Below, piece by piece: positions 1 to 64,000 of a DNA stretch of 64,000 nucleotides. The DNA is from Paenibacillus sp. BIHB 4019 (GTDB lineage: Bacteria; Bacillota; Bacilli; Paenibacillales; Paenibacillaceae): positions 1,426,001 through 1,490,000 of the forward strand of contig NZ_CP016808.1 of NCBI RefSeq assembly GCF_002741035.1, in the 5' to 3' direction. The notes under the pieces were generated by a model. It was not told the origin of the DNA and made no database searches. It saw nothing but the letters and a program-made list of their open reading frames with translations. Made by a program: the position numbers and the translations under genes. Position 1 is the stretch's first letter, and each line of letters begins with the position of its first letter.

Positions 1-443
1 CCTGTGATACAATCTATCGATTGAACGAACTTGGACTCCATCAATTGGATATACGGGACTCAGAAGAGGATAAGCAGGACGTACAGGAACAAGATCGGAC
101 CAATATAACCCTACAGAAAATTTATACGAAAAGAAATGACAAAGTGATTTTATTTAATCCGCCTGAAATTGATTTTATAGAAAGTGTAGATGGTTCCATT
201 CTAGTTCATGTAGATGGCGAAAATTATAGCTGTGCTTTGACGCTAAATGAGCTCGAGCAGAGATTGTTAAATTTCGGATTTTTCAGGTGCCACCGCTCCT
301 ACATCGTTAATTTGCAAAAAGTAAGAGAGATTATTACATGGACGAAGAACAGCTACAGCTTGCGTTTAAATATAAGCAAAGATGCCGTAGTTCCGTTATC
401 CCGATCAAAATTGCATGAATTAAAAACGCTTCTGAACATCTAA
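1..443 (+). CDS. C-terminal part of an ABC ATPase-LytTR fusion regulator (5' end outside window)
   Basis: The reading frame is open from the first bases of the window, so the gene starts upstream. The first residues (CDTIYRLNELGLHQLD) look like the tail of an ABC transporter ATPase. They are followed by a charged linker and then a LytTR DNA-binding domain of about 95 residues containing FFRCHRSYIVNL, the family's conserved core. Firmicutes have a known group of such ATPase-LytTR fusions encoded beside an ABC ATPase and permease, which is exactly the context here. It probably regulates the transporter that follows. The TTG at 21 is only an internal candidate start. The domain call is firm; the fusion is inferred from the short N-terminal stretch. 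Confidence 0.8.
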   Translation, partial: CDTIYRLNELGLHQLDIRDSEEDKQDVQEQDRTNITLQKIYTKRNDKVILFNPPEIDFIESVDGSILVHVDGENYSCALTLNELEQRLLNFGFFRCHRSYIVNLQKVREIITWTKNSYSLRLNISKDAVVPLSRSKLHELKTLLNI

Positions 444-581
444 TTTCCGGGGGAATGCGAGAACAATCGAGCATCGGGTGGTACCATTCAGGGGAAAACA
501 GCTACATTTCGGCGGATTTTGATGGCTGGAGGCCTGCAATCCTTATATAGTTAGGCCATCAACTCTAAGGAAGTGGTGTCA

Positions 582-1427
582 GTGGCTGTTATCCAAGTCG
601 AGCGTATTCAGAAGAGATTTGGGAATAAGGATGCATTAGCAGATGTATCCTTTTCCGTTGCGAAGGGAGAAATTTTTGGGTTTCTGGGTCCGAGCGGTTC
701 AGGTAAGACGACATTAATAAAGCTTTTAACGGCGCAGCTAAATCCGACAAGCGGACAAGCAAGCGTATTTAACGAGCCAGCGGAGAAAATGCAGCAGTCT
801 GCACAGAAGATGCGTTTTGGCATTTTGACAGATAACAGTGGTCTATATGAGAGATTAACGATAGAAGAAAATCTGGAGCTGTATCGTAAGTTATATGATC
901 TTCCTAAATCTTCGATTGATAAGGTGCTGCAGTTTGTAAACTTAAGCGGAGAGCGCAAAAAGAAAGTCAATCACTTATCGAAAGGGATGCGCCAGCGTGT
1001 CCTGTTGGCATGCGCGATTATCCACGAGCCGGAATTATTATTTTTGGATGAGCCTACTTCGGCTTTAGATCCGGTGAACACAGCACATATTTATAAAGGC
1101 TTACGTTATTTAAATGAGAATGGAACGACGATTTTTTTAACGACCCATGATATGGCTGAGGCGGAGCTGCTATGCAGCAATGTAGCGATTGTGTATAAAG
1201 GACAAATCCAAACGATCGGCTCGCCAAAGGAGCTTAAAAAACAACATCGTGAAAATGTCGTTTGTGTTGAATTACTAAATGGGGAAGCCTATGAGCTGCC
1301 AATCGATGGGGGAACGGCCGATCAAATCGCCGATTGGATGAAACAAGACTTAATTGATCGATTAGAAACGAAAGAGCCAAGTCTAGGTGATATATTCATT
1401 AAAATGACAGGAAGTGAGTTGTTATGA
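582..1427 (+). CDS. ABC transporter ATP-binding protein
   Basis: A single nucleotide-binding domain of 281 residues. Walker A (GPSGSGKTT) lies near residue 36, the signature LSKGMRQRV near 137, Walker B ELLFLDEP follows, and the switch histidine is in TTHDM. It would power export by the permease whose start overlaps its stop (1424-1427). Three GTG codons are possible starts (573, 576, 582). The AAGGAAG at 567-573 is best spaced for GTG 582, so that start is used. The last ~70 residues after the ATPase core are typical of drug/peptide exporters of the CcmA/YhaQ kind. The substrate cannot be told from sequence; bacteriocin or antibiotic efflux is a guess based on the LytTR neighbour. Confidence 0.9.
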   Translation: MAVIQVERIQKRFGNKDALADVSFSVAKGEIFGFLGPSGSGKTTLIKLLTAQLNPTSGQASVFNEPAEKMQQSAQKMRFGILTDNSGLYERLTIEENLELYRKLYDLPKSSIDKVLQFVNLSGERKKKVNHLSKGMRQRVLLACAIIHEPELLFLDEPTSALDPVNTAHIYKGLRYLNENGTTIFLTTHDMAEAELLCSNVAIVYKGQIQTIGSPKELKKQHRENVVCVELLNGEAYELPIDGGTADQIADWMKQDLIDRLETKEPSLGDIFIKMTGSELL

Positions 1428-2140
1428 ATATCTCATTAAAACGCGCGCAAGCGATATTTGTGAAGGATTATAAAGAGTTTTCGCGCAATTATGCGCTCTC
1501 CATTATGTTGATTTTTCCAATTCTCCTTGCACTTCTTCTTCGGGCTGCCAACGCCAGCTCGTCTTTGCCTGGGTCTTTCGCTACAGTTCTTAATCTTTCG
1601 TTTGTGCTTCTAACATGTTTCGCACAAGCATGCTTGATTGCGGAAGAAAAGGAGCGCAACACTTTACGATCATTAATGATGACTCCGGCCACGACCATCG
1701 ATGTTTTAATCGGTAAAAGTACTTTAGTCTTTGTCATGTCTGCTGTTGTTCTGGTTATTGCTACGTATCTATTTGGCTATGAGCCAGCTAGTATATGGGC
1801 GTTTGTGGCAGCAATCCTTCTTTCGATTATTCTATACACAGCAGTCGGGACGATATGCGGTCTATTCTCCAAGACGTTGCTTGATGCGTCATTATCTATC
1901 ATTCCTGTGACGATCATATTCTCTGCGGCACCATGGGGAGCGTTTCTAGTGGAGGATTATCCGATCTTCAAAGTGCTGGATTATATGCCAAGCAGTCAGC
2001 TTGTGCATTTGCTAGGCATACCCCATACAGGCTTTACGACGGGAGAGTTATTAATACCCCTCCTTATTATTTTGGCATGGACGGTTGTATTAACGATTGT
2101 ATCGGTTGTTTTGTATCAACGACGGTTAAAGGATGAGTAG
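1424..2140 (+). CDS. ABC-2 type transporter permease
   Basis: A 238-residue integral membrane protein with about six hydrophobic segments, starting inside the last codons of the ATPase gene (ATGA-type overlap at 1424-1427), which indicates translational coupling. The conserved ABC-2 feature EEKERNTLRSLMMTPAT, the cytoplasmic coupling loop, is clear near residue 75. With the upstream ATPase it forms a two-gene exporter, each protein probably acting as a dimer. No terminator is evident after it. The substrate is unknown. Confidence 0.88.
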   Translation: MNISLKRAQAIFVKDYKEFSRNYALSIMLIFPILLALLLRAANASSSLPGSFATVLNLSFVLLTCFAQACLIAEEKERNTLRSLMMTPATTIDVLIGKSTLVFVMSAVVLVIATYLFGYEPASIWAFVAAILLSIILYTAVGTICGLFSKTLLDASLSIIPVTIIFSAAPWGAFLVEDYPIFKVLDYMPSSQLVHLLGIPHTGFTTGELLIPLLIILAWTVVLTIVSVVLYQRRLKDE

Positions 2141-2238
2141 GGAAAAATGACAAAATAACGGCCACACGTTCTTATGGATTCGTCGATGCCGTTAGATACT
2201 ATAATCGTGGATTTCTACCGAGGAGGGATCAAATTTCA

Positions 2239-4521
2239 ATGAATTTAGCCGTCAAGTTGATGCGAGAATTCAAAGACCGCGATACCCGGCATAAGCTGAA
2301 AGGCTATCGGGACAAATCGGAGCTCATTAGGAAACGGAATTTGGGAGCTTGGGACGATCAGCGGCTGCAAGCGGAGTCTCTCCGGCTGAAAAAGGAAGCT
2401 ACATCGGGTACGTCTTTGGACGGGCTGCTTGTCGATGCCTATGCGCTAGTCTGCGAGGCGGCGAAGAGAACGCTCGGATTACAGCCCTACGATGTCCAAA
2501 TCATGGCTGCCATCGCTCTGCACGAGGGCTTCCTGGTCGAGCAGCAAACTGGCGAAGGAAAAACGCTCTCTGCTGTTATGCCTGCTTATCTGCATGCGCT
2601 AACTGGTGAAGGCGTTCATGTACTGACCTTTAACGATTATTTGGCAAATCGGGATGCGGATTGGATGAGCCCAATCTATCATTTCCTCGGGTTAACGGTA
2701 AGTGCTGTGCAAGCGGGCATGAGCTTGCCCGAGAAACGGGAAGCATACGCCGCCGATATCACCTATGTTACGGCCAAAGAGGCGGGATTCGATTATTTGC
2801 GCGACACAATTGCTTTAGACGAAGCCGATACCGTGCATCGTCCCTTCCACTACGTCATCGTCGACGAAGCGGATTCACTGCTGCTTGATGAGGCGCGGGT
2901 GCCGCTAGTTATCGCCGGCGAGCCTGGCATTTCCGACGACGACGGCATTCTTTTTGCAGAAATAGCCCGGCAGCTCAAGCAAGATGAGCATTGCGAGTTC
3001 GACGAGTTCCAGCGAAATGTTTACTTAAACGAAGCAGGCTCTGCGAAAGCGGAATCGCTGCTGGGATGCGGCAATTTGTACGAAGAGTATAATAGCCATT
3101 TGTTAACGTCGTTAAATAATGCGCTGCATGCGGAATGGTTGCTGAAAAAAGACGTCGATTACATCATCCGGGACGGCAAAATCGAGCTGATCGATGAATA
3201 TACTGGCCGAGTTGCGGAGAACAGGCATTTGCCGGACGGGCTGCAAGCCGCGCTTTCGGCCAAGGAAGGGCTGCAGGCGAAAGCCGGCGGGATCATTCTC
3301 GGTACGATCACCCTTCAACACTTCCTTAGCCTGTATCCAAAGATTTGCGGAATGACGGCTACTGCACAAGCTTCCGCCATAGAATTCGAGAGCATTTATA
3401 GGCTTCAGGTCTTGCCGATCCCGCCGAACCGGCCAAATATACGGATCGATCATCCACACCGGATTTATACCCATAAAGAAGCCAAATTTAAGGCGCTTGT
3501 GCAAGAAATCCTTTCCGTACATCGGGCGGGGCGTCCGATTCTCATTGGTACCTCAAGCGTCGAGGAGTCTGACATGCTGGCCGAGTCGCTAGCGGCAGCC
3601 CATGTATCTTGCCATGTTCTAAATGCAAAAAACGATGCAGAAGAAGCTCAGATCATTGCCAAAGCGGGTGAAATCGGCGCCGTGACGGTGTCGACGAATA
3701 TGGCGGGACGCGGCGTCGATATTCGGCTCGGCGGCGGCGACCCCATGCAAGGGGAAGCTGTCGCCAGGCTGGGCGGCTTGTACGTAATCGGTACCCATAT
3801 GCACCAAAGCGTGCGGATTGACAATCAATTGCGCGGACGCTCTGGCCGCCAAGGCGATCCGGGAGCCTCTGTATTTTTCGTAAGCTTGGAAGACGAGTTG
3901 ATGCTTAAGTTCGGCATCGATAAGGCGATACACGGCCTTAGGCAGGACGAGGCTCTCGAAGAGTCGGTGCTTCGCAGCAAAATTGATCATATTCAGCGTG
4001 TTATTATGGGCCAAAACTTCCATATCCGTCAGGAGCTGAACAGTTATTCGGATATGGTGGAGGAACAGAGGCGCATGCTATACGAGGAGCGGCTCGGCAT
4101 TTTGAAAGGCGACACTCCGATGAGCCCTTCGGAGCAGCGGGTACGGCTTTATTTTATCGACAGGTTCTGGGCTGACCATCTGGCATTTGCTTCTTACATT
4201 CGCGAAAGCATCCATCTGACGAGCCTTGTTAGCCGCAATCCGATCGACGAATTTCATGCGCAAATTATCGAAGCCTACGAGCAAATTCCGGCTAAGATTA
4301 ATCGTGAGTCGGCTAAAATGCTTGTGAAGCTTGGCGGCTCGAATGATCCGGCAATGTGGGAAAAATTCGGACTGAAGAACCCTACTTCGACTTGGACTTA
4401 TCTCATCACTGACCAATACAAGCAATACTTGCAGACTCCTGGCTCGTGGAACCCGGGTACAGTAATCGCTTACTGGGGTCGCAAGATGCTGAGGCCTGTA
4501 TTCGGATGGTCAAAATTTTAA
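2239..4521 (+). CDS. secA2: SecA-family preprotein translocase ATPase, SecA2-type accessory form
   Basis: A 760-residue DEAD-type motor. Walker A QTGEGKT is at about residues 103-109, VDEADSLLLDEAR at about 208-220, and the second helicase lobe carries NMAGRGVDIRLGGG and QLRGRSGRQGDPG. Housekeeping SecA is about 840 residues and ends in a cysteine-rich zinc-binding tail; this protein is shorter and has no such tail, as expected for SecA2. SecA2 proteins export a subset of substrates, which in some bacilli include S-layer/SLH proteins. The window encodes a very large SLH protein, but that link is speculative. The start ATG follows GAGGAGGG at 2220-2227. A terminator lies 57 bp after the stop. 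Confidence 0.88.
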   Translation: MNLAVKLMREFKDRDTRHKLKGYRDKSELIRKRNLGAWDDQRLQAESLRLKKEATSGTSLDGLLVDAYALVCEAAKRTLGLQPYDVQIMAAIALHEGFLVEQQTGEGKTLSAVMPAYLHALTGEGVHVLTFNDYLANRDADWMSPIYHFLGLTVSAVQAGMSLPEKREAYAADITYVTAKEAGFDYLRDTIALDEADTVHRPFHYVIVDEADSLLLDEARVPLVIAGEPGISDDDGILFAEIARQLKQDEHCEFDEFQRNVYLNEAGSAKAESLLGCGNLYEEYNSHLLTSLNNALHAEWLLKKDVDYIIRDGKIELIDEYTGRVAENRHLPDGLQAALSAKEGLQAKAGGIILGTITLQHFLSLYPKICGMTATAQASAIEFESIYRLQVLPIPPNRPNIRIDHPHRIYTHKEAKFKALVQEILSVHRAGRPILIGTSSVEESDMLAESLAAAHVSCHVLNAKNDAEEAQIIAKAGEIGAVTVSTNMAGRGVDIRLGGGDPMQGEAVARLGGLYVIGTHMHQSVRIDNQLRGRSGRQGDPGASVFFVSLEDELMLKFGIDKAIHGLRQDEALEESVLRSKIDHIQRVIMGQNFHIRQELNSYSDMVEEQRRMLYEERLGILKGDTPMSPSEQRVRLYFIDRFWADHLAFASYIRESIHLTSLVSRNPIDEFHAQIIEAYEQIPAKINRESAKMLVKLGGSNDPAMWEKFGLKNPTSTWTYLITDQYKQYLQTPGSWNPGTVIAYWGRKMLRPVFGWSKF

Positions 4522-4577
4522 TGCAGCGCAGCTTTTTGAAGGTGCTTATGCTGTCGTTCAATAATAAAACGATTATC

Positions 4578-4603
4578 GCCGCCATAGCTTTGGCGGCTTT
4601 TTT
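4578..4603 (+). terminator. Rho-independent terminator after secA2
   Basis: A 7-bp stem GCCGCCA/TGGCGGC with a 6-base loop, followed by six T residues. Confidence 0.85.
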
Positions 4604-4754
4604 GCAGCTATTTTGAGAGGAGGAATACATATGCCCACGGCAACAACTCCGAGGATACGCTAGCGCTCATGTATATAAAAGCACCTTTTATTCGTTTCGG
4701 GTTATTTGTTATACTTTTATTAAAGAAAGATATTCGGAGATGAGGTTTTTATAG

Positions 4755-5345
4755 ATGGCCAATCAGGATGACGTGTATAACCATATCATAGATAAGTCTT
4801 TAACCCTTTTTAATACCAAAGGCATTCACCAGACATCCATTCAAGATATTATGAGCGAAACGGGGTTGCCTAAAGGCAGCATTTATCGTAGATTTCAAGA
4901 TAAAAATAAAATCGTATTGGCTGCTTACGAAAAAGCAGGACGAATCATTTGGTCCCATATTATCGACTCAATCGAAAGTAAGGATAGCACGACAGAAAAA
5001 ATAATCGCCATTGCAGAGATCTATTTAGATGCGGTACATAACCCGCCCATTGAAGGGGGCTGTCCGCTATTAAATACAGCTGTCGAAAGCGATAGCAGCT
5101 TTCCCGAATTAAAAGCCATGACGTCTGAAGCCTTTCAAAATATGATTGAATTCGTGGCGTCGCTTCTTAAGGAAGGCATTGAAGCTGGCGAATTTACTTC
5201 TGAGCTTAATCCACACACCACGGCGTCCTACCTCCTGTCCTCTATGGAAGGCGCTATTATGGCCAGCCGTCTTTCGCTAAGCAATGAGCACATTCAAAAT
5301 AATATCGCGTTCACAAAAAAACTATTAGTTTGTTACACTAGGTGA
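4755..5345 (+). CDS. TetR/AcrR-family transcriptional regulator
   Basis: A 196-residue protein with an N-terminal helix-turn-helix (TSIQDIMSETGLPKGSIYRRF, about residues 27-47) and a C-terminal ligand domain containing GGCPLLNTAVESD, a segment typical of the YxaF/LmrA-like subgroup. It probably represses the oxidoreductase genes that follow, since a perfect palindrome sits between it and them at 5412-5442. The ATG is preceded by GGAGATGAGG around 4736-4745. A TATACT box at about 4709 may belong to its promoter. The ligand is unknown. Confidence 0.88.
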   Translation: MANQDDVYNHIIDKSLTLFNTKGIHQTSIQDIMSETGLPKGSIYRRFQDKNKIVLAAYEKAGRIIWSHIIDSIESKDSTTEKIIAIAEIYLDAVHNPPIEGGCPLLNTAVESDSSFPELKAMTSEAFQNMIEFVASLLKEGIEAGEFTSELNPHTTASYLLSSMEGAIMASRLSLSNEHIQNNIAFTKKLLVCYTR

Positions 5346-5411
5346 ATTGTTGAAAAATGGTCAAAATTAACAATCATATTTAAAGAAACTATCAGATACA
5401 ATTAAATTGCG

Positions 5412-5442
5412 GTCTACGGACCGGACGGTCCGGTCCGTAGAC
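5412..5442. promoter_or_regulatory. Perfect 31-bp palindrome, probable TetR operator
   Basis: Arms GTCTACGGACCGGAC and its exact complement are separated by one base. It starts about 10 bp after a possible -10 box (TACAAT, 5397-5402) and ends 27 bp before the ATG at 5470, so a bound repressor would cover the start of transcription. No T-run follows, so it is not a terminator. Inner GGACCG/CGGTCC units give extra internal symmetry. The TetR gene just upstream is the natural candidate binder. Confidence 0.7.
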
Positions 5443-5469
5443 TTAAACTATTATGGATGAGGTGGTTCT

Positions 5470-6114
5470 ATGCATATTCAAATCGTGTTATTTGATGGTT
5501 TCGATTTATTGGATGTTATGGCCCCATATGAATTATTTGCAACGGCGAGCCGACTGACGAAAGAAAATGTGATCGTTTCTATTGTCAGTGTGGACGGGAG
5601 CGAAATGGTTTCAAGTGGAACTAATCAGTATCCCTTAAAGGCCGAAGGAAAGCTGGACCTATCAAAAAAAGGGATTATCCTTGTGCCAGGCGCAGCTGGA
5701 TCGTTAAACGAAGGCGACCCCGATTTCATACCGATGAAGCTGAAAAATGCTTCCGAAACAGAACTGGGCAATCTTATAAGGAAAGCGGTAGCTGATCCGG
5801 AAATGATTGTAACCTCCGTATGCGGAGGATCTGTGCTCTTGGCGATGACAGGTGCAATAGATGGAAGGAATGCGGTCACGCATCATATGGGAATGGATCT
5901 CCTGGCTGTAACGGAAGTGAATCCGATTCATGCTAGAGTCGTAGACGATGGAGATCTCATTACCGGAGCCGGTGTAACATCAGGTCTGGATCTTGGCATT
6001 TACGTCGTCGAGAGAGAATTAGGACCACGTATTGCGCTTGAAGTAGAGCGGCTATTTCAATACGAGAAACGAGGAACCGTTTGGAAAAATGAGGGCAATA
6101 AGCCGATACTTTAA
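5470..6114 (+). CDS. DJ-1/PfpI family protein (isonitrile hydratase-like)
   Basis: A 214-residue flavodoxin-like fold of the DJ-1/PfpI superfamily. The nucleophile-elbow cysteine is at residue 118 in VTSVCGGSVLLA, and a further motif ITGAGVTSGLDLG lies near 167. The N-terminal FDGFDLLDVMAPYELF is characteristic of the ThiJ/isonitrile hydratase branch rather than proteases. It is the first gene after the palindrome and probably the first of a three-gene unit with the two oxidoreductases downstream, although a 129-bp gap separates it from the next. Its substrate is unknown. Confidence 0.85.
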   Translation: MHIQIVLFDGFDLLDVMAPYELFATASRLTKENVIVSIVSVDGSEMVSSGTNQYPLKAEGKLDLSKKGIILVPGAAGSLNEGDPDFIPMKLKNASETELGNLIRKAVADPEMIVTSVCGGSVLLAMTGAIDGRNAVTHHMGMDLLAVTEVNPIHARVVDDGDLITGAGVTSGLDLGIYVVERELGPRIALEVERLFQYEKRGTVWKNEGNKPIL

Positions 6115-6243
6115 CAAGCATAAATGACTGCCTCTTAGCTCGTGGGTGAAAAAGTATTTTCAATTTAATTTGGGGGATCGAAGAGGTGCCGCTCACGCCC
6201 TCTTCGATCCATAATTAAACTTCGTTGAAAGGAGAGCATCCAA

Positions 6244-6888
6244 ATGAAACTGTTTGTGGTAGGAGCCAATGGTGCAATAGGGCGGCAGATCGTTCAACAA
6301 GCGCTTTCTGAAAAATGTGAGGTTACTGCCTTTGTAAGGCGTGCAGACGGATTAGATCTCAATCAACATGGTCTTCATGTAGTGCTTGGCAGTGTACTGG
6401 ATGATCAGGTTAAACTGCAAAAAGCGATGGTTGGGCACGATGCGGTTATTTCAGCCTTGGGTAATGGTTTGATCATTAAAGGTACTTCAGGGAAAATTCT
6501 GAGTCCTGCCATGAAATCCGTCATACAAGCTATGCGAGCGAACGATCTAAAGCGCTTGTCTCTTTTGATGAGCTACGGAGCGGGCCAAACGTTAAGCCAT
6601 GCCAATCTGTTTATAAAATTTTTAGGATACACGTTTTTTCGCAAAGACTTTGCTGATTTGAGCGCAGCAGAAAAATATGTAGTCGAAAGCCATTTGGATT
6701 GGACGATTGCTTACTTTGGTGCTTTAACGGATGATGCTGATAGGCATAATTATACCCCATCCACGTCTCTAAAAACGCCAAGGAAGCTGACGATCTCCCG
6801 TTCCAGTGTTGCAAATTTTGTTCTTAACTCTGTAATCAAACAACAGTTTGTAAAGCAGCGCGCAGTGCTTAGCGGGAGGAAGGAATAA
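6244..6888 (+). CDS. NAD(P)-binding oxidoreductase (NmrA/atypical SDR-like)
   Basis: A 214-residue Rossmann protein starting MKLFVVGANGAIGRQIV. The glycine-rich loop GANGAIG (residues 7-13) binds NAD(P). VLGSVLDD and AVISALG follow the usual pattern of atypical short-chain dehydrogenases with an NAD(P)H-binding domain, of the YwnB/YhfK kind. The ATG has a strong AAAGGAGAG ribosome site. Its stop codon directly abuts the ATG of the next gene, so the two are co-translated. The reaction is unknown; such proteins are often stress- or redox-related. Confidence 0.85.
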   Translation: MKLFVVGANGAIGRQIVQQALSEKCEVTAFVRRADGLDLNQHGLHVVLGSVLDDQVKLQKAMVGHDAVISALGNGLIIKGTSGKILSPAMKSVIQAMRANDLKRLSLLMSYGAGQTLSHANLFIKFLGYTFFRKDFADLSAAEKYVVESHLDWTIAYFGALTDDADRHNYTPSTSLKTPRKLTISRSSVANFVLNSVIKQQFVKQRAVLSGRKE

Positions 6889-7707
6889 ATGCAATCTATA
6901 GAAGGAAAAACAATCGTTGTAACTGGAGCAAGCTCGGGGGTAGGCGCTGCAGCCGTAAAGAAGCTGTTTGAACGCGGGGCTTTGGTTATACCTGTGGGAA
7001 GGTCACATAGTCGAACAGCGGCAATCGCCAAGGAAATCGGGGTTAAGCCGTATACGGCGGACTTTATGAGTTTAGAGAACGTGCGGGAGCTAGCAAATAA
7101 GCTGATGCAGGAGCTTCCTCATATTGATATTTTGGTGAACAATGCAGGAGGAATTCCCGCGCAGACTGGGGCTACAGTTGATGGCAACGAGCCAATCTTC
7201 CAAGTCAACACGCTTTCCCCGCTTCTTCTAACGCTGATGCTTACACCGCATATTCAGAAAAACAAGGGGCGCGTTATCAATACCTCCTCCCGTTCTCACA
7301 AAGGGGCGTCAATTGACAAACAGGATTGGCAAAAAACAGCCGGCCTGCGGTCTCATGCGGTTTATGCCCGCAGCAAGCTGATTACTGGGATGTTATTCCG
7401 AGAATATTACAGGCGATATGGGATTGAATTTGCTGATTTCCACCCTGGCCTTATCCGTTCGGACTTTGGACGATATATGGGGGTTTATGCTTCCATTTTA
7501 AAGACGGTTTTCGCGCCCTTTCTATCGACTCCGGCGCAAGGAGCAGAGACATTAATTCATTTGGCGGAAACGAAGGATAGGCTCGATGGCCGTTATTATG
7601 TGCGTAAGCAAGAAGCCAAAGGCAATCTGTTACTGGAAGATCGATTATTGGCAGGGTGGTTATGGGAGGAGTGTTATAAAAAACTGCACCTTATCGGAGC
7701 TGAATAG
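6889..7707 (+). CDS. Short-chain dehydrogenase/reductase
   Basis: A 272-residue classical SDR of the retinol-dehydrogenase-like group. It has the cofactor motif TGASSGVG (residues 12-19), NNAGG after strand 4, a conserved serine region (INTSSRSH) and the catalytic YARSK. The start codon immediately follows the stop of the upstream reductase, so it belongs to the same transcript, which ends at the inverted repeat near 7826. Two adjacent NAD(P)-dependent enzymes under a TetR-type operator suggest detoxification of a reactive carbonyl compound; this is inference. Confidence 0.88.
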   Translation: MQSIEGKTIVVTGASSGVGAAAVKKLFERGALVIPVGRSHSRTAAIAKEIGVKPYTADFMSLENVRELANKLMQELPHIDILVNNAGGIPAQTGATVDGNEPIFQVNTLSPLLLTLMLTPHIQKNKGRVINTSSRSHKGASIDKQDWQKTAGLRSHAVYARSKLITGMLFREYYRRYGIEFADFHPGLIRSDFGRYMGVYASILKTVFAPFLSTPAQGAETLIHLAETKDRLDGRYYVRKQEAKGNLLLEDRLLAGWLWEECYKKLHLIGAE

Positions 7708-7825
7708 TTAATAGAATGCCCCATTTGCGGCCTTGCCAGCCTATCCCGCGTCGCGTGTACTGCTCCAACTGCTCCAACCGTCCAAGCCTGCGTCTGATGC
7801 AGCCTCCTATCGCTTAAGTCCACAG

Positions 7826-7861
7826 AAAGCCGCCTCTTCTGCACTCAGGTTAGGCGGCTTT
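7826..7861. terminator. Probable bidirectional terminator
   Basis: A perfect 10-bp inverted repeat AAAGCCGCCT/AGGCGGCTTT with a 16-base loop lies 118 bp after the SDR gene. It marks the edge between the conserved operon and the accessory island. Confidence 0.7.
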
Positions 7862-8027
7862 GACAGTCTACAATTATTTTGGCGCATAGCTCTTGAAAAC
7901 CTTCGACAAAACGTTTCTCGCCTGTAGCAGCACTTCCTCCATCGTCAAAAGGTCGAATCTTGCCACCGTGTCCGAACGGGTGATCTAGAATAACCGATAT
8001 GCAACTCTCTCACATTTGCCTCTCTCA
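7862..8027 (-). other. Unassigned stretch, possibly a decayed small gene
   Basis: No intact gene. On the minus strand, two frames joined by a frameshift can be read: MREANVRELHIGYS, then ITRSDTVARFDLLTMEEVLL and a lysine-rich tail ending at about 7877. Codon use looks protein-like, but no family is recognised. Confidence 0.25.
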
Positions 8028-8100
8028 TTACTTCCCTGCTTCATCGCCAGTCGCAACCGGGTTGCTAGAGTATGAAATCCATTCATCCAAGCTGTCCAGA
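8028..8100 (-). pseudogene. 3'-end fragment of a rhodanese-type sulfurtransferase (copy 1)
   Basis: Minus-strand translation gives SLDEWISYSSNPVATGDE followed by a stop at 8028-8030. This matches the C-terminal end of two-domain sulfurtransferases (compare SWSDWSSDVGNPVAKGEE of the intact gene at 19765). Upstream coding is missing. It is the most diverged of the four displaced copies in the island. Confidence 0.6.
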
Positions 8101-8273
8101 TTCGTAGTCATGCTTTTTGACATGATTTATCCGTACTTACAGCGTAAAGGCTTCTAAAAATAATATTAACTTCTTGTTTATGTAATATGCTTTCTAATGG
8201 CCTCTCCATCCTTAATAAACAAGGAGTTGACCCAAAGTCTTATATCATGACGATCCATATCTAAATTTATTCT

Positions 8274-8327
8274 TTATTGTTCCCCCGGAGCAACCGGATT
8301 CCCGCTATCCGAGCTCCAATCACTCTA
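8274..8327 (-). pseudogene. 3'-end fragment of a sulfurtransferase gene (copy 2)
   Basis: Minus strand reads stop-SDWSSDSGNPVAPGEQ-stop. The codon that encodes Trp in the intact gene is TAG here, the same change as in copy 3. Similarity stops at about 8327, where the IS3-type fragment begins, so the two were joined by an insertion or deletion. Confidence 0.6.
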
Positions 8328-8740
8328 GGTATGGGATTCATTTCTTCGCCGAATCTCTGCCAACTTTTTTGTGAGTGCATTCTCCATTTTCAGATATCTC
8401 TTGCGCGCTTCAAATTTCTTGTTCCGAAGCTTTAAGCGGTCCTGTTCATTGAGCTCCTCTAGCGGCTTCTTTTCGCCCTGGAGGTCCTGTACGGCCTCTG
8501 CGTCACTTGCTTAATATTTACGAACCCATGCATATACCTACTGTTAAGAGACACCGTATTTGTCGCTTGCTTTCTGGTAATCGTGATTGTGAGCGATGGT
8601 GTATTGTGTTATTTCCATCCGTTCTTTATAAGTCGTTTTCCGTCCCTTATTTTATGCGAAATCGGGCTTCTTTTGGACATTATAAAAACTCCCATAATGG
8701 TAGAAATAGAGGTGTTGTTTTTCTACTGTCTACTATGATG
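8325..8740 (-). mobile_element. IS3-family orfA remnant (decayed)
   Basis: Minus-strand translation from the ATG at 8680 shows MSKRSPISHKI, and after a frameshift TYKERMEITQYTIAHNHDYQ, KASDKYGVS, VYAWVRKY, LKLRNKKFEARKRYLKMENA and KKLAEIRRRNESH. This is the helix-turn-helix plus leucine-zipper layout of IS3-type OrfA. Three internal stops and a frameshift show that it is dead. CTGTCTACTATGATGGGAG at about 8728 resembles the terminal repeat seen at 11718. OrfB does not follow; the sulfurtransferase fragment does. Confidence 0.7.
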
Positions 8741-8926
8741 GGAGCATACCGCATCCATATTGAGATTAATGGCAAGACCGTTAGCCTCATAATATAATCC
8801 AACTTAATCGCCTGCTTGCAACTGAACATCACCGGATAGTGTCACCGTTGCGCTCTCAAGTAGGGCTCTCATAGTTAAGACTAAAGGCATATTAACATTT
8901 AAAAGTTCTTTTCTCATTTTTCGCGC
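8741..8926. other. No gene recognised
   Basis: Short intergenic DNA between the IS3 remnant and the terminator of the ABC-F gene. A 74-codon minus-strand frame runs through the terminator and is not credible as a gene. Confidence 0.4.
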
Positions 8927-8972
8927 AAAAAAAAAGAACAGGCTATCTTTTCGATAACCTGCTCTTGTTCTT
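8927..8972 (-). terminator. Rho-independent terminator of the ABC-F gene
   Basis: On the minus strand GAACAAGAGCAGGTTATC pairs imperfectly with GATAGCCTGTTC around a short loop and is followed by nine T residues. It lies about 75 bp beyond the stop codon. Confidence 0.8.
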
Positions 8973-9048
8973 GATAGTGAACGTCCTAGATGCCTAATAT
9001 GTTCTTCTAATTCTTGTGGAGTCTTCAATGTAATCAGAAGGTTATCAT

Positions 9049-10788
9049 TTAAAGCGACTTAATCAGCTCTTCCAACTCATCAACCAATACTTTTGCAAGT
9101 TCAAAATCAGTATCTTTTAAAGCCAACTCTATTTTCATTTCAACTAATCTTTTATTTTGTTCCGATTCAAGATAGTCCCTATCGAAATGACTAGCATAAA
9201 TCATCTGTCTAAATTTTTTAATCGTCATTTTCCTAATCGTCTTATCCTCAATGATTAAAACATAATCCATACCATTTACAACAGAATAAAAATCATGAGA
9301 AATCATCAGAATCGCGCCTTTATAGCCTTCAATAGCTTTCTCCAGTGCTATTTGGGAATAGATGTCTAAGTGGCTTGTCGGTTCATCAAGAAGCAATACG
9401 TTTGCTTTACTGGCAGCAGCTTTAGCCAATTGAAGCATATTTTTTTCTCCACCAGATAGAGATTTTATTTTTTGATTAACGATTTCTCCTTCAAAACCAT
9501 AGTTTGCAATATACGTTCTAACTTCATCATAACTCTTAAATCCAGCGTCGATGAATTCTTCTAGTATTGTATTAGATACCGTTAGCACTTCGCCTTGATT
9601 TTGAGATAAATAAGCCTCTTTAACATCAGCATTTATTTCAATTGATTCATGATTATTTTTAAAAATATCTCGGAGTAAAGTCGTTTTCCCGGTACCGTTT
9701 GAACCAATAATGGCTACTTTATCCGTAGATTTTATCTCGAAGTTAACATTGTCTAAAAGCAATTCATCAAAGGCAACACTATAATTATTCACATTTACAA
9801 CAATGGCGTCTTCAATTTCATTATCGATACCAAAACTAATATACGGTTGCTTAATATCAACAAATGGCGCTTTAATTCTACGTGCTTCCAATCTTTCTTG
9901 AAACTTGACTCTAGCTTTTAATGCTTTGCCTCTAGAAGCTTCTGAATTATAAGTTGCGATAGCTCTAAGATTATCAATGATATGCTCGTTTCTCTCTATT
10001 TCTTCATCCTCAGCAACTTTGAGCTCTTGCAACTCAACTTTAGTCTGAAGTAATGAGAAGGTATAATCCATATATCGCCCATCAAACTCTTGGATTTCTG
10101 TATTTTCAAGGTGTATAACTTTGTTGAAGCAATGATTCAAAAGATATCGGTTGTGCGTAACAACTAGCAGCATTCCCTTGTGAGAATTAATAAGATTCTT
10201 AAGCGCATTTAGGTTTTCAAAGTCTAGAAATACATCTGGTTCGTCCATAATCATTAAGTCTGGACTACTAAGCATTTCCTTCATCACTTGAATGAGCTTG
10301 AATTCCCCACCGCTTAGGTCAGATACGCTAAGATCTTTAAGCTTCATAAGGTTGGCTAGATTAAGTTTTTTATTAAGGTTGCTTTCAAAATCCTCCCCGC
10401 CAATTAAATCCAATGCGTCTAAAGCTAATTGATATTTTTCTAATAAGGCATCAATATCCGATGATGTTTCCATTTCCGTAAAAATAGCTGTTATTTCATT
10501 TTGCAACTTAATAAATTCTTCCCCTAAATATTCATAAACGGTTGTTTCTTTCGTTGTGTCGATTTGTGGAAATTGACTTACGTGTCCAATCTTGCAAGTC
10601 GGGTCTATTACTAACTTGCCTTCGAACAAGTATCTTTCTGGATCCATTAAAATATCTATTAATGTACTTTTACCATTCCCGCTTGTTCCTATAAAAGCGC
10701 AATGTTGTGCCTCCTCAAGCGTAAATGATATGTTTTTATATAGTTCTTTTTGCGGAAATGAGAAGGACAAGTTATCAACTTTTATCAT
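9049..10788 (-). CDS. ABC-F family ATPase (possible ribosome-protection antibiotic-resistance type)
   Basis: A 579-residue soluble protein with two ABC domains and no membrane segments. Domain 1 has Walker A GTSGNGKST (34-42), signature LSGGEFKLIQ and Walker B LMIMDEPDVFLD. Domain 2 has GSNGTGKTT, LSGGEKNMLQ and LLLDEPTSHLD. A charged linker of about 90 residues joins them, as in ABC-F proteins that enter the ribosomal E site. DEPDVFLD in domain 1 replaces the usual DEPTNHLD-like sequence. The gene is AT-rich compared with the core genome, lies in the accessory island and has a 150-bp leader with a short ORF, all common for acquired resistance ABC-Fs. A housekeeping EttA-like role cannot be excluded. 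The ATG follows AAAGGAAA. Confidence 0.82.
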   Translation of the reverse strand: MIKVDNLSFSFPQKELYKNISFTLEEAQHCAFIGTSGNGKSTLIDILMDPERYLFEGKLVIDPTCKIGHVSQFPQIDTTKETTVYEYLGEEFIKLQNEITAIFTEMETSSDIDALLEKYQLALDALDLIGGEDFESNLNKKLNLANLMKLKDLSVSDLSGGEFKLIQVMKEMLSSPDLMIMDEPDVFLDFENLNALKNLINSHKGMLLVVTHNRYLLNHCFNKVIHLENTEIQEFDGRYMDYTFSLLQTKVELQELKVAEDEEIERNEHIIDNLRAIATYNSEASRGKALKARVKFQERLEARRIKAPFVDIKQPYISFGIDNEIEDAIVVNVNNYSVAFDELLLDNVNFEIKSTDKVAIIGSNGTGKTTLLRDIFKNNHESIEINADVKEAYLSQNQGEVLTVSNTILEEFIDAGFKSYDEVRTYIANYGFEGEIVNQKIKSLSGGEKNMLQLAKAAASKANVLLLDEPTSHLDIYSQIALEKAIEGYKGAILMISHDFYSVVNGMDYVLIIEDKTIRKMTIKKFRQMIYASHFDRDYLESEQNKRLVEMKIELALKDTDFELAKVLVDELEELIKSL

Positions 10789-10902
10789 AGTATTTCCTTT
10801 CTCTATAACTGAAATGGTGACTATTACTAGGTGTATGGCAAGCTATAGATCTTTAGTTTACCGTTGTTAGAGTAACACTGTTCACAACCAACTTCAATCG
10901 GT

Positions 10903-10935
10903 TTATATCCTATCCCTTGGTGGTCCAAGTGCCAT
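10903..10935 (-). other. Possible 10-codon leader ORF upstream of the ABC-F gene
   Basis: ATG to TAA on the minus strand gives MALGPPRDRI, 114 bp before the ABC-F start and downstream of a TATACT-like box (about 10949-10954, minus strand). The codons CTTGG...CCAAGG also form a small hairpin. ABC-F resistance genes are often controlled by ribosome stalling on such peptides. No good ribosome site is seen, so this is weak. Confidence 0.25.
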
Positions 10936-11095
10936 ATTACTTTAAAAGTATACTAACACGCTTAGGAGAATAAAAAGAATTGGTAAAAATCACGCTATAC
11001 TGACAGCCCGATTTATCCGATAAAGTAAGAAGAGCGGCATGGGGCATCCAATCCACTCATTTTGCATCAATACCACCTAAAGGAGATGTCTGCGA

Positions 11096-11398
11096 ATGCA
11101 ATACCAGTTTTGCCAACAGGTCACGATTGTGGATATGAACGATGAAATTATTTCGGAAGTGTTGTTCGATCATGGGAAGTTCGAAACGGCTGCCTTGTCG
11201 ATCGGGTCCTCCGTTCTGATTCAACAAGTAGGATTGAAGGAATTCAATGTCGTTTACGATAAAAGGGATGGCAAAATCGCTCGTTATAAAATCACGGATA
11301 TCGAAATCGATCTCATCGCGCGACCGCCGCTCACGCGGGTTTACCTCGAGCCGGTGAAGCTTATCGTAGGCCAGCATGATATCGGAATGATGCTTTAA
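11096..11398 (+). CDS. Hypothetical protein, 100 aa
   Basis: No family is recognised. It is a small beta-rich protein with no signal peptide, membrane segment or cysteine cluster (one cysteine at position 6). AAAGGAG lies about 11 bp before the ATG and a strong terminator follows at 11504, so it is likely an expressed single gene. Its GC content and codon use resemble the core genome rather than the AT-rich genes around it. It is transcribed divergently from the ABC-F gene. Confidence 0.6.
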   Translation: MQYQFCQQVTIVDMNDEIISEVLFDHGKFETAALSIGSSVLIQQVGLKEFNVVYDKRDGKIARYKITDIEIDLIARPPLTRVYLEPVKLIVGQHDIGMML

Positions 11399-11503
11399 AC
11401 GAATTAGCAAATCTGGACCGCTGCAGCCCTTCGAAGCTCGTCCGGTGCGGCCTCCCATCTCTTATTCTTAGAGCAAGTCCAATCAACTTGCTTCCATGCG
11501 AAG

Positions 11504-11538
11504 GACCGCGTGCCGTCTAGGCTGCACGCGGTCTCTTT
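11504..11538 (+). terminator. Terminator after the 100-aa hypothetical gene
   Basis: A 10-bp perfect stem GACCGCGTGC/GCACGCGGTC followed by TCTTT. Confidence 0.75.
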
Positions 11539-11544
11539 GTTGAT

Positions 11545-11706
11545 TTCAAGCATAAAAATACATCGCCCCAGGCACTCGGCCCACATAGCGATGTATTCAA
11601 AATCCGCAAACTATAGTCGCCAGTGGCGACAGGGTTCCGCGGGTCGCTACTCCAATCACTCTAGCTCCCCGCATAAAGCTTCACATTCTTAAACCCGGCT
11701 TCCTGC
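11545..11706 (-). pseudogene. Displaced 3' end of a sulfurtransferase gene with its flank (copy 3)
   Basis: Minus strand from 11706 reads QEAGFKNVKLYAGS-stop-SDWSSDPRNPVATGD. This is almost identical to the C-terminus of the intact gene, but one Trp codon is TAG. Downstream, the sequence around ATACATCGCCCC and its partner GCGATGTAT matches the flank of copy 4 (13757-13843), so copies 3 and 4 are one repeat of about 180 bp. Similarity to the intact gene stops at base 11706, directly before the IS3 end. Confidence 0.75.
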
Positions 11707-11717
11707 ACTTGTACCTC

Positions 11718-11990
11718 TGTCAATAGTGTAGACACAAGAAACCGAGAGAGTTAAGCAGCCATTCGGTACCTGCGTTCGCATTCATTAGGTGTGAGATACC
11801 CGATGGTCGAATGAATACGTTTGGCATTGTAGAAGCAGAGAATGTATTCAATGATGCGTCTGCATGCTTGTTCGAGTGTCTTGAACCGCTCCAAATAAAT
11901 GAGTTCCTTTTTAAGAACGCTATGGAACGCCTCGATGCAAGCATTGTCATAGCAGTTGCCTTTGCGACTCATACTAGCCTTCATTATGTA
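11718..11990 (-). mobile_element. IS3-family orfB 3' fragment with right end
   Basis: Minus-strand codons 11984-11751 encode MKASMSRKGNCYDNACIEAF, then HSVLKKELIYLERF, then NAKRIHSTIGYLTPNE. This is the C-terminal part of an IS3-type DDE transposase including its catalytic glutamate (NACIEAF). The rest of orfB and all of orfA are missing, so it is inactive. TGTCAATAGTGTAGACA near 11718 looks like the element's terminal repeat and sits 12 bp from the end of sulfurtransferase copy 3. Confidence 0.85.
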
Positions 11991-12135
11991 TATTTTTAGA
12001 CGGGCTTGGTAGTCATGAGAAGCATACTGACTGGCAGGTAAAATAACTAAGAAACTACAGTACGTATTGAATTAAGGTGGAAAGGTGGATCTAGTCGGCT
12101 GATTAGTTACGAAATCAGAGACTCTTGTAAAACTC
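11991..12135. other. No gene recognised
   Basis: AT-rich spacer between the IS3 fragment and the small membrane-protein gene. No convincing ORF, terminator or repeat is seen. Confidence 0.4.
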
Positions 12136-12303
12136 TTATATAATAAAATTAGCAATCAGGAATATTATCCACAATAAACCACTTATTATTATTCCTATCT
12201 TCTCTTTTTTTGTTTTATACTTCTTATATATAAGAGTATATAAAATAAATAAAGGCCATATACTAACCAAAATTATTATTAATATTTCCGAAGTAATATC
12301 CAT
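12136..12303 (-). CDS. Small two-helix membrane protein, 55 aa (candidate immunity protein)
   Basis: ATG at 12303 with an excellent GGAGGTG ribosome site 5 bases away. The product begins MDITSEILIIILVSIWPLFI, has a Lys-rich turn (YKKYKTKKEK) and a second hydrophobic helix (IGIIISGLLWIIFLIANFII), so two membrane helices with a positive loop are predicted. It lies 151 bp downstream of, and in the same direction as, the secreted 273-residue protein, with a hairpin terminator between them. Size and position fit a bacteriocin immunity protein; this is inference. No family is recognised. Confidence 0.6.
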   Translation of the reverse strand: MDITSEILIIILVSIWPLFILYTLIYKKYKTKKEKIGIIISGLLWIIFLIANFII

Positions 12304-12387
12304 TCACCTCCAACTTCTTTAATTATTTTTCCATTTAATAATATTTGATTTACCTGATTCCAATATGTGCAGTTTAACATAAAAATT

Positions 12388-12431
12388 GCACATAAGTAAA
12401 AAAGATTAGCTAATCAGTTTTACTTATGTGC
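12388..12431 (-). terminator. Hairpin terminator after the secreted-protein gene
   Basis: The 14-base arms GCACATAAGTAAAA/TTTTACTTATGTGC are perfect; the loop contains GATTAGCTAATC, itself palindromic. On the minus strand AATTTTT follows. Partial read-through could link the two flanking genes. Confidence 0.75.
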
Positions 12432-12454
12432 TTGAAATTACCGTTTTCTATTCA

Positions 12455-13276
12455 TTAAATGCTTTGTAGAATTGCATAAGCGCTACCCATCGAACTATTT
12501 GCATCGCTACCCGCAGACCAAATAGCAGTAGCGAATCCAGCAACACCTATTGCTCCTCCAATAGCACCAACGACACTAGCTGCTGTTAAAACTGTTAACC
12601 CTAATGCGGCCATAAGTAAGGGAGCATTTATATTAATGGTATTTCTAGCTGCGACAACATCGCCAGCATAATGCTTGAAATTTATTACTGCTAATTTATT
12701 CGGACCATCTGTAAGTACTGACTTGGTTACTGCATCATCTTTTGCTCCACCAGTATCTAAAAACATTGCCCCGTCGATTGATAGCCTATTTTTAATTCCA
12801 GAAGCAGTTGTCATAGTTGTAGTATATGGAGTAGGGAGAAGTATATGAGTATAACGATCCTCCCAAGTAATGTAAGAGTAGCGTCCTCCGCTCCCGAGAA
12901 CTGTATATGAAAATCTTTGATTCATTGGTGTGTTCTCATAGCTTGAATCACTGTAAATCACCTCATTTAGATCGTACTTTTCACCATTTATTTCTGCCTC
13001 ATTCTCATTAATTACTTCGATTGTTGTTACATCTGAATTTTCTGTAACACTACCATCATTAAAGTTATTAATTTCGTTAGTATTTAATAGGATCTTATTA
13101 TCAATAATAGTTCTAGTTATAGTTCTATATGTTGTTCCAATAATTTCTCCATCTTTAAAAATCTCCTTCTGTTGTTCCAGTAGCACTAATTCTTGACTTT
13201 TCGCTGCAAAAGTCTGCATGGGAGACAGCGCGAATATCAAAGATAACGTTAAAATAAATGCAATTGCTCTTCTCAT
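12455..13276 (-). CDS. Secreted protein with hydrophobic Gly/Ala-rich C-terminus (candidate bacteriocin precursor)
   Basis: 273 residues. A clear signal peptide (MRRAIAFILTLSLIFALSPM, then QTFAA near 21-25) is followed by a soluble, beta-rich polar region to about residue 215. The last ~57 residues are strikingly different: hydrophobic, small-residue-rich and almost free of charge (LLMAALGLTVLTAASVVGAI, GGAIGVAGFATAIWSAG). This precursor-plus-hydrophobic-tail plan recalls SdpC-like killing factors and pore-forming bacteriocins, although no sequence match is claimed. The ATG has GATGAGGA upstream. Low GC marks it as acquired. A membrane-anchored surface protein is the alternative. Confidence 0.6.
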   Translation of the reverse strand: MRRAIAFILTLSLIFALSPMQTFAAKSQELVLLEQQKEIFKDGEIIGTTYRTITRTIIDNKILLNTNEINNFNDGSVTENSDVTTIEVINENEAEINGEKYDLNEVIYSDSSYENTPMNQRFSYTVLGSGGRYSYITWEDRYTHILLPTPYTTTMTTASGIKNRLSIDGAMFLDTGGAKDDAVTKSVLTDGPNKLAVINFKHYAGDVVAARNTININAPLLMAALGLTVLTAASVVGAIGGAIGVAGFATAIWSAGSDANSSMGSAYAILQSI

Positions 13277-13756
13277 ATTTTATTCCTCATCTCTTCATTT
13301 TTTGCATTCAGTTCCACAAATAAATTAACAACTCCTCATCGTGGATAAATTAGAATGTTAATTCAATTTTCCCATACTTATCCATAAATTTCAATAAAGT
13401 ATATTCGTATTTTCCGAAAGACCGCATGCGGGACACAAAATGGAGCTTTAGCTTATTCAAGCTCACACGGTTGTTGATTTCTTGTTGATTGGTTTTGAAA
13501 ATGTGAGGGCTATTGAATCGCTTCTGAGTTTATAATTTAGTTACAATGCATGAAACAACGCCTGTATCGTGAATAAGGGGCCCATACAGCATTTTCCTAC
13601 GAGGAGGGGGCTGATCGGCCTTCTTTGTATGCTTACAGCGGTGGGGATCAACATGATCGTTGGGCTGTACGATACATGAAGAAGCATACAAACAAACGCT
13701 CGGTTCTGGGCTTTCTGAAAGTATTTACAAGGAGCGAGCGTTGACTCCATGTTGAC
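13277..13756. other. No gene recognised; one long-spaced inverted repeat
   Basis: AACGCTCG (13693) and CGAGCGTT (13734) form a hairpin with a 33-base loop that may be a decayed terminator. The open frames here on the minus strand run through the sulfurtransferase repeat and are not credible genes. Confidence 0.35.
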
Positions 13757-13942
13757 TTCGAGCGTAAAAAAATACATCGCCCCGAGCATTCAGCCCACGT
13801 GACGATGTACTCCCAGACACATACTATAAATGCTTCTCGGCCCTTACTCTTCCCAATCCGCAACCGGGTTACTAGAATCCGAACTCCAATCACTCCAACT
13901 CCCCGCATAAAGCTTCACATTCTTAAACCCTGCCTCCTGCGA
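13757..13942 (-). pseudogene. Displaced 3' end of a sulfurtransferase gene with its flank (copy 4)
   Basis: Minus strand from 13942 reads QEAGFKNVKLYAGSWSDWSS, then DSSNPVADWEE and a stop at 13844. Frame and stop are intact. Over 81 bp it differs from the intact gene at only a few positions, then similarity ends sharply at 13940, the same gene position at which copy 3 ends. The 13757-13843 flank with ATACATCGCCCC repeats that of copy 3. Confidence 0.78.
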
Positions 13943-14117
13943 AGCAGAGGTCAGGAAATGCTGCTATTGCAAATACTTTCTTCAAAAGGTTAATCCCATT
14001 AAATAAGCTCTTACTGGTCTCCGGTCGCTATTTCAGTACTTATTTGTAATAGGGTTCAGAGTAATGCTCTACCGGCAAATTTCACTACAGTTTTAGTACC
14101 TAAAGTATTACTAGGCT

Positions 14118-14540
14118 TTACTCATCTGCATCTTCATTTTTAAAGATTTCTCTCAAACCAATATGAGTTGCTATTGCAAAATCCATTAATTTGCTATCTC
14201 CAGGGTGAATTCTAAGGCTCATGAGTTTGAATTTGAAATGACCAATCGCAAGTTTTCTTTCATTATATTGAAATTGAATAAATGATTTCACAGCATCATA
14301 AATGCTACATATAACCATAGGGAACATTTGCTCCCACTCTTTATTTCCTCTCAAATCATCTTGCATTAGAGCCTCATTTTTAAAGCCGATGTGACCTTGA
14401 CAGGGCTCAATTACGAAATCAATAATGGCGAAATGTTCCGACCCAGCTTGTCTAATGTATCTGGTTTGTTTTTCAATACGTTCTACTACAGAAATAATAG
14501 ATACTTTTTCCACATCATAAGGTGGATGAATCCAAATCAT
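14118..14540 (-). CDS. Hypothetical protein, 140 aa
   Basis: Not recognised. A soluble acidic protein beginning MIWIHPPYDVEKVSIISVVE, without signal peptide or membrane segment. AAAGGAG lies 8 bases before the ATG. It sits in the accessory island beside another unrecognised cytoplasmic protein. Such orphan pairs are often immunity proteins left from toxin loci, but nothing in the sequence shows this. Confidence 0.55.
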   Translation of the reverse strand: MIWIHPPYDVEKVSIISVVERIEKQTRYIRQAGSEHFAIIDFVIEPCQGHIGFKNEALMQDDLRGNKEWEQMFPMVICSIYDAVKSFIQFQYNERKLAIGHFKFKLMSLRIHPGDSKLMDFAIATHIGLREIFKNEDADE

Positions 14541-14628
14541 AGAGAACTCCTTTCTGGTTTAGCATGTAATATGATCATTAACTTATAGTGCCTGTATGCG
14601 CTTCCCTCATCCGATATTTTGAAGTCAT

Positions 14629-14733
14629 TTATGATAAAGCTTTCCCGTCAGTCAAAGCTGAAACGAGAGCTTCGAGACGATTAGGTCGATCCAGTACTCC
14701 ATCAGCTTGTGCGATAGATTTCCCAACACGGTT
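14629..14733 (-). pseudogene. Orphan C-terminal coding fragment
   Basis: Between two genes the minus strand encodes SNRVGKSIAQADGVLDRPNR, then LEALVSALTDGKALS and a stop, preceded by a stop and with no start codon. Composition is protein-like, suggesting a gene end left by deletion. Family unknown. Confidence 0.3.
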
Positions 14734-15466
14734 ACTCTACCGTCTGGTAGCGCTCATTATGAATCGCCTGCTCGATCCATCCCTCAATCTGATGCTTAGG
14801 TAGTAGGATATTACCTCCAAAAGCATTGTTCCTATGTATGCCCCAGTCTCCATATACTAGCATATGGTACTGACTATCTATTCGTTTTACGAGCCCCCAT
14901 ACGCCGAGATCTCCCTGTGCGCCAGCACTTATAAATAGCCAATCCTGGTAATTGAATATGCACGGCTTCCCAAACATTTCAAAATCCTCCAAGTACCCGT
15001 TACTCCCATCTCTGATCGGAAATCGCTTATTGTAATCCTTAATCATCCATACCTCTAAAACCTTTACTCGCAACCAAGCTTTGAAATTATCCTGCTCAAG
15101 TACACATTCGATGGAGCAACGAACAAAAGAAGAATGCTCAATCTCTTCGGGATGTGAATCCCATCCATTGAGGCTGGAGGATACCGGAGTGTAAAGCATC
15201 CAAAAAGGGTTTCCTACCACCATATGAAAAGGATGACATACTTTCACCGTTCTAACCTGACCTTGCTCTGGCGGGCGATCTGACCACATCCAATGGGGGG
15301 CATCTAGCGGAGGAACATCGTTGTCGTAGTCAGACCATTCCATAACATCATTTTCGAAGCCAACAATATCAAAAAACTCACTCTCCATCTTTACGTGCTC
15401 CGATAAACTTTTGCATGTGCTGCACACCAAGGCGATTACTTCTTGCTCCATCTGTTCCAACTCCAT
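14732..15466 (-). CDS. Hypothetical protein, 244 aa
   Basis: Not recognised. Rich in Trp, His and acidic residues (ENDVMEWSDYDNDVPPLDAP, PHWMWSDRPPEQGQ), no signal peptide and no membrane segment. The C-terminal half has several aromatic beta-type stretches ending GGNILLPKHQIEGWIEQ. The size and tryptophan-rich character recall SMI1/SUKH-like or other immunity proteins of toxin islands, which is only an impression. The start has no strong ribosome site, so it may lie a little downstream. Confidence 0.5.
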   Translation of the reverse strand: MELEQMEQEVIALVCSTCKSLSEHVKMESEFFDIVGFENDVMEWSDYDNDVPPLDAPHWMWSDRPPEQGQVRTVKVCHPFHMVVGNPFWMLYTPVSSSLNGWDSHPEEIEHSSFVRCSIECVLEQDNFKAWLRVKVLEVWMIKDYNKRFPIRDGSNGYLEDFEMFGKPCIFNYQDWLFISAGAQGDLGVWGLVKRIDSQYHMLVYGDWGIHRNNAFGGNILLPKHQIEGWIEQAIHNERYQTVE

Positions 15467-15505
15467 TCTATCTCGTCCGATTGCTCAGAGCCTTACGTTT
15501 GCTAT

Positions 15506-15928
15506 TTAAATAATAACCACTTTATCAAATGACATGCCATTCCCAGATGTCCGTAATGCTTCAATATTCTTGAGTGATAACTGTTTAATAAATTTCCGTC
15601 GATTATGATACACACAGTTAACTAATAAAACCTTAGACAAAAAACTTCGAGCCCCATAGTGTATTTTCACTCTTCCTCCTACACTGTTAATTATCATTCG
15701 TGCAGATGCAGCAAAACAATACCTACTTATGTTTAACTATGACCAAGTTATACCCAATATTGTATAACCCCGTATTTTTGCTGTCACAAACTGCCCTGAA
15801 TATTCTAATAAATCATCTCTATCTCCTTTGTTATATAGCAGCTTAATATTGTTATCAATATCCATGTAGTAATTAGAGGGATTAGCAGCTTTAGAAACAT
15901 TATTTTTCTCGTTCGTATATGGTATCAT
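15506..15928 (-). pseudogene. Decayed gene interrupted by an in-frame TAG
   Basis: One minus-strand frame runs from 15928 to 15506 with a single TAG at about 15737. The first part is MIPYTNEKNNVSKAANPSNY up to GYTILGITWS. After the stop the same frame continues LNISRYCFAASARMIINSVG to SFDKVVII. No family is recognised. Confidence 0.4.
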
Positions 15929-16039
15929 TCCTTACAAAGGTTCCCTATAGACATTATTTAATTGTTTCTGATTTTTCTTTAAAATCGATAAGTTATCTAT
16001 GTATGCATCATTCTCCTCATAAGGATTAACCTTAACCCT

Positions 16040-16419
16040 CTCATATTGGTCTTTTTTTGTCCGATGATCAGTTCAAACGCCAGTATTCCCTTCGTCCCAT
16101 CTGTCTGTTCTGTATACGTATGTACGTAAGCTTGTGTAAAAACAACTTCGCGAATAGTTTGCTCATTTCTCGTTACTTGAATGCTACAATTCCGATAGAT
16201 ATCTCCATCTACTCCAGCTTCAGTAAACGCCTAAGTATAAAGCATATCGGAGTTATTCGTATTCGATACCACAGGGGGTAACAGACGGAGAAGAACCTCT
16301 CCTCGTATGTATAGCTTTTATGTAACCTTGGTAGACTTCGCTACCGAATCAACTGGCATAGTATTCGTATAATTAAAATAAACAATCTGGCCATCAGAAA
16401 ATAAATTGATTTTTTCCAG
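16040..16419 (-). pseudogene. Decayed gene with several stops
   Basis: In one minus-strand frame LEKINLFSDGQIVYFNYTNT, then (after two stops) AGVDGDIYRNCSIQVTRNEQ and VHTYTEQTDGTKGILAFELI can be read. The composition of an extracellular beta-rich protein is clear, but the gene is broken. Family unknown. Confidence 0.4.
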
Positions 16420-16928
16420 ACTTACGCTTAATGTGTAAATAAATATTCAACATACGTTCTCCTTTTCAAAATATAATAACATATTCAATATTTATCTCGA
16501 ATCAAATTTATTCCACAATAAGTATCGTTATACCTTTTTATGTTTCACCCACCTTTCATTATTTTTTTTGAAATTCAAGACTTTGCTATTTGGAGAGCTT
16601 ACGATTACAAGAATGTTTTATTGATTAATAGTTGTTGGTTTAATTAGTATTAGGGTAATTTCCTTTAGTCGCATTCAACAAATACAGACTAACAAAAGCT
16701 TTCACTGTCATCTGCTAGAGTAAAACGATATAAACTCCTCCATCATTCAAAACTATTGTCTCGCCTCTAGGGACTTTTGAAGGTTTTAAGAGCTAGGAGA
16801 AGTTATTAAGAATTCCTTCCATTTCACTATAGTCACTAACGCAAAAGTTTTGATATTCATTGAAATAATTCCTTCTTCTTCTGCGCCAACTAGGATGTCA
16901 ACTAGGTAATTACGCCCTACTTTGTAGG
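16420..16928. other. AT-rich DNA without a convincing gene
   Basis: Multiple stops on all frames. A minus-strand stretch near 16780-16920 reads VGRNYLVDILVGAEEEGIIS and MNIKTFALVTIVKWKEF, perhaps another gene fragment, but has no credible start. Confidence 0.35.
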
Positions 16929-17050
16929 CTAAATATATGTATTCGTGTTAAGCTCGTGAAGCACTTTGGCAAGCACCTTCTCAGCCTCTGCTTTGATTTC
17001 GCACCCTGTTTTACTCTTTCACCTCATCCTTCTCGTCTATGAATGACGAC
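16929..17050 (-). pseudogene. Relic of a tyrosine recombinase (phage-type integrase) N-terminus
   Basis: Minus-strand codons read KSKTGCEIKAEAEKVLAKVL, then HELNTNTYI and a stop. Before a frameshift, DEKDEVKE can be read. This closely follows the N-terminal arm-binding region of Tn916/phage-type integrases, where KSKxGFKTKKEAE and ELNxGTY are typical. Nothing of the catalytic domain is recognisable, so the gene is dead. It is the only integrase trace in the island. Confidence 0.5.
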
Positions 17051-17405
17051 CAAATTCAACAACACAACACCAAGCATTCCATCTTTTACTCACACACGTT
17101 CGTATAAAAATAATCCTATATTACCTACTTTTTTTATAATAAAAGCGCTTAATCGTCCAGTTATGAACAATCAGGCGCATTTATTGCTAGTTCAATAATT
17201 TAAAACAAGTAAATCATGAGATATTCAAGTGTGTCAATTATATAAAAATTAGATATATGCTCTATACAATAATTAATACTCTTCGTCAAACGGTTACATG
17301 TGTTGCTACCACAGACTCCAATATATACATATCTTCTACTCGATTTATTTCTACATCCCTCATAACTCTTCAAGCAAGATACTTCTCCAAACACTTTCAT
17401 ATTAA
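17051..17405. other. AT-rich DNA, no gene recognised
   Basis: Short frames of 61-66 codons exist on both strands, but none has a ribosome site or protein-like composition. Confidence 0.35.
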
Positions 17406-17798
17406 AACGAATTCAAGATCAAACTATCTACTAAAAAATTAATACTTAAGTACATATCATTCAATAAGCGATTACCACTTTATATTGGAATTATATTATT
17501 CATCTCATTAGTCACTACTAGGGTTTCCTTCAAAAACAATTGGTTTATTATACCTATAATTACTGTTAAAGCAGCGTTTATCCTTTACTTCATAAAAATA
17601 ACAGCTCAAATAAAGACGAGGAAGTATGGATCAGCAGATGAATTTCAAAAAATGAGATACAACATACTAATTGATATCCTTAAAAGAAATGAAATATATT
17701 ATGAAAATGATAAAACTAGAACACGAGAAAAAATGCAATTACTTATTAGCACCTTGAATAATAATGTTTCAAAGAGCAAAAAAAACAAGAGGAATTAA
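17406..17798 (+). pseudogene. Membrane-protein coding frame lacking a start codon
   Basis: A 130-codon open frame with protein-like composition: hydrophobic RLPLYIGIILFISLV and FIIPIITVKAAFILYFIKIT, then a charged helical tail ending NNNVSKSKKNKRN. No ATG, GTG or TTG precedes the hydrophobic part, and a TAA lies just upstream. It is either a 5'-truncated gene or one using a non-standard start. Family unknown. Confidence 0.35.
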
Positions 17799-18206
17799 GA
17801 AACATGCTTCTCGAATGCTTGCTTAAAAAAGTTATATAATCACTCTCAGGTCAGGCTTAACTTTGTATATTTTAATCATCAACATTTTGTGATTTTCTTC
17901 GGTTTAATATTATAAATCGTGAAAACGAAGCTCTTGAATTCATGAATATTTTTAATTTTATGTCTGTGTGAATATAAATTTATTAAGGGTGCTGACGTTA
18001 TAAATAAAGGTCTTGAATATTTTTCGATCTTTATTATTTAATATAAAATTCATATTTTAGAATGTTCAAGGTCCTAATTTACTGATATACGTTATAATAA
18101 GGATACATGCTCTCGCACTCCTTAATATACCCCATAATTTGAATAATATTGTTAAATGTACTAGACTATAGACAGAGTGAATTAATATAAAATAAGGAGT
18201 GCTTCT
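17799..18206. other. AT-rich upstream region of the 241-aa gene
   Basis: No gene seen. A promoter for the next gene may lie here, for example TAGACTATAGAC near 18161, but no clear -35/-10 pair is visible. Confidence 0.35.
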
Positions 18207-18932
18207 ATGGAAAATACATTTAAAATGAATCAAGCAGGTAGATTAATTAATATCATTACTAACGCTAAGAAAATGGATAGAACTATGGGAAGCAAACAGG
18301 CTTGGGCTCGAATATTTGATATCGATAAAAACGACACTTCAATGATTTTCCAAAAATTAGCTCATACAATGGATCTAATTCTACAAGTTAAAAACGAATT
18401 AAGCAGTGTTTTAGGAGCTGATCTATACATTACTCCACTCGAGAAAGTTGAAAAAGCATTTTTTGAACAAAATTTAAATGGATATTTCCATACTTTTATT
18501 GACTCTATTGATGCTACAACAATTTATGGTTTAAATATATGTGCTGTAAGATTAGCGGAGAAAACTTCAATCATACTTACAGAAGAAGAGGTTCTAGAAC
18601 TTCTTAATACAATAGCCTCATTAAAAGAAGAAGTATATACCTCTAATTTGCCTAAAGAACTAATTGAATTAATTATAATTAAACTAGTAGAAATTCAGGC
18701 AGCGATAGATAATTACAGAATGTGGGGTTCTAACAAGCTTGAACAATCTTTGGATTCTATGATTGGTGGCTTGTTAAGAAACAAAGATGAATTAGTTGTA
18801 AACGAAAAAAATCCTGTACTGAAGAAGATTATACAATTTATTGGAATTTTCAGAAATGCGGTATCTACTGCTGTTGAAGTAAATGAATTGGTCGAATCTA
18901 CTAGCGAAACAATTAGACAATTAATTGAGTAA
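18207..18932 (+). CDS. Hypothetical protein, 241 aa
   Basis: Not recognised. An all-helical, acidic soluble protein starting MENTFKMNQAGRLINIITNA, with amphipathic helices throughout and no signal peptide. It lacks cysteine-rich or catalytic-looking motifs. The start has AAGGAG eight bases away, so it is probably expressed. The gene is very AT-rich (many AAA, ATT and GAA codons) compared with the core genes right of 19.7 kb and sits at the inner end of the accessory island. All-helical orphan proteins of this kind occur in phage-defence islands, but no such function is shown. Confidence 0.6.
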   Translation: MENTFKMNQAGRLINIITNAKKMDRTMGSKQAWARIFDIDKNDTSMIFQKLAHTMDLILQVKNELSSVLGADLYITPLEKVEKAFFEQNLNGYFHTFIDSIDATTIYGLNICAVRLAEKTSIILTEEEVLELLNTIASLKEEVYTSNLPKELIELIIIKLVEIQAAIDNYRMWGSNKLEQSLDSMIGGLLRNKDELVVNEKNPVLKKIIQFIGIFRNAVSTAVEVNELVESTSETIRQLIE

Positions 18933-19764
18933 CTATAAATAAAAAATCGCCTACAGAAGATACCAATAATTTAAAATATTCGCAAATCCAGATGAATAGT
19001 TTCCCTTGTGGGGAGTGGCTTTCGTGCTTCTCCCCTTTGCTGGCCTTACGCTCCGGGAATTGAGCGTTGCAACCTCCCCAATCCGGAGCCTGTTGTGCTG
19101 CTGGAGCAGCACAGTTGGGTTCGGAGCGTAAGGTCTGGGGTCGTAGTGAGCGATTATCAGAAACCCACGCTTAGGAAGAAGGAGTATAAGTTCATTCAAC
19201 TTCTATTGTTGTACAACAATAACTTCCTGCGGGCTCGCTTAGCCTTACGCTTTGAAGTGTCGGAACGTAAGACTGCGTAAGCTTCTTTAAGCTAGCGCTC
19301 CGCTTTTGCCCCTTCTGGATCTGTGAATGAACAATGCCCTTAGCCTCCACCGACAACAAGTCGATCACCAAATCCGTTCCAGTCAGACGCTCCGAACGGC
19401 TCACGGTCGTGACGGTTTGCGCGGCGGAACGGCTCTGGCCTCGTTGCGATTACTCCCCCGAACCATGGGTTACCGACAACACTAAGGAAAACTAAGTGAA
19501 GTGCTCCTCTTAGGAGGTCAAGCTCCTGCTACGCACTAAAGGTTGCGACGAGCCAGCTTGTGAATGAAAGGAAGCAAAGCCCCCGAGCGTTCAATAACCA
19601 TTTGACCCGACCGCCGCAGTCGATGGCTCCGGGCCCCCTGCAATTGCTTCCTTCAGATTTTTGTTTGAAAACCGTTGACAGAAAAGCTAAAAGAGGCCGC
19701 AATAGCCCACCTCCCGGCAACCTGCAGCAGCCTCATACCTGTGTCCGAAGCGGCTTCTTAGCTC
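18933..19764. other. GC-rich gene-free stretch at the island edge
   Basis: About 830 bp with no credible ORF on either strand. It carries several CTTACGCTCC-like words in both orientations and no recognisable tRNA, IS or known RNA. Base composition changes abruptly from the AT-rich gene at its left. Confidence 0.5.
19044..19133. repeat. Nested inverted repeat
   Basis: Outer arms CCTTACGCTCCG and CGGAGCGTAAGG are perfect, 66 bp apart. At the centre GTGCTGCT and AGCAGCAC form a second perfect hairpin (19095-19112). A weaker CTTACGCT/ACGTAAG pair recurs near 19253-19275. No T-run follows. Confidence 0.6.
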
Positions 19765-20613
19765 TTATTCCTCACCCTTAGCAACCGGGTTACCAACGTC
19801 CGAGCTCCAATCGCTCCAGCTCCCCGCATAAAGCTTCACATTCTTAAACCCTGCCTCCTGCAGCGCAAAAAAATTCGGCGTAGCGGTCACACCTGACCCG
19901 CAGTATACAATGATCTCATCATCCTTCGACAGCGCGGCAAAGCGTTCCGCCTGCTCCTCCGGCGACTTCCACACGCCATCCACATGGCGGCTTTCCACCC
20001 AAAAATGATTAATCGCCCCCGGAATATGTCCGGCCGCCGGGTCCATCGGCTCGACTTCCCCCCGATAGCGAGGCGCTTCACGCGAATCAATGATGACGAT
20101 TCCGTCCTTCCCAATGCTCTCCTTCACATAAGAGCGGCTTACCAGAATCCCATCCCGCAAAGCTGGTTCAAAAATAACCCCTGCCACCACCTCCGGCTCT
20201 TCTAAGCTAACGGGATAATCTGCTGCCTGCCAAGCGGTGAAGCCGCCCTCCAGCACATACACTTGCCCCTCATGCCCCATCCATTCCAGCAGCCAGCGCA
20301 GGCGCGAGGCCATGGCTCCACCTTGGTTATCGTAAGCGACTACGGTCGTCTGATTGCCGATTCCAATCCGCCCCAGAAAAGCAGCCAATACTTCTGGCTC
20401 TGGCAAAGGATGGCGTCCACCTTCCCCATCTGGGCGCTTCGGCCCCGACAGATCATGACTAAGATCGGCATAATAAGCACCTGGAATATGCGCCTCTTCA
20501 TACGATTTCCGGCCTGTCTCAGGCTCCGTCAGCAAATAACGCGTATCGACAATTACTGTATTTTCAGCACCCAAACGCTCAAGCAGCCAATCTACCTTTT
20601 TAAAATAAGTCAT
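19765..20613 (-). CDS. Sulfurtransferase (two rhodanese domains, mercaptopyruvate-type)
   Basis: 282 residues with an inactive N-terminal and an active C-terminal rhodanese domain. The catalytic loop CGSGVTAT is the form typical of 3-mercaptopyruvate sulfurtransferase (SseA/MPST). It transfers sulfur to thiophilic acceptors such as cyanide or thioredoxin. An upstream in-frame codon at 20667 has no ribosome site, while the ATG at 20613 has GGAGGA ten bases before it and gives the usual family length. Its 3' end is repeated, with decay, at 8.0, 8.3, 11.6 and 13.9 kb, so it looks like an insertion target. Confidence 0.92.
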   Translation of the reverse strand: MTYFKKVDWLLERLGAENTVIVDTRYLLTEPETGRKSYEEAHIPGAYYADLSHDLSGPKRPDGEGGRHPLPEPEVLAAFLGRIGIGNQTTVVAYDNQGGAMASRLRWLLEWMGHEGQVYVLEGGFTAWQAADYPVSLEEPEVVAGVIFEPALRDGILVSRSYVKESIGKDGIVIIDSREAPRYRGEVEPMDPAAGHIPGAINHFWVESRHVDGVWKSPEEQAERFAALSKDDEIIVYCGSGVTATPNFFALQEAGFKNVKLYAGSWSDWSSDVGNPVAKGEE

Positions 20614-20706
20614 CCCGCTCAGCTCCTCCAACCTATTGTCTGGCTTATCCCAGCTATATATCGCCATCGTACCCGATAAATCCCTTGAGGAGCAACCATT
20701 TGCCCA

Positions 20707-21870
20707 CTATTTCCTCAGCAAAATCACATCATCCAGCGAGCCCTCAAAGTCTATTACCCTGGAAGCCTTGCCTTTAAGATATTTATCGAAAAAATCGACC
20801 AGCAGCGCATTCATCACGCTCTCCATCCGATCCGGATCTATGGCGCCAAGCAAGGCAACCTCAACCTCCTCATCGCCAATTTTGCTTTTCGAAATCGGGT
20901 TCTCCGCCATAATCTCGCTATAATCGGTAAAATTGCTGTGCGTGCTGTTTAAAATCGTTGCTAAATAAGCTTCGCTAGCGGCATTTTGAAACGGAAAGCT
21001 GAGATAATGCCCTCCAAGCGGGCTGTCATTTTGCAGCAAAAGCACTGGCTTATTTATCGGTCTATGCCACATGGAGCTATAGAAAAAACCATCTAAATTC
21101 GCCATGGCTTTGACCCGCTCAGATACGAACGCCAGCTTTAAAGCTGCACTTCCCCCGAAGGACATGCCGACAGCGCCAATCTTTTCAGCATCAATATGGC
21201 TGTAGAACGCAGCATTCTCCCGCTCGGCCTCCGCCAAAAAATGCTCAAGAGCCGTAAGGCTATCCGTCACCCACAGTTCATTGCGATCGATCATATTGGG
21301 CTGGCTAGCAATGATTCGCTCATAATAGTCATGATGCTCCTTGAAGCTCGCCTCTTTCCCTTCCCCACCAAGCCATGCTGCGTATGTCTGGAATATTTCC
21401 ACGCCTTTTGTCGCGTCCGCGACCACAGCCTCCGGCAGACCGCTCACATCAAACTTGGATATGCTGCCATCAGGGAGCTCATACGATCCATCTCCCAGAT
21501 GCCCGATGCTGAGCACGATATAACCGTGGGACGCAAGCTCCTCAAACTGTACGGTATTAGCTTCACAAGAAAGGCAGTAGCCATGGCTAAAAAGAAGCAG
21601 CGGATGCTTGCCGTCTGCAACGGGCGCGTTCATATAGGAATTGGTATCAATGCCGCTCGTCCCGGGCAAAATTTCTTCCCTTATATATTTTTTCAAGCAC
21701 CCTTCCTGAGCCTCTCCTGCTGGATAAAAGCATAGACAAGGAATCAATCGTTTTTCATCCTGTTTTTCATCCTTTTGTTCATCCCGTTCATACTCATAAT
21801 ATAAGCTAGAGCAGCCTACGTCATAAGCCCCGCTAGGTTTTCTGAGCTTGTGTTTCTCTTTGATTTTCAT
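20707..21870 (-). CDS. Alpha/beta hydrolase, platelet-activating-factor acetylhydrolase type
   Basis: 387 residues. The nucleophile elbow GMSFGG (serine) is preceded by GAV. LLFSHGYCLSCEANTVQFEE resembles the oxyanion region of PAF-AH isoform II and related lipases, and GHLGDGSYELPDGS follows. A conserved late ILNSTHSNFTDYSE may supply the catalytic histidine. It lacks a signal peptide, so it is probably cytoplasmic. The ATG at 21870 has AAGGGGA upstream and is preferred to the codon at 21933. It likely hydrolyses a short-chain ester; the substrate is unknown. It is in the same direction as the sulfurtransferase, 93 bp away. Confidence 0.82.
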   Translation of the reverse strand: MKIKEKHKLRKPSGAYDVGCSSLYYEYERDEQKDEKQDEKRLIPCLCFYPAGEAQEGCLKKYIREEILPGTSGIDTNSYMNAPVADGKHPLLLFSHGYCLSCEANTVQFEELASHGYIVLSIGHLGDGSYELPDGSISKFDVSGLPEAVVADATKGVEIFQTYAAWLGGEGKEASFKEHHDYYERIIASQPNMIDRNELWVTDSLTALEHFLAEAERENAAFYSHIDAEKIGAVGMSFGGSAALKLAFVSERVKAMANLDGFFYSSMWHRPINKPVLLLQNDSPLGGHYLSFPFQNAASEAYLATILNSTHSNFTDYSEIMAENPISKSKIGDEEVEVALLGAIDPDRMESVMNALLVDFFDKYLKGKASRVIDFEGSLDDVILLRK

Positions 21871-22053
21871 CGTTTTCCCCTTCCGGTCAGAGCTGCATGC
21901 TTTGGACTGCAACGACAGATAGAAAGCGGCCATTTTGAGGATTTATTATAATTTTCAGGCTGAAAATAACCCTTATCGCCTGCGGCGGCGCGTAACGCTT
22001 ATCCGCTCTATGAGACGCCCATTCACCCTATCTATTCAGTTATTCCTCATGCC

Positions 22054-23292
22054 TCAAACCCACGCATCATTCGCGTATCCGCGCTGTTCCCAATACCCGA
22101 CATGCTCCCCTTCGATCAGCTCAATGCGATTCAGCCATTTGACCGACTTGTAGGCGTACATTTTCGGCACAATGAGCTTGACCGGACCGCCGAGATCGCT
22201 TGGAATCGGCTTGCCGTCATGCATAACCGCGACCATCACATCGTCCATATCCGCCTGCTCCAGCGTCAGCGTATCGGTGTACACGCCGTCGCCGGAATAA
22301 AACTTCACCGTCCGCGCTTTCGTCTGAACGCCTGCGGCTTTTAGCAATTCCTTAAGCGGGATGCCTTCCCATGTATTGTTGTAGACGGACCAGCCCGTCA
22401 CGCAATGAAAATCGCTCACCTGCACCGTCCGCTTCAAAGCGACAAATTGCTCCCAATTCCACTGCAAGCGCTGATCGACCAAGCCATCAATTATAAAAGA
22501 CCAATTGCTATTGTCGAATTTCGGAATCGGTGTCACCGTATATACGCGAAAATTCCCCTTTGCCCCTCCGCCCGTTGGCGGAAGCGAAGCTGGAAGCGGC
22601 TGCGGCGCAGGCAGCAGCTGATTGTCATCCTCCGCAACGATTTCATCCAGCGACTTCGTTCCGCCAAAGCTTGTCCCAAGCGCCCCGCCAAGCCACTTGA
22701 GAAAAGAAGGCCCTATCGCAATCGCAATCCCCGCGCCCAGCGTCCATTTTATAACCTGTCGCCGTGAATATACCGCCTGCGGCCCTGCCGCTGGGTGAAT
22801 CTCTTCCTCATGAACCGGCTTTATCGTACGGCGATGGGGCTGCTTGAGCCATTTTGTCCTCGTAATGGAATGGTAGATAATATAAGGCAGACCGATCCAG
22901 GTGAGCAAATCATGCACAAGCAGCGCTGCGTTTGATATTCCAGGCCCTACTAGCCTAAACTGCCACAGCAATATGCCCGACAAAAACCATCCCGCAAGCA
23001 GCGCCAGCACAACGATTACATTGAATTTCTGCCACGGCTTTTCCTTTATTTGCTTCCAGTGCTTCGCAGCAAGAAATAAGTAATAAACGACGGGCAGCAG
23101 CGAAGCGATGCCAACGACGATATGGAGTCCTTTTAGCCAGACACGGCCTTCGCCCAGAAATCCGCGCCAAAAACCGCCCAGCAGCATCAATCCCGTCAAT
23201 GCCAAAATGACAACGATCCAGCCATTCCACGCATGAAGCGATACCAGCTTTTTCCCATAGCCCTTGCGCAAACGCTCAATGAATGAACTCAT
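22054..23292 (-). CDS. Membrane-anchored molybdopterin oxidoreductase (sulfite-oxidase/YedY type)
   Basis: 412 residues. The first ~150 form four membrane helices with several histidines (SLHAWNGWIVV, GLHIVVGIAS, VHDLLTWIG, YHSITRT), like a small cytochrome b. A twin-arginine-like SRRQVIKWTLGAGIAIAIG follows at the start of the enzyme part. The C-terminal domain has the molybdenum-ligand cysteine in SDFHCVTGWS, then NTWEGIPLKELLKAAG and GGPVKLIVPKMYAYKSVKW. In YedY/MsrP systems the heme membrane subunit is a separate protein; here both are in one chain. The ATG at 23292 has GAAGGGGA upstream and is preferred to the TTG at 23313. The substrate is unknown. Confidence 0.85.
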   Translation of the reverse strand: MSSFIERLRKGYGKKLVSLHAWNGWIVVILALTGLMLLGGFWRGFLGEGRVWLKGLHIVVGIASLLPVVYYLFLAAKHWKQIKEKPWQKFNVIVVLALLAGWFLSGILLWQFRLVGPGISNAALLVHDLLTWIGLPYIIYHSITRTKWLKQPHRRTIKPVHEEEIHPAAGPQAVYSRRQVIKWTLGAGIAIAIGPSFLKWLGGALGTSFGGTKSLDEIVAEDDNQLLPAPQPLPASLPPTGGGAKGNFRVYTVTPIPKFDNSNWSFIIDGLVDQRLQWNWEQFVALKRTVQVSDFHCVTGWSVYNNTWEGIPLKELLKAAGVQTKARTVKFYSGDGVYTDTLTLEQADMDDVMVAVMHDGKPIPSDLGGPVKLIVPKMYAYKSVKWLNRIELIEGEHVGYWEQRGYANDAWV

Positions 23293-23566
23293 CTGAAAAC
23301 GTCCCCTTCCCAAGCTCCATATGTAAAACTAAAATGTGCGGCTTCCCACTCTCATTCTTGGTCTCATTCTCGGTCGTCCCAGCCTTCTTAATTCTATTAT
23401 AACGCCTGACGCACAACATTACGAAACGATGGGCCAAGCATAGCAATCAGCGCTAAACAGCCAGCAACAAAGTGCTTACAAAAATATCAACCGCTGTTTT
23501 TAGCTTGAGCCTGCTCTTAAGTAAAATAAATTCGGTCTTGCTATAAGGCGCAATATAAGATACATT
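23293..23566. other. Intergenic region between divergent genes
   Basis: No gene seen. It should contain the promoter of the molybdoenzyme gene (minus) and that of the TetR operon (plus). Confidence 0.5.
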
Positions 23567-23596
23567 ATTAATTAATTGATCAGTCATTTAATTAAT
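23567..23596. promoter_or_regulatory. Inverted repeat upstream of tetR, probable operator
   Basis: ATTAATTAATTGA and TCATTTAATTAAT pair with one mismatch around TCAG. The central TGATCAGTCA resembles TetR-family half sites. It lies 31 bp before the TTG start of the regulator, fitting autorepression. Confidence 0.6.
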
Positions 23597-23627
23597 AAAA
23601 GTTTCGTTTAAAGAGAGGGGAATCCAT

Positions 23628-24239
23628 TTGGCTAGACCCGTCAATGAAGAAAAAAGACTGGAGCGGCGCAAACGCATCCTAAAAGAAGCGGTTATCCTGT
23701 TTGCAGAAGGTGGCTATTCTAATACCACAACGGCCATCATTGCGGAGAGGGTGGGCGTGACTCCTGGAACGATTTTTCAATATTTCCCTAGCAAAGAAGC
23801 TTTATACTACGCCGCCGTTCTTGAGCCGCTTGCTGATATTCAGCTGAAGTCGCTTGCTTGTCTCCAACAAGAGGGGACACCGGGCGCATTAATTAAGAAC
23901 ATGGTGAAAGAACAATTCAACGATATCTACTTCTATACCAATGAATTGCGGCTTGCCCAATCTGTTTTAGGACAACGAACCATATTCCCTGAACTTACAC
24001 AGAAGGTCCTTGAAAGCATAAAAGTCATGACCGATGCGATCGAATCCGTCTATGCCAAGGGGCAGCAAATGGGAGAGTTCGACAAAAGCTATTCTCCAGC
24101 AATGATCTCTCGCAGCTATATCTCTTTTTTAAATGGAGTGGGCTTAACTCTTGGAGAAAGCATTATCCATCATCCCGAGTGGGAAAATCTGAAGGGGCAT
24201 GCCTATTATTTGTTCGCCCCCATACAACCTAGAGAATAA
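23628..24239 (+). CDS. TetR/AcrR-family transcriptional regulator
   Basis: 203 residues with a classical N-terminal helix-turn-helix (TTAIIAERVGVTPGTIFQYF at about 34-53) and a longer C-terminal helical ligand domain. The start is TTG, seven bases after GAGAGGGG. It is followed after 14 bp by a hydrolase gene in the same direction and so probably controls itself and that gene through the inverted repeat at 23567. Confidence 0.88.
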   Translation: MARPVNEEKRLERRKRILKEAVILFAEGGYSNTTTAIIAERVGVTPGTIFQYFPSKEALYYAAVLEPLADIQLKSLACLQQEGTPGALIKNMVKEQFNDIYFYTNELRLAQSVLGQRTIFPELTQKVLESIKVMTDAIESVYAKGQQMGEFDKSYSPAMISRSYISFLNGVGLTLGESIIHHPEWENLKGHAYYLFAPIQPRE

Positions 24240-24253
24240 CTGGAGGAGTCTGA

Positions 24254-25228
24254 ATGAGCCAACTATCCTTACAATCGGAGCAGACAATTAATGTGCGTGT
24301 GAAAAAACGGAAGAAAATTTTATGGAGCCTAGGCATTGCGCTTTTGCTTGCGGCGGCTCTTGTATTTTTTATCTCTTATAAAGTAGTAGACACTTTGCTG
24401 CACCACCCTAGAGACACTAATGTCAGCTACGAATTGAATATCGACAAAACTCCCTTTGAAGAGGTCGAGTTCCCAAGCTTGAAAAATGATAATACGATTA
24501 GAGGCTCCTTTTTTCCTGCCAATAATCTTTCCGGTGAAGCAAGCAATAAGACGATTATTGTCGTCCATGGCTATACGAGCAATCGTTTAGTTAAAGGGCG
24601 GACTCCAAAGCTAGTCGAGCATTTCGTTCCGAAAGGCTACAATGTATTGGCATTTGACCTTAGCTCGCAAGGCAACTCCGATGGTGATTTGATTACACTG
24701 GGCCTCAATGAAAAATACGATTTGCTAGGAGCTGTAAGCTATTTAAAAGCCAGAGACCATACGGGTGATAGCATTGGCGTTATCGGTTTTTCAATGGGTG
24801 CTGCTACTTCCTTGCTAGCCGCAAGTGAAAGTGATGACATTAAAGCCGTCATTGCAGATAGCCCTTTTCGTAATGCTGGTCTATTTTTGAGAGAGGGTTT
24901 GCCCTTCTTTTCAGGCTTGCCTGCGTTTCCATTTAGTTATACGTCGACATGGATGGCAAATTGGGCCTTTAACGTTGATCTAGATTCCATATCTCCGATG
25001 GATGCGGTAAAGAAGATGCAAAGCAAGCCCGTTATGCTCATTCATGGTACGGGGGATCAGCAAATTAGTTATAAAAATACGGAAGTGATTTTCGAGTCCC
25101 TCAAAGTTAATCCAAGTGCAGAAGTATGGTACCCGCAAAATACGGAGCACATTGATGCTATCAACCATTACCCCACTGAATATTTTCAAAGGGTAGATCG
25201 ATTTATGGATGAGCATTTAGGGAAATAA
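24254..25228 (+). CDS. Membrane-anchored alpha/beta hydrolase
   Basis: 324 residues. An N-terminal KKRKK stretch and one membrane helix (ILWSLGIALLLAAALVFFIS, about residues 20-39) anchor the protein with its catalytic domain outside. The domain has VHGYTSNR, the nucleophile elbow GFSMGAATS, the acid in HGTGDQQISY, and the histidine in NTEHIDAINHYP. It is of the BAAT/YfhR-like serine-hydrolase group. TGGAGG lies before the ATG, and a strong terminator follows. Substrate unknown; pairing with a TetR suggests response to a lipid or ester. Confidence 0.87.
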   Translation: MSQLSLQSEQTINVRVKKRKKILWSLGIALLLAAALVFFISYKVVDTLLHHPRDTNVSYELNIDKTPFEEVEFPSLKNDNTIRGSFFPANNLSGEASNKTIIVVHGYTSNRLVKGRTPKLVEHFVPKGYNVLAFDLSSQGNSDGDLITLGLNEKYDLLGAVSYLKARDHTGDSIGVIGFSMGAATSLLAASESDDIKAVIADSPFRNAGLFLREGLPFFSGLPAFPFSYTSTWMANWAFNVDLDSISPMDAVKKMQSKPVMLIHGTGDQQISYKNTEVIFESLKVNPSAEVWYPQNTEHIDAINHYPTEYFQRVDRFMDEHLGK

Positions 25229-25248
25229 AATACCCTTCCTTATATAGA

Positions 25249-25298
25249 AGCAAGGTACAGACTTCTCAAGAAATGGAGAAGAGCTGTACCTTGCTTTT
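25249..25298 (+). terminator. Terminator after the hydrolase gene
   Basis: A 12-bp perfect stem AGCAAGGTACAG/CTGTACCTTGCT, with a smaller CTTCTC/GAGAAG hairpin in the loop, followed by TTTT. Confidence 0.85.
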
Positions 25299-25341
25299 GC
25301 TAAATGGACTTTTAGTTTTCCTAATTCAGCACCTTTAACGC

Positions 25342-25971
25342 TCACAAAGAGCGCGAACGGGACGCATATTGCAAAATAGCGGCGGCCGCCCGTTCGCGGC
25401 GCTCTACATCATCGCTCTGCATCGCCAGTCTTAAAATGTCCACCGCTTCCCTTATTGTCGTAGGATCTATGGCAAAAGGCTGCTCGCCCTGTCCGCCGCT
25501 TTCCGCAGCCCCGCCCAACCAGAGCTCCATCTGCCAATCGGTTACGGGGTGCTCGTACATAGCGGGAAATTGTCCTTTGGCTAAAAATAGCTTTAGCTTT
25601 GGGGCGGCCATGGCTTGCGGCAAGCTTTTGAGCCAGGTCACACCTCTTCGATGACAGCTGCCATCCTCCCTGTTATCTGCGGCTGGCACATAATAATAGT
25701 CGCCCAAATCGCCAAAATGCATCTTGTCCCCATCCACTAAAAGCACATAATCGCCATCAGCCATCACTTCCACGAACAAACGAAGCTCCCCGATACGGCT
25801 AACAAGCGCCACCCCTTCCAGAGCATCATCCTCAATCAACCGTGCCTTGCACGCTTCCTCGTCGAATGGCTCCAAATTTCCAAGGCCCGGGCCATACAAG
25901 CAAACGAAGTTATCCTCCAAAAACGCCTTGCTCCGGTCTATTCCGCCTACATCTGCTTGCATCACAAACAA
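25342..25971 (-). CDS. Hypothetical protein with an EVE/restriction-sensor-like motif, about 209 aa
   Basis: The first ~130 residues contain LEDNFVCLYGPGLGNLEPFD and GDYYYVPAADN, then HRRGVTWL. This pattern (a GDYYY strand followed by HRRxVxWL) recalls small EVE/PUA-like domains often fused to restriction enzymes; this is a loose resemblance. The C-terminal ~60 residues are helical and charged. No nuclease motif is visible. The open frame extends to 26073, but the only good ribosome site (GCGGAGGTG) is near 25990, so a TTG at 25971 or ATG at 25962 is more likely the start. Function unknown. Confidence 0.55.
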   Translation of the reverse strand: MFVMQADVGGIDRSKAFLEDNFVCLYGPGLGNLEPFDEEACKARLIEDDALEGVALVSRIGELRLFVEVMADGDYVLLVDGDKMHFGDLGDYYYVPAADNREDGSCHRRGVTWLKSLPQAMAAPKLKLFLAKGQFPAMYEHPVTDWQMELWLGGAAESGGQGEQPFAIDPTTIREAVDILRLAMQSDDVERRERAAAAILQYASRSRSL

Positions 25972-26073
25972 TTGCAGCCTGCTCACCTCCGCTTCATTCT
26001 CTTTAAGCCTATTATATCTTTTTATCCGCTTGGGGAAAAAGCCGCTCAAGCTAGGACGTGCATGAAAACGCAA

Positions 26074-26217
26074 GCGGGCCCGTTCTAATAGAAGCCGGCG
26101 TCAAACGTATCGTCTCTCCAACCACGCTTCTACGGGGAATGTCGCACCTCATATTTGTAGATTTACGTACCAAGAGGCCGCATTATCTTCTTCGTTTTAA
26201 AGGTTTTATATTGCGGC
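26074..26217. other. No gene recognised
   Basis: Intergenic DNA; no repeat or terminator seen. Confidence 0.4.
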
Positions 26218-26343
26218 TTGCACAAATATAAATTTGGCGGACACAGCAGCAGCTATTTTAACAGAAACAACAACAACAACAACAATCACAAGTTACGGTT
26301 CACCAGCCTTGAATCGGCAGATGAGATTGCCCTCGAACAATAG
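26218..26343 (+). CDS. Possible small Asn-rich protein, about 41 aa
   Basis: From a TTG the frame reads LHKYKFGGHSSSYFNRNN, then a run of Asn, then HKLRFTSLESADEIALEQ. The frame is open from 26161. The Asn run is encoded by AAC repeats (about 26267-26287). A hairpin at 26387 could end the transcript. There is no clear ribosome site, so this is a weak call. Confidence 0.25.
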   Translation: MHKYKFGGHSSSYFNRNNNNNNNHKLRFTSLESADEIALEQ

Positions 26344-26386
26344 CAACCCTATTGAAGATAAACAACGACCTCTGCTGGGAAAAAAT

Positions 26387-26431
26387 AAATCCCGCGCGTT
26401 CCCCATCATATGAGGAAGCGAGCGGGATTTT
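26387..26431. terminator. Terminator, probably of the giant SLH gene
   Basis: Arms AAATCCCGC and GCGGGATTT, extended by TTCC/GGAA around an imperfect region. On the minus strand ATTTATTTTTTCCC follows the stem. Confidence 0.7.
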
Positions 26432-26518
26432 CGAGCCTGCGAGCTGCGATGCTGACCTGTCTTGCCGAATATTCTTGAAGCATGCGGCCTATGGACTCAT
26501 GCTTGCCTAGTTCCGTTC

Positions 26519-26587
26519 CGAGCATGCTGTCTATCGCTGCATTCTTGCTTATTTCTGCTTCGAGCATGCTGTCTATCGCTGCATTCT
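26519..26587 (-). repeat. 42-bp periodic repeat directly after the SLH gene
   Basis: CGAGCATGCTGTCTATCGCT plus GCATTCT (27 bp) occurs at 26519-26545 and exactly again at 26561-26587. Read in the frame of the upstream gene past its TAG, it encodes NAAIDSMLEAEISK, NAAIDSMLGTELGK and a weaker HESIGRMLQEYSAR. Confidence 0.7.
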
Positions 26588-26594
26588 CTTGCTC

Positions 26595-29500
26595 CTAAAG
26601 CTTCAGCAGCTTGAAAATGACAGCTGCTGCCTGCGCCCTCGTCGTCTGCCCTTGCGGACGGTAGCTGCCGTCTTCGAATCCGTTCACTAAGCCTGCCTGC
26701 TGCATTGCGCTGACGGCCTCCTGAGCGAATCCGCTAATCGACTGCTCATCCGCAAAGGAAGGGAACGGCTTCGTGCTTGCGGTGCTTTCCCATGCGATTT
26801 GCTCCGTTGCACGGGCCAAAATAACAGCCATTTCCTCGCGCGTAATCGCGTCATGAATGCCAAACGTCCCATCTGGGCGCCCTTTCACGAGGCCCAGCTT
26901 CTCTGCCGAAGCAACGGCCGCTTCATACCAAGCGCCCTGCTTCACATCGCGCAGGCTGCTAGTCGCCTGCTCATCAATCAACCCAAGCGCGCCTAGCAGC
27001 AGCTGGACGAACTCCGCTCGCGTGACGGCCCTTGACGGCTCGAAGCTGCCGCCGCCCGTTCCGCTCACGATTTCGCGCGCTGCTAGCGCTTCAATCATCG
27101 TTTGGGCCCACTTCGCTTGGCCCAAATCTCCAAAAACCACATCCGCATAAGCAATCGCATAGCGGCTGAAATGCTCCGGCTGGAAGCGAACGACTCCAGC
27201 CGCCTCATCAACCTTCACGTTGCGCACGACTTCTAGTGCGCCGCCCTCGCCAACATAATAGACGACGACTTTATGCGCTTTTTCGCCCGCTTTTAGCGTA
27301 TATGCTAGCTCCACCGTTACTGGCGAATTCTGCTTCTGCCCAAAGGCATGAATTTCCTTGCCGTCTATGCTTAGCTTGAAGTCATAAACAGGGTGATCGC
27401 CTAATTTCGTCTTCACATTAGCCGGCAGCTCCGAGGCTGCCACTTGGACGGCTTCCAGCGTTAATTTCTTAGCTCCTGCCGCGACAATTCCCCCGGCCTT
27501 TGTAATGTCCACTGTAATCTGTACAGCTCCCGCTTTCACGGTGATGAACCGAACTTGTGGCGTTCCCGCTGCTAGCAGCAGTTCGAGAGGAATCTCCACT
27601 TTCGCTCCTGCTACGGCTCCCGCCTTGCTTGGCTCAAGCTGGATGCGCAGCGTGTTTGCCGATTGCAGGCTTGCCAGCGCTTTTTCCATATCGGCTGCGC
27701 TTAGCTGCGCTTGCAGCATGCCGCTCGCGTCTGCTGCCACCTTCACGGTTAGCCCATTTGCATTAGCTTCAACGCTCGCGCCGCTGCTCGTCGACCCCGC
27801 ACCTGTTCCGCTCGACGTACTGCCGCCCGTTCCGCCACCCGGCGTTCCCGGATCTGTTCCGCCACCCGGTGTTCCCGGATCTGTTCCGCCACCCGGTGTT
27901 CCCGGATCTGTTCCACCACCCGGCGTTCCCGGATCTGTTCCACCACCCGGCGTTCCCGGATCTGTTCCACCACCCGGTGTTCCAGGATCTGTTCCACCGC
28001 CCGGCGTTCCAGTATCTGCCAGCGTCTTCGCCGTCAATACGGCTGATCTATCCGATTCGCCCGCAGCGTAAACGGCGGTCACCTGATAAAAATAATCCGT
28101 ATTGGCGCTCAGGCCGCTATCCGCATACGATGCTGTGCTAATTGGCTGGGTGTTTGCCAGCACGTACGGCCCATTTTCATCCGTCGCACGATAAACGTTG
28201 TAGCCGCTCACGCCAGCGAGCGCTGTCCATGCCAGCTCTATCGCTTTGTCCGTCGCCGCGTTCACTTTCAGGCCAACCGGCGTCTCCTTCGTCGGCTCCT
28301 CCTGAACCGTCGTCCCATACACCTTCACCTCGCCAAACTGCGGCGTATACCAGTTGCCTGGATTGTTGCGCAGAACGGCATCGATCATCTGTACCCTTAC
28401 GTACCTTGCTTTGCCGCTCAGCTTATCGGAGGTAAAACCATACGTTTTATTGTCCGTCTTATCAAGCGCCGTCGTAAAGGTAACGCCGTCCAAGCTCGTT
28501 TCGATTTTGTATCTGTGATAGCCTTCTGAGCCATTATGCAAATACCACGAAAGCTGAATGTTCGTCAAGCTGTACACATCCCCAAGATCGACCTGCCACC
28601 ATGATGGCCAGCTGTTATTCGCTGCAACCCAGCTTGTCGTGTAGTCGCCATCATTCGCATAGGTGGCCGGACTATTTTCCAGCTCGCTCTTCGCTATGGC
28701 TGGCTTGCCCTGCGACAGCAGCTCGCCGTTTTGCTCCGGAACGACTTCGCCCGTTGCCTGGTTGTAGTACACTTTTTCAAAATAATCATATTTCGCATAG
28801 CCATTGCCCAGTGTAATCGGCAGCCAGTGCTGCTTCGCTTCGCCCGCTCCTGCTACCCAGCGGTTCGCCATATTCACAAAACTGATACCCGCGGAGCCTT
28901 CCATTTTCCAAATAAATCCGGATTGCGCCGAGAAGTTCGAATTATTGCCGATTCTGCGCAGGTCCGTCCAAGGCCCTGCAAGCGAAGTGGCGGAAGAATA
29001 CATGCCCTTGCTCGGGTACCAGCCTGCCGCCTCAGAGGTGAACAGGTAATAGTAGCCGTCTTTCTTAATGAGCGAAGGAGCCTCCCGATGCTTGCCCTCA
29101 TATACCTTGAGCACGACGCGCTCTACCGACAAATAGTCTGCAGACAGCTCATAAATAAACAAGTCTGCATTCGTGTTGCCCGAGGAAACGATATAGCCTT
29201 TGCCATCATCATCCTTGAAGAAGGTGATATCACGGGAATCGTTGCCTGCCGGACGCACACTGCCATGGAACGTCAGCGTCCCGCCGGGAGCGCCTGACAG
29301 CACCGCCGCTCTGCCGAGCGAGTAGTCCTTGTTATTTTCATAATGCAGCCAAATGACGATTTTGCCCGTTGCTTCGTTGTACGTGAAATTCCACGCCTCG
29401 AATTTGCTAGCCGCAAGCTCTGGATGAGAATCGCGGGTCAGCACCGTATCCACGAACGTCCAGTTGACTCCATCTGCCGATTGATGCAAATTCACCTGCT

Positions 29501-32500
29501 TGAATCCGTCTGTATCCGACACATATTCATAATAGTAATATAGATTTCCCAGCTTCAAAAAGCCGTCATGCGTAATCGTTGGCGTATGCGTCACATTGCC
29601 CGCATCGTCAAGCCACACGTTTTCCTTCGTATTGTCGTACATATCCAGACTAGCTGATGCGATGAACGTCCTTGCCTGTGCAGACTGCGAAAGCTCCGAG
29701 CCGCCGCCCGGATGGGTAGCCTTCACCTTGTAAAAATACGTCGTGTTGACCGCAAGCCCGTTGTCATCATACGCCATCGCTCTTCCGTTATACACCTGCT
29801 CATACGTGCCGTTCTCACTTTCTGAACGATATAGCGTGTAGGCCGTTGCACCCGGCACGCTTTGCCAGTTCAGGCTGATGGTCGTAACCTCGGCAGCAGC
29901 CGATGTTTTCACAGCAGTCGCCAGCAAGCCTTGCGGCACATCCAGCTGCATGTCGGAAGAATAAATTTTCACCTCATGCAGGCCTCTGTACCAGGTAACC
30001 GGCTTATCGGCGTTGTTCGTATGTCCAAACTGCCCCAAAATCGTCAGCTTCACATATCTGTATTTGCCTGTAAGCTTGTCGCTGTTGAAGGAAGGCGTCT
30101 TATTGCCGCTCTGGTCAATAAGCAGATCATACTGCTGATCATCAACGCTGCCTTCCACCTTATACGTGTAATAAACCTCCGAGCCGTTCCACTCCCGCCA
30201 GCTCAGATCAATGCGGCTCAAATCATATTCCCGTTCCAAATCGAAGCGCAGCGTCGTCGGAAACGAGGTGCTGCCCGAATCAAAGAAGTTGTCATTGCCG
30301 CCATCATTGTTCGTATCCTGAAAATACATCCCGTCATTCGCCATCGTCGCCGGGTTGCTGGACGCTTGCGAGCTCGCCACTACAGGCTTGCCCTGCGACA
30401 CAAGCAAATCGGTCGCCGTCTCAAAATGTCCCGTCGCCGCATTCAAATCCAAATCCCCGCTGTTCGTAATGGATGCCACGCCTTTATCCATTTCAAGCGG
30501 CAGCCAAATATATTGCGAGTTCATCAGGGCCGACGGATTCCAGCGGTCGCCTACATAGACGTAAGAAGTCGTTTCACTGCCGTAGACGCTGAGAATGAAA
30601 GACGGCTGCGTATAATACGTCGCCGGATCGCCGAACCGCTTAAGCTCGGACCAATCGCTGAGGCTGTTAATCGACTTGGCGCTTGAATAGTAGCCTTGAT
30701 TCGGGTACCAGCCGGACTGCCCCGATGTGAACAAGTAGTAGTACCCGTCCTTCTTCACAACGGCTGGCGCTTCCCTTCTGACACCCGGGAACAGCGTATA
30801 CATATACTGCTCGGTGTACAAATAATCGTCCGTCAACCTGAACACATTCAGGTCGGCGTTATTGTTCGAGGATGCGAATAAATACGCGCTGCCATCGTCA
30901 TCCTGGAACAGCGTAAAGTCACGAGCTTGCATCGCCCCCGGCTGGAAACGATTCACGTACTTGTAATCGCCGTCTACGGTGTCGGATACAGCAACGATCA
31001 TATTTGCCTGATTGTAGTTGCCCGCTTCCTCCCAATGTCCCCATAACACATATTTGCCTGTTTTTTCGTTGTACAGCACTTTAGGCCGCTCGATTTTCGC
31101 TGATGCCAGCTCCGGATGGGAGGCTGTCGTCAGCACATTGTTGCGGAACTCCCAGTGCTTAAGATCCTTCGATGCATACACCGAGACGCCTTTCAGCACC
31201 GCCGAATTATGTCCTTTATCCTCGCCGAACCAATAATACGTGTCCGCTACTTTGAGGATATAGCCGCCGTGGGCCTGAATCATGCCGCCCTCGTCATCGA
31301 ACCAGTATTCGCCGTTGCGAATCACATCCGCTTTGCCGGTATTGTCCTGTACCTTGATATCTGCCTTGATGCGGGTAGACGTGCCAGTTACAGTTCCCTC
31401 TGCTTTGAAACTGCCCACAGAGGCATAAGCAGATGGAGTAAGAGTATCCCACTGTACAGGCACCGTCGTGTACAGATTGTTCGTGTAATCGATTTTCACC
31501 CGATCCGGGAGCCTTGGCGCGATGCCCTTTTCCGTATAGATCGTTATGATCGGATCAAGCGTCCTCGGTACAGATAGGCCATGTACTAGTCGGCTCCAAG
31601 CCGCTTCATCGATGCGTTTGAAGCTGCCCGCCAGCGCACCGGATGGAAGCGTATAGGAGCTAGCTGCCTCCTGCGTCCACACGCCCGCCACATCCGTAGC
31701 GGAAGCTAGCGTCCACGCGCCGCCTGAATACGTATATTTCAGCCATTTGTCCTCGGAATTCAGCTTGAACATATCGGCTCCATCCGCGATAGGCGAGACG
31801 TATGCCGCGTTCGTGCCCAGCTCCGTCCAGCTTTTCCCGTTGCGGCTCACCGCATAATGCAGCGTTTCCGTGCCGCTGACCAGCTTGTTATAAGCAAATA
31901 AATAAGCGGTATTTGCATCCTGCTCCAAAATTTTAACGTCGAACACCCGCGTTTTCGATACGCTGCCCCGCGTAATGGTCGCCGTCAGCTTAACGAGCAA
32001 ATCTCCTTCGCCAATAGCAGGACGGCTAACCATGCCGTCTGGGCGCAGGTTAACCGGATGGTCCGACTGCCACGAAATTTTCGTGCGGTTCGCCCCTGCA
32101 TCCGGCAGGCTGAGCTTCGCTGTCGCTCCATCGGCATGCGCGACCGCAAGCGCGTCCTTGTCATTTTCGACCGCTGCCTCGTCTGACAAATCGGCCAGCA
32201 CCTTGAGCTGGAACAGCTTCGTGTCTGACGCATTGCCCCGTTTAATCGTCACGGTCAACGTTACGTCCACGTCTGGCTGTCCAAAGGCAGGACGCGTGAC
32301 CTTCCCAGCTCTATCAACAACTGCCGGCTGGTCGGATTCCCAGGCCAGTGTCGTGCCGTTGGCGCCTTTAGCCGGCAGCGAAAGATCGGCCATCACCTTG
32401 GCTAAATCGCCGGGCAGCGTCAAAGCCGCCTTATCTGCCGCTACTTTAGCCAGATCCTCCGGATAAGTGAACAAGGCCACCTCCTTCGGACCCAACGCCC

Positions 32501-34160
32501 GATTGAACACATAAAAATCATCGATTTTGCCGTCAAAATACGGATCGGCGCTAAACATCGAACGGCCGATATAGTTCAGCGTCGTTTGACCCAAATCCTT
32601 AGGCTTCAGCGTCATATTGGCATTGCGCCCCACCTCTACGCCGTCCACGTACAACACGCCTGTAGAGCCCGAAAGCGTCATCGCATAATGAACCCAGCGA
32701 TCAGTTGCCTGCTGTGCAGGGGTAACGCCGACAATTTGCTCGCTGCCGCCATTTTTCAAGACGAAGCGCGACTCATTGGCGCCAGTTGCTGGCGTAAAGA
32801 ATATATAATTGTTCGTGCCGAGCCCGATATCGAACACACGAGTCCACTGCTTGAGCGTGTCCTGCTTCACCCAGAAAGCAAAGCTGACCTCGCTCAAATC
32901 CTTCAGCATGCCCGCCGGAAGCGACACATAGCCATTCGAGCCATTGAGATCGACAGCTCCGCCCGATCGGCCGGTTGTCCAAGATGCCCCGCCGGCAAGC
33001 GTTGCTTTACCCTGATTGCTGCTGGCTCCTAGCGGCGATACCTGCGTCCCTGACGTTTCATTGAACGGGTAAGCCGCTACTATGCCCGGCAGCAAATCTG
33101 GCGATTCCGGCAGAACCAGCACCGTTGTCAACGAGATGGTTGAAGAAACGACCTCATATTTATTGACCTCCGCTGCAACCTGATAGTAATACGTTACGCC
33201 GGAAGCCAGTCCCTTGTCCTCATAGTGCTTATCTGTTCCGACATACACTGGAGTGAAGCCCGCGGCCGCATCAGTCGAGCGGTATACGCGGTAGGTAGCT
33301 CCCGTTACCGTGCTGTCCCAGCTAATCGTTGCCGCAGACGATGTAATGCCCGTTGCCTGCAAATCGCTCGGAGCCTCCGGCTTCGGGCTCGGAATTTGCC
33401 AAATGCCTACATCATCAAGCGCGCTTTTTTCCCAGCGGGAGCGGAAGCCCGCTTTCCCTGACGTAAGGGATGTATCTGTTATATTAAAAATAAGCTTGTC
33501 ATCCACGTAGGCTTTCATTTTGCTGCCTTCGACGATTATACGCATTGTGTACCATTGGTTCACATTAATTGTAATCGGATATTCCCCGAGCGTTGTTGTA
33601 TTACCGCCTACCCGTTTGGATAGGGAGAACCGATTATCCCCCAGCTGGAACATATAAAAATTGTTCACATCGCTGTATCGTGCCAAAATGCCGGGAAACG
33701 CTCCCGCAGCCACTTTTTTCACCTTGGCCTCGTACACGTAGTCGCTGCCAATATCCTGATTGACAGATGCAATGGCCTCGTCCCCCGCGCTTACGTACAG
33801 CACCTGATTGCTAGCCGAAGCCGGATCAGCTGCTGCTTTAATAATGCTGCTGTTATTAACCGTCCACCCTTGCAAATCGCCATCCTGAAAATCATCCGTA
33901 AACAGCGGTTCGTTGGCAACAGCTGCTGCCTCCTGAGCGACGAGCAACTGCTGCTCTCCCGCTCCTCCTTGTCCCTCTTGCGACTCCCCTGTTTCACTTT
34001 GCTGCTGCGATTGTTGATTTCCTTCTGCTGTCATTCCCGTTTCTTCTAAGGCTAGCATAGATTCCGCCGATGCCGTTGCCGTATAGACAGGCATGATCCC
34101 AGGCAAAACGATCATCAGTGCCAGCACAAGCTTGGATAGTGCAGCTATGGATTTCTTCAA
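26595..34160 (-). CDS. Giant secreted SLH-anchored protein with two GH43-like modules
   Basis: 2521 residues. The signal peptide (LKKSIAALSKLVLALMIVLP) starts at a TTG preceded by GGTGGGGAGGG; the frame extends to 34355 but without a ribosome site. Approximate order: LamG/DUF1080-like (85-245), FnIII (255-345), LamG (355-560), two Ig-like repeats (575-745), GH43-like module 1 (940-1235; IQAHGGYILKVADTYYWFGE), discoidin/F5-8C (1245-1400), FnIII, GH43-like module 2 (1500-1800), discoidin (1810-1950), FnIII, a GTPGGGTDP linker, a beta-rich domain, and three SLH repeats at the end (VTRAEFVQLLLGALGL, ITREEMAVILARA, TTRAQAAAVIFKLLKL). SLH domains bind pyruvylated wall polymer, so the enzyme is displayed on the cell surface. 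Family members act on galactan or arabinan; the substrate here is inferred only. A cre-like site overlaps the promoter region. Confidence 0.88.
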   Translation of the reverse strand: MKKSIAALSKLVLALMIVLPGIMPVYTATASAESMLALEETGMTAEGNQQSQQQSETGESQEGQGGAGEQQLLVAQEAAAVANEPLFTDDFQDGDLQGWTVNNSSIIKAAADPASASNQVLYVSAGDEAIASVNQDIGSDYVYEAKVKKVAAGAFPGILARYSDVNNFYMFQLGDNRFSLSKRVGGNTTTLGEYPITINVNQWYTMRIIVEGSKMKAYVDDKLIFNITDTSLTSGKAGFRSRWEKSALDDVGIWQIPSPKPEAPSDLQATGITSSAATISWDSTVTGATYRVYRSTDAAAGFTPVYVGTDKHYEDKGLASGVTYYYQVAAEVNKYEVVSSTISLTTVLVLPESPDLLPGIVAAYPFNETSGTQVSPLGASSNQGKATLAGGASWTTGRSGGAVDLNGSNGYVSLPAGMLKDLSEVSFAFWVKQDTLKQWTRVFDIGLGTNNYIFFTPATGANESRFVLKNGGSEQIVGVTPAQQATDRWVHYAMTLSGSTGVLYVDGVEVGRNANMTLKPKDLGQTTLNYIGRSMFSADPYFDGKIDDFYVFNRALGPKEVALFTYPEDLAKVAADKAALTLPGDLAKVMADLSLPAKGANGTTLAWESDQPAVVDRAGKVTRPAFGQPDVDVTLTVTIKRGNASDTKLFQLKVLADLSDEAAVENDKDALAVAHADGATAKLSLPDAGANRTKISWQSDHPVNLRPDGMVSRPAIGEGDLLVKLTATITRGSVSKTRVFDVKILEQDANTAYLFAYNKLVSGTETLHYAVSRNGKSWTELGTNAAYVSPIADGADMFKLNSEDKWLKYTYSGGAWTLASATDVAGVWTQEAASSYTLPSGALAGSFKRIDEAAWSRLVHGLSVPRTLDPIITIYTEKGIAPRLPDRVKIDYTNNLYTTVPVQWDTLTPSAYASVGSFKAEGTVTGTSTRIKADIKVQDNTGKADVIRNGEYWFDDEGGMIQAHGGYILKVADTYYWFGEDKGHNSAVLKGVSVYASKDLKHWEFRNNVLTTASHPELASAKIERPKVLYNEKTGKYVLWGHWEEAGNYNQANMIVAVSDTVDGDYKYVNRFQPGAMQARDFTLFQDDDGSAYLFASSNNNADLNVFRLTDDYLYTEQYMYTLFPGVRREAPAVVKKDGYYYLFTSGQSGWYPNQGYYSSAKSINSLSDWSELKRFGDPATYYTQPSFILSVYGSETTSYVYVGDRWNPSALMNSQYIWLPLEMDKGVASITNSGDLDLNAATGHFETATDLLVSQGKPVVASSQASSNPATMANDGMYFQDTNNDGGNDNFFDSGSTSFPTTLRFDLEREYDLSRIDLSWREWNGSEVYYTYKVEGSVDDQQYDLLIDQSGNKTPSFNSDKLTGKYRYVKLTILGQFGHTNNADKPVTWYRGLHEVKIYSSDMQLDVPQGLLATAVKTSAAAEVTTISLNWQSVPGATAYTLYRSESENGTYEQVYNGRAMAYDDNGLAVNTTYFYKVKATHPGGGSELSQSAQARTFIASASLDMYDNTKENVWLDDAGNVTHTPTITHDGFLKLGNLYYYYEYVSDTDGFKQVNLHQSADGVNWTFVDTVLTRDSHPELAASKFEAWNFTYNEATGKIVIWLHYENNKDYSLGRAAVLSGAPGGTLTFHGSVRPAGNDSRDITFFKDDDGKGYIVSSGNTNADLFIYELSADYLSVERVVLKVYEGKHREAPSLIKKDGYYYLFTSEAAGWYPSKGMYSSATSLAGPWTDLRRIGNNSNFSAQSGFIWKMEGSAGISFVNMANRWVAGAGEAKQHWLPITLGNGYAKYDYFEKVYYNQATGEVVPEQNGELLSQGKPAIAKSELENSPATYANDGDYTTSWVAANNSWPSWWQVDLGDVYSLTNIQLSWYLHNGSEGYHRYKIETSLDGVTFTTALDKTDNKTYGFTSDKLSGKARYVRVQMIDAVLRNNPGNWYTPQFGEVKVYGTTVQEEPTKETPVGLKVNAATDKAIELAWTALAGVSGYNVYRATDENGPYVLANTQPISTASYADSGLSANTDYFYQVTAVYAAGESDRSAVLTAKTLADTGTPGGGTDPGTPGGGTDPGTPGGGTDPGTPGGGTDPGTPGGGTDPGTPGGGTDPGTPGGGTGGSTSSGTGAGSTSSGASVEANANGLTVKVAADASGMLQAQLSAADMEKALASLQSANTLRIQLEPSKAGAVAGAKVEIPLELLLAAGTPQVRFITVKAGAVQITVDITKAGGIVAAGAKKLTLEAVQVAASELPANVKTKLGDHPVYDFKLSIDGKEIHAFGQKQNSPVTVELAYTLKAGEKAHKVVVYYVGEGGALEVVRNVKVDEAAGVVRFQPEHFSRYAIAYADVVFGDLGQAKWAQTMIEALAAREIVSGTGGGSFEPSRAVTRAEFVQLLLGALGLIDEQATSSLRDVKQGAWYEAAVASAEKLGLVKGRPDGTFGIHDAITREEMAVILARATEQIAWESTASTKPFPSFADEQSISGFAQEAVSAMQQAGLVNGFEDGSYRPQGQTTRAQAAAVIFKLLKL
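27829..28013 (-). repeat. 27-bp tandem repeat encoding the GTPGGGTDP linker
   Basis: Six near-identical 27-bp units encode GTPGGGTDP and a seventh ends GTPGGGTGG. They separate the enzyme modules from the SLH anchor. Third-position changes between units show the array is older than a recent slippage, but copy number may vary between strains. Confidence 0.9.
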
Positions 34161-34193
34161 TTGCGACCCTCCCCACCTAAAAATAGATTTAAT

Positions 34194-34209
34194 TGGTAAG
34201 CGCTTACAA
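34194..34209 (-). promoter_or_regulatory. cre-like site (CcpA operator) before the SLH glycosidase gene
   Basis: Minus strand TTGTAAGCGCTTACCA closely matches the catabolite-responsive element (TGNAARCGNTNNCA type). It sits 34 bp before the TTG start, where bound CcpA would block transcription when good sugars are present. Confidence 0.65.
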
Positions 34210-34482
34210 TTCATTGGCCTAATGATTTTTCCTAAAGCTTGCCGAACCTTAGCGCTTGTAATAAATCTATTGTAGGACTGTACAACGTCTATCTTTAAGT
34301 GCAACTTGGGCAGGTTTAGTGAACGATCTGGCGAATCGTTACTGAACGATTTCAACTTTTGTGGAAAATATGGCTATCTTCCCGTTGCCGAAAGGTGACG
34401 GGAGCCCGCTATATCAGCACCGCGCCGTTTGATGCCGCCTATCAAAAAAAGAGCGAGCAAGATTTTCTCCTGCCGCCCTGTA

Positions 34483-35157
34483 CTAAACAAGTTCTCCCTC
34501 TGCTCCCTGGTCGCCGCACAAATATACAACGCGGTCGCACATTGCAGCCGTGTCCTCCTTGTCATGCGTAACGAGCAGGCATGTCATGTTTGCTGCGCGC
34601 AGCAGCTGCTTCAGTTCAACCCGAATGCTTTCTTTCAGCTCAGAATCCAGGCTGCTGAACGGCTCATCCATTAGCAGCAGCTCCGGCCTTGGCGCGAGAG
34701 AGCGGGCAAAAGCGACACGCTGCTGCTGCCCGCCGCTCAATTCATGCGGATATCTGCGGCGATAATCCCCCAGACGAATCAGCTCAAGCATGCTCTCCAG
34801 CCGCTGCTGACGCTCCTTGCGGGGCAGACGATGCAGGCCAAACTTAATGTTGCCCTCAACCGTCAGATGAGGAAACAGCGCATAATCCTGAAAAATCATT
34901 CCGATGCCCCGCTTCTCTGGCTGCACAAAGCAATGCTTGTCCACGAGCGTTTTGCCGTTAACGGCAACTGTGCCGGATTGCGGCGCTTCGAGTCCGGCAA
35001 CAATTCGCAGCAGCGTGCTTTTTCCCCCGCCGCTTGGCCCTAGCAGGCCCACCAATTCCCCTTTGGCAATCTGCATGGAGAAGTTGTCCAATATGTTGCC
35101 TCGCTCTTTGCCGTATTTAAATGAAAGGTTCGAAGCTTCAAAATATGAATTCGTCAT
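34483..35157 (-). CDS. Iron(III) ABC importer ATPase (FbpC/FutC type)
   Basis: 224 residues with Walker A GPSGGGKST, signature LSGGQQQRV, Walker B ELLLMDEPFSSLD and switch VTHDKEDTAAM. MIFQDYALFPHLTVEGNI is the usual Q-loop of the iron/thiamine/spermidine importer ATPases. At 224 residues it is short: the C-terminal regulatory domain of FbpC/PotA (about 350 residues) is missing. Its ATG overlaps the permease stop as ATGA (35154-35157), so translation is coupled. Third gene of the operon. Confidence 0.88.
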   Translation of the reverse strand: MTNSYFEASNLSFKYGKERGNILDNFSMQIAKGELVGLLGPSGGGKSTLLRIVAGLEAPQSGTVAVNGKTLVDKHCFVQPEKRGIGMIFQDYALFPHLTVEGNIKFGLHRLPRKERQQRLESMLELIRLGDYRRRYPHELSGGQQQRVAFARSLAPRPELLLMDEPFSSLDSELKESIRVELKQLLRAANMTCLLVTHDKEDTAAMCDRVVYLCGDQGAEGELV

Positions 35158-36809
35158 GTCTCCTTCCTCTCCCCCAACCAATAATAGAAACAGACCGATG
35201 CCAGGCCAATGGCAATAATGAATAGCGATGGTACGGAGGCCTGATGAATTTGCTCATCACTTGCATATTGATAGACTTTGGCCGCTAATGTCTCGAAATT
35301 GAATGGACGAAGCAGCAAGGTAAGCGGCAGCTCCTTGACGATTTCCATAAACGTCAAAATGAAGCCTGTAAGTACAGCCCCCTTAATCATCGGCAGGTCG
35401 ACCCGAAAAAAGGTACGCGTCATTCCATGGCCAAGTGCTCTTGATGCCTCGCTATAGCGGTTGCCCACCTTATTGAAGCCCGCTTCCACTGCATTGAAGC
35501 CAACGGACAGAAAACGAATAACGTAGGCGAACACCAGCATCACCAGTGACATGCTCAGCACCAGCTTGTTCGCGCCTAGACCAAGCCGCTCATACAAGCC
35601 GCTAAAACGTCCATCCAGCGAAATAAACAATGCGAGCACACTGATCGACAGCACCGCGCCTGGAATCGAATAACCCGTTGCAATAAGCTTGGTCAAGCCA
35701 ATCGTCAGTATCGAGCGCTTCGAGAAGCGGCTAACGTTGGCGATAATGACAGCCAGCACCATCAGAAGCGTAATAGACACGGCCGCTATGAGCAGCGTAT
35801 TGCCGAGCAGGCCGGCGAACTTGGCATTCAGCACCTCGCGGTACGTCCACGTTGCCCAGACGATCAGCTGCATGACCGGAATGGCGAAGGAACAGGCGAA
35901 TACAATGACGCCAAGCCCTGCAGCTGCGCATGCCGACAAGCCGCTCAGCTTGCGCCGGGCCAGCGGCCTGAGGCTGCTTCCAGCGGTGTGAAACGCTTTT
36001 TTCCTGCTCATAAAACGCTCGATTACAAATACGCCGACGACCGCGCACATGAGCAGGCTGGATAAGCGCAGCGCCGAATCCACATCGTACATGCCGAACC
36101 AGGTTTTGAAAATCGCCGTTGTAAACGTAGGAATGCCAAAATGCTTGGCCACGCCGTAATCGTTCAACACCTCGAATACAACTAGGCTCGCCCCGCCCGC
36201 TATTGCCGTTTGCGATACAGGCAGTGCGATTGTGAAGAAAATGGATAATGGGCCTCGCCCTAGCAGTCTTGCATTTTCAATAAAAGCGGCGCTTTGCCGC
36301 TCCAGCATCGTTTTCACAATTAAATACACGTAGGGGAACAAGCAGCATGTAAAAATAAAGATGGCGCCTTTCATCGACATGATGTCGAAATAAGCTTGAT
36401 TCGCCGTCACGCCCAGCTGATTGCGCAAAAAGGACTGTACGCTGCCCGTATAGCTGAGCATCGAGCTGTATGTATACGCCGCAATATACGGCGGAATCGC
36501 AAGCGGCAGCACAAAAGCAAAATGAAAAAAACGCCTAAATGGAAAATCATAAGCTGCAACAAGCCAGGCCAGCGTCACCCCAAGCAGAACCGAGCAGGTG
36601 CCGGCACCTAATACCAGCCATAAGGACTGCAGCGCCGAGTCCAGCAGCACGTACTGCTGAATATGTGCCCAGTTTTCATTGGGCTCCCTTAGAAGGCCGA
36701 GTAAAATATAGAGAGACGGGGCAAGAGCTGCTAGAGCCCCCGCCACCGTCATGATTGTCCAGCCGTTTAACTGTTTTCTCAGGTTTCTCCATGCTGTGAG
36801 GGCAGACAT
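35154..36809 (-). CDS. Iron(III) ABC importer permease (FbpB type)
   Basis: 551 residues with about 12 membrane helices formed by two fused permease halves. Each half carries the ABC importer coupling motif: ENARLLGRGPLSIFFTIALP and EASRALGHGMTRTFFRVDLP. Such double-length permeases are characteristic of the Fbp/Fut ferric-iron family. It starts three bases after the binding-protein stop and overlaps the ATPase start, so the three genes form one operon. Confidence 0.9.
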   Translation of the reverse strand: MSALTAWRNLRKQLNGWTIMTVAGALAALAPSLYILLGLLREPNENWAHIQQYVLLDSALQSLWLVLGAGTCSVLLGVTLAWLVAAYDFPFRRFFHFAFVLPLAIPPYIAAYTYSSMLSYTGSVQSFLRNQLGVTANQAYFDIMSMKGAIFIFTCCLFPYVYLIVKTMLERQSAAFIENARLLGRGPLSIFFTIALPVSQTAIAGGASLVVFEVLNDYGVAKHFGIPTFTTAIFKTWFGMYDVDSALRLSSLLMCAVVGVFVIERFMSRKKAFHTAGSSLRPLARRKLSGLSACAAAGLGVIVFACSFAIPVMQLIVWATWTYREVLNAKFAGLLGNTLLIAAVSITLLMVLAVIIANVSRFSKRSILTIGLTKLIATGYSIPGAVLSISVLALFISLDGRFSGLYERLGLGANKLVLSMSLVMLVFAYVIRFLSVGFNAVEAGFNKVGNRYSEASRALGHGMTRTFFRVDLPMIKGAVLTGFILTFMEIVKELPLTLLLRPFNFETLAAKVYQYASDEQIHQASVPSLFIIAIGLASVCFYYWLGERKET

Positions 36810-36811
36810 GT

Positions 36812-37936
36812 TTATTTCCAGCCCACTTTGTTCATTATTTCAACCGCTTGCTTGTTATGGTCGCCCAGCTTAGAAAAATCAAGCTGCTGCACCTTGATTT
36901 CTCCCCAGCCCTTAAGCAGCTCTGGCTTGTCCGCCGCAGCATTGACCGGAAATTCAAAGCTTCCGTTCGTCAGCTTCGTCTGTGCTTCAGCACTGGTCAA
37001 ATATTCAATCAGCTTGATGGCATTGTCTTTATTTTTAGCATGCTTCGTCAAGCCGACGCCGCTAATGTTCAAATGCGTGCCTGTCGTAGACTGGTTCGGG
37101 AAAAATACGCCGATTTGCTCAGCGACCTTCACTTCCTCTGCATCTTTTGAATTCAGCATTTGCCCAAAATAATAGGTATTCATAATTGCGACGTCGCCTG
37201 CGCCAGCTACAATCGCTTTCGCTTGGTCGCGGTCGCCGCCTTCTGGATCACGGGCAAAATTCGCTACCAGCCCTTTCGCCCAAGCTTCCGCTTCAGCTGC
37301 GCCATTCAGCTCGATGAACGAAGCCAGCAGCGATTGATTGTACAAGCTGGAAGAGGAGCGTACCAGCACTTTGCCTCTCCAAGTGTCGCCAGCCAAATCC
37401 TCATAAGTGGAAAGCTGCTCCGGCTTTACGCGATCCTTTGCATAAATAATGACACGTGCTCTAGTCGCGATACCAACCCAATTGTTGTCCTTGTCGCGCA
37501 GCTCTACCGGGACGTTGCTCTCCACGGCAGCCGATTGAATCGGCTGAAGCACATCATTTTGCTTCGCATAATTAAGCACGCCGCCGTCAACCGTTACGAA
37601 CAAATCCGCCTCGCTGCTCGCGCCTTCGCGTTTCATCCGCTCCACCAGTTCCTCAGCCGTACCTTTAACCTCGTTAATCTTAATGCCCGTCTCTTTTGTA
37701 AAAGCATCAAACAGCTCGCTATCAATATCATAATGTCTCGCAGTAAACACATTAACGATCTGCTCTTTACCATTATCCGGCGATGCCTCTGTTGTTTCTG
37801 CTGCCGCTGGGCTAGTTTCTGCCGCAGGCGAAGAAGCGCTGCCTCCTGAACCTGCATTGCCTGCTCCGCATCCCGCAAGCACCAAAACCATCATCAGCGT
37901 CAAGGCAATCATTCCTGACGTATATTTCTTTATCAT
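36812..37936 (-). CDS. Iron(III)-binding lipoprotein of the ABC importer (FbpA/FutA type)
   Basis: 374 residues. The lipobox LAGC after a hydrophobic signal (MIALTLMMVLVLAGCG) shows it is lipid-anchored. A low-complexity Ser/Ala/Glu linker precedes the binding domain, which begins QIVNVFTARHYDIDSELFDA. NTYYFGQM carries the tandem tyrosines that bind ferric iron in this family. The ATG at 37936 has AAAGGAG upstream; the frame open to 37984 lacks one. A Fur-box-like sequence lies 135 bp upstream (38071). First gene of the operon. Confidence 0.9.
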   Translation of the reverse strand: MIKKYTSGMIALTLMMVLVLAGCGAGNAGSGGSASSPAAETSPAAAETTEASPDNGKEQIVNVFTARHYDIDSELFDAFTKETGIKINEVKGTAEELVERMKREGASSEADLFVTVDGGVLNYAKQNDVLQPIQSAAVESNVPVELRDKDNNWVGIATRARVIIYAKDRVKPEQLSTYEDLAGDTWRGKVLVRSSSSLYNQSLLASFIELNGAAEAEAWAKGLVANFARDPEGGDRDQAKAIVAGAGDVAIMNTYYFGQMLNSKDAEEVKVAEQIGVFFPNQSTTGTHLNISGVGLTKHAKNKDNAIKLIEYLTSAEAQTKLTNGSFEFPVNAAADKPELLKGWGEIKVQQLDFSKLGDHNKQAVEIMNKVGWK

Positions 37937-38010
37937 TTTTCCCCTGCTCCTTTTATCTCTTTTATTTTTTTGAAATATAAGCATTTATAAGTTTCCCTCT
38001 TATAATGGGC

Positions 38011-38070
38011 TTATATTTCTCGGACTGAAACGCGCTTCGCGGCCAGAGGCAAGCGATCGCCGTTTCATCT
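38011..38070 (-). repeat. Dispersed copy of the 97-bp hairpin repeat (partial, inverted)
   Basis: On the minus strand GATGAAACGGCGATCGCTTG, then CCTCTGGCCGCGAAGCGCGT and TTCAGTCCGAGAAATATA closely match the first hairpin of the array at 41981-42380. It is in the leader region of the iron importer, directly beside the Fur-box-like site. Confidence 0.85.
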
Positions 38071-38088
38071 TGATAATGAATATCATTA
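38071..38088. promoter_or_regulatory. Fur box upstream of the iron importer
   Basis: TGATAATGAATATCATTA is close to the palindromic Fur consensus TGATAATNATTATCA. It lies upstream of the binding-protein gene (minus strand) and between it and the kinase operon's 3' end. Confidence 0.8.
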
Positions 38089-38163
38089 CCATGCAACCAA
38101 CAGTTTTAATTGTAGCGGACGAAAATGAGAAAATGCTGTGAAAATAAAAAAAAGCGCTCGGGA

Positions 38164-39594
38164 TTATTCGTTCCCTCGCGCCATCTTGAATCCGGCTTCC
38201 GCCGTTGTCCCCAGCCCCTCCCCACTATAAAGCGCAAGCGAGCCGCCATATCGCTCCGTCAGCCGCTTCGCAATAGAAAGGCCGAGCCCGTAACCGCCCC
38301 CGTTGCGCCTTCTCGCCTTGTCAGCACGATAAAAACGGTCCATCACATGCGGCAAGTCCGCCTCAGCGATGCCCAGGCCATAATCGATGACACGGATCAC
38401 GGCCAGAGGCCCCGCGCATTCGGCGCTAATTTCGATTTTCTTAATATCAGCCGAATATTTCACCGCATTATCCAGCAGAATTAGCAAAATTTGCTCCAAA
38501 TGCTGCCCTGACACATGCAGCGCCTTGTCCTGCATATCTTCAAGCTCAAGCTCTATATCAAACTCGGGATGCAGCAAACGGAACCTCCCCACCAATTGTC
38601 GAATGGAAGAATCCGCATGAAAACAAACTTCATTCGCATCCGGCAGCTCCTTCTCTGCCCGCGAGAGAATGAGCAAGTCCTCTACCAGCCCTTTCAAGCG
38701 CACTAGCTCTTCGGCAGACGAATCCAGCGCTTCCTCCAAAATGTCAGGCTCATGCTTTCCCCACCGCTTCAGCATGCGAAGCTGCCCTTCGATAATCGCT
38801 ACAGGTGTTCTCAGTTCATGGGAGGCATCCTCGACAAACTGCTTCTGCTGCTCAAATGAACGCTCCACCTGGTCCATCATTTCGTTAAAACGGAGCATCA
38901 ACGCCGAAATTTCATCCTTGCCGCTAGTTTGAAGCGCTACCCGCTCCTGCAAGCCCTTCTCCTTGACGTTCATCATCGTCTGATTCATAGCCTTGAGCGG
39001 TCTGAGCAGTTGGCGGGCGAGCAGCCATCCTCCGATACCGCTTATGAAGATTGCCCCCAAACAACACAGCAGCATGATGCGAAAAAAATCAGCGCTGAGC
39101 TTGTCGAACTCCTTTACGCTCTTCACAATTTCAACCGTGCCATCAAAGTCAAAAATCGTGAGCGGACTGCGCATCAGCAGCAGCTGCCCTTCCAGAAACC
39201 ACGTTCCGGTTGGCGGAAGCTTTCCTTCCAAATCCGGATAATAACGCAGCCAATCCTGCGGCATTTCGTCTGAAACACTGATTACCGCATGGCCCCGATC
39301 GTCCAATACACGAATCATTTGGCCGCGTTCATTAATTTTCTCCAGCTTGTTGCGGATGGCAGGCAGCTCAGACTCGCTGAACGACCGCTCCTTCTCCAGC
39401 AAATCATTCAAAACCGCTCTCATATTTTGCTGGGCATCCCATTCCGCCTGCTGCTTCATCCAGCTTTCGACGAAGGCATATTGCACGAGATTATAGGCTG
39501 CAAACAACAGAAACAGCATCAATGCGGAGCCTAGCATCAGCTTCCATTTAAGCGGAAGCCTTCCCTTCTGAACGGACAGCGGCCACCTGCTCAT
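38164..39594 (-). CDS. Sensor histidine kinase
   Basis: 476 residues. N-terminal membrane helix (LMLGSALMLFLLFAAYNLVQ), an extracellular sensor of about 130 residues, a second helix (IMLLCCLGAIFISGIGGWLL), then HAMP. The phospho-acceptor histidine is in FVEDASHELRTPVAIIEGQL, and the ATPase domain has DNAVKYS, DYGLGIAEAD and GGGYGLGLSIAKRL. Its start overlaps the response-regulator stop (39591-39594), so the pair is coupled. The stimulus is not evident. Position beside the iron importer and a Fur-like site upstream of the pair suggest iron or envelope stress. Confidence 0.92.
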   Translation of the reverse strand: MSRWPLSVQKGRLPLKWKLMLGSALMLFLLFAAYNLVQYAFVESWMKQQAEWDAQQNMRAVLNDLLEKERSFSESELPAIRNKLEKINERGQMIRVLDDRGHAVISVSDEMPQDWLRYYPDLEGKLPPTGTWFLEGQLLLMRSPLTIFDFDGTVEIVKSVKEFDKLSADFFRIMLLCCLGAIFISGIGGWLLARQLLRPLKAMNQTMMNVKEKGLQERVALQTSGKDEISALMLRFNEMMDQVERSFEQQKQFVEDASHELRTPVAIIEGQLRMLKRWGKHEPDILEEALDSSAEELVRLKGLVEDLLILSRAEKELPDANEVCFHADSSIRQLVGRFRLLHPEFDIELELEDMQDKALHVSGQHLEQILLILLDNAVKYSADIKKIEISAECAGPLAVIRVIDYGLGIAEADLPHVMDRFYRADKARRRNGGGYGLGLSIAKRLTERYGGSLALYSGEGLGTTAEAGFKMARGNE

Positions 39595-40268
39595 CCCTTC
39601 ATCACATAACCGATGCCGCGCTGCGTCTGAATGTAGCTGGGCTTATCCGGGCTGTCAATTTTGTTGCGCAAATAGCGGACATACACATCAACCACGTTTT
39701 TGTCGACCGCAGCCTCAAAGCCCCAAACTTTATCAAGCAGTGTCTCCCTGGCAAGCACGCGATTCGCATTTTGCAAAAACGCAACCAGCAAATCAAACTC
39801 ACGCTTCGTCAGCCCAATCAACTGATCCTGCTTTCGCACCTCTCTGGCATCCAGATTGACGCTGAGATCATGAAATTGCAGTATGGACCGCTGTTCCTCA
39901 ACCAGCTGCTCCTGCCGTCTGAATATGACGCGAATGCGGGCGAGCAGCTCCTCAATGGCAAAAGGCTTGGGCATATAATCATCAGCCCCGCTGTCCAGCC
40001 CCGATACCCTATCCGTTACGCTGTCCCGCGCGGTAAGCATAATGATCGGCGTCGCTTTCATCGCTCTAATCCTGCGGCATACTTCAAGCCCGTCCATGCC
40101 CGGCAGCATCAGATCGAGCAAAATTACATCCCAGTCCTCGCGCAGCGCGAATTCTAGGCCGCTGTAACCGTCAGTTGCCGTCTGGACAGCAAACTGCTCA
40201 TGCGCAAGCTCCAGCTCGATAAATCTCGCCATATTCCGCTCGTCCTCTATAAGCAGTATCCTTTTCAT
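39591..40268 (-). CDS. OmpR/PhoB-family response regulator
   Basis: 225 residues. Receiver domain with acidic residues in LIEDERNMA, the phospho-acceptor aspartate in VILLDLMLPGMDG, and the conserved lysine in MPKPF. A C-terminal winged helix contains KREFDLLVAFLQNANRVLAR and VDVYVRYLRNKID. It is encoded ahead of, and overlaps, its histidine kinase. A Fur-box-like sequence lies 50 bp upstream. Targets are unknown. Confidence 0.93.
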   Translation of the reverse strand: MKRILLIEDERNMARFIELELAHEQFAVQTATDGYSGLEFALREDWDVILLDLMLPGMDGLEVCRRIRAMKATPIIMLTARDSVTDRVSGLDSGADDYMPKPFAIEELLARIRVIFRRQEQLVEEQRSILQFHDLSVNLDAREVRKQDQLIGLTKREFDLLVAFLQNANRVLARETLLDKVWGFEAAVDKNVVDVYVRYLRNKIDSPDKPSYIQTQRGIGYVMKG

Positions 40269-40317
40269 CCCTAAACCGCCTTCTCTGCAATAATCTTGCT
40301 TTTGTTCTTATATTATT

Positions 40318-40332
40318 TGATAATCGTTCTCA
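40318..40332. promoter_or_regulatory. Possible Fur box upstream of the two-component operon
   Basis: TGATAATCGTTCTCA has two mismatches to TGATAATCATTATCA, located 50 bp before the response-regulator start. Confidence 0.45.
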
Positions 40333-40394
40333 GGGTCAACCTTATACTAGAATCTAAGAGAATCTAAGAGTCCTATGGACCTGCTTGCAGCAGC

Positions 40395-40434
40395 AAAAAA
40401 GATCACCCTCGCCTTCCTTGAGGTGTGATCTTTT
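40395..40434 (-). terminator. Terminator after the MetAP-like gene
   Basis: AAAAAAGATCACC..CTC pairs with GAG.GTGTGATCTTTT. On the minus strand the stem is followed by TTTTTTG. Confidence 0.8.
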
Positions 40435-40464
40435 CGTCTGCTTAAGCGTCCTGCATGATTCGCT

Positions 40465-41193
40465 TCATCTGGTCAATACTATCGGGCCTGAGCGGGTAAC
40501 CGCAACGGTATGCTTAACATGCGCTGTCGCAAGTCCCGGCTCGACACTAGCAGCTTCACCCGCCAGTGCGCCTAATCCCACAATCAAATCAATTGTTAAA
40601 ATCATGCCTTCTGCCAATAGCTCCTCCGGCTGCTCCACCGGGCGCATCTCTCCCTGCTGCAGCCGCTGGAGAATGCCATGGACCGCAATATCCGGCATGC
40701 TGTTCATGACCAGACAGCCCGACTTGGCCGCCGAAGTATGGATAGCCACGATAATATCCCCGGCGCTTTTGCCTACTCTCGCTTCGGCAATGCCGCGATT
40801 CAGCGTGTGCTGCGCCGTGCGCAGCAGCTTGCGTGCCAGCGGGGACGGTTCGCCTATTGCATACGTCCAGGCAAATTCAGCTGCTCCGCCATCCACCCCG
40901 GCTATCATTTCGATTTTGACCATATCACCGCTGGACAAAGGAGCCGTACCGGGAAATCCTCCGCGCAGCATGCCGTTTACCGAGGCATAAATGGCGAACG
41001 GATAACCTTTGCGCCCCTTATAGGCCGGAAACGCCCCTCTCTCCAGCATGAATCGCTCCGTGAACCGCTCAATCTCAAGCGTCGTCACCCCGCAGGTAAT
41101 CCGCTTTGACAGCTCCTTGTGGCATGCAGCTATAATGCTCCCTGCATGCTGTACATACTGCTCTTCCATGCCAAGCGCAAGCTTCGTCAGCAT
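40465..41193 (-). CDS. Methionine aminopeptidase-like protein lacking metal ligands
   Basis: 242 residues with the whole pita-bread fold of type I MetAP (M24). Aligned to E. coli MetAP, all five metal ligands differ: D97 to E in VKIEMI, D108 to E in GGAAEFAWTYAIG, H171 to I in PDIAVHG, E204 to D in LTIDLIV, E235 to K in HVKHTVAVT. His79 is also gone (LRGGFPG for VCHGIPD). The fold-supporting sequences around them remain, so this is probably a non-catalytic homologue or one with altered metal use rather than a decaying gene, since the frame is intact. ATG at 41193 follows GGAGGT. Role unknown; it cannot be assumed to process N-termini. Confidence 0.85.
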   Translation of the reverse strand: MLTKLALGMEEQYVQHAGSIIAACHKELSKRITCGVTTLEIERFTERFMLERGAFPAYKGRKGYPFAIYASVNGMLRGGFPGTAPLSSGDMVKIEMIAGVDGGAAEFAWTYAIGEPSPLARKLLRTAQHTLNRGIAEARVGKSAGDIIVAIHTSAAKSGCLVMNSMPDIAVHGILQRLQQGEMRPVEQPEELLAEGMILTIDLIVGLGALAGEAASVEPGLATAHVKHTVAVTRSGPIVLTR

Positions 41194-41301
41194 ATCCAAA
41201 CCTCCCTCCTCTATTCACCATATTCGAGGAGTAAAGCGGTCATTCTCACGAATGTGAACAAATCGTGGATTGCGGTGTTTTCTCTCATTCCCTTCAAACA
41301 A

Positions 41302-41333
41302 AAGGGCCCTATTCCCTTGAAGGGAATAGAGCC
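41302..41333. terminator. Terminator, near-perfect palindrome
   Basis: GGGCCCTATTCCCTT and AAGGGAATAGAGCCC form a long stem. On the minus strand CTTTTGTTTG follows, ending the 62-residue gene. Confidence 0.75.
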
Positions 41334-41348
41334 CGTATAACCATGCGA

Positions 41349-41537
41349 TTAGCCGACTGAGGAGTTGAGCTTGCCCATTTCATCTTCCACCAGCAATGTT
41401 AATTCTTCCTCGTAGCCGCCGGTAATCCGGTACTTTCGAATGTAATCCCTAACAAATTTGCGTGAATCCTTGGGTTGGAAAATTCTCGTTAGTTCTTTCA
41501 GGCTTTCCTTGACTTCATTCTGGCTGTGCTTCGCCAT
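41349..41537 (-). CDS. Small conserved-looking helical protein, 62 aa
   Basis: Starts MAKHSQNEVKESLKELTRIF. AAGGGAGGAG lies seven bases before the ATG, so this start is preferred to the longer frame beginning at 41654. Soluble, helical and charged, with YIRKYRITGGYEEELTLLVE near the end. No family named; small proteins of this type are common in Paenibacillus. It has its own terminator. Confidence 0.6.
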   Translation of the reverse strand: MAKHSQNEVKESLKELTRIFQPKDSRKFVRDYIRKYRITGGYEEELTLLVEDEMGKLNSSVG

Positions 41538-41757
41538 GAAATCTCCTCCCTTAACGTTGGATGGTCGTCCTAAACAACAAATTCCGAGAACACATTCGGC
41601 TAAAACACCGCCGGACTCCCATCGGTCAAGCGTCACCATGGTTTGATGATTCAAAATGTTTGAACTTTTCTTACTATTATAACATTTATGCTACACTTGG
41701 GAAAGCATGCATTTGACCGTCTCGTCCACCAAGCGTATAATTTATGCGAAATCAGCG

Positions 41758-41961
41758 CTAGTCAGGCGTCCTGTCCAGACGTGAATCACGCTCCTCCTCA
41801 CCAGCGGAAGCCTCGTCAGCACTAGCATGACGCTCTATGGATGAACGGACAGAAGCTGCGCTCCGGTCTTTATGAAACATTCGTAAATAGGCGACAACTC
41901 CGAAAATAGCGACCGCAATACCGAATGACAGCACCAGCGCAGTGACCCAGCCCTGAACCAT
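41758..41961 (-). CDS. Small single-span membrane protein, 67 aa
   Basis: MVQGWVTALVLSFGIAVAIF and GVVAYLRMF form one membrane helix. A charged, low-complexity cytoplasmic tail follows (SADEASAGEEERDSRLDR). GAGGAG lies before the ATG. No family is recognised. The hairpin-repeat array starts 20 bp upstream of the gene. Confidence 0.5.
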   Translation of the reverse strand: MVQGWVTALVLSFGIAVAIFGVVAYLRMFHKDRSAASVRSSIERHASADEASAGEEERDSRLDRTPD

Positions 41962-41980
41962 TATCCCAACTCCTCTCTGA

Positions 41981-42380
41981 CAAGGTGAAACGGCTGTCGC
42001 TTGCCTTTGGCGGCGAAGCGCGTTTCAGTCCGAGAAATATAGAGAAAGGAAGCGTTAGAATATCCTTTCCTATATTTCAAGGTGAAACGGCATCGCTTGC
42101 CTTTGGCTGCGAAGCGCGTTTCAATCCGAGAAATATAGAGAAAGGATCGCGTTAGAATATCCTTTCCTATATTTCAAGGTGAAACGGCTGTCGCTTGCCT
42201 TTGGCGGCGAAGCGCGTTTCAGTCCGAGAAATATAGAGAGAGGATCGCGTTAGGATATCCTTTCCTATATTTCAAGGTGAAACGGCATCGCTTGCCTTTG
42301 GCGGCGAAGCGCGTTTCAGTCCGAGAAATATAGAGAAAGGATCGCGTTAGAATATCCTTTCCTATATTTCAAGGTGAAAT
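41981..42380 (+). repeat. Tandem array of four 97-98 bp double-hairpin repeats
   Basis: Units at 41981-42077, 42078-42174, 42175-42272 and 42273-42369, then 11 bases of a fifth. Each holds hairpin 1 (GAAACGG..CGCTTGCC, loop TTT, GGCGGCGAAGCG CGTTTC) and hairpin 2 (GAAATATAGAGAAAGGAT..ATCCTTTC CTATATTTC). Units differ at only a few bases. Related single copies lie at 38011-38070 and 46982-47033. Not CRISPR: there are no variable spacers. Confidence 0.92.
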
Positions 42381-42431
42381 TCTTACATGCTTATATTCTT
42401 AAATATCGGCAAGAAGCGGCTTATTTTCAAG

Positions 42432-42602
42432 CTACAGATATTTCCAAATATAGGTTACATTATAGCGAATATCCTGCCCAGCTTCAACTGTCCTAGGAAC
42501 GAAATTGCCTAGCCGGACAATAATGTAAGCCCTTTCTTTTATTTGGCCGAAAAAACCTCCGCTTCCATGCTTTCCTCGGAACGAAGGCTCTGCCTCAAGC
42601 AT
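42432..42602 (-). CDS. Possible small protein, 56 aa
   Basis: From an ATG at 42602 the frame encodes MLEAEPSFRGKHGSGGFFGQ, then IKERAYIIVRLGNFVPRTVE. Protein-like in composition but with a poor ribosome site. It is located just after the SRAP-like gene. Treat as unproven. Confidence 0.2.
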   Translation of the reverse strand: MLEAEPSFRGKHGSGGFFGQIKERAYIIVRLGNFVPRTVEAGQDIRYNVTYIWKYL

Positions 42603-42643
42603 CCTATAAGTCTTAAGCAGCAGCCGAAGCTTGTTTGCCGCAG

Positions 42644-43315
42644 CTATGCAAAGTCCGGCATAATTTCCTGAATGCAATCCGGCGACTCGTACGCTTCATT
42701 GCCTACCGCATTCGTTACCGGATAAGCTCTGAGCTGATACGATTCCAGCGGGTCGAGATGCTTGCGCAGCGAACGGAAATCATGAATGCGCGGATTGAGC
42801 CAATCCTCCAGCCCTTCCTCGTCGAGCACGATGGGCACGCGCGGCTGCCAGCCGGATAACGCACCTGAAGAACTAGCCGTAATCATCGTAAAAGCGCGCA
42901 CTTCCTGTCCCTGATAATTTTTCCAGGCATCAAAGAAGCCCGCTACTCCGAACAATCGTTGGCTCGGCACCACAATATGCATCGCCCTCGGCTCGCGCTC
43001 TTGGCCATACTGCTGCCAGCCAAAGAAGCCGCTGCACGGTACAACACAGCGCTGCCTGCGCAGCATCCGCTCGAAAAACGGCTTTTCAGACAATCGCTCG
43101 CAATCCGCATTTACGGAATCCTTTGCCCAGAATGGAAACAAGCCCCATCTGGCATCCTGAAGCGTCCGCTCGCCTAAACGGTCATTCATCACAATCGATA
43201 CCGATTGGGTCGGCGCTATATTAAACCTTGTCACATCGCAATCAATTACATTCCCAACCTGAAACGAGCGAACCAAATCATCGACATTTGCCTTTACCGA
43301 ATAACGTTCAATCAT
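42644..43315 (-). CDS. SRAP (YedK/HMCES) family protein lacking catalytic residues
   Basis: 223 residues. Active SRAP proteins start MCGRF and use Cys2 to cross-link abasic DNA, with a Glu in FYEW and a His in IHDRMP. Here the start is MIERYSV (Cys2 to Ile), CSGFFGWQQ replaces the Glu with Gly, and GWQPRVPIVL replaces the His with Gln, so all three are absent. RFNIAPTQ, RWGLFPFWAKD and NAVGNEA still show the fold. The ATG at 43315 is eight bases after GAGGGGG, so the N-terminus is secure; the frame open to 43357 has no better start. Possibly a DNA-binding pseudoenzyme. Confidence 0.87.
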   Translation of the reverse strand: MIERYSVKANVDDLVRSFQVGNVIDCDVTRFNIAPTQSVSIVMNDRLGERTLQDARWGLFPFWAKDSVNADCERLSEKPFFERMLRRQRCVVPCSGFFGWQQYGQEREPRAMHIVVPSQRLFGVAGFFDAWKNYQGQEVRAFTMITASSSGALSGWQPRVPIVLDEEGLEDWLNPRIHDFRSLRKHLDPLESYQLRAYPVTNAVGNEAYESPDCIQEIMPDFA

Positions 43316-43419
43316 TTGTATATCCCCCTCGAAGCTGTGCGGGCAAGCTTTCCGCAACGCTCAAAATATCGTCTTGCCCATTATTTGCATAAGAGGAGGG
43401 TTTTTATTCGCTTCTTGGC

Positions 43420-44274
43420 TTAATTTGTCGTAAAACGCTTGCGGAACTTAAGCGGCGGCATTCCGGTATGGGAGGCAAACAGCCGCGAGAAATGCGGTGT
43501 TTGCCGGAAGCCCGTTTCCTCCGCGATGCGGGCGATCGTCCAGTCTGTCTTAATAAGCAGCAGCTTCGCCTGATCCAGCCTATAGTAGAGCAAATATTGC
43601 TGCGGCGTACAGCCGAACACCTCGGTCATACAGCGCGTAATATAATTGGTATGCAGCTGCAGCACTTCGCTGAGCATGCCATTGCTGATTGGGCTGCGGT
43701 AATTCATTTTCAAGTAGGCAGCAGCACGCTCCGCCACAGACACGCCTGCTCTCGCAGCATCCGAACGCCAGCCTTCATCGAGCATTTGCAGCAAATGCAG
43801 AAAACGCTGCTGGCGCTCCCAAAATGCGCCATGCGACGAGCTTTGCGCGGCATCATGCAGCTGTCCAAAGATGAGCTTCGCTTCGTCTGGATAGGACAGA
43901 TGAATTTTTTTCGGCAGTCGAATGGCATACGTATAATAGTCTCCCCGCAACGAGCCCGATTGACTCCCCTCTGTTTCTTCCCAAGCACCCACCGTTTGAA
44001 AATGTACCCAGTCAAACACGGTCGTCTCCTGGCAGGGCTGATACGAATAATGATAGCTGTCCGGCCGTAAAATAAGCACATCTCCAGGGCCAAGCAGCCA
44101 TTTACGCTCCCCTTCCGAAAGATGCAAAGCGCCTTCATGGACAAACAGCATATCGAATACGCCAATATTGGTCCGGTTCGGATGCTCCTCACCCGCTTGA
44201 TACGTCCTGCGGTTTGATTCTATAAAAAAGGGCAGCGGCGGCGAACGAAACGTTAGCAGCAGTTCCTCTGACAC
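43420..44274 (-). CDS. AraC-family transcriptional regulator
   Basis: 284 residues. An N-terminal cupin-like domain (HEGALHLSEGERKWLLGPGD, then VLILRPDSYHYSY) senses a small ligand. The C-terminal pair of helix-turn-helices includes ISNGMLSEVLQLHTNYITRC and WTIARIAEETGFRQTPHFSR, the second typical of AraC. The start is GTG with AAGGAG upstream. AraC proteins of this type often control sugar-use genes; no target is adjacent. Confidence 0.9.
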   Translation of the reverse strand: MSEELLLTFRSPPLPFFIESNRRTYQAGEEHPNRTNIGVFDMLFVHEGALHLSEGERKWLLGPGDVLILRPDSYHYSYQPCQETTVFDWVHFQTVGAWEETEGSQSGSLRGDYYTYAIRLPKKIHLSYPDEAKLIFGQLHDAAQSSSHGAFWERQQRFLHLLQMLDEGWRSDAARAGVSVAERAAAYLKMNYRSPISNGMLSEVLQLHTNYITRCMTEVFGCTPQQYLLYYRLDQAKLLLIKTDWTIARIAEETGFRQTPHFSRLFASHTGMPPLKFRKRFTTN

Positions 44275-44448
44275 GACAATCTCTCCTTGTGCAACTATGT
44301 AAGTTAGTATTTATGTATTGCCCCATGTTACATAACTAACAATCGTTTGTCTACCTTTGCCGCCGGATGCGTCATAAGGGAGCAGGCATGAAAAAAAGAA
44401 CATCATTCCATGAACCCATCGAATGATGCTCTAGCTTACATATATAGC

Positions 44449-45240
44449 TTACATAGTAAGGCTGGCAGACTTTTGCAGAACGGCCTCAGCCGCTGCTTCG
44501 GCCGTCTTGCTGAAGCATTCGCTGCGCAGCGGGCAGCTCCGGCATTCCGCCGCATTGTTGCTTTTGCGCAGCCGTTCGGCTTCGGGCAGCATAGTCTGCA
44601 CAAGCCTCATATAATCCAAGGACTGCGGAATATCGGCGCCGCTTGGATAATAGGTAATCCGCTGGCCGCTCATCACCGACAAGACGTCGATCCGGCTCGG
44701 CAGCTTGCCAAAGGCGCTGTTACAAAATACGGCGGTCATGTGCTGGAACGTCAGGATGACATCCTCATCCTCGTCCACAACAAACTTCTGCACAATATAG
44801 TCGGTATTCGTCCCGTACGGATCTTCGGCGACAATTTGAAAAATTTGCGTCAGCTCCATATCGAGCGGCTCCACAAAAGTGCGATGCTGCTCGAATCGGA
44901 TAATCGGCGCCGCCTCCTGCTCCTCCATTAAAAATGCCGTCAAATGTGCAACCGCTTGCAGCTTCGAATCCCAATAATGCTCGGCATTATCGAATTTAGC
45001 TACTCGCGCTGTCCACCATCGCTCTGCCAGCTGCTTCACTACATCGGCTGTACGGGCTTGGGGCGGAAGCTCATAAAAATCATTCACAATATGGCTGACA
45101 GCGAATTGCATAAGCTGGCGACCATTCACTTCGCCTGCCCGTTTCTTCGCCGTCTGCCTTTTTATGAACCGATAGGGGCAGCGCAGCAGCTCTTCCAACT
45201 TGTAATCCTCAATCAGCTTTACTGCTGCGGATTGCTCCAT
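44449..45240 (-). CDS. Cas4/RecB-like (PD-(D/E)XK) Fe-S protein
   Basis: 263 residues. One N-terminal cysteine (LLRCPYRF, about residue 21) and a C-terminal CRSCPLRSECF (C-x2-C-x5-C) reproduce the four-cysteine Fe-S arrangement of Cas4 and AddB. The region between should hold the nuclease core, but the usual GxxDxxD...DYK residues are unclear (TFQHM appears where DYK is expected), so catalysis is uncertain. It is third in a minus-strand group after the propeller-like protein and flavodoxin, behind a Fur box at 46780. An iron-sulfur protein controlled by Fur is plausible. No CRISPR or other cas genes are present. Confidence 0.65.
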   Translation of the reverse strand: MEQSAAVKLIEDYKLEELLRCPYRFIKRQTAKKRAGEVNGRQLMQFAVSHIVNDFYELPPQARTADVVKQLAERWWTARVAKFDNAEHYWDSKLQAVAHLTAFLMEEQEAAPIIRFEQHRTFVEPLDMELTQIFQIVAEDPYGTNTDYIVQKFVVDEDEDVILTFQHMTAVFCNSAFGKLPSRIDVLSVMSGQRITYYPSGADIPQSLDYMRLVQTMLPEAERLRKSNNAAECRSCPLRSECFSKTAEAAAEAVLQKSASLTM

Positions 45241-45301
45241 AATCGGCCACCTTCTCTCTTTCAGGTCTTAACTAAAGAAGCAGCAATAGCTGCCCTGCTT
45301 A

Positions 45302-45754
45302 TTATCCAGCTACGGTTACAAGGCCAGCTACTTGCTTGCCTAGGTTTTTGCATTGTTCTTTCTCATCATCGGAAGGGTTGTATTCCACCTTCAAGCTCTC
45401 GGATACAATTTCCGCTCCCAGCTCGCGCAGCTTCGCTTCGATGGTATCGACCGCTCCGCAAAATACGGGATAGGAGGAATCGCCCGATCCGAATACAGCT
45501 GCTTTGCGGCCGCTGAGGTCAAGTCCTTCAAGCTCTTCGTAGAAATCAAGAATTTCGTCTGGAAGCTCGCCGTCTCCCCAAGTATACGCGCCGATAATGA
45601 TGCCATCGTACTCCAGCAAATCAGCTGCATTTGCATCGAAAGCTTCCTTCGATACGACTTCAACGCCCGCTTCCTGTGCTCCAGCAACAATCGCCTCAGC
45701 CATTTCCTCTGTATTTCCCGTCATGCTCGCGTATACCACAATTACCTTTGACAC
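45302..45754 (-). CDS. Flavodoxin
   Basis: 150 residues, short-chain. FMN phosphate loop YASMTGNTEEM near residue 8; IIIGAYTWGDGELPDEILDF and VFGSGDSSYPVFCGAVD form the other FMN loops. Flavodoxin replaces ferredoxin as electron carrier under iron shortage, which fits the Fur box upstream of the group. The start is GTG at 45754 with GGGAGG upstream; the frame open to 45820 is too long for the family. A weak hairpin lies just after its stop. Confidence 0.92.
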   Translation of the reverse strand: MSKVIVVYASMTGNTEEMAEAIVAGAQEAGVEVVSKEAFDANAADLLEYDGIIIGAYTWGDGELPDEILDFYEELEGLDLSGRKAAVFGSGDSSYPVFCGAVDTIEAKLRELGAEIVSESLKVEYNPSDDEKEQCKNLGKQVAGLVTVAG

Positions 45755-45873
45755 CTTTACATTCCTCCCAAGTGTAAATAGCCGTCGCCATTTTGGACAA
45801 TCGGCTGCTTCATTTCCCATCAGCTGGCGGAGAGCAACCTATCCTCCACGCGCCAATGGCTAATTTATATGAA

Positions 45874-46683
45874 CTAGGCATCCAACATTTGAATACCTTG
45901 AAACAACGTTGCCATATACAAATTGTCGCCCTGCAGATCCACATCCGTTACCGGAATACCCAGCTTCACAGACAGCAGCGTCACCTGATTGCGGATATAA
46001 GCGAGCTGGAACAAGCCTTTATCCGTACATACATAAATATCTTTCCCCTTCGCAACAATGGAGAAAATAAACTGCTTGCTAAAGCGGATGCGGTCGAACC
46101 GCCCCTTCTTGTCGCCAATCATCAGCTCGCCGCGATCACTGACGCCAATGAGATGGCCCCGGTATACAGCAAGGCTTGTAACCGCACGGTCCAGCTCAAA
46201 CTCGGACCATTCATCCATAAAACGGTCGTACAGCGCGACTCCGCTTTCATGGCCAACGACGAGATATTGCGGCAGGTTCATGAAATCATATACCCGCTTG
46301 TCGGCGCAGGCTGTCTTTTCCCAGCGGCTTCCCGAATTTGACCACAGCCCGTAATCGGTTGCAGCATAGCCCGTGCCGCCAAGCATCCGGTATTGATAGC
46401 AAGGAATGGAGAGACCATCATTCACCCATTCGCCATTCGTATATTGATAAAGCCCTTCGCTCGTACAGGCATGAAGCACGCTGCTTTGCAGCTGCAGTCG
46501 ATTAACCATTGCCGATTGCGGCATCCCTGCGCCAAGCTTCATCCACTGCTCTTCACTGTTAATCTGATAGACGCCATAACCAACAGATGCCACATACAGC
46601 GCATCCTCGCCCGCCTTCACTGATGAGAACGGGAACAGCTGCCAATTCCACGGCTTGCCCGTTTCGGCTGGCGCATCATTCAT
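45874..46683 (-). CDS. Beta-propeller-like protein, 269 aa
   Basis: Repeating beta-strand units of about 40 residues (LYVASVGYGVYQINSEEQW, LHACTSEGLYQYTNGEW, YAATDYGLWSNSGSRWE, DIYVCTDKGLFQLAYI) resemble the blades of YVTN/two-component-regulator-propeller proteins. No signal peptide or anchor. An AAGGAG six bases before the ATG at 46683 favours that start over the GTG at 46713. It is the first gene after a Fur box and precedes flavodoxin by 120 bp. Probably part of the iron-starvation response; molecular role unknown. Confidence 0.6.
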   Translation of the reverse strand: MNDAPAETGKPWNWQLFPFSSVKAGEDALYVASVGYGVYQINSEEQWMKLGAGMPQSAMVNRLQLQSSVLHACTSEGLYQYTNGEWVNDGLSIPCYQYRMLGGTGYAATDYGLWSNSGSRWEKTACADKRVYDFMNLPQYLVVGHESGVALYDRFMDEWSEFELDRAVTSLAVYRGHLIGVSDRGELMIGDKKGRFDRIRFSKQFIFSIVAKGKDIYVCTDKGLFQLAYIRNQVTLLSVKLGIPVTDVDLQGDNLYMATLFQGIQMLDA

Positions 46684-46779
46684 TTGATGCTCCTTGCGAT
46701 TAAACTCTGCCACGATTAAACCAGCTCCATCAATATATACTATCGTATATTATTTTTCATCATTGTTAGGTAGACAAAC

Positions 46780-46794
46780 TGATAATGATTATCA
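46780..46794. promoter_or_regulatory. Fur box upstream of the propeller/flavodoxin group
   Basis: TGATAATGATTATCA is a perfect match to the Fur core. It lies 97 bp before the start at 46683. Further AT-rich dyads (ATGATAACTATTCTCAT, CAATCATTATC) follow within 60 bp. Confidence 0.85.
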
Positions 46795-46981
46795 CTTTCG
46801 TAGTTTATGATAACTATTCTCATACCTAATGTCAATCATTATCTATCGGAATTGGAAAATATGCCGGGACATCGACAACATTCGACCGTTGTTCATTCTT
46901 TTGCCATACTACGCAGCCCTTCCCCTGCAATTCCATGGTTATGCAATGCTTGCGATAATGCTATAATGAGCAACAACAAGC

Positions 46982-47033
46982 AAGGTGAAAGGTAAAACGG
47001 CTGTCGCCTTCCTTTGGCGGCGCAGCGCGTTCG
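46982..47033 (+). repeat. Dispersed partial copy of the hairpin repeat
   Basis: AAGGTGAAAGGTAAAACGGC, then TGTCGCCTTCCTTTGGCGGC and GCAGCGCGTT match hairpin 1 of the array at 41981. It lies 40 bp before the threonine ammonia-lyase start, so it would be part of that mRNA leader. Confidence 0.75.
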
Positions 47034-47073
47034 GAAGCTTTCGCAAAATGTTAATCCCGGAAGGTGGCTGCAC

Positions 47074-48342
47074 ATGGAATATTTATCATCACATTCGCCT
47101 AGAGTTGGGCTTGAAGATATCGTTCACGCTCAAATGCATTTGAAAGACGTCATTCTCCGCACGCCGTTGCAATATAATCGCGTGCTCTCCGAGCGTTACG
47201 GCTGCAACGTCCTGCTGAAACGCGAGGACCTGCAAATTGTGCGCTCCTTTAAAATTCGCGGAGCCTACCATCTTATGCGCTCGCTGCCGCCAGAGCGGCT
47301 TGCCGCTGGCGTCGTCTGCGCAAGCGCAGGCAATCATGCGCAGGGCGTTGCCTACTCCTGCCATGCGCTCGGCATCCCAGGCAAAATCTATATGCCTAGC
47401 ACAACGCCGCGCCAGAAGGTGAATCAAGTGTCCTTCTTCGGCGGGGATAGTGTTGAAGTTATTTTGACCGGCGACACGTTTGATGATGCTTATGCAGAAG
47501 CTATTAAGGAGAGCGAACGCAGCGGAACGGCTTTTGTCCATCCTTTTGATGATTTGAAAATCGTTGCCGGCAATGGCACCGTTGGACAAGAACTGATGGA
47601 AGCGTCGGATACGGTACCGGATTTTGTGTTTGTAACCGTTGGAGGCGGCGGCCTGGCCGCTGGCGTAGCCTCGTATGTAAAAGCCATTTCGCCGGAAACG
47701 AAAGTTATTGGCGTTGAGCCGGAAGGCGCACAGTCGCTGCGCGAGTCGCTCGATGCCGGGGAAGTCGTTACGCTTGAGCATATCGACAAATTCGTCGATG
47801 GCGCTGCCGTGAAGCGAATCGGCAAGCTGACGTTCGCGATCTGCCGCGAATTGCTCGATGATACCGTGCCTGTTCCCGAAGGCAAAATTTGTACGACCAT
47901 GCTCGATCTCTACAATGAAAATGCAATTGTAGCGGAGCCAGCAGGCGCGCTGCCCATTGCCGCACTTGATATGTTCAGAGATCAAATCGCCGGAAAAACA
48001 GTCGTATGCGTCATTAGCGGAGGAAACAACGATATTGACCGCATGCAGGAAATTAAAGAGCGTTCGCTCATTTATGAGGGATACAAGCATTATTTCATGC
48101 TAAATTTCCCGCAGCGCGCGGGTGCGCTGCGAGAATTTCTCGATGATGTGCTCGGTCCGACCGATGACATCACCCGCTTCGAGTATACGAAAAAGCACAA
48201 TAAGGACAATGGCCCGTCACTCGTCGGCATTGAGCTTAAGCACCGCGAGGACTATGAGCCTTTGATCAGCCGTATGCATATGAAAGGCTACTCCTTCATC
48301 GAGCTGAACAAAGACCCTGTGCTGTTCAATTTATTAATTTGA
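47074..48342 (+). CDS. ilvA: Threonine ammonia-lyase (threonine dehydratase)
   Basis: 422 residues. PLP lysine in VRSFKIRGAYHLM, the phosphate-binding GGGGLAAG loop, and EPAGALPIAAL. A C-terminal ACT-like regulatory segment begins at about residue 325 (YFMLNFPQRAGALREFLDDV), as in the biosynthetic IlvA of Bacillus. It converts threonine to 2-oxobutanoate for isoleucine synthesis. The ATG at 47074 has GGAAGGTGG upstream; the frame from 47014 overlaps the hairpin repeat. No T-box leader is seen. Confidence 0.92.
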   Translation: MEYLSSHSPRVGLEDIVHAQMHLKDVILRTPLQYNRVLSERYGCNVLLKREDLQIVRSFKIRGAYHLMRSLPPERLAAGVVCASAGNHAQGVAYSCHALGIPGKIYMPSTTPRQKVNQVSFFGGDSVEVILTGDTFDDAYAEAIKESERSGTAFVHPFDDLKIVAGNGTVGQELMEASDTVPDFVFVTVGGGGLAAGVASYVKAISPETKVIGVEPEGAQSLRESLDAGEVVTLEHIDKFVDGAAVKRIGKLTFAICRELLDDTVPVPEGKICTTMLDLYNENAIVAEPAGALPIAALDMFRDQIAGKTVVCVISGGNNDIDRMQEIKERSLIYEGYKHYFMLNFPQRAGALREFLDDVLGPTDDITRFEYTKKHNKDNGPSLVGIELKHREDYEPLISRMHMKGYSFIELNKDPVLFNLLI

Positions 48343-48364
48343 TGTACGGCTATTCATTCACCGA

Positions 48365-49342
48365 TTACCAAGCGTAAGCTTTAGGTGCGTCGCCGCCCGG
48401 CCCTGGGAAAATCTCATCGATGCGGGCGAGCGTCGCGCTATCAAGCTCCAGTTCTACCGCACGAAGCGAGCGCTCGAATTGCTCCAGTGTGCGTACCCCA
48501 ATAATCGGAGCTGTAACCGCGGGATTCGCCAGCAGCCATGCGAGCGATACGAGATCCTCAGGCTCACCCAGCTCATCACAAAGCTTCGCATATTCATCCA
48601 GCTGCGCGCGATGCTTGTCCAGACGTTTCGTGTCGCCACTGCGGCGTCCGCCATTATCCCGGCGGTGATTGCCTGCAAGCAGCCCGCCATCCAGTGGACT
48701 CCACGGTATAACGCCAAGACCGAGCGCCTTCGATGCAGGAAGCACTTCCAGCTCCGGCAGACGGCATAGCAAATTATATTTGTGCTGCTCGGATACGAGC
48801 CCCAAAATCCCTCTGGCCTTCGCCTCGCCCTGTGCTACCGCAATATCCCAGCCAGCAAAGTTGCTGGAGCCGACATACCCGATTTTGCCTTGCGAGACTG
48901 CCGTTTCAAAAGCGCTCCACAATTCATTCCAATGAACATTCCGATCCACATGGTGCATCTGATAAAGCTCAATATGATCCGTCTGCAAACGTCTCAGCGA
49001 GCCTTCCAAATGGCGGCGAATTTTATAAGCGGACAAGCCGGCTTCCCGGTTCGGGCCATCATGATTATCACTCATATCGCCATATACTTTGGTTGCCAGC
49101 ACGGTGCGCTCACGGCGCCCGCCGCCTTGGCTAAACCATTTTCCGATAATTTCCTCCGTACGTCCGGCGTTTTCACCCCAGCCATAAATGTTTGCCGTAT
49201 CAATAAAATTAATGCCTGCATCAAGCGCAGCATCCAAAATCCGGAACGCTTCCTTCTCATCTGTATCCACACCAAAATTCATGGTACCAAGGCATAAGCG
49301 GCTAACACGCAAACCCGACTGACCCAAATAAGTGTATTGCAT
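48365..49342 (-). CDS. Aldo/keto reductase
   Basis: 325 residues, AKR fold. Catalytic Asp-Tyr-Lys-His can be placed: DTANIYGWGEN (Asp, Tyr), TVLATKVYGDM (Lys) and QMHHVDRN (His). GYVGSSNFAGWDIAVAQ and GVRTLEQFERSLRAVEL are typical of the YajO/Tas/IolS-like group. It uses NADPH to reduce aldehydes or ketones; substrate unknown. Convergent with ilvA, 22 bp apart. Confidence 0.92.
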   Translation of the reverse strand: MQYTYLGQSGLRVSRLCLGTMNFGVDTDEKEAFRILDAALDAGINFIDTANIYGWGENAGRTEEIIGKWFSQGGGRRERTVLATKVYGDMSDNHDGPNREAGLSAYKIRRHLEGSLRRLQTDHIELYQMHHVDRNVHWNELWSAFETAVSQGKIGYVGSSNFAGWDIAVAQGEAKARGILGLVSEQHKYNLLCRLPELEVLPASKALGLGVIPWSPLDGGLLAGNHRRDNGGRRSGDTKRLDKHRAQLDEYAKLCDELGEPEDLVSLAWLLANPAVTAPIIGVRTLEQFERSLRAVELELDSATLARIDEIFPGPGGDAPKAYAW

Positions 49343-49559
49343 AAAAGAAAGTCACTCCTTCAATTTTATGATTGCCATACCCTTCCTATTATACATGATC
49401 AAAAGTCCGCTACCAACCTGCAAGCGCATGCAAAACCAGCTCATCCCCCAATGAAAGCATTTAGGCCGATTATGGGTAAAATTTTGATACACAGGCGAAA
49501 ATAAGCCCGTTATGAGCGACAACGGCAGTTGAATCCCGTTTAAGAGAGAGGGTGATGGC

Positions 49560-51569
49560 ATGGCTATATTTTCTTCCATAATAGTTTTGCTTGCTTTAAT
49601 CGGGCTGTCCAATATTATCAATCGGCATCTTCCGGTTGTTCCGGTTCCGCTGATCCAAATTGCGCTTGGCATTGCGATTACCCTTATTCCGTCCGGCGTC
49701 CATATGACGCTGGAGCCCGAGCTATTTTTCATATTATTCGTCGCGCCGCTGCTGTACAACGATGGCAAGCATACGCCGCGCAATGAATTATGGAGGCTTC
49801 GCGCTCCGATTTTTCTGCTCGCCGTCGGCCTTGTGTTCGTCACTGTGTTTCTTATCGGCTATGCGATCCACTTTATGATTCCGTCCATTCCGCTGCCGTC
49901 AGCGTTTGGGCTTGCTGCTCTGCTTTCCCCTACCGATGCCGTAGCAGTCAATGCTTTAGCGGGGCGGGTTAATCTGCCCAAGAGCTTGCGGCATTTGCTG
50001 GAGGGAGAAGCGCTGATGAACGACGCCTCCGGGCTCGTCGCCTTTAAATTTGCGATGGCAGCTGCGCTAAACGGCACTTTCTCCTTAACGAAAGCAAGCA
50101 TCAGCTTTGTCGTTATTGCGACGGGCGGCCTTGCGGTTGGCTGCGTGCTGGCCTTCCTGATTACAGGACTTCGCGCTGTTTTGCGCAGGTCAGGTCTGGA
50201 AGATCCAACGCTGCATATGCTTATTCATATGCTCACGCCATTTGCCCTTTATTTGACTGGCGAGCATCTTGGCGTATCCGGCATTTTGGCAGCTGTAGCC
50301 GGGGGCGTCGTCCACGCCGTCGAACGCGATGAATATGATAAGGCGCGGGCCCGGAACGATGAAATGCCTGATCATACATGGCCGGTTATTTTGTACATAT
50401 TGAATGGGCTTGTTTTTGTTATTTTAGGATTGCAAATTCCTGTTGTCTTCAGCACCGTTTTCGATAATCCCGCGATTAACTCGCTTCGAGTGACGGGTTA
50501 TGCGTGCTTGATTTTTGTTATGCTGCTGCTTCTGCGTTTTTTATGGACGTACGCCTTTTCAAGAGGGGGCCGTTTATTCGGCTCTGAGAAGCTGTCGATT
50601 AAAATTTTGGCCATGACTTCGCTTTCTGGCGTACGCGGCGCCATTACGCTTGCCGGCGCCTTTTCTATTCCGCTGCTTCTTATCGATGGAAATCCGTTTC
50701 CCGAGCGGAATGTCATCATTTTTATTGCGACTGCGGTTATATTGTTATCGCTGCTCGTGGCGAGCACCGTGCTTCCGCTTCTGGCAAGCAGCAGCGATAC
50801 GGGCAATGAAGCAAAACGGACGGAGAAAGAGCGCCAAGGGCAGCTCAAAATGATGAATGCGGCCATTCAAGCCATCCACCAGGCGGCGAGCAAGGAAAAC
50901 GAAGCAGAAACATCTGCCGTCCTTGCCGAATATGAGCGCTGGTTCCGCATGCTGGAGCTTCAGAAGCCCCAATTGGCAATGAAACGAGCGGATGAGGGAA
51001 TCATTGATATGCGCATTGAAGCGTTCCGCATCGAACGGGAAGCTGCCCGCCGCATGCTGGCACAAGATGAAATCAGCAAGCCGCAGTTTGAGCTGTTCGA
51101 GCAAAGCCTGGAGCAGCTTGAGCAAATGCTGGCAGGACGCCGAAGCTTTTGGCCGATTATTATGAAGAAGTTATTGAATTCCCTGCTGGAGATGTTATCC
51201 CTCAGAAAAACCAAATCGCATGCCCAGCTGGGGCAATCCGATCGCGAGGCGCTGAGAAGGCTGAAACTGCGAGCCTGTGATGCGGTTATCGGCACTTTCG
51301 ACAAGCAGCTGGACGAGCATCGTTCGGAGGAACGAAGCGAGCTGATCAGCCATTACCATTTTATAAAGGAAAAGCTTCAAAAGCCCAGATCGCCGAAAAA
51401 AGATGGAGGCGACGCCGATGTGCAGCGCGATTTGCATTGGGTTGCGATTCAGGCGGAGCGAGTCGAGGTGCAAAGCTTATATGAGCGCGGCGAAATCAAT
51501 CGGGAAATTGCCAATAAGCTGCGGCAGTTTATCCGCAACCGCGAAGCGTCTATTTTAGAGGAAGGATAG
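49560..51569 (+). CDS. Na+/H+ antiporter (CPA1 family)
   Basis: 669 residues. About 12 membrane helices in the first 420, with ALLSPTDAVAVNALAGRV and GEALMNDASGLVAFKFA, the two signature segments with the transport aspartates of CPA1 exchangers. The last ~240 residues form a long soluble, helical cytoplasmic tail that may regulate activity. TM residues such as SLSGVRGAITLAGAFSIP are conserved. GAGAGGGTG lies before the ATG. It exports Na+ in exchange for protons. Confidence 0.92.
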   Translation: MAIFSSIIVLLALIGLSNIINRHLPVVPVPLIQIALGIAITLIPSGVHMTLEPELFFILFVAPLLYNDGKHTPRNELWRLRAPIFLLAVGLVFVTVFLIGYAIHFMIPSIPLPSAFGLAALLSPTDAVAVNALAGRVNLPKSLRHLLEGEALMNDASGLVAFKFAMAAALNGTFSLTKASISFVVIATGGLAVGCVLAFLITGLRAVLRRSGLEDPTLHMLIHMLTPFALYLTGEHLGVSGILAAVAGGVVHAVERDEYDKARARNDEMPDHTWPVILYILNGLVFVILGLQIPVVFSTVFDNPAINSLRVTGYACLIFVMLLLLRFLWTYAFSRGGRLFGSEKLSIKILAMTSLSGVRGAITLAGAFSIPLLLIDGNPFPERNVIIFIATAVILLSLLVASTVLPLLASSSDTGNEAKRTEKERQGQLKMMNAAIQAIHQAASKENEAETSAVLAEYERWFRMLELQKPQLAMKRADEGIIDMRIEAFRIEREAARRMLAQDEISKPQFELFEQSLEQLEQMLAGRRSFWPIIMKKLLNSLLEMLSLRKTKSHAQLGQSDREALRRLKLRACDAVIGTFDKQLDEHRSEERSELISHYHFIKEKLQKPRSPKKDGGDADVQRDLHWVAIQAERVEVQSLYERGEINREIANKLRQFIRNREASILEEG

Positions 51570-51711
51570 CAAGCTGGCTGATCGGTCAGAAGTCCGGGCT
51601 TGTTCCACATGCGAGAGCTTGGCAGCTGCCACTATTTTCTGGTATTGTTGAAGCCATACGATGTCGCTTTGACGGCTGATATTTTGATCAAGTGAGTGAG
51701 GGTGTTAACGT

Positions 51712-52314
51712 ATGGCGTTGCTGCAAAATTGGATAGAACAAATAAAGCATATGGATTTGGAGCATTTGCAGCGAACGCTGGAAAGCTATCGGGAATTCGG
51801 ACCGCTGCTTGGCATCCTTTTGCCCCTGCTGGAAGCCTTTCTGCCTTTTCTGCCTCTGCTGGCGATTGTGGCGGCGAATGCGAATATTTTCGGCCTATGG
51901 TTCGGCTTTCTCTTTTCGTGGATTGGCGTTTCCGCTGGGGCCATCGGCGTCTTCTGGGTCGTGCGCAAGCTTGGGAAAAATGTCAAAGCCAAGGTCGAGC
52001 GGCGCTTCCCGAAATCCGGCCGCTTCTTCGAATGGATTGAGCATCGCGGCTTTACGCCGCTGTTCTTGCTCGCCTGCTTTCCTTTCTCACCGTCCTCGCT
52101 CATTAACATAGTGTCGGGCCTAAGCGCTGTCCCCTTCCGCACGTTTATCATCGCCACCGTTCTCGGCAAGGCGGTTATGATTTTATGCGTATCGCTGCTC
52201 AGCTTTGATATTGGAAATTTCGCGCATGAGCCTTGGCGCATCGTCGTCGCCTGCATCGTCATTGTGCTGATGTGGTTCGGCGGCAAGCGGCTGGAAAAAC
52301 GATATATCCATTAG
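51712..52314 (+). CDS. VTT-domain (DedA/TVP38-TMEM64-like) membrane protein
   Basis: 200 residues. Re-entrant segment FLPFLPLLAIVAANANIFGL, a second one in RGFTPLFLLACFPFSPSSLI, then three membrane helices, as in SNARE-associated/VTT proteins such as YtxB/YdjX. Family members move or flip lipids such as undecaprenyl phosphate or maintain membrane homeostasis. The start has GAGTGAGGG upstream. It follows the antiporter by 142 bp, perhaps not in the same operon. Confidence 0.85.
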   Translation: MALLQNWIEQIKHMDLEHLQRTLESYREFGPLLGILLPLLEAFLPFLPLLAIVAANANIFGLWFGFLFSWIGVSAGAIGVFWVVRKLGKNVKAKVERRFPKSGRFFEWIEHRGFTPLFLLACFPFSPSSLINIVSGLSAVPFRTFIIATVLGKAVMILCVSLLSFDIGNFAHEPWRIVVACIVIVLMWFGGKRLEKRYIH

Positions 52315-52405
52315 CACTCATATATATTCCCTTTCGTGGCATGCTATAGCAGAATGACCCGCCGTCATGTTGGACGGACTATGCATGCCAGGAAAGGGAG
52401 ATACG

Positions 52406-52717
52406 ATGAACGAACAGCAGTTGGACCAGGAGCAGCAGCATCAACACAATGAGATGGAGCCGATGTCGGGCGAGCCTGTAGAAGTGGCGGGTGTATACCG
52501 CAACGAGTGGAATCGTGAAGAGAAGCTGGAGCGCGGCGAGGTGTTTCCAGCCGATCCCCAGATGGGGACGGCAACTTGGCGGCTGGTGGAGCTGGACTTC
52601 GACAACCATCATGAAGGGCGGACCGATCCGCGGCTCATTCCCAAAGACGATGACAATGATCCCGAAGCCCATATGCAGCATCCAAGACGCCATAAAGGCA
52701 GCAATAAGACCGAATAA
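52406..52717 (+). CDS. Small hydrophilic protein, 103 aa
   Basis: The first part is Gln/His-rich (MNEQQLDQEQQHQHNEMEPM), followed by VAGVYRNEWNREEKLERGEV and FPADPQMGTATWRLVELDFD, which look like a conserved small domain of bacillary hypothetical proteins (YjzC-like), then a His/Asp-rich tail. Soluble; no signal. AAAGGGAG before the ATG at 52406. Function unknown. Confidence 0.6.
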   Translation: MNEQQLDQEQQHQHNEMEPMSGEPVEVAGVYRNEWNREEKLERGEVFPADPQMGTATWRLVELDFDNHHEGRTDPRLIPKDDDNDPEAHMQHPRRHKGSNKTE

Positions 52718-52760
52718 CGTATGGATTGACTTGCAACAGCTCTGTGAAATATAGCCATGC

Positions 52761-52816
52761 AAAAGAAACCGCCTCTTCGTCAAATGATCAATCATTTGAA
52801 AAAGAGACGGTTTTCT
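52761..52816. terminator. Bidirectional terminator between convergent genes
   Basis: AAACCGCCTCTT and AAGAGACGGTTTT pair with one bulge; the loop contains TCAAATGATCAATCATTTGA, itself palindromic. T-runs lie on both sides. Confidence 0.85.
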
Positions 52817-52818
52817 TG

Positions 52819-53904
52819 TTACTCCTGAGCGCTGACCTTAGCCTCTCTGCCGCTCGCGTTCGTTTCCGCTTTCCATTCCTCGGGCGACATGCCGCGCTGC
52901 TGAACCTGATCCACGAGCTTCTCCAGCCTCCGCAGATGGTAGGCATATTCGAATATAGCCGACGCGACGAACACGAGCCGCTTATGCTCGTCCCGCCCCT
53001 CGCGGAAATAATCCGTCAGGTCGGTAATCAGGCGCGCTTCACGTTCCTCCTCCGGCTCGAAGCTCAGGTTCGGCTTCATCTTGCCTTCGATTTTCAGCAA
53101 TATCGATTCGTGGTATTTCGTCAGCTCCTCGATCTGGTTATCGAAGCGCTGCGCCCATTTCCCCGCACCGGCGGCGGCAAAATAATGCTCCTCTACAACC
53201 TCAAGCAGATCAACGCCCTTTTGCAGTGCCTTAATCGTCTGCTTAGAGACAAGCAGCTGTCTGGCATGGCTTTTTTTGGCATGGGCGAGCACCTTGCGCT
53301 CTTCCTCAAACAAGGTGTAGCGATCCTCCAGCTTGCGCACCGACACATGCAGCGTTTCCTTCTCCTGCCGGAACACGCTTTCCTTCATCTCGTTCGAAAC
53401 CGCCGTTCGCAGCAGCAAAGACATTTGCCCGTAAGCGAGATGCACCTGCTCGGTAAATTGCTTGCGCGGGCGTGGAGGAAATACGAGCACATTAATCGTA
53501 AAAGCGGCCCCCATGCCGGTAAGCACCATTAAAAATCGCTGCAGCGCCACATCTAATCCTTGTCCATGCGCTTCCATAATAGCGATAACCATGACGAGGG
53601 TTACTCCGATGGTCGCTTCCATTTTCAACCGGATACAAATAAGGATAACAGCGATACAGACGAGCCCCACCGCAATCGGCGTATGGCCGAATACCTTCAT
53701 CGCAGCAAGCGCAATTCCTGCTCCAAGCAGATTGGTCTGAACCTGATCGAGAATTTGCTGCCAGGATCGGTAGATGGAAGGCTGAATGGTTAAAATAGCA
53801 GCTACTGCCGTAATGAGGCTGGACGGAAAGCCGAAAAACTGGCTCAGAAAAATCGCCAGCGTAACGGACAAGCCGGTCTTTAGCACGCGAGCTCCAATAT
53901 TCAT
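52819..53904 (-). CDS. Aromatic acid exporter-like (FUSC/ArAE, DUF939) membrane protein
   Basis: 361 residues. Four or five N-terminal helices (TGLSVTLAIFLSQFFGFPSS, LITAVAAILTIQPSIYRSW, ATIGVTLVMVIAIMEAHG) followed by a long cytoplasmic coiled-coil-like region, as in YgaE/YqjA-type FUSC proteins. Its start overlaps the stop of the upstream repair gene as ATGA (53901-53904), so translation is coupled. GGAGGAGG lies before the ATG. The exported compound is unknown. Confidence 0.82.
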   Translation of the reverse strand: MNIGARVLKTGLSVTLAIFLSQFFGFPSSLITAVAAILTIQPSIYRSWQQILDQVQTNLLGAGIALAAMKVFGHTPIAVGLVCIAVILICIRLKMEATIGVTLVMVIAIMEAHGQGLDVALQRFLMVLTGMGAAFTINVLVFPPRPRKQFTEQVHLAYGQMSLLLRTAVSNEMKESVFRQEKETLHVSVRKLEDRYTLFEEERKVLAHAKKSHARQLLVSKQTIKALQKGVDLLEVVEEHYFAAAGAGKWAQRFDNQIEELTKYHESILLKIEGKMKPNLSFEPEEEREARLITDLTDYFREGRDEHKRLVFVASAIFEYAYHLRRLEKLVDQVQQRGMSPEEWKAETNASGREAKVSAQE

Positions 53905-55031
53905 TTGCTGTACGCCTCCTCCAGCTGCAGCTCCGTCTCCGCTGCCTGTACGCCGTTCACCCATAACGTAATGCGGTGAAGTCCTGGATAATGCTTGCGC
54001 GTCGTCAAATCGGCGAAGCGGTGCACACGCGACAGCGCGACTTCCGCTCCTCCGCCATACTCGCGGTCAGATAGCAGGAAACGTTTCTGGGAAGGCTTGC
54101 CTGAAGCTTTAATAAAATCAATGCCGTATTCGATCCGCAGCTTGAGTGCGTCTCCATCCCGCAGCTTCATCACGCAGCTAAACCGCGCCTCGTCGCCAAT
54201 ATGGACGACCGCAGGCACTGCCCGAAGCTCGGCATGCACCGTCAATGGCGCACGCTCCCCGCCCTCGTCGCCTTCACCGGCTGCATAGCCGAACAGCTCC
54301 ATCAGCGCCGGGTTCGCCTGCTTCACCAGCGTGCGGCAGCCACGCCTAATAATCCAGTCTGTCAGCGGATTATCGCCTGACCACCGCTGGGCCAGCGCAA
54401 CGACCACATCGGGATGGTCTTTGGCGATGTCATTGAGATTGTTCGCCACGCTTTTGCGGACGTACAGCGAAGAATCGACTTTCAGCTTGTCCAGCAGCGG
54501 CAGGATCGGCTGTGGATTGCGCTTGAACATCGGCAGCGCCTGTGCCCAAGGCAGACGCGGGCGCGTCCCTTCGCTCGCCAGCCTGCGTATATGCTCATCC
54601 TCATCGTCCGCCCATATCAGCATTTGCTGCATCATGCGCTCTGGCTCAGCAAGCAGAAAGGGGCGCACGGCAAACTCCCCCGTCGAATAACGGGTGAACC
54701 GTGCCAGCGCCTGCATCGACCGGTCAAAGTGCTCCTGTGCCATTCCATACACTTCCACAAAATCCGGGAAGAAAATATAAGGCAGGCCGCGGCACTGCGA
54801 GTCGATCTGCATCAGCACATCAAGCGCAGCCTCGTAATCACTTGGAAGGAAATCGCCCAGCGCTTCGGTAATCCGGCGCGAGCGTGCCTTGAGCGCCAGC
54901 TCCTCCCATTCCCCAGCCCGCACGGCCTCCACAAAGCCTGCCAAGTCGAAAGTCGGCAAAGCCGAACGCACCAGCGCTCCGAAATTTTCTATAAATAAGC
55001 CATCGTATAAGGCTTTTAGCGGTTCTGCCAT
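53901..55031 (-). CDS. DNA alkylation repair protein (AlkC/AlkD-like, HEAT repeats)
   Basis: 376 residues. Helical HEAT-type repeats form the first ~250 residues (VRKSVANNLNDIAKDHPDVV, WIIRRGCRTLVKQANPALME), with a beta-rich C-terminal domain. The pattern LASEGTRPRLPWAQALP is a marker of AlkC-type glycosylases, which remove N3-alkylated bases. GGAGG precedes the ATG at 55031. It is first in a two-gene operon with the FUSC protein. Confidence 0.85.
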   Translation of the reverse strand: MAEPLKALYDGLFIENFGALVRSALPTFDLAGFVEAVRAGEWEELALKARSRRITEALGDFLPSDYEAALDVLMQIDSQCRGLPYIFFPDFVEVYGMAQEHFDRSMQALARFTRYSTGEFAVRPFLLAEPERMMQQMLIWADDEDEHIRRLASEGTRPRLPWAQALPMFKRNPQPILPLLDKLKVDSSLYVRKSVANNLNDIAKDHPDVVVALAQRWSGDNPLTDWIIRRGCRTLVKQANPALMELFGYAAGEGDEGGERAPLTVHAELRAVPAVVHIGDEARFSCVMKLRDGDALKLRIEYGIDFIKASGKPSQKRFLLSDREYGGGAEVALSRVHRFADLTTRKHYPGLHRITLWVNGVQAAETELQLEEAYSK

Positions 55032-55136
55032 CGTAAGGTCCTCCAGTATAATCATTCATGCTCCATCTATTATGCCATAACCCGCAACCGGAAGTAATAG
55101 CAACAATTCAAACCGCCTTGCCCTGTCTTTCTATTG

Positions 55137-55180
55137 AAAAAAAGCCTGCCCGCCGCATCATAAACTCGCGGCGGGCAGGC
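55137..55180 (-). terminator. Strong terminator on the minus strand
   Basis: Thirteen-base perfect arms GCCTGCCCGCCGC/GCGGCGGGCAGGC. On the minus strand seven T residues follow. It ends transcripts from the spo0M side, although no gene is recognised in the 480 bp before it. Confidence 0.85.
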
Positions 55181-55660
55181 TGCTGCCATTTGCTATGGCG
55201 CCTCTGGGTTCGGCGCCTTTACTTCGGAGCCATTAGGTTGTATATGCAAACCGGAGCAGCCCTGCTGCTCCTTGCCCAGAGCCTAATCGAGGCCAAGCTC
55301 TTCTGACGCTTCAAGGCTTGAGAACCGAAGCGGGCGATTGTTGCTGAGAACACTGTGACGGAGCCGCTTTGGCTGAGACCCGCGCAGCGCGGGACGCTCG
55401 CTGCTTTTTTGGAGGACTGTGGTTCCGCTATTCTAGCTTTTGACCCGATTTCAGTCCATAAGCGGACAGGAAAGCCGTTATCATGCTCATCATCCCGTCA
55501 AATTGGCTAAGAACAGCGCATTTGCGGCTTCTGAGTCCACCATCTGTGCCTTTCCCGGTGATTCTGTTGAATTAGCGGCTTCTCTGTCCACCAAGTCTAT
55601 CTTTGCGCAGGGAGTAACCCCTGAAACAATGAATATGAAGCTGGTTTTTTTGCTTATCGG
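55181..55660. other. No gene recognised
   Basis: Minus-strand frames stay open over 55210-55420 in more than one phase without a start (one ends RFSSLEASEELGLD, another NLMAPK), suggesting a decayed or non-coding stretch. GGTTTTTTTGC at about 55644 is the only T-run. Confidence 0.35.
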
Positions 55661-56431
55661 TTAGGCGTGCCGGGCGATTATTTTTTCGAGCTGGCTCGCA
55701 ATCGCTTGCGTGCCAGCTTGCAGATGCTCCTGCGTAAAAGCGACGCGGACGAACGTTTCGTCCGTATTCATCGCTTCAGCAAAGAAGCCGCCCAGGCCGC
55801 GCGCTTTGCGGTCGATTTGCAGCAGCAGCTCCACCTGCCGGGCATCTGGATAGAAAATAACCTCCAGCTCATCAAGCTTGCCGCGGAACGGCCCTCCGGC
55901 CGGTACAAATTCCAGCTCTTGCACGAAAGGCAGCGAGCGTCCCAGACGCGAAGCGTATTCGCAATCTGCTTCACGCAGACGGAAGCCCAGCTGCTCCACC
56001 GCTCCCAGCACTATGCCCATCGCTGCATTAGGCACAACCTCAATGCGATCGTTATCACCAGGATCGATGGCGCCGCGAATGTCGAGCTCGGTTTTCACCC
56101 ATATTGGCGTTTTCCCTAATGTAAGCGGAGTTTGGAAAGGCAATTGAAAGGAAAAAGGCACTTCGCGATTTTCACCTGCTTTCAGCTCAAACGGCTGGCT
56201 AACCGGATATTTTCCAATAACGCAGTTATGTCTATGCTTCTGGTCATTGCTCTCGCGGATGTATTCGGTCATTACGGACAGCTCAATCTTCTCAATGCGC
56301 TGCTCCACGCTGCCGCCGCGAATTTGGACGACGCCGCGCACCTCTTCGCCTGGCGCATAACGGGACTTTTCCAGCAAAGTATCAATTTTTGCCGAGCCAA
56401 TGCCAATGCTTGCTAATAACCGATTAAACAT
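55661..56431 (-). CDS. spo0M: Sporulation-control protein Spo0M
   Basis: 256 residues with the two-lobed arrestin-like fold of Spo0M: MFNRLLASIGIGSAKIDTLL at the start, APGEEVRGVVQIRGG, and EFVPAGGPFRGKLDELEVIF near the end. It influences sporulation through the Spo0A phosphorelay and interacts with the cell-division/cytoskeleton machinery in Bacillus. Cytoplasmic. It is the clearest sign that the host sporulates. Confidence 0.9.
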   Translation of the reverse strand: MFNRLLASIGIGSAKIDTLLEKSRYAPGEEVRGVVQIRGGSVEQRIEKIELSVMTEYIRESNDQKHRHNCVIGKYPVSQPFELKAGENREVPFSFQLPFQTPLTLGKTPIWVKTELDIRGAIDPGDNDRIEVVPNAAMGIVLGAVEQLGFRLREADCEYASRLGRSLPFVQELEFVPAGGPFRGKLDELEVIFYPDARQVELLLQIDRKARGLGGFFAEAMNTDETFVRVAFTQEHLQAGTQAIASQLEKIIARHA

Positions 56432-56520
56432 AAAGACACCTCACCGAATAATTTTTTTCTCGCTATTCGGTTGTACGTCGAGCCGTATCTTCGCGTTGCA
56501 AATATTGTGCTGTTTATTAT

Positions 56521-58275
56521 TCATGCCTTTTCTTCCGGTTCCTTGCGGTAGGGAAACTGAATAATAAAGGTTGTACCTTGCCCCATAATACTGTCCGCCT
56601 TGATGCTGCCGAGATGGTTGTCGACAATTTTGTAGGTGACCATCAGGCCAAGCCCCGTCCCTCTGTCCTTCGTTGTATAAAATGGCTGGCCAATCTTGGA
56701 CAGCTGCTCCTTCGCAATGCCAGGACCCTCATCTTGAATGCGGATGATGATTCGCGCCTTCTGCGCAAGCTCAAGCGTAATGCGAATGAGGCCGCCGCTT
56801 GCCATCGCCTCGATTGCATTTTTGATGACATTGATAAACACCTGCTTGATTTGATTTTCCACGCCGAAGACGTAAAGCGGCTCCGCAGCCATATTCACCT
56901 GGATTTCAATATTGTGCATAATGGCCTGCGTCTCCAGCAGCGTCACCGATTCCGCCATAATCTGGCGCACATCCCGGTAGCACAGCTGATATGCCTGAGG
57001 CTTGGACAGCATCAGCAGCTCGCTCACAATGGATTCGATCCGTATCAGCTCGGATTTCATAATGTCATAATAATTATTGCTGCTGCGCCCAGAGGCAATG
57101 AGCTGCAGAAAACCTTTCAGCGAGGTGAGCGGATTGCGAATTTCATGGGCAATTCCCGCAGCCAGCTGGCCTGCAATATACAGCTTCTCAGAATTGATCA
57201 GCAGCTCCTCATTCTTTTTGCGCTCCGAAATATCGCGAATAATGACTTGATAAGCAAGGCTGCCCGTATGGCTTGTGCTCGTTCGAACCAATTCCGTATG
57301 CAGCAGCTTGCCATGCACCGTTCTCCAGTCCAGCTCGACGGGCTTTTGGCGCAGCAAATCCTCATTTTCCTCCTCGCCTAGCAATTGGCGAATTTCCTCA
57401 TGATGCTTCTCATGAAGAAAATCGTAGATCGACTCGCCGATGATTTCATGCTCGCTGCCTGCCTCAAACATCCGCAATCCAGAAGGATTGAAATATTGCC
57501 ACTTCCCCGATTTGATAATCGCAATCGTATCCAGGGAGTTCTCGACAAGCAGCTTGTAATTCGCATCGACCATGCTGTATTTGCGGCTGATCATCCAGGT
57601 GGACAAGCAGAAGCTCAATATGAGCATCGTTGCAATGCCAAGCAAAAACGACATGAGCATCATCGAGTCGTTCATGCTATCGGTCGTGTAGATGTCCCAA
57701 TACTCCACCTTCATCGCCTGCATGCCAATCGTGTGCATAACAATCATCGACAGCCCGAGAATGAGGCTGCTGATCAGCTTGCCATCCTTGCCCCTGCTTT
57801 CATACAAATTAAAGGCGACCAGCGCTCCGAAAAAAGCAACCAGGATCGACACCATAAACAAATAGCGATCCAGCTCATAGCTTTTCACCTGACTCCCCAG
57901 CAGGTTCAAATAATGCAGCATCGTTGAGCCAGCGGCAAGCAGCAGGCTGCTTAACGCCCTTCTAACCGGCCCGGGCCAGACAGATTCGTATACCGATATC
58001 GAAGCATAGGTAAGAGCCATGCAGCACAATAAAGTGTAAAGCATAGTCCAATCCAGAACTAATGGATAAGTCGAACCGAATATGGCTAGCACATGCATCG
58101 CCCAAACCCCTAGCCCAAATACGAAAGAGCTGCCAAACTTGCGGCTAAACGCTACTATTTTTTTGCCTGACGGCGGGTAACCAATCATGCTGAACAGCGT
58201 AAAACAGGCAAAGCAAACAATCATAAATGAAAACAGTGTAAAAAAGGGATTCCCCATAACGAATTGGTGATTCAT
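56521..58275 (-). CDS. MHYT-PAS sensor histidine kinase
   Basis: 584 residues. An N-terminal MHYT domain of seven membrane helices has the repeated Met-His motif (WAMHVLAIFG, GSTMLHYLNLLG, IVMHTIGMQAM), thought to bind copper or sense gases. A PAS domain follows (ENSLDTIAIIKSGKWQYFNP), then HisKA with AAGIAHEIRNPLTSLKGFLQ and the ATPase boxes NVIKNAIEAM, QDEGPGIAKEQL and GTGLGLMV. The layout resembles sporulation kinases (KinA-E group). The ATG at 58275 has GAGGAG upstream; no response regulator is adjacent, which is usual for phosphorelay kinases. Confidence 0.9.
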   Translation of the reverse strand: MNHQFVMGNPFFTLFSFMIVCFACFTLFSMIGYPPSGKKIVAFSRKFGSSFVFGLGVWAMHVLAIFGSTYPLVLDWTMLYTLLCCMALTYASISVYESVWPGPVRRALSSLLLAAGSTMLHYLNLLGSQVKSYELDRYLFMVSILVAFFGALVAFNLYESRGKDGKLISSLILGLSMIVMHTIGMQAMKVEYWDIYTTDSMNDSMMLMSFLLGIATMLILSFCLSTWMISRKYSMVDANYKLLVENSLDTIAIIKSGKWQYFNPSGLRMFEAGSEHEIIGESIYDFLHEKHHEEIRQLLGEEENEDLLRQKPVELDWRTVHGKLLHTELVRTSTSHTGSLAYQVIIRDISERKKNEELLINSEKLYIAGQLAAGIAHEIRNPLTSLKGFLQLIASGRSSNNYYDIMKSELIRIESIVSELLMLSKPQAYQLCYRDVRQIMAESVTLLETQAIMHNIEIQVNMAAEPLYVFGVENQIKQVFINVIKNAIEAMASGGLIRITLELAQKARIIIRIQDEGPGIAKEQLSKIGQPFYTTKDRGTGLGLMVTYKIVDNHLGSIKADSIMGQGTTFIIQFPYRKEPEEKA

Positions 58276-58662
58276 AAAACTCCTCAAATATCCAGTAATT
58301 TACTCACAATACTGAAATTCGACAATATCCAATAAAATCCTCTCTTTTTACATATCTTTTTTCACAAAAAAAGCAGAAAATGATGCAAAATGACGAATAA
58401 GAGTCGCTCCCAGACTGGGAAGTCATGGCCTTTTTTCAATAAAGAACGTCGTGCCTCTGTCAATACCTGTATTCGGAATGGTAAGGAAAATTGTTATTTT
58501 ATGTAATTTTAGTATTATCTTTTTATGCCGCTGCTTTAGGAATGGTGTTTCTGGCTTGTTTTATATACAATAAAGAGCAATCAGAGCTTTTGCATAGCTG
58601 CGTTTTGCTGCGCTCGCTATTGCGATTTTTCCCGGCAAGCTTATTTTATAAAGGAGAGATTT
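58276..58662. other. Intergenic region between divergent genes
   Basis: No gene seen. AT-rich with several T/A runs. It holds the promoters of the kinase (minus) and mscL (plus). A plus-strand frame at 58491-58688 lacks a ribosome site. Confidence 0.5.
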
Positions 58663-59172
58663 ATGATGAAAATTGTACAGGAATTTAAGGAATTTGCGAT
58701 TAAGGGCAACGTTATTGACCTGGCCGTCGGTGTCATTATTGGCGGAGCTTTCGGTAAAATTGTCACTTCGCTTGTGAACGACATTATTATGCCGCCGATT
58801 GGACGGGTTTTGGGCGGTGTCAATTTCAAGGACTTATTCATTAATCTCGATCCGAAGCATACGGAGCAATTGGAGGCTGCCGGTACCGTTGTCCGCTCCC
58901 TCGACGATGCATCCAAAAACGGCATTGCCGTTATCGCCTATGGCCAGTTTATTAATGTGATGCTGGATTTCTTTATCGTAGCCGTCTGTATTTTCTTCCT
59001 CGTTAAAGGCATTAATATGCTGCGCCGCAGCAAAACCGAGGAAGCTCCCGCCGAAGCTGCTCCTACGGAAAAAGACTGCCCTTACTGCTTGTCCAGCATT
59101 CCGCTGAAAGCGACTCGCTGCAAACACTGCACGTCCCAGCTTGAAGCTGTCGATACAGGACGCTCTCACTAA
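58663..59172 (+). CDS. mscL: Large-conductance mechanosensitive channel with C-terminal zinc ribbon
   Basis: 169 residues. The channel part is complete: [39 protein letters not shown], and the second helix ([20 protein letters not shown]). MscL is normally 130-145 residues; here about 30 extra residues after an Ala/Glu linker hold [18 protein letters not shown], a C-x2-C...C-x2-C zinc ribbon. The channel opens under membrane tension to release solutes. AAGGAGAG precedes two tandem ATG codons; either may be used. Confidence 0.93.
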
Positions 59173-59284
59173 GGAGCTGCGAGGAAATGAGTACTCGATT
59201 TATCGACAGATTAGCGGTGCTTTATTTCGTCGCAGTCTCTAAACGCGCAAACTGCCCTATCTTTTATACAAAGGAGTTCGTGCA

Positions 59285-59917
59285 ATGACAGAGGAATATT
59301 TCGATATTTATGATGAGCAGATGAATCCCATCGGTACAGCCACCCGCTCGGAGACGCATGCCAAGGGCTACTGGCACCGCTCCTTTCACTGCTGGCTCAC
59401 ACGCAAGGAAGAAGATCGCCGCTACGTCCGGTTTCAGCTGCGGCAGTCCAGCAAGGATACTTGTCCGGACTGCTATGACATTACCGTCGCTGGACATCTC
59501 TCGGCAGGCGAAACGATGCGCGACGCCGCACGCGAGCTGCAGGAGGAGATTGGCGTAACCGCCAGTTTCGACGACCTAATCCCGCTTGGGCAGCTGCGTG
59601 AGGATACCGTAGGCACGGCTGGCGGCGTCAGTTTCATCGACCGTGAGGTCAGCGATGTGTTCGGCTTCGTCTGCTCCTTGCCGCTGATGGAATTACAGCT
59701 GCAAGCCGAAGAGGTGGCCGGCGTGTACGAGGCCGACCTGGAAGAGCTGCTCCAGCTGTTCGAGCACGAGCGGTCGGAGCTGGTGGTATCAGGGGTAGCT
59801 GTAAGCCAGGATGGCGGGCAGATACCTTCCGTAAGGAGCGTGCGGGTGGAGCAGTTCGTGCCGCGCAAAGCGGAATATTACGCAAGCGTGATGCGCGCCT
59901 TGCGCGATTGCACGTAG
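59285..59917 (+). CDS. NUDIX hydrolase
   Basis: 210 residues. NUDIX box at about 61-83 (GHLSAGETMRDA, then ARELQEEIGV) with the REx2EE metal-binding core. The N-terminal FDIYDEQMNPIGTATRSE and GYWHRSFHCWL are typical of the isopentenyl-diphosphate-isomerase-like NUDIX group (YfcD-type). It cleaves a nucleoside-diphosphate-linked compound; substrate unknown. AAAGGAG before the ATG. Its 3' 269 bp overlap, antisense, the open frame of the tyrosinase-like gene. Confidence 0.9.
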   Translation: MTEEYFDIYDEQMNPIGTATRSETHAKGYWHRSFHCWLTRKEEDRRYVRFQLRQSSKDTCPDCYDITVAGHLSAGETMRDAARELQEEIGVTASFDDLIPLGQLREDTVGTAGGVSFIDREVSDVFGFVCSLPLMELQLQAEEVAGVYEADLEELLQLFEHERSELVVSGVAVSQDGGQIPSVRSVRVEQFVPRKAEYYASVMRALRDCT

Positions 59918-60524
59918 GCGCTGAAGCAGCGACGCCAGCGGAACGCTGCTGCCGCACAGAGCGGCTTTGACTTTGAATCTTGCTGCTCTGGCTTTGGTTC
60001 TGGTTCTGGTTCTGGCTCTGGCCTTGCCTTTGGCCTTTCGCGTCAGCGCGTTGGCCCCAAGCATTTTCCCAGTTGCGATACCACTGGTCAATTAGCCCGT
60101 GAATTTGATAAAACGTCGTATGGCGCGGCGCCAAATCAAAGTCATTGATTTCCGGCTCGTTCATCAGCTGGGCTGAAATCATATGCATACAGCCGTGAAT
60201 GCCGCTGGACTCGATGTAGCTGCCTAGTTCATCCAGCGTAGCAAAGGAGCGCGGATTATTTCGAATCCGATTTTCCGCAGCCGGATTATAGCAAGGAGCG
60301 CGGCGAATAGCTTCCGGGATTTCCGGCCACGCCGCAATCAGACTGGTGTCATAGCCTTGGCTGTTATACCAGTTGTACACACGGTTAATGAAGTCGCGGT
60401 GAAAACGCATAAATTGATCACCGAACCCGCGAGGCGGGATGGTGCCGGGAATGACATGATGCGTATGGTGCCATACGGCATGCTCCTGGAGCAGCGGTGC
60501 GGGGAAATTCGGGATTAGCGGCAT
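59649..60524 (-). CDS. Tyrosinase/di-copper-like protein, C-terminal limit uncertain
   Basis: The first ~165 residues resemble a short tyrosinase-type domain. HAVWHHTHHV and FMRFHRDFINRVYNWY could form the first copper site, and HGCMHMIS with HTTFYQIHGLIDQWYRNW the second. After it comes a Gln/Asn/Ser repeat (RQGQSQNQNQNQSQSS, from a hexanucleotide repeat at 59992-60040) and then an Arg/Ala/Pro-rich tail that runs antisense through the NUDIX gene. That tail looks like an antisense artefact, so the natural stop was probably lost. GGAGGGG precedes the ATG at 60524. Confidence 0.6.
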   Translation of the reverse strand: MPLIPNFPAPLLQEHAVWHHTHHVIPGTIPPRGFGDQFMRFHRDFINRVYNWYNSQGYDTSLIAAWPEIPEAIRRAPCYNPAAENRIRNNPRSFATLDELGSYIESSGIHGCMHMISAQLMNEPEINDFDLAPRHTTFYQIHGLIDQWYRNWENAWGQRADAKGQRQGQSQNQNQNQSQSSKIQSQSRSVRQQRSAGVAASAPTCNRARRASRLRNIPLCAARTAPPARSLRKVSARHPGLQLPLIPPAPTARARTAGAALPGRPRTRRPPLRLAAVIPSAARSRRSRTHR

Positions 60525-60698
60525 CGTTCGTCCCCTCCATTTATAGTTGTTGTCCATACTCGTTTATCGGTCTAACCTTGCTGTCCTATCGTATGCCGAT
60601 TCGCGAAGCGCGGTGACAGATTATTAAGCCATAGAAATGGATGGATAACAGGCGAATAAGCGAGTGAATACTTCCTATGAACAGCCCAATAGAACGAA
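60525..60698. other. Intergenic region
   Basis: No gene seen. It should contain the promoter of the tyrosinase-like gene (minus strand). Confidence 0.4.
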
Positions 60699-60747
60699 GC
60701 AAGGACCGGCAAGCCTCTGAAGGGGCTTGCCGGTCCTTGCTTGTTTT
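60699..60747. terminator. Strong hairpin terminator
   Basis: GCAAGGACCGGCAAGCC and GGCTTGCCGGTCCTTGC form a perfect 17-bp stem with an 8-base loop. TTGTTTT follows on the plus strand. It ends the minus-strand gene whose stop is at 60763. Confidence 0.8.
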
Positions 60748-60762
60748 AGCGTCTGCTTGCAA

Positions 60763-61191
60763 CTAGAAACGGTTGCGGTGTTCGTTGCGGTGTTCTCTTC
60801 TGATACAAATGTCAAACGAGATTGTAACCGCATGGTCTCTGCCAAATGAACAACAGATTCTGACGCAATCAGAACGATCTGTGCAGAAGAAGTGAACGAC
60901 TCGGCATTCGCAGCCGATAATGTTCTGAACCGCCCGAGCATCGTGACAGCGGATCGCTCTGACGAGCCTCTCAGCAACCTCTTCATGCTCTAGTCTTTTG
61001 AAAATTTTGCTTAATTCTTTTCCTGCATCCTGAATTCCTTCAACTGCCTGGTCTCTGCGATGACAACCATTGCTTCTGTGCTCATTTGCTGACTCTTGGC
61101 GTTGACAGGAACAAGAAGAAGTGCGGGCCCGTTTCGATTGGCGCGATGCTGATTTAATGTTTTTCACTTGAAACTTCGATTTTACTGACAT
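60763..61191 (-). CDS. Cys-rich protein, possibly a spore coat/exosporium protein, 142 aa
   Basis: Nine cysteines, many in the second half (IIGCECRVVHFFCTDRSDCV, RICCSFGRDHAVTISFDICI). The first third is basic (KSKFQVKNIKSASRQSKRAR). A Cys-rich core recalls CotZ/ExsY-type coat proteins, but no family match is asserted. The ATG at 61191 has GAGAGGTGG eight bases away; the frame open to 61278 is unlikely. It has its own strong terminator. Confidence 0.5.
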   Translation of the reverse strand: MSVKSKFQVKNIKSASRQSKRARTSSCSCQRQESANEHRSNGCHRRDQAVEGIQDAGKELSKIFKRLEHEEVAERLVRAIRCHDARAVQNIIGCECRVVHFFCTDRSDCVRICCSFGRDHAVTISFDICIRREHRNEHRNRF

Positions 61192-61359
61192 AATAAATGC
61201 CACCTCTCTCATGGTTTCTGCTATATCATATTCAAATAGAGTAAAGAGGTATGGACATGTATTCCCCGTCAAACACATATCTGCTATTCCTTAATTTCTG
61301 TATAGGCCAGCGATTAGCGGGACATATTAAGTGGCATCACTGGAAATGGAGGAAAATTT

Positions 61360-61905
61360 GTGTTTATCCAAAAAACAATCTGCATCACAACGCTCTGCTT
61401 AGCGCTAGGAGGCGCTTCCCTGCCTGCAGCCCAAGCCGCTGGAAAAACGGTACCCTCTGAGGAAATCAAGCTCGACCTCATTAATAGCAAAGGAGCCGTC
61501 ATCGGCAAAGCAAGCCTGCAGGAGCAGGCTGACGGTGTACATATCCGCCTTGCGGTGGACCAGCTCGCACCGGGCATGCACGGCATTCATTTTCACGAAA
61601 CGGGGAAGTGCGAGGCTCCCGAATTTACAACCGCTGGGGCGCATTTCAATCCGCTAAGCAAGCAGCATGGGTTCAGCAACCCCAAAGGCTTCCATTCTGG
61701 CGATTTGCCGAATATTCAAGTTGACGCGTCTGGAAAAGTAGAAGCCGAAATCATTTCGAAAAATGTGACGCTCGCCAAGGGCGAACCTAACTCGCTAATA
61801 AAATCAGGCGGCGCTGCTCTGGTTATTCACGAGAAAGCGGATGATTACGTCACTGATCCTTCCGGCAATTCCGGCGCTCGCATCGCATGCGGTGTAATTA
61901 AATAG
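61360..61905 (+). CDS. Cu/Zn superoxide dismutase-like secreted protein
   Basis: 181 residues. Signal peptide (TICITTLCLALGGASLPAAQ). Metal ligands are present in order: HGIHFHETGKC (Cu), GAHFNPLSKQHG (Cu/Zn), GFHSGDLPNI (Zn), and VIHEKADD (Cu). Both disulfide cysteines are present (GKCEAP, IACGVIK). It should dismutate superoxide at the cell surface. Bacillus homologues (YojM) often lack a ligand; here the set looks complete. The start is GTG with GGAGG upstream. Confidence 0.87.
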   Translation: MFIQKTICITTLCLALGGASLPAAQAAGKTVPSEEIKLDLINSKGAVIGKASLQEQADGVHIRLAVDQLAPGMHGIHFHETGKCEAPEFTTAGAHFNPLSKQHGFSNPKGFHSGDLPNIQVDASGKVEAEIISKNVTLAKGEPNSLIKSGGAALVIHEKADDYVTDPSGNSGARIACGVIK

Positions 61906-61984
61906 CGCTAAAAGGATGCTGGAAGATAGTCGGCTCAATTACGGCACGGAGAAACAAGCCGTAAGACGATGCACGATCCATATG

Positions 61985-62026
61985 AAAAAGCGCGGGCTCC
62001 GGGTTTTCAGAGCACCGCGCTTTTTT
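61985..62026 (+). terminator. Terminator after the superoxide dismutase gene
   Basis: AAAAAGCGCGG and CCGCGCTTTTTT form the stem, with GGCTCC/AGAGC pairing partly inside; six T residues follow. Confidence 0.85.
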
Positions 62027-62201
62027 CATTTTCACAACATTGAATAAAGCGTTCCATCACGTCCTTCCCTCCATTCATAATTGAATTGGCGGATCGGCGT
62101 CCTTCTTAAAAACCAGCATCATCCCCGCCCCTCCCGCATATAGCTTAATTTAGGATGAGACTCCCTGCTGGCATGCTGCGGGGCAAAGGAGCGATGTTCA
62201 T

Positions 62202-62510
62202 ATGTCAGAGCAATTAAAGGCAGCGGAGCAAGCGGCAGCTGTGTTGTACCAGGCAGAACCTGCACATACAGCTATGGTGCAACAAGTGCAAGAACAGATC
62301 CATCGTCTGTGCCACGGACATATGCATAGGCCTGTGCGCGTGCATACGATGGATGGCCATGTATACGAGGGCTATATTGCACATGTGGACCGCTGCCTGC
62401 TGTATTTGCACTGTACCGTGCAGGACCCGCGCGCCTTCATTCCTCCACAAAACGCCATTCTTCCACTCGTTCTCTACGAGCTGCTTGTCATTACCCTGCT
62501 TTACACCTAA
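62202..62510 (+). CDS. Small protein with an Sm-like segment, 102 aa
   Basis: N-terminal helix (EQLKAAEQAAAVLYQAEPAH) followed by VRVHTMDGHVYEGYIAHVD and LLYLHC, which follows the pattern of a short LSm/SH3-like beta barrel (VxVxTxDGxxYEGxIxxVD). The end is hydrophobic (LPLVLYELLVITLLYT). Similar short proteins are common in Bacillales without known role. AAAGGAG before the ATG. RNA binding is only a guess. Confidence 0.5.
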   Translation: MSEQLKAAEQAAAVLYQAEPAHTAMVQQVQEQIHRLCHGHMHRPVRVHTMDGHVYEGYIAHVDRCLLYLHCTVQDPRAFIPPQNAILPLVLYELLVITLLYT

Positions 62511-62572
62511 AACGCTGTTCTTCTCCCGTTCATACCCCCATGCTATAATAGTCACAGCTTAGGGGGATGAAT

Positions 62573-63211
62573 ATGCAAATTATCGCAATGGTTACGATGC
62601 TGCTTGATCATATTGGATTGATCTGGTTTCCCGAAGATGATACCTGGCGGATTATTGGCAGGCTTGCTATGCCGCTTTATGCTTATGCGCTTGTCATTGG
62701 ATATTTCCGCACCAAAAACATAAACCAATACTTATGGCGGATGGCCGCCATTGCGGCTTTGTCGCAAATCCCATATTCGCTAGCCTTCGGCACTTGGGAA
62801 ATTAACACCGTGGGCACTCTGCTCGTTTGTCTCGTGTCCCTCAAGCTTCTGGACCAGTTGAGGTCGAGTCCTGCCCTTCAAGTGTCGCTGGCTGCCTTTC
62901 TGCTGCTGCTGCTCGAAGCCATTCCATGCAGCTACGGCGCTTATTTGCTAGTGCTCGTCCTCATCTACCGTTATGTCCCGAAACACGGTATGGCTCCGGC
63001 CCATCTGCTGCTCAATCTCTTTTATTTATTCTACATGGGCTGGAGCATTCAATTGTTCAGCGTTGTCGCAACCTTGCTGCTTGTCTACTCGCCAAGCATG
63101 CTGCTAGCAGCCGATACAATCAAAATTCCTCGCAGCCTTTGGCGCAGTTTTTACCCGTTGCATCTTGCCATTATCGCAGCACTGCAGTATGTAATCCTAG
63201 CTGGAAAGTAG
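62573..63211 (+). CDS. TraX-family membrane protein
   Basis: 212 residues with six to eight membrane helices. MVTMLLDHIGLIWFPEDD, IIGRLAMPLYAYALVIGYFR and the later LSQIPYSLAFG are the conserved elements of the TraX family, first described as pilin N-acetyltransferase in F plasmids and since found widely in Firmicutes as a likely acyltransferase. AGGGGG lies seven bases before the ATG at 62573, better spaced than the ATG at 62567. No conjugation genes are nearby. Confidence 0.85.
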   Translation: MQIIAMVTMLLDHIGLIWFPEDDTWRIIGRLAMPLYAYALVIGYFRTKNINQYLWRMAAIAALSQIPYSLAFGTWEINTVGTLLVCLVSLKLLDQLRSSPALQVSLAAFLLLLLEAIPCSYGAYLLVLVLIYRYVPKHGMAPAHLLLNLFYLFYMGWSIQLFSVVATLLLVYSPSMLLAADTIKIPRSLWRSFYPLHLAIIAALQYVILAGK

Positions 63212-63338
63212 TATTTTCCAGCTGACATAATGTGTTAGAAATATATAAGCAAATTAAACAATATTCTTACGGCTGTTTCATAAGCGGCTAAAACGTTTAG
63301 GATAGAATAGGAAAAAACGATCGGAGGTGGACAAGGTC

Positions 63339-63557
63339 ATGATGAAAATCATTACCTTCAAAAGTCGTTCTGTACCTGTTTATTATACTAACGAACAAGC
63401 CGCGTCAGTTGAGCAGCTTCATCATAAACTGCGTGAAATGGAACTCAATTTCGACTTTCGAAAAAAATGGAAACGGATCTCTAAAGTTGAAGTCGTACGT
63501 GAGGTTGCTATTTTTCAATACAGCGATGGTACTAAACTTTATCTGGAAGTTAGCTAA
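63339..63557 (+). CDS. Hypothetical protein, 72 aa
   Basis: Starts at one of two adjacent ATG codons after GGAGGTGG. MMKIITFKSRSVPVYYTNEQ, a central amphipathic helix, and VREVAIFQYSDGTKLYLEV at the end. Small alpha/beta protein, soluble. It has its own terminator. Not recognised. Confidence 0.55.
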   Translation: MMKIITFKSRSVPVYYTNEQAASVEQLHHKLREMELNFDFRKKWKRISKVEVVREVAIFQYSDGTKLYLEVS

Positions 63558-63707
63558 ACACCCTCTGGCCCCCACTGGACTAAAAGGAACATCATCCCCA
63601 ACCTAAACAAGCGTAAACGATTTTTTCGCTTTTATTCGACGAAACCGGTACGCAATGGAACCGAAGCATATACGGATCGCATCACTCATTTATTCCAATC
63701 GTTTAGA

Positions 63708-63746
63708 AAAGCCTCCTACCGCTGCGATAGTGGATTTGGAGGCTTT
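63708..63746 (+). terminator. Terminator after the 72-aa gene
   Basis: AAAGCCTCC/GGAGGCTTT, a 9-bp perfect stem with a 21-base loop, followed by GTTG. Moderate strength. Confidence 0.6.
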
Positions 63747-63778
63747 GTTGCGTTTAATACCCTGACCTTTATTCTAAT

Positions 63779-63820
63779 GAAAAAAGAGCCTGCCCTATCG
63801 CTTTCGCTTGGGCAAGCTCT
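63779..63820 (-). terminator. Terminator of the EAL-domain gene
   Basis: On the minus strand AGAGCTTGCCC pairs with GGGCAGGCTCT and is followed by TTTTTT. Confidence 0.8.
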
Positions 63821-63831
63821 ATATCAGAAGA

Positions 63832-64000
63832 CTATGCGCCTGTTCGTTCAGGCTTGCGAATCATCGATAAATCCAGCATATCTGGCTGTGCGGGCTGGCC
63901 CAGCAAGTAGCCCTGCATGTAATCGCAGCCCCAGCCCCGCAGCAGCTCATACTGCTTCACATATTCCACTCCTTCAGCAATGACGCTAATGCCCAGCTTA
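63832..64000 (-). CDS. EAL-domain c-di-GMP phosphodiesterase, C-terminal end (gene continues beyond window)
   Basis: The minus strand reads KLGISVIAEGVEYVKQYELL, then RGWGCDYMQGYLLGQP, and ends ...RKPERTGA with TAG at 63832-63834. VIAEGVE and GCDYMQGYLLGQP are the last conserved motifs of EAL domains, which hydrolyse cyclic di-GMP. Only about 55 residues lie in the window, so any GGDEF or sensor part is not visible. Confidence 0.88.
   Translation of the reverse strand, partial: KLGISVIAEGVEYVKQYELLRGWGCDYMQGYLLGQPAQPDMLDLSMIRKPERTGA

Follow-up and report, generated by a model that had tools for sequence, protein, structure and literature searches.

Described islands at gene 3' ends

In the cited sections of two reports, streptococcal IMEs in rpsI, rpmG and rplL are described as 3'-end islands that undergo tandem accretion and leave CIMEs (PMC5357655, PMC5704250). 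The locus analyzed here, downstream of a sulfurtransferase gene in Paenibacillus, resembles the IMEs of these sections in its tyrosine integrase, its site at the 3' end of a protein gene, the restoration of that gene, the displacement of residents and the integrase-less tandem remains. It differs from them in its target gene, in the length of its rows, which reach six or seven units in one genome, and in that many units hold one or a few genes. No mobilization genes, as in IMEs, were noticed among units read for common Pfam families only.

A restored target accompanied by a displaced fragment is also the logic of the Islander tRNA-gene islands, although the target here is protein-coding (PMC4383910). 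In the part of that report relied on here, 125 tandems of at least two and four of at least three are given among 3919 islands, numbers that are not directly comparable with the present arrays because each member of an Islander tandem must have its own integrase (PMC4383910). Salmonella Genomic Island 1 (SGI1) lies at the 3' end of thdF/trmE and forms tandem arrays of up to six (PMC2297512, PMC8409611). A site at the 3' end of a protein gene and tandem arrays are thus common to SGI1 and the present locus, whereas SGI1 arrays, in the sections cited, are copies of one large element and the units here differ in content.

Integron gene cassettes are small recombinase-less units in rows, with varied cargo, each ending in a recombination site. 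The units described below are likewise small and varied, stand in rows without a recombinase of their own and have a predicted recombination site at each end. Unlike integrons, they are larger, the site lies inside a coding gene, and an HMM search of 12 stretches upstream of the platform gene, each no longer than 15 kb, detected no integrase.

In the literature searched, neither this attachment site nor its integrase family was found described; new here are the site, its integrase, the scale of the arrays and their cassette-like make-up. The 3' end of the sulfurtransferase gene is very probably the attachment site of a dedicated tyrosine integrase family. In the proposed mechanism, crossover would occur inside a 16-nt core encoding SWSDW; the incoming element would bring its own last dozen or so codons, stop and terminator, so that the gene would be restored with a new C-terminal tail and the old tail left behind the element's far end. 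Repeated events would build a head-to-tail row, in which integrase genes would often decay or be absent, giving integrase-less units, mostly of 1–8 kb, with varied cargo. On this reading, the DNA downstream of a single gene can be read as a history of what a large genus has acquired.

Displaced gene ends and the 16-nt core

The window (64,000 nt of Paenibacillus sp. BIHB 4019) contains an intact two-domain rhodanese-type sulfurtransferase gene at 19765–20667 on the minus strand (Pfam PF00581, E 3.9e-40), the 3' end of which is the proposed attachment site; its top NCBIfam match, 3-mercaptopyruvate sulfurtransferase, scores 137 bits, below the cut-off of 250. Within this gene, the core AGCTGGAGCGATTGGA (19806–19821, minus strand; codons SWSDW) is the predicted crossover segment, as judged from a pattern match and from a break in identity between related genes at the core end. 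The first-pass annotation had placed four displaced 3' ends downstream of the gene in its orientation, and all four are indeed found on the gene's strand. In a repeat search, the gene end and two copies align in register (19753–19861, 13832–13940 and 11598–11706; 70–84% to the reference copy), with further copies at 8274–8328 and 8034–8085. Copy 4 (13844–13947, minus; profile E 9.7e-22) carries the core AGTTGGAGTGATTGGA at 13885–13900 and reaches gene position -97, and copy 3 (11616–11707, minus; E 1.4e-17) carries AGCTAGAGTGATTGGA at 11651–11666 and reaches -97/-98; these two were the only matches besides the gene itself when the gene was compared with its own genome by blastn (copies 3 and 4: 115 and 88 bits). 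The matches to copies 2 and 1 are fainter and were detected only with a profile: copy 2 (8274–8328, minus; E 1.9e-7) has the core-like ACCTAGAGTGATTGGA at 8315–8330, and the decayed copy 1 (8040–8086, minus; E 0.0024, a weak match) has the core-like AGCTTGGATGAATGGA at 8078–8093. Copies 3 and 4 also have in common a 45-nt repeat beyond the stop (82%), which is terminator-like, the hairpin being judged by eye, and lies at 11554–11598 and 13768–13812 (minus), respectively. An Rfam scan of window positions 7000–21000 returned nothing at gathering scores.

Copies 3 and 4 cease to match the gene at one base, as first noted (19860/19861 in the repeat search). This shared end is real in the window, but the boundary that recurs throughout the genus is the 16-nt core AGCTGGAGYGATTGGA (SWSDW), 57 nt before the stop, at gene position 19821; the extra 40 nt in copies 3 and 4 are a local feature without explanation. 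A TAG common to copies 2 and 3 had been taken to suggest duplication, an argument that is not supported, as the same TGG-to-TAG change occurs in displaced copies of three other genomes (G025, G067 and G026).

The arrays are not peculiar to one genome. In the stretch examined per genome, at least one displaced copy is present in 34 of 48 same-genus genomes and at least three in 10, and 14 of the 48 have none within the region examined. A search for displaced copies gave 51 matches across 26 of 39 regions, with none in a reversed-sequence control. The core pattern itself occurs in 48/51 genomes of the genus (reversed pattern, 0/51) and in 196 of 392 genomes across the order (control, 2), indicating that the site is present in many genomes of this order.

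The copies have a common boundary: of 90 displaced copies, 66 begin within profile positions 61–66, 16 further left and 8 further right. Copies ending at different positions had been named as a finding that would contradict repeated integration; they exist in part, as these 24 off-boundary copies, including window copies 3 and 4. Among 107 gene pairs at least 80% alike, which are not independent (G001 entered twice, as L036 and L244, giving one self-pair and some doubled pairs), identity before the core is 85–88%; it rises to 95 and 97% within the core and is 63% immediately beyond it. The fall from 97 to 63% at the core end indicates that tails have been exchanged there, and supports restoration of the target gene by element sequence.

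Segmental duplication, or homologous recombination through the short tails, would require no site-specific enzyme. Such an origin might be seen in a few long gene-like copies (542 bp at 97.6% in G157, 240 bp at 92% in G010 and 178 bp at 91% in G019), which do hold long gene pieces, although most copies are not explained by tandem duplication of the whole gene. The sharp common start, the tail exchange at the core end and the integrase linkage (12/12 versus 0/35; see below) make this explanation as a whole very improbable. Site-specific integration repeated at the gene end, with the gene restored and the old end displaced, as originally proposed, is supported by the sharp boundary common to many species, by the tail exchange and by integrase-bearing stretches beside the gene in 12/12 genomes that have the integrase clade and for which the surroundings were fetched.

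The outer ends of the units were compared in 85 copies: 32 matches lacking a core-like segment, including one gene, were removed first, followed by 21 of the 106 copies, which either started before profile position 58 or had short flanks. Measured over 80 of these 85 copies, which were chosen for starting there, the left flank is at chance level (25.7%), and the right ends of units resemble one another in no more than short motifs or recurrent end types. Reading one recurrent right end in frame yielded noise. A transposon duplicating a 16-nt target at the sulfurtransferase gene would also leave each unit flanked by the core; however, the units have no common transposase, their right ends share only the features just described and the integrase linkage would go unexplained, so that this origin is extremely improbable. 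A tyrosine-recombinase core is expected to be flanked by an inverted repeat, and the signal here is weak: its mean score is 3.56, versus 3.20 in shuffles, and strong matches number 8 of 77, versus 3.9 expected and a maximum of 10 in shuffles. Comparison of 12 locus pairs for empty and occupied sites revealed common blocks and no clean pair.

The linked integrase clade

One clade of tyrosine integrases is linked to the gene: a member lies 1–8 kb downstream in all 12 genomes for which the surroundings were fetched. As the clade is defined by at least 58% identity to a probe supplied by two of these genomes, the independent count is 10/10; for less similar integrases, used as a control, the gene was nearby in 0/35. 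The absence of any integrase-bearing element at the gene in relatives, which would have spoken against the original reading, is thus not what is seen. Open frames of at least 376 aa are retained in 7 of the 12 linked integrases and the other five are broken. The clade integrase would presumably catalyze the reaction, with the units passing through a circular form. G475 contains, in inverted orientation, the junction of right end, core and current tail that a circle or a tandem copy would be expected to have.

Clade members have arm-binding, SAM-like and catalytic domains, as in invertible or satellite phage elements; the arm-binding domain distinguishes them from IntI-type integrases. Unlike those phage elements, the clade was found neither in phage records (29 matches, all below 60%, the best among those listed being 34%) nor in viral contigs. 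The core pattern occurs in 82 stretches of viral contigs, but when 80 loci were scored again against the gene-end profile, the best E was 0.0025, which was taken as chance.

The integrase relic noted between the window copies is also present, at 16860–17126 (minus); it corresponds to the N-terminal portion of a tyrosine integrase and contains seven internal stops. Aligned with a G032 relic, it shows 58% identity across 89 residues. The G032 sequence contains Arm-DNA-bind_4 and SAM-like domains and shares 70% identity with the G475 integrase; by this comparison the window relic can be assigned to the family linked to the sulfurtransferase gene. All 12 linked integrases converge with the gene, whereas the window and G032 relics are on the gene's strand.

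According to complete integrase lists for 12 genomes, a tyrosine integrase lies beside the array only in three (G003, G070 and G241). The intact G241 integrase on contig C29 was rejected as a linked case: it is outside the clade, and the fetched stretch contains no sulfurtransferase gene. In G064, where 88 kb separate the gene from the first copy, PF00589 had no match on that contig. When PF00239 lists of 51 genomes were inspected by eye, no serine recombinase was seen closer than 20 kb to an array; the nearest, about 21 kb away in G067, is broken.

Make-up and spread of the units

Most units consist of few genes. After exclusion of intervals that were shorter than 300 bp or ended at a gene, 73 of 80 units were considered, of which 20 have a single ORF of at least 100 aa. 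No Pfam family occurs in more than 5 of the 132 unit ORFs analyzed (of 210; the set omits short ORFs, a 17-kb unit and a few ORFs of great length), and therefore no common recombinase is present. The 25 commonest Pfam families of these 132 ORFs include no relaxase.

How these integrase-less units arose can be read in two ways. If they are remains (CIMEs) of elements that arrived with their own integrase and later lost it, none moves in trans. This has about an even chance of being correct: integrases beside the gene are broken in 5 of the 12 linked genomes, the relics of G000 and G032 add to these, and tandem accretion with CIMEs is the pattern described for IMEs (PMC5704250, in the sections cited). 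However, many units, such as the 20 single-ORF ones, are too small and tightly packed to resemble deleted elements, and whole units reappear at different positions in different species, and also in another order. If the units are instead true cassettes, each moved singly in trans by the clade integrase, the absence of a common recombinase would be expected, as would units common to different species from core to core (G060/G068, 92.6%; G061/G069, 92.5%) and a unit order that differs between close relatives. This second possibility is a substantial one, if somewhat short of even, as in most arrays seen no integrase is near, a helper in the same cell is only presumed, and homologous recombination of larger pieces could also spread units.

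Should units move in trans, integron-like gathering of genes would occur in Gram-positive bacteria. We tentatively suggest, as a possible though less than probable picture, that Paenibacillaceae and a neighboring family have a cassette system with the housekeeping sulfurtransferase gene as its platform: the cassettes would be single operons without a recombinase, moved singly by an integrase acting in trans, and the C-terminal tail of the enzyme would be rewritten with every insertion. The arrays are a place to look for uncharacterized cargo, and an integrase/site pair is available.

The window illustrates this variety on the minus strand. The unit between the gene core and the copy 4 core (13901–19805) contains the integrase relic and ORFs 14118–14540, 14732–15466 and 18207–18932, which have no clear family. 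That between copies 4 and 3 (11667–13884) has ORF 12455–13276, without a Pfam match, and an IS3-type transposase fragment at 11751–11984. The unit between copies 3 and 2 (8331–11650) carries an ABC-F-type ATPase gene (9049–10788), whose score is below all named-subtype cut-offs seen, and the unit aligns with portions of array units in G022 (91%) and G071 (89%).

Displaced 3′ ends downstream of the sulfurtransferase gene

The two-domain rhodanese-type sulfurtransferase gene (19765–20667, minus strand) is followed downstream, i.e., leftward, by four pieces of its own 3′ end, all on the minus strand: copy 4 (~13844–13947; own-genome match of 115 bits), copy 3 (~11616–11707; 88 bits), copy 2 (~8274–8328) and copy 1 (~8040–8086; weak, E 0.0024). 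An integrase relic with seven stops is located on the same strand at 16860–17126. These four same-strand 3′ ends and the relic bear out the main points observed in the first-pass annotation, which had proposed repeated insertion at the 3′ end of this gene. Copies 3 and 4 start 97 nt before the stop, compared with the usual 57 nt, and have an additional common repeat past the stop. Copy 3 ends ~12 nt from an IS3-like end (11706–11719; judged by eye). Truncation of copy 3 by this element could have occurred, but copy 4 stops at the same gene position without an IS.

When 60 relatives were searched with the sulfurtransferase gene, 51 matched, and the gene with up to 19 kb downstream was fetched. 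A profile of the gene 3′ ends matched 51 times across 26 of the 39 downstream regions and had no match when the same sequences were reversed. Among the 48 same-genus genomes with the gene locus, at least one displaced copy is present in 34 within the region examined, at least two in 19, at least three in 10 and at least four in 3 (including one long displaced end each from genomes G010 and G019, added by hand); these counts are lower bounds because the regions ended at ~20 kb or at contig ends. The 14 genomes with no displaced copy in the region examined include one with a short stretch (G062), one with a contig break (G026) and one in which the next copy is 88 kb off (G064). In total, 68 displaced copies were counted downstream on the gene's strand in these 48 genomes; a further 7, in G069, G070 and G027, are upstream of a gene and share its strand, and retrieved pieces that lack the gene contain another 17. 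Arrays extend to other genera and a second family; G247 carries six displaced copies, and G325 seven across two adjoining stretches. The 12 locus pairs compared have blocks in common but include no clean empty-site pair. A few copies outside the window are far longer than usual: at locus L285 (G157), a copy ~8.9 kb beyond the gene includes ~500 nt of it (97.6% identity over 542 bp).

A core sequence as the predicted crossover point

Most displaced copies start at a 16-nt core, AGCTGGAGYGATTGGA (codons SWSDW), 57 nt before the stop. The starts of 66 of 90 copies fall at profile positions 61–66, with 16 further left and 8 further right. In 80 copies chosen for starting at the core boundary, agreement with the own gene is 25.7% in the 50-nt left flank (maximum 38%), 92% in the core and 63% in the 41-nt tail, i.e., the gene end after the core. 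Evidence for the crossover point that is independent of displaced copies comes from 107 gene pairs with bodies at least 80% alike, which are not independent of one another in that genomes recur among pairs and one was entered twice: identity is 85–88% before the core, 95 and 97% in the core halves, 63% over the ten bases that follow, and then 68–77% to about the stop. The break is also evident in one pair taken by itself, G016/G068, with identity of 97% in the body, followed by 30, 80, 40 and 64%; other close pairs, e.g., G071/G027, have no break. The core pattern is found in 48 of the 51 genus genomes (reversed pattern, 0) and in 196 of 392 genomes of the order (reversed pattern, 2). A suspected inverted repeat around the core is weak. 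A second recurrent right-end sequence, ...GTTCGTGGGGGRRTAAGA, precedes the core in at least 10 genomes of several genera (e.g., L034 and the L158-type loci L228, L221 and L231).

Integrase genes beside the sulfurtransferase gene

Broken integrase genes adjoin the array in G003 and G070. In a scan of genome contigs, two short peptide patterns from these integrases matched no records beyond those of the two integrases themselves (Paenibacillus sp. LHD-38, Bacillus sp. FJAT-26390). With the G070 piece as a probe, 52 of 344 family genomes matched at E ≤1e-40. Matches at least 58% identical were found in G070, G003, G471, G279, G106, G287, G285, G286, G157, G440, G303 and G475, and also in G241 (contig C14), G441 and G486. 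In all of the first 12, whose surroundings were retrieved, the integrase lies 1.1–7.6 kb past the sulfurtransferase stop and converges with that gene; as G070 and G003 supplied the probe, the independent linkage count is 10 of 10. The partial G486 integrase (66%) is encoded on the same strand as the gene, 6 kb downstream; gene and integrase are each close to a contig end in G441, and the 4.7-kb contig C14 lacks the sulfurtransferase gene. In 35 control genomes with a match of at most 46% identity and the gene found, a by-eye comparison placed the matching integrase near the gene in none: both were on one contig in 14 (the closest pair, in G398, is separated by 42 kb, with the integrase on the 5′ side) and on different contigs in 21, where a contig break could conceal a neighbor.

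The linked integrases have Arm-DNA-bind_4, SAM-like and Phage_integrase domains. Stop-free frames of at least 376 aa are present in 7 of the 12 (G471, G106, G287, G285, G286, G303, G475); the remaining five (G003, G070, G157, G440, G279) are either broken or short. The window relic is 58% identical to a relic in G032; the latter shares 70% identity with the G475 integrase and 52% with that of G471. Judging from these identities, the window relic is a defunct relative of the integrase proper to this site. Unlike the 12 convergent integrases, the window and G032 relics have the same orientation as the gene. Phage records (29 matches; best among those listed, 34%), plasmids (13 matches; best among those listed, 42%) and viral contigs (no match) yielded no member of the integrase clade. 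At L057:5937–7430 (+) in G003, a 498-aa frame combining DUF4062 and tyrosine-recombinase domains ends ~160 nt before a displaced copy.

We propose that the core of an element circle would pair with the core in the gene and that the integrase would exchange strands there. The gene would then be completed by the tail of the element, with the old tail displaced to beyond the far end of the element; insertion of further elements in the same way would produce a row of units. Integrase catalysis and element circles are the most likely basis. In G475 (L288, 14543–14719), a site lying inverted 6.7 kb downstream joins an array right end to the current tail of the gene (99.4% over 177 bp), the kind of joint that a circle or a tandem copy would have; the same right end also occurs at a direct site further on. 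G471 contains an inverted copy of its current tail (L275, 12173–12365; 100% over at least 193 bp). These inverted copies suggest that the integrase-bearing stretch in both genomes could be invertible.

Units, cargo and relation to known elements

The 73 intervals between neighboring cores (units) span 0.4–17 kb (median 3.0 kb); 20 contain one ORF of at least 100 aa, 13 two and 18 three. Pfam analysis of 132 of the 210 unit ORFs yielded at most 5 members for any family, and thus no recombinase common to the units. Given the frequent decay of the integrase, there is an even chance that integrase-less units are dead remains of elements. Single units recur, however, between species with their ends at cores, which speaks for movement; that the integrase-less units are cassettes moved in trans is only slightly less likely. 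An inner unit of G060 matches the first G068 unit (92.6%); the match begins 2 nt to the left of the left core and extends 17 nt beyond the start of the right core. A 1.34-kb unit is common to G061 and G069 (92.5%), and G071 shares this unit starting 39 nt inside it. G071 and G027, whose genes are 96% alike, have common blocks in changed order.

Restoration of the target with displacement of a fragment, as proposed here, is the principle by which Islander maps islands in tRNA genes (PMC4383910). Accretion with integrase-less remains (CIMEs) has been described for IMEs (PMC5704250, PMC5357655), and tandem arrays at the 3′ end of a protein gene for SGI1 (PMC2297512). No report of the sulfurtransferase gene as an attachment site was found among the matches listed from the open-licence literature, and the words sulfurtransferase and rhodanese did not occur in PMC5704250, PMC5357655 and PMC12884075. 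The process is therefore of a known kind, acting at a site that has apparently not been described before, and with an unusual scale and cassette-like make-up.

Cargo includes an MFS transporter, a GNAT acetyltransferase, an FAD oxidoreductase, an RCC1-repeat protein, an Mrr-type endonuclease (G010) and an ABC-F ATPase (window 9049–10788); an NB-ARC/NACHT protein adjoins the G032 gene, and 2 of the 132 unit ORFs match a Pycsar-cyclase model. Part of this cargo looks like phage defense. A 241-aa ORF in the window (18207–18932) has no Pfam match; its sole NCBIfam match, to a Cas12a model (16 of 300 bits; E 0.0015), is probably a chance one. Arrays of G010, G022, G027 and G071 also contain the ABC-F region, which in the latter two occupies another place in the row.
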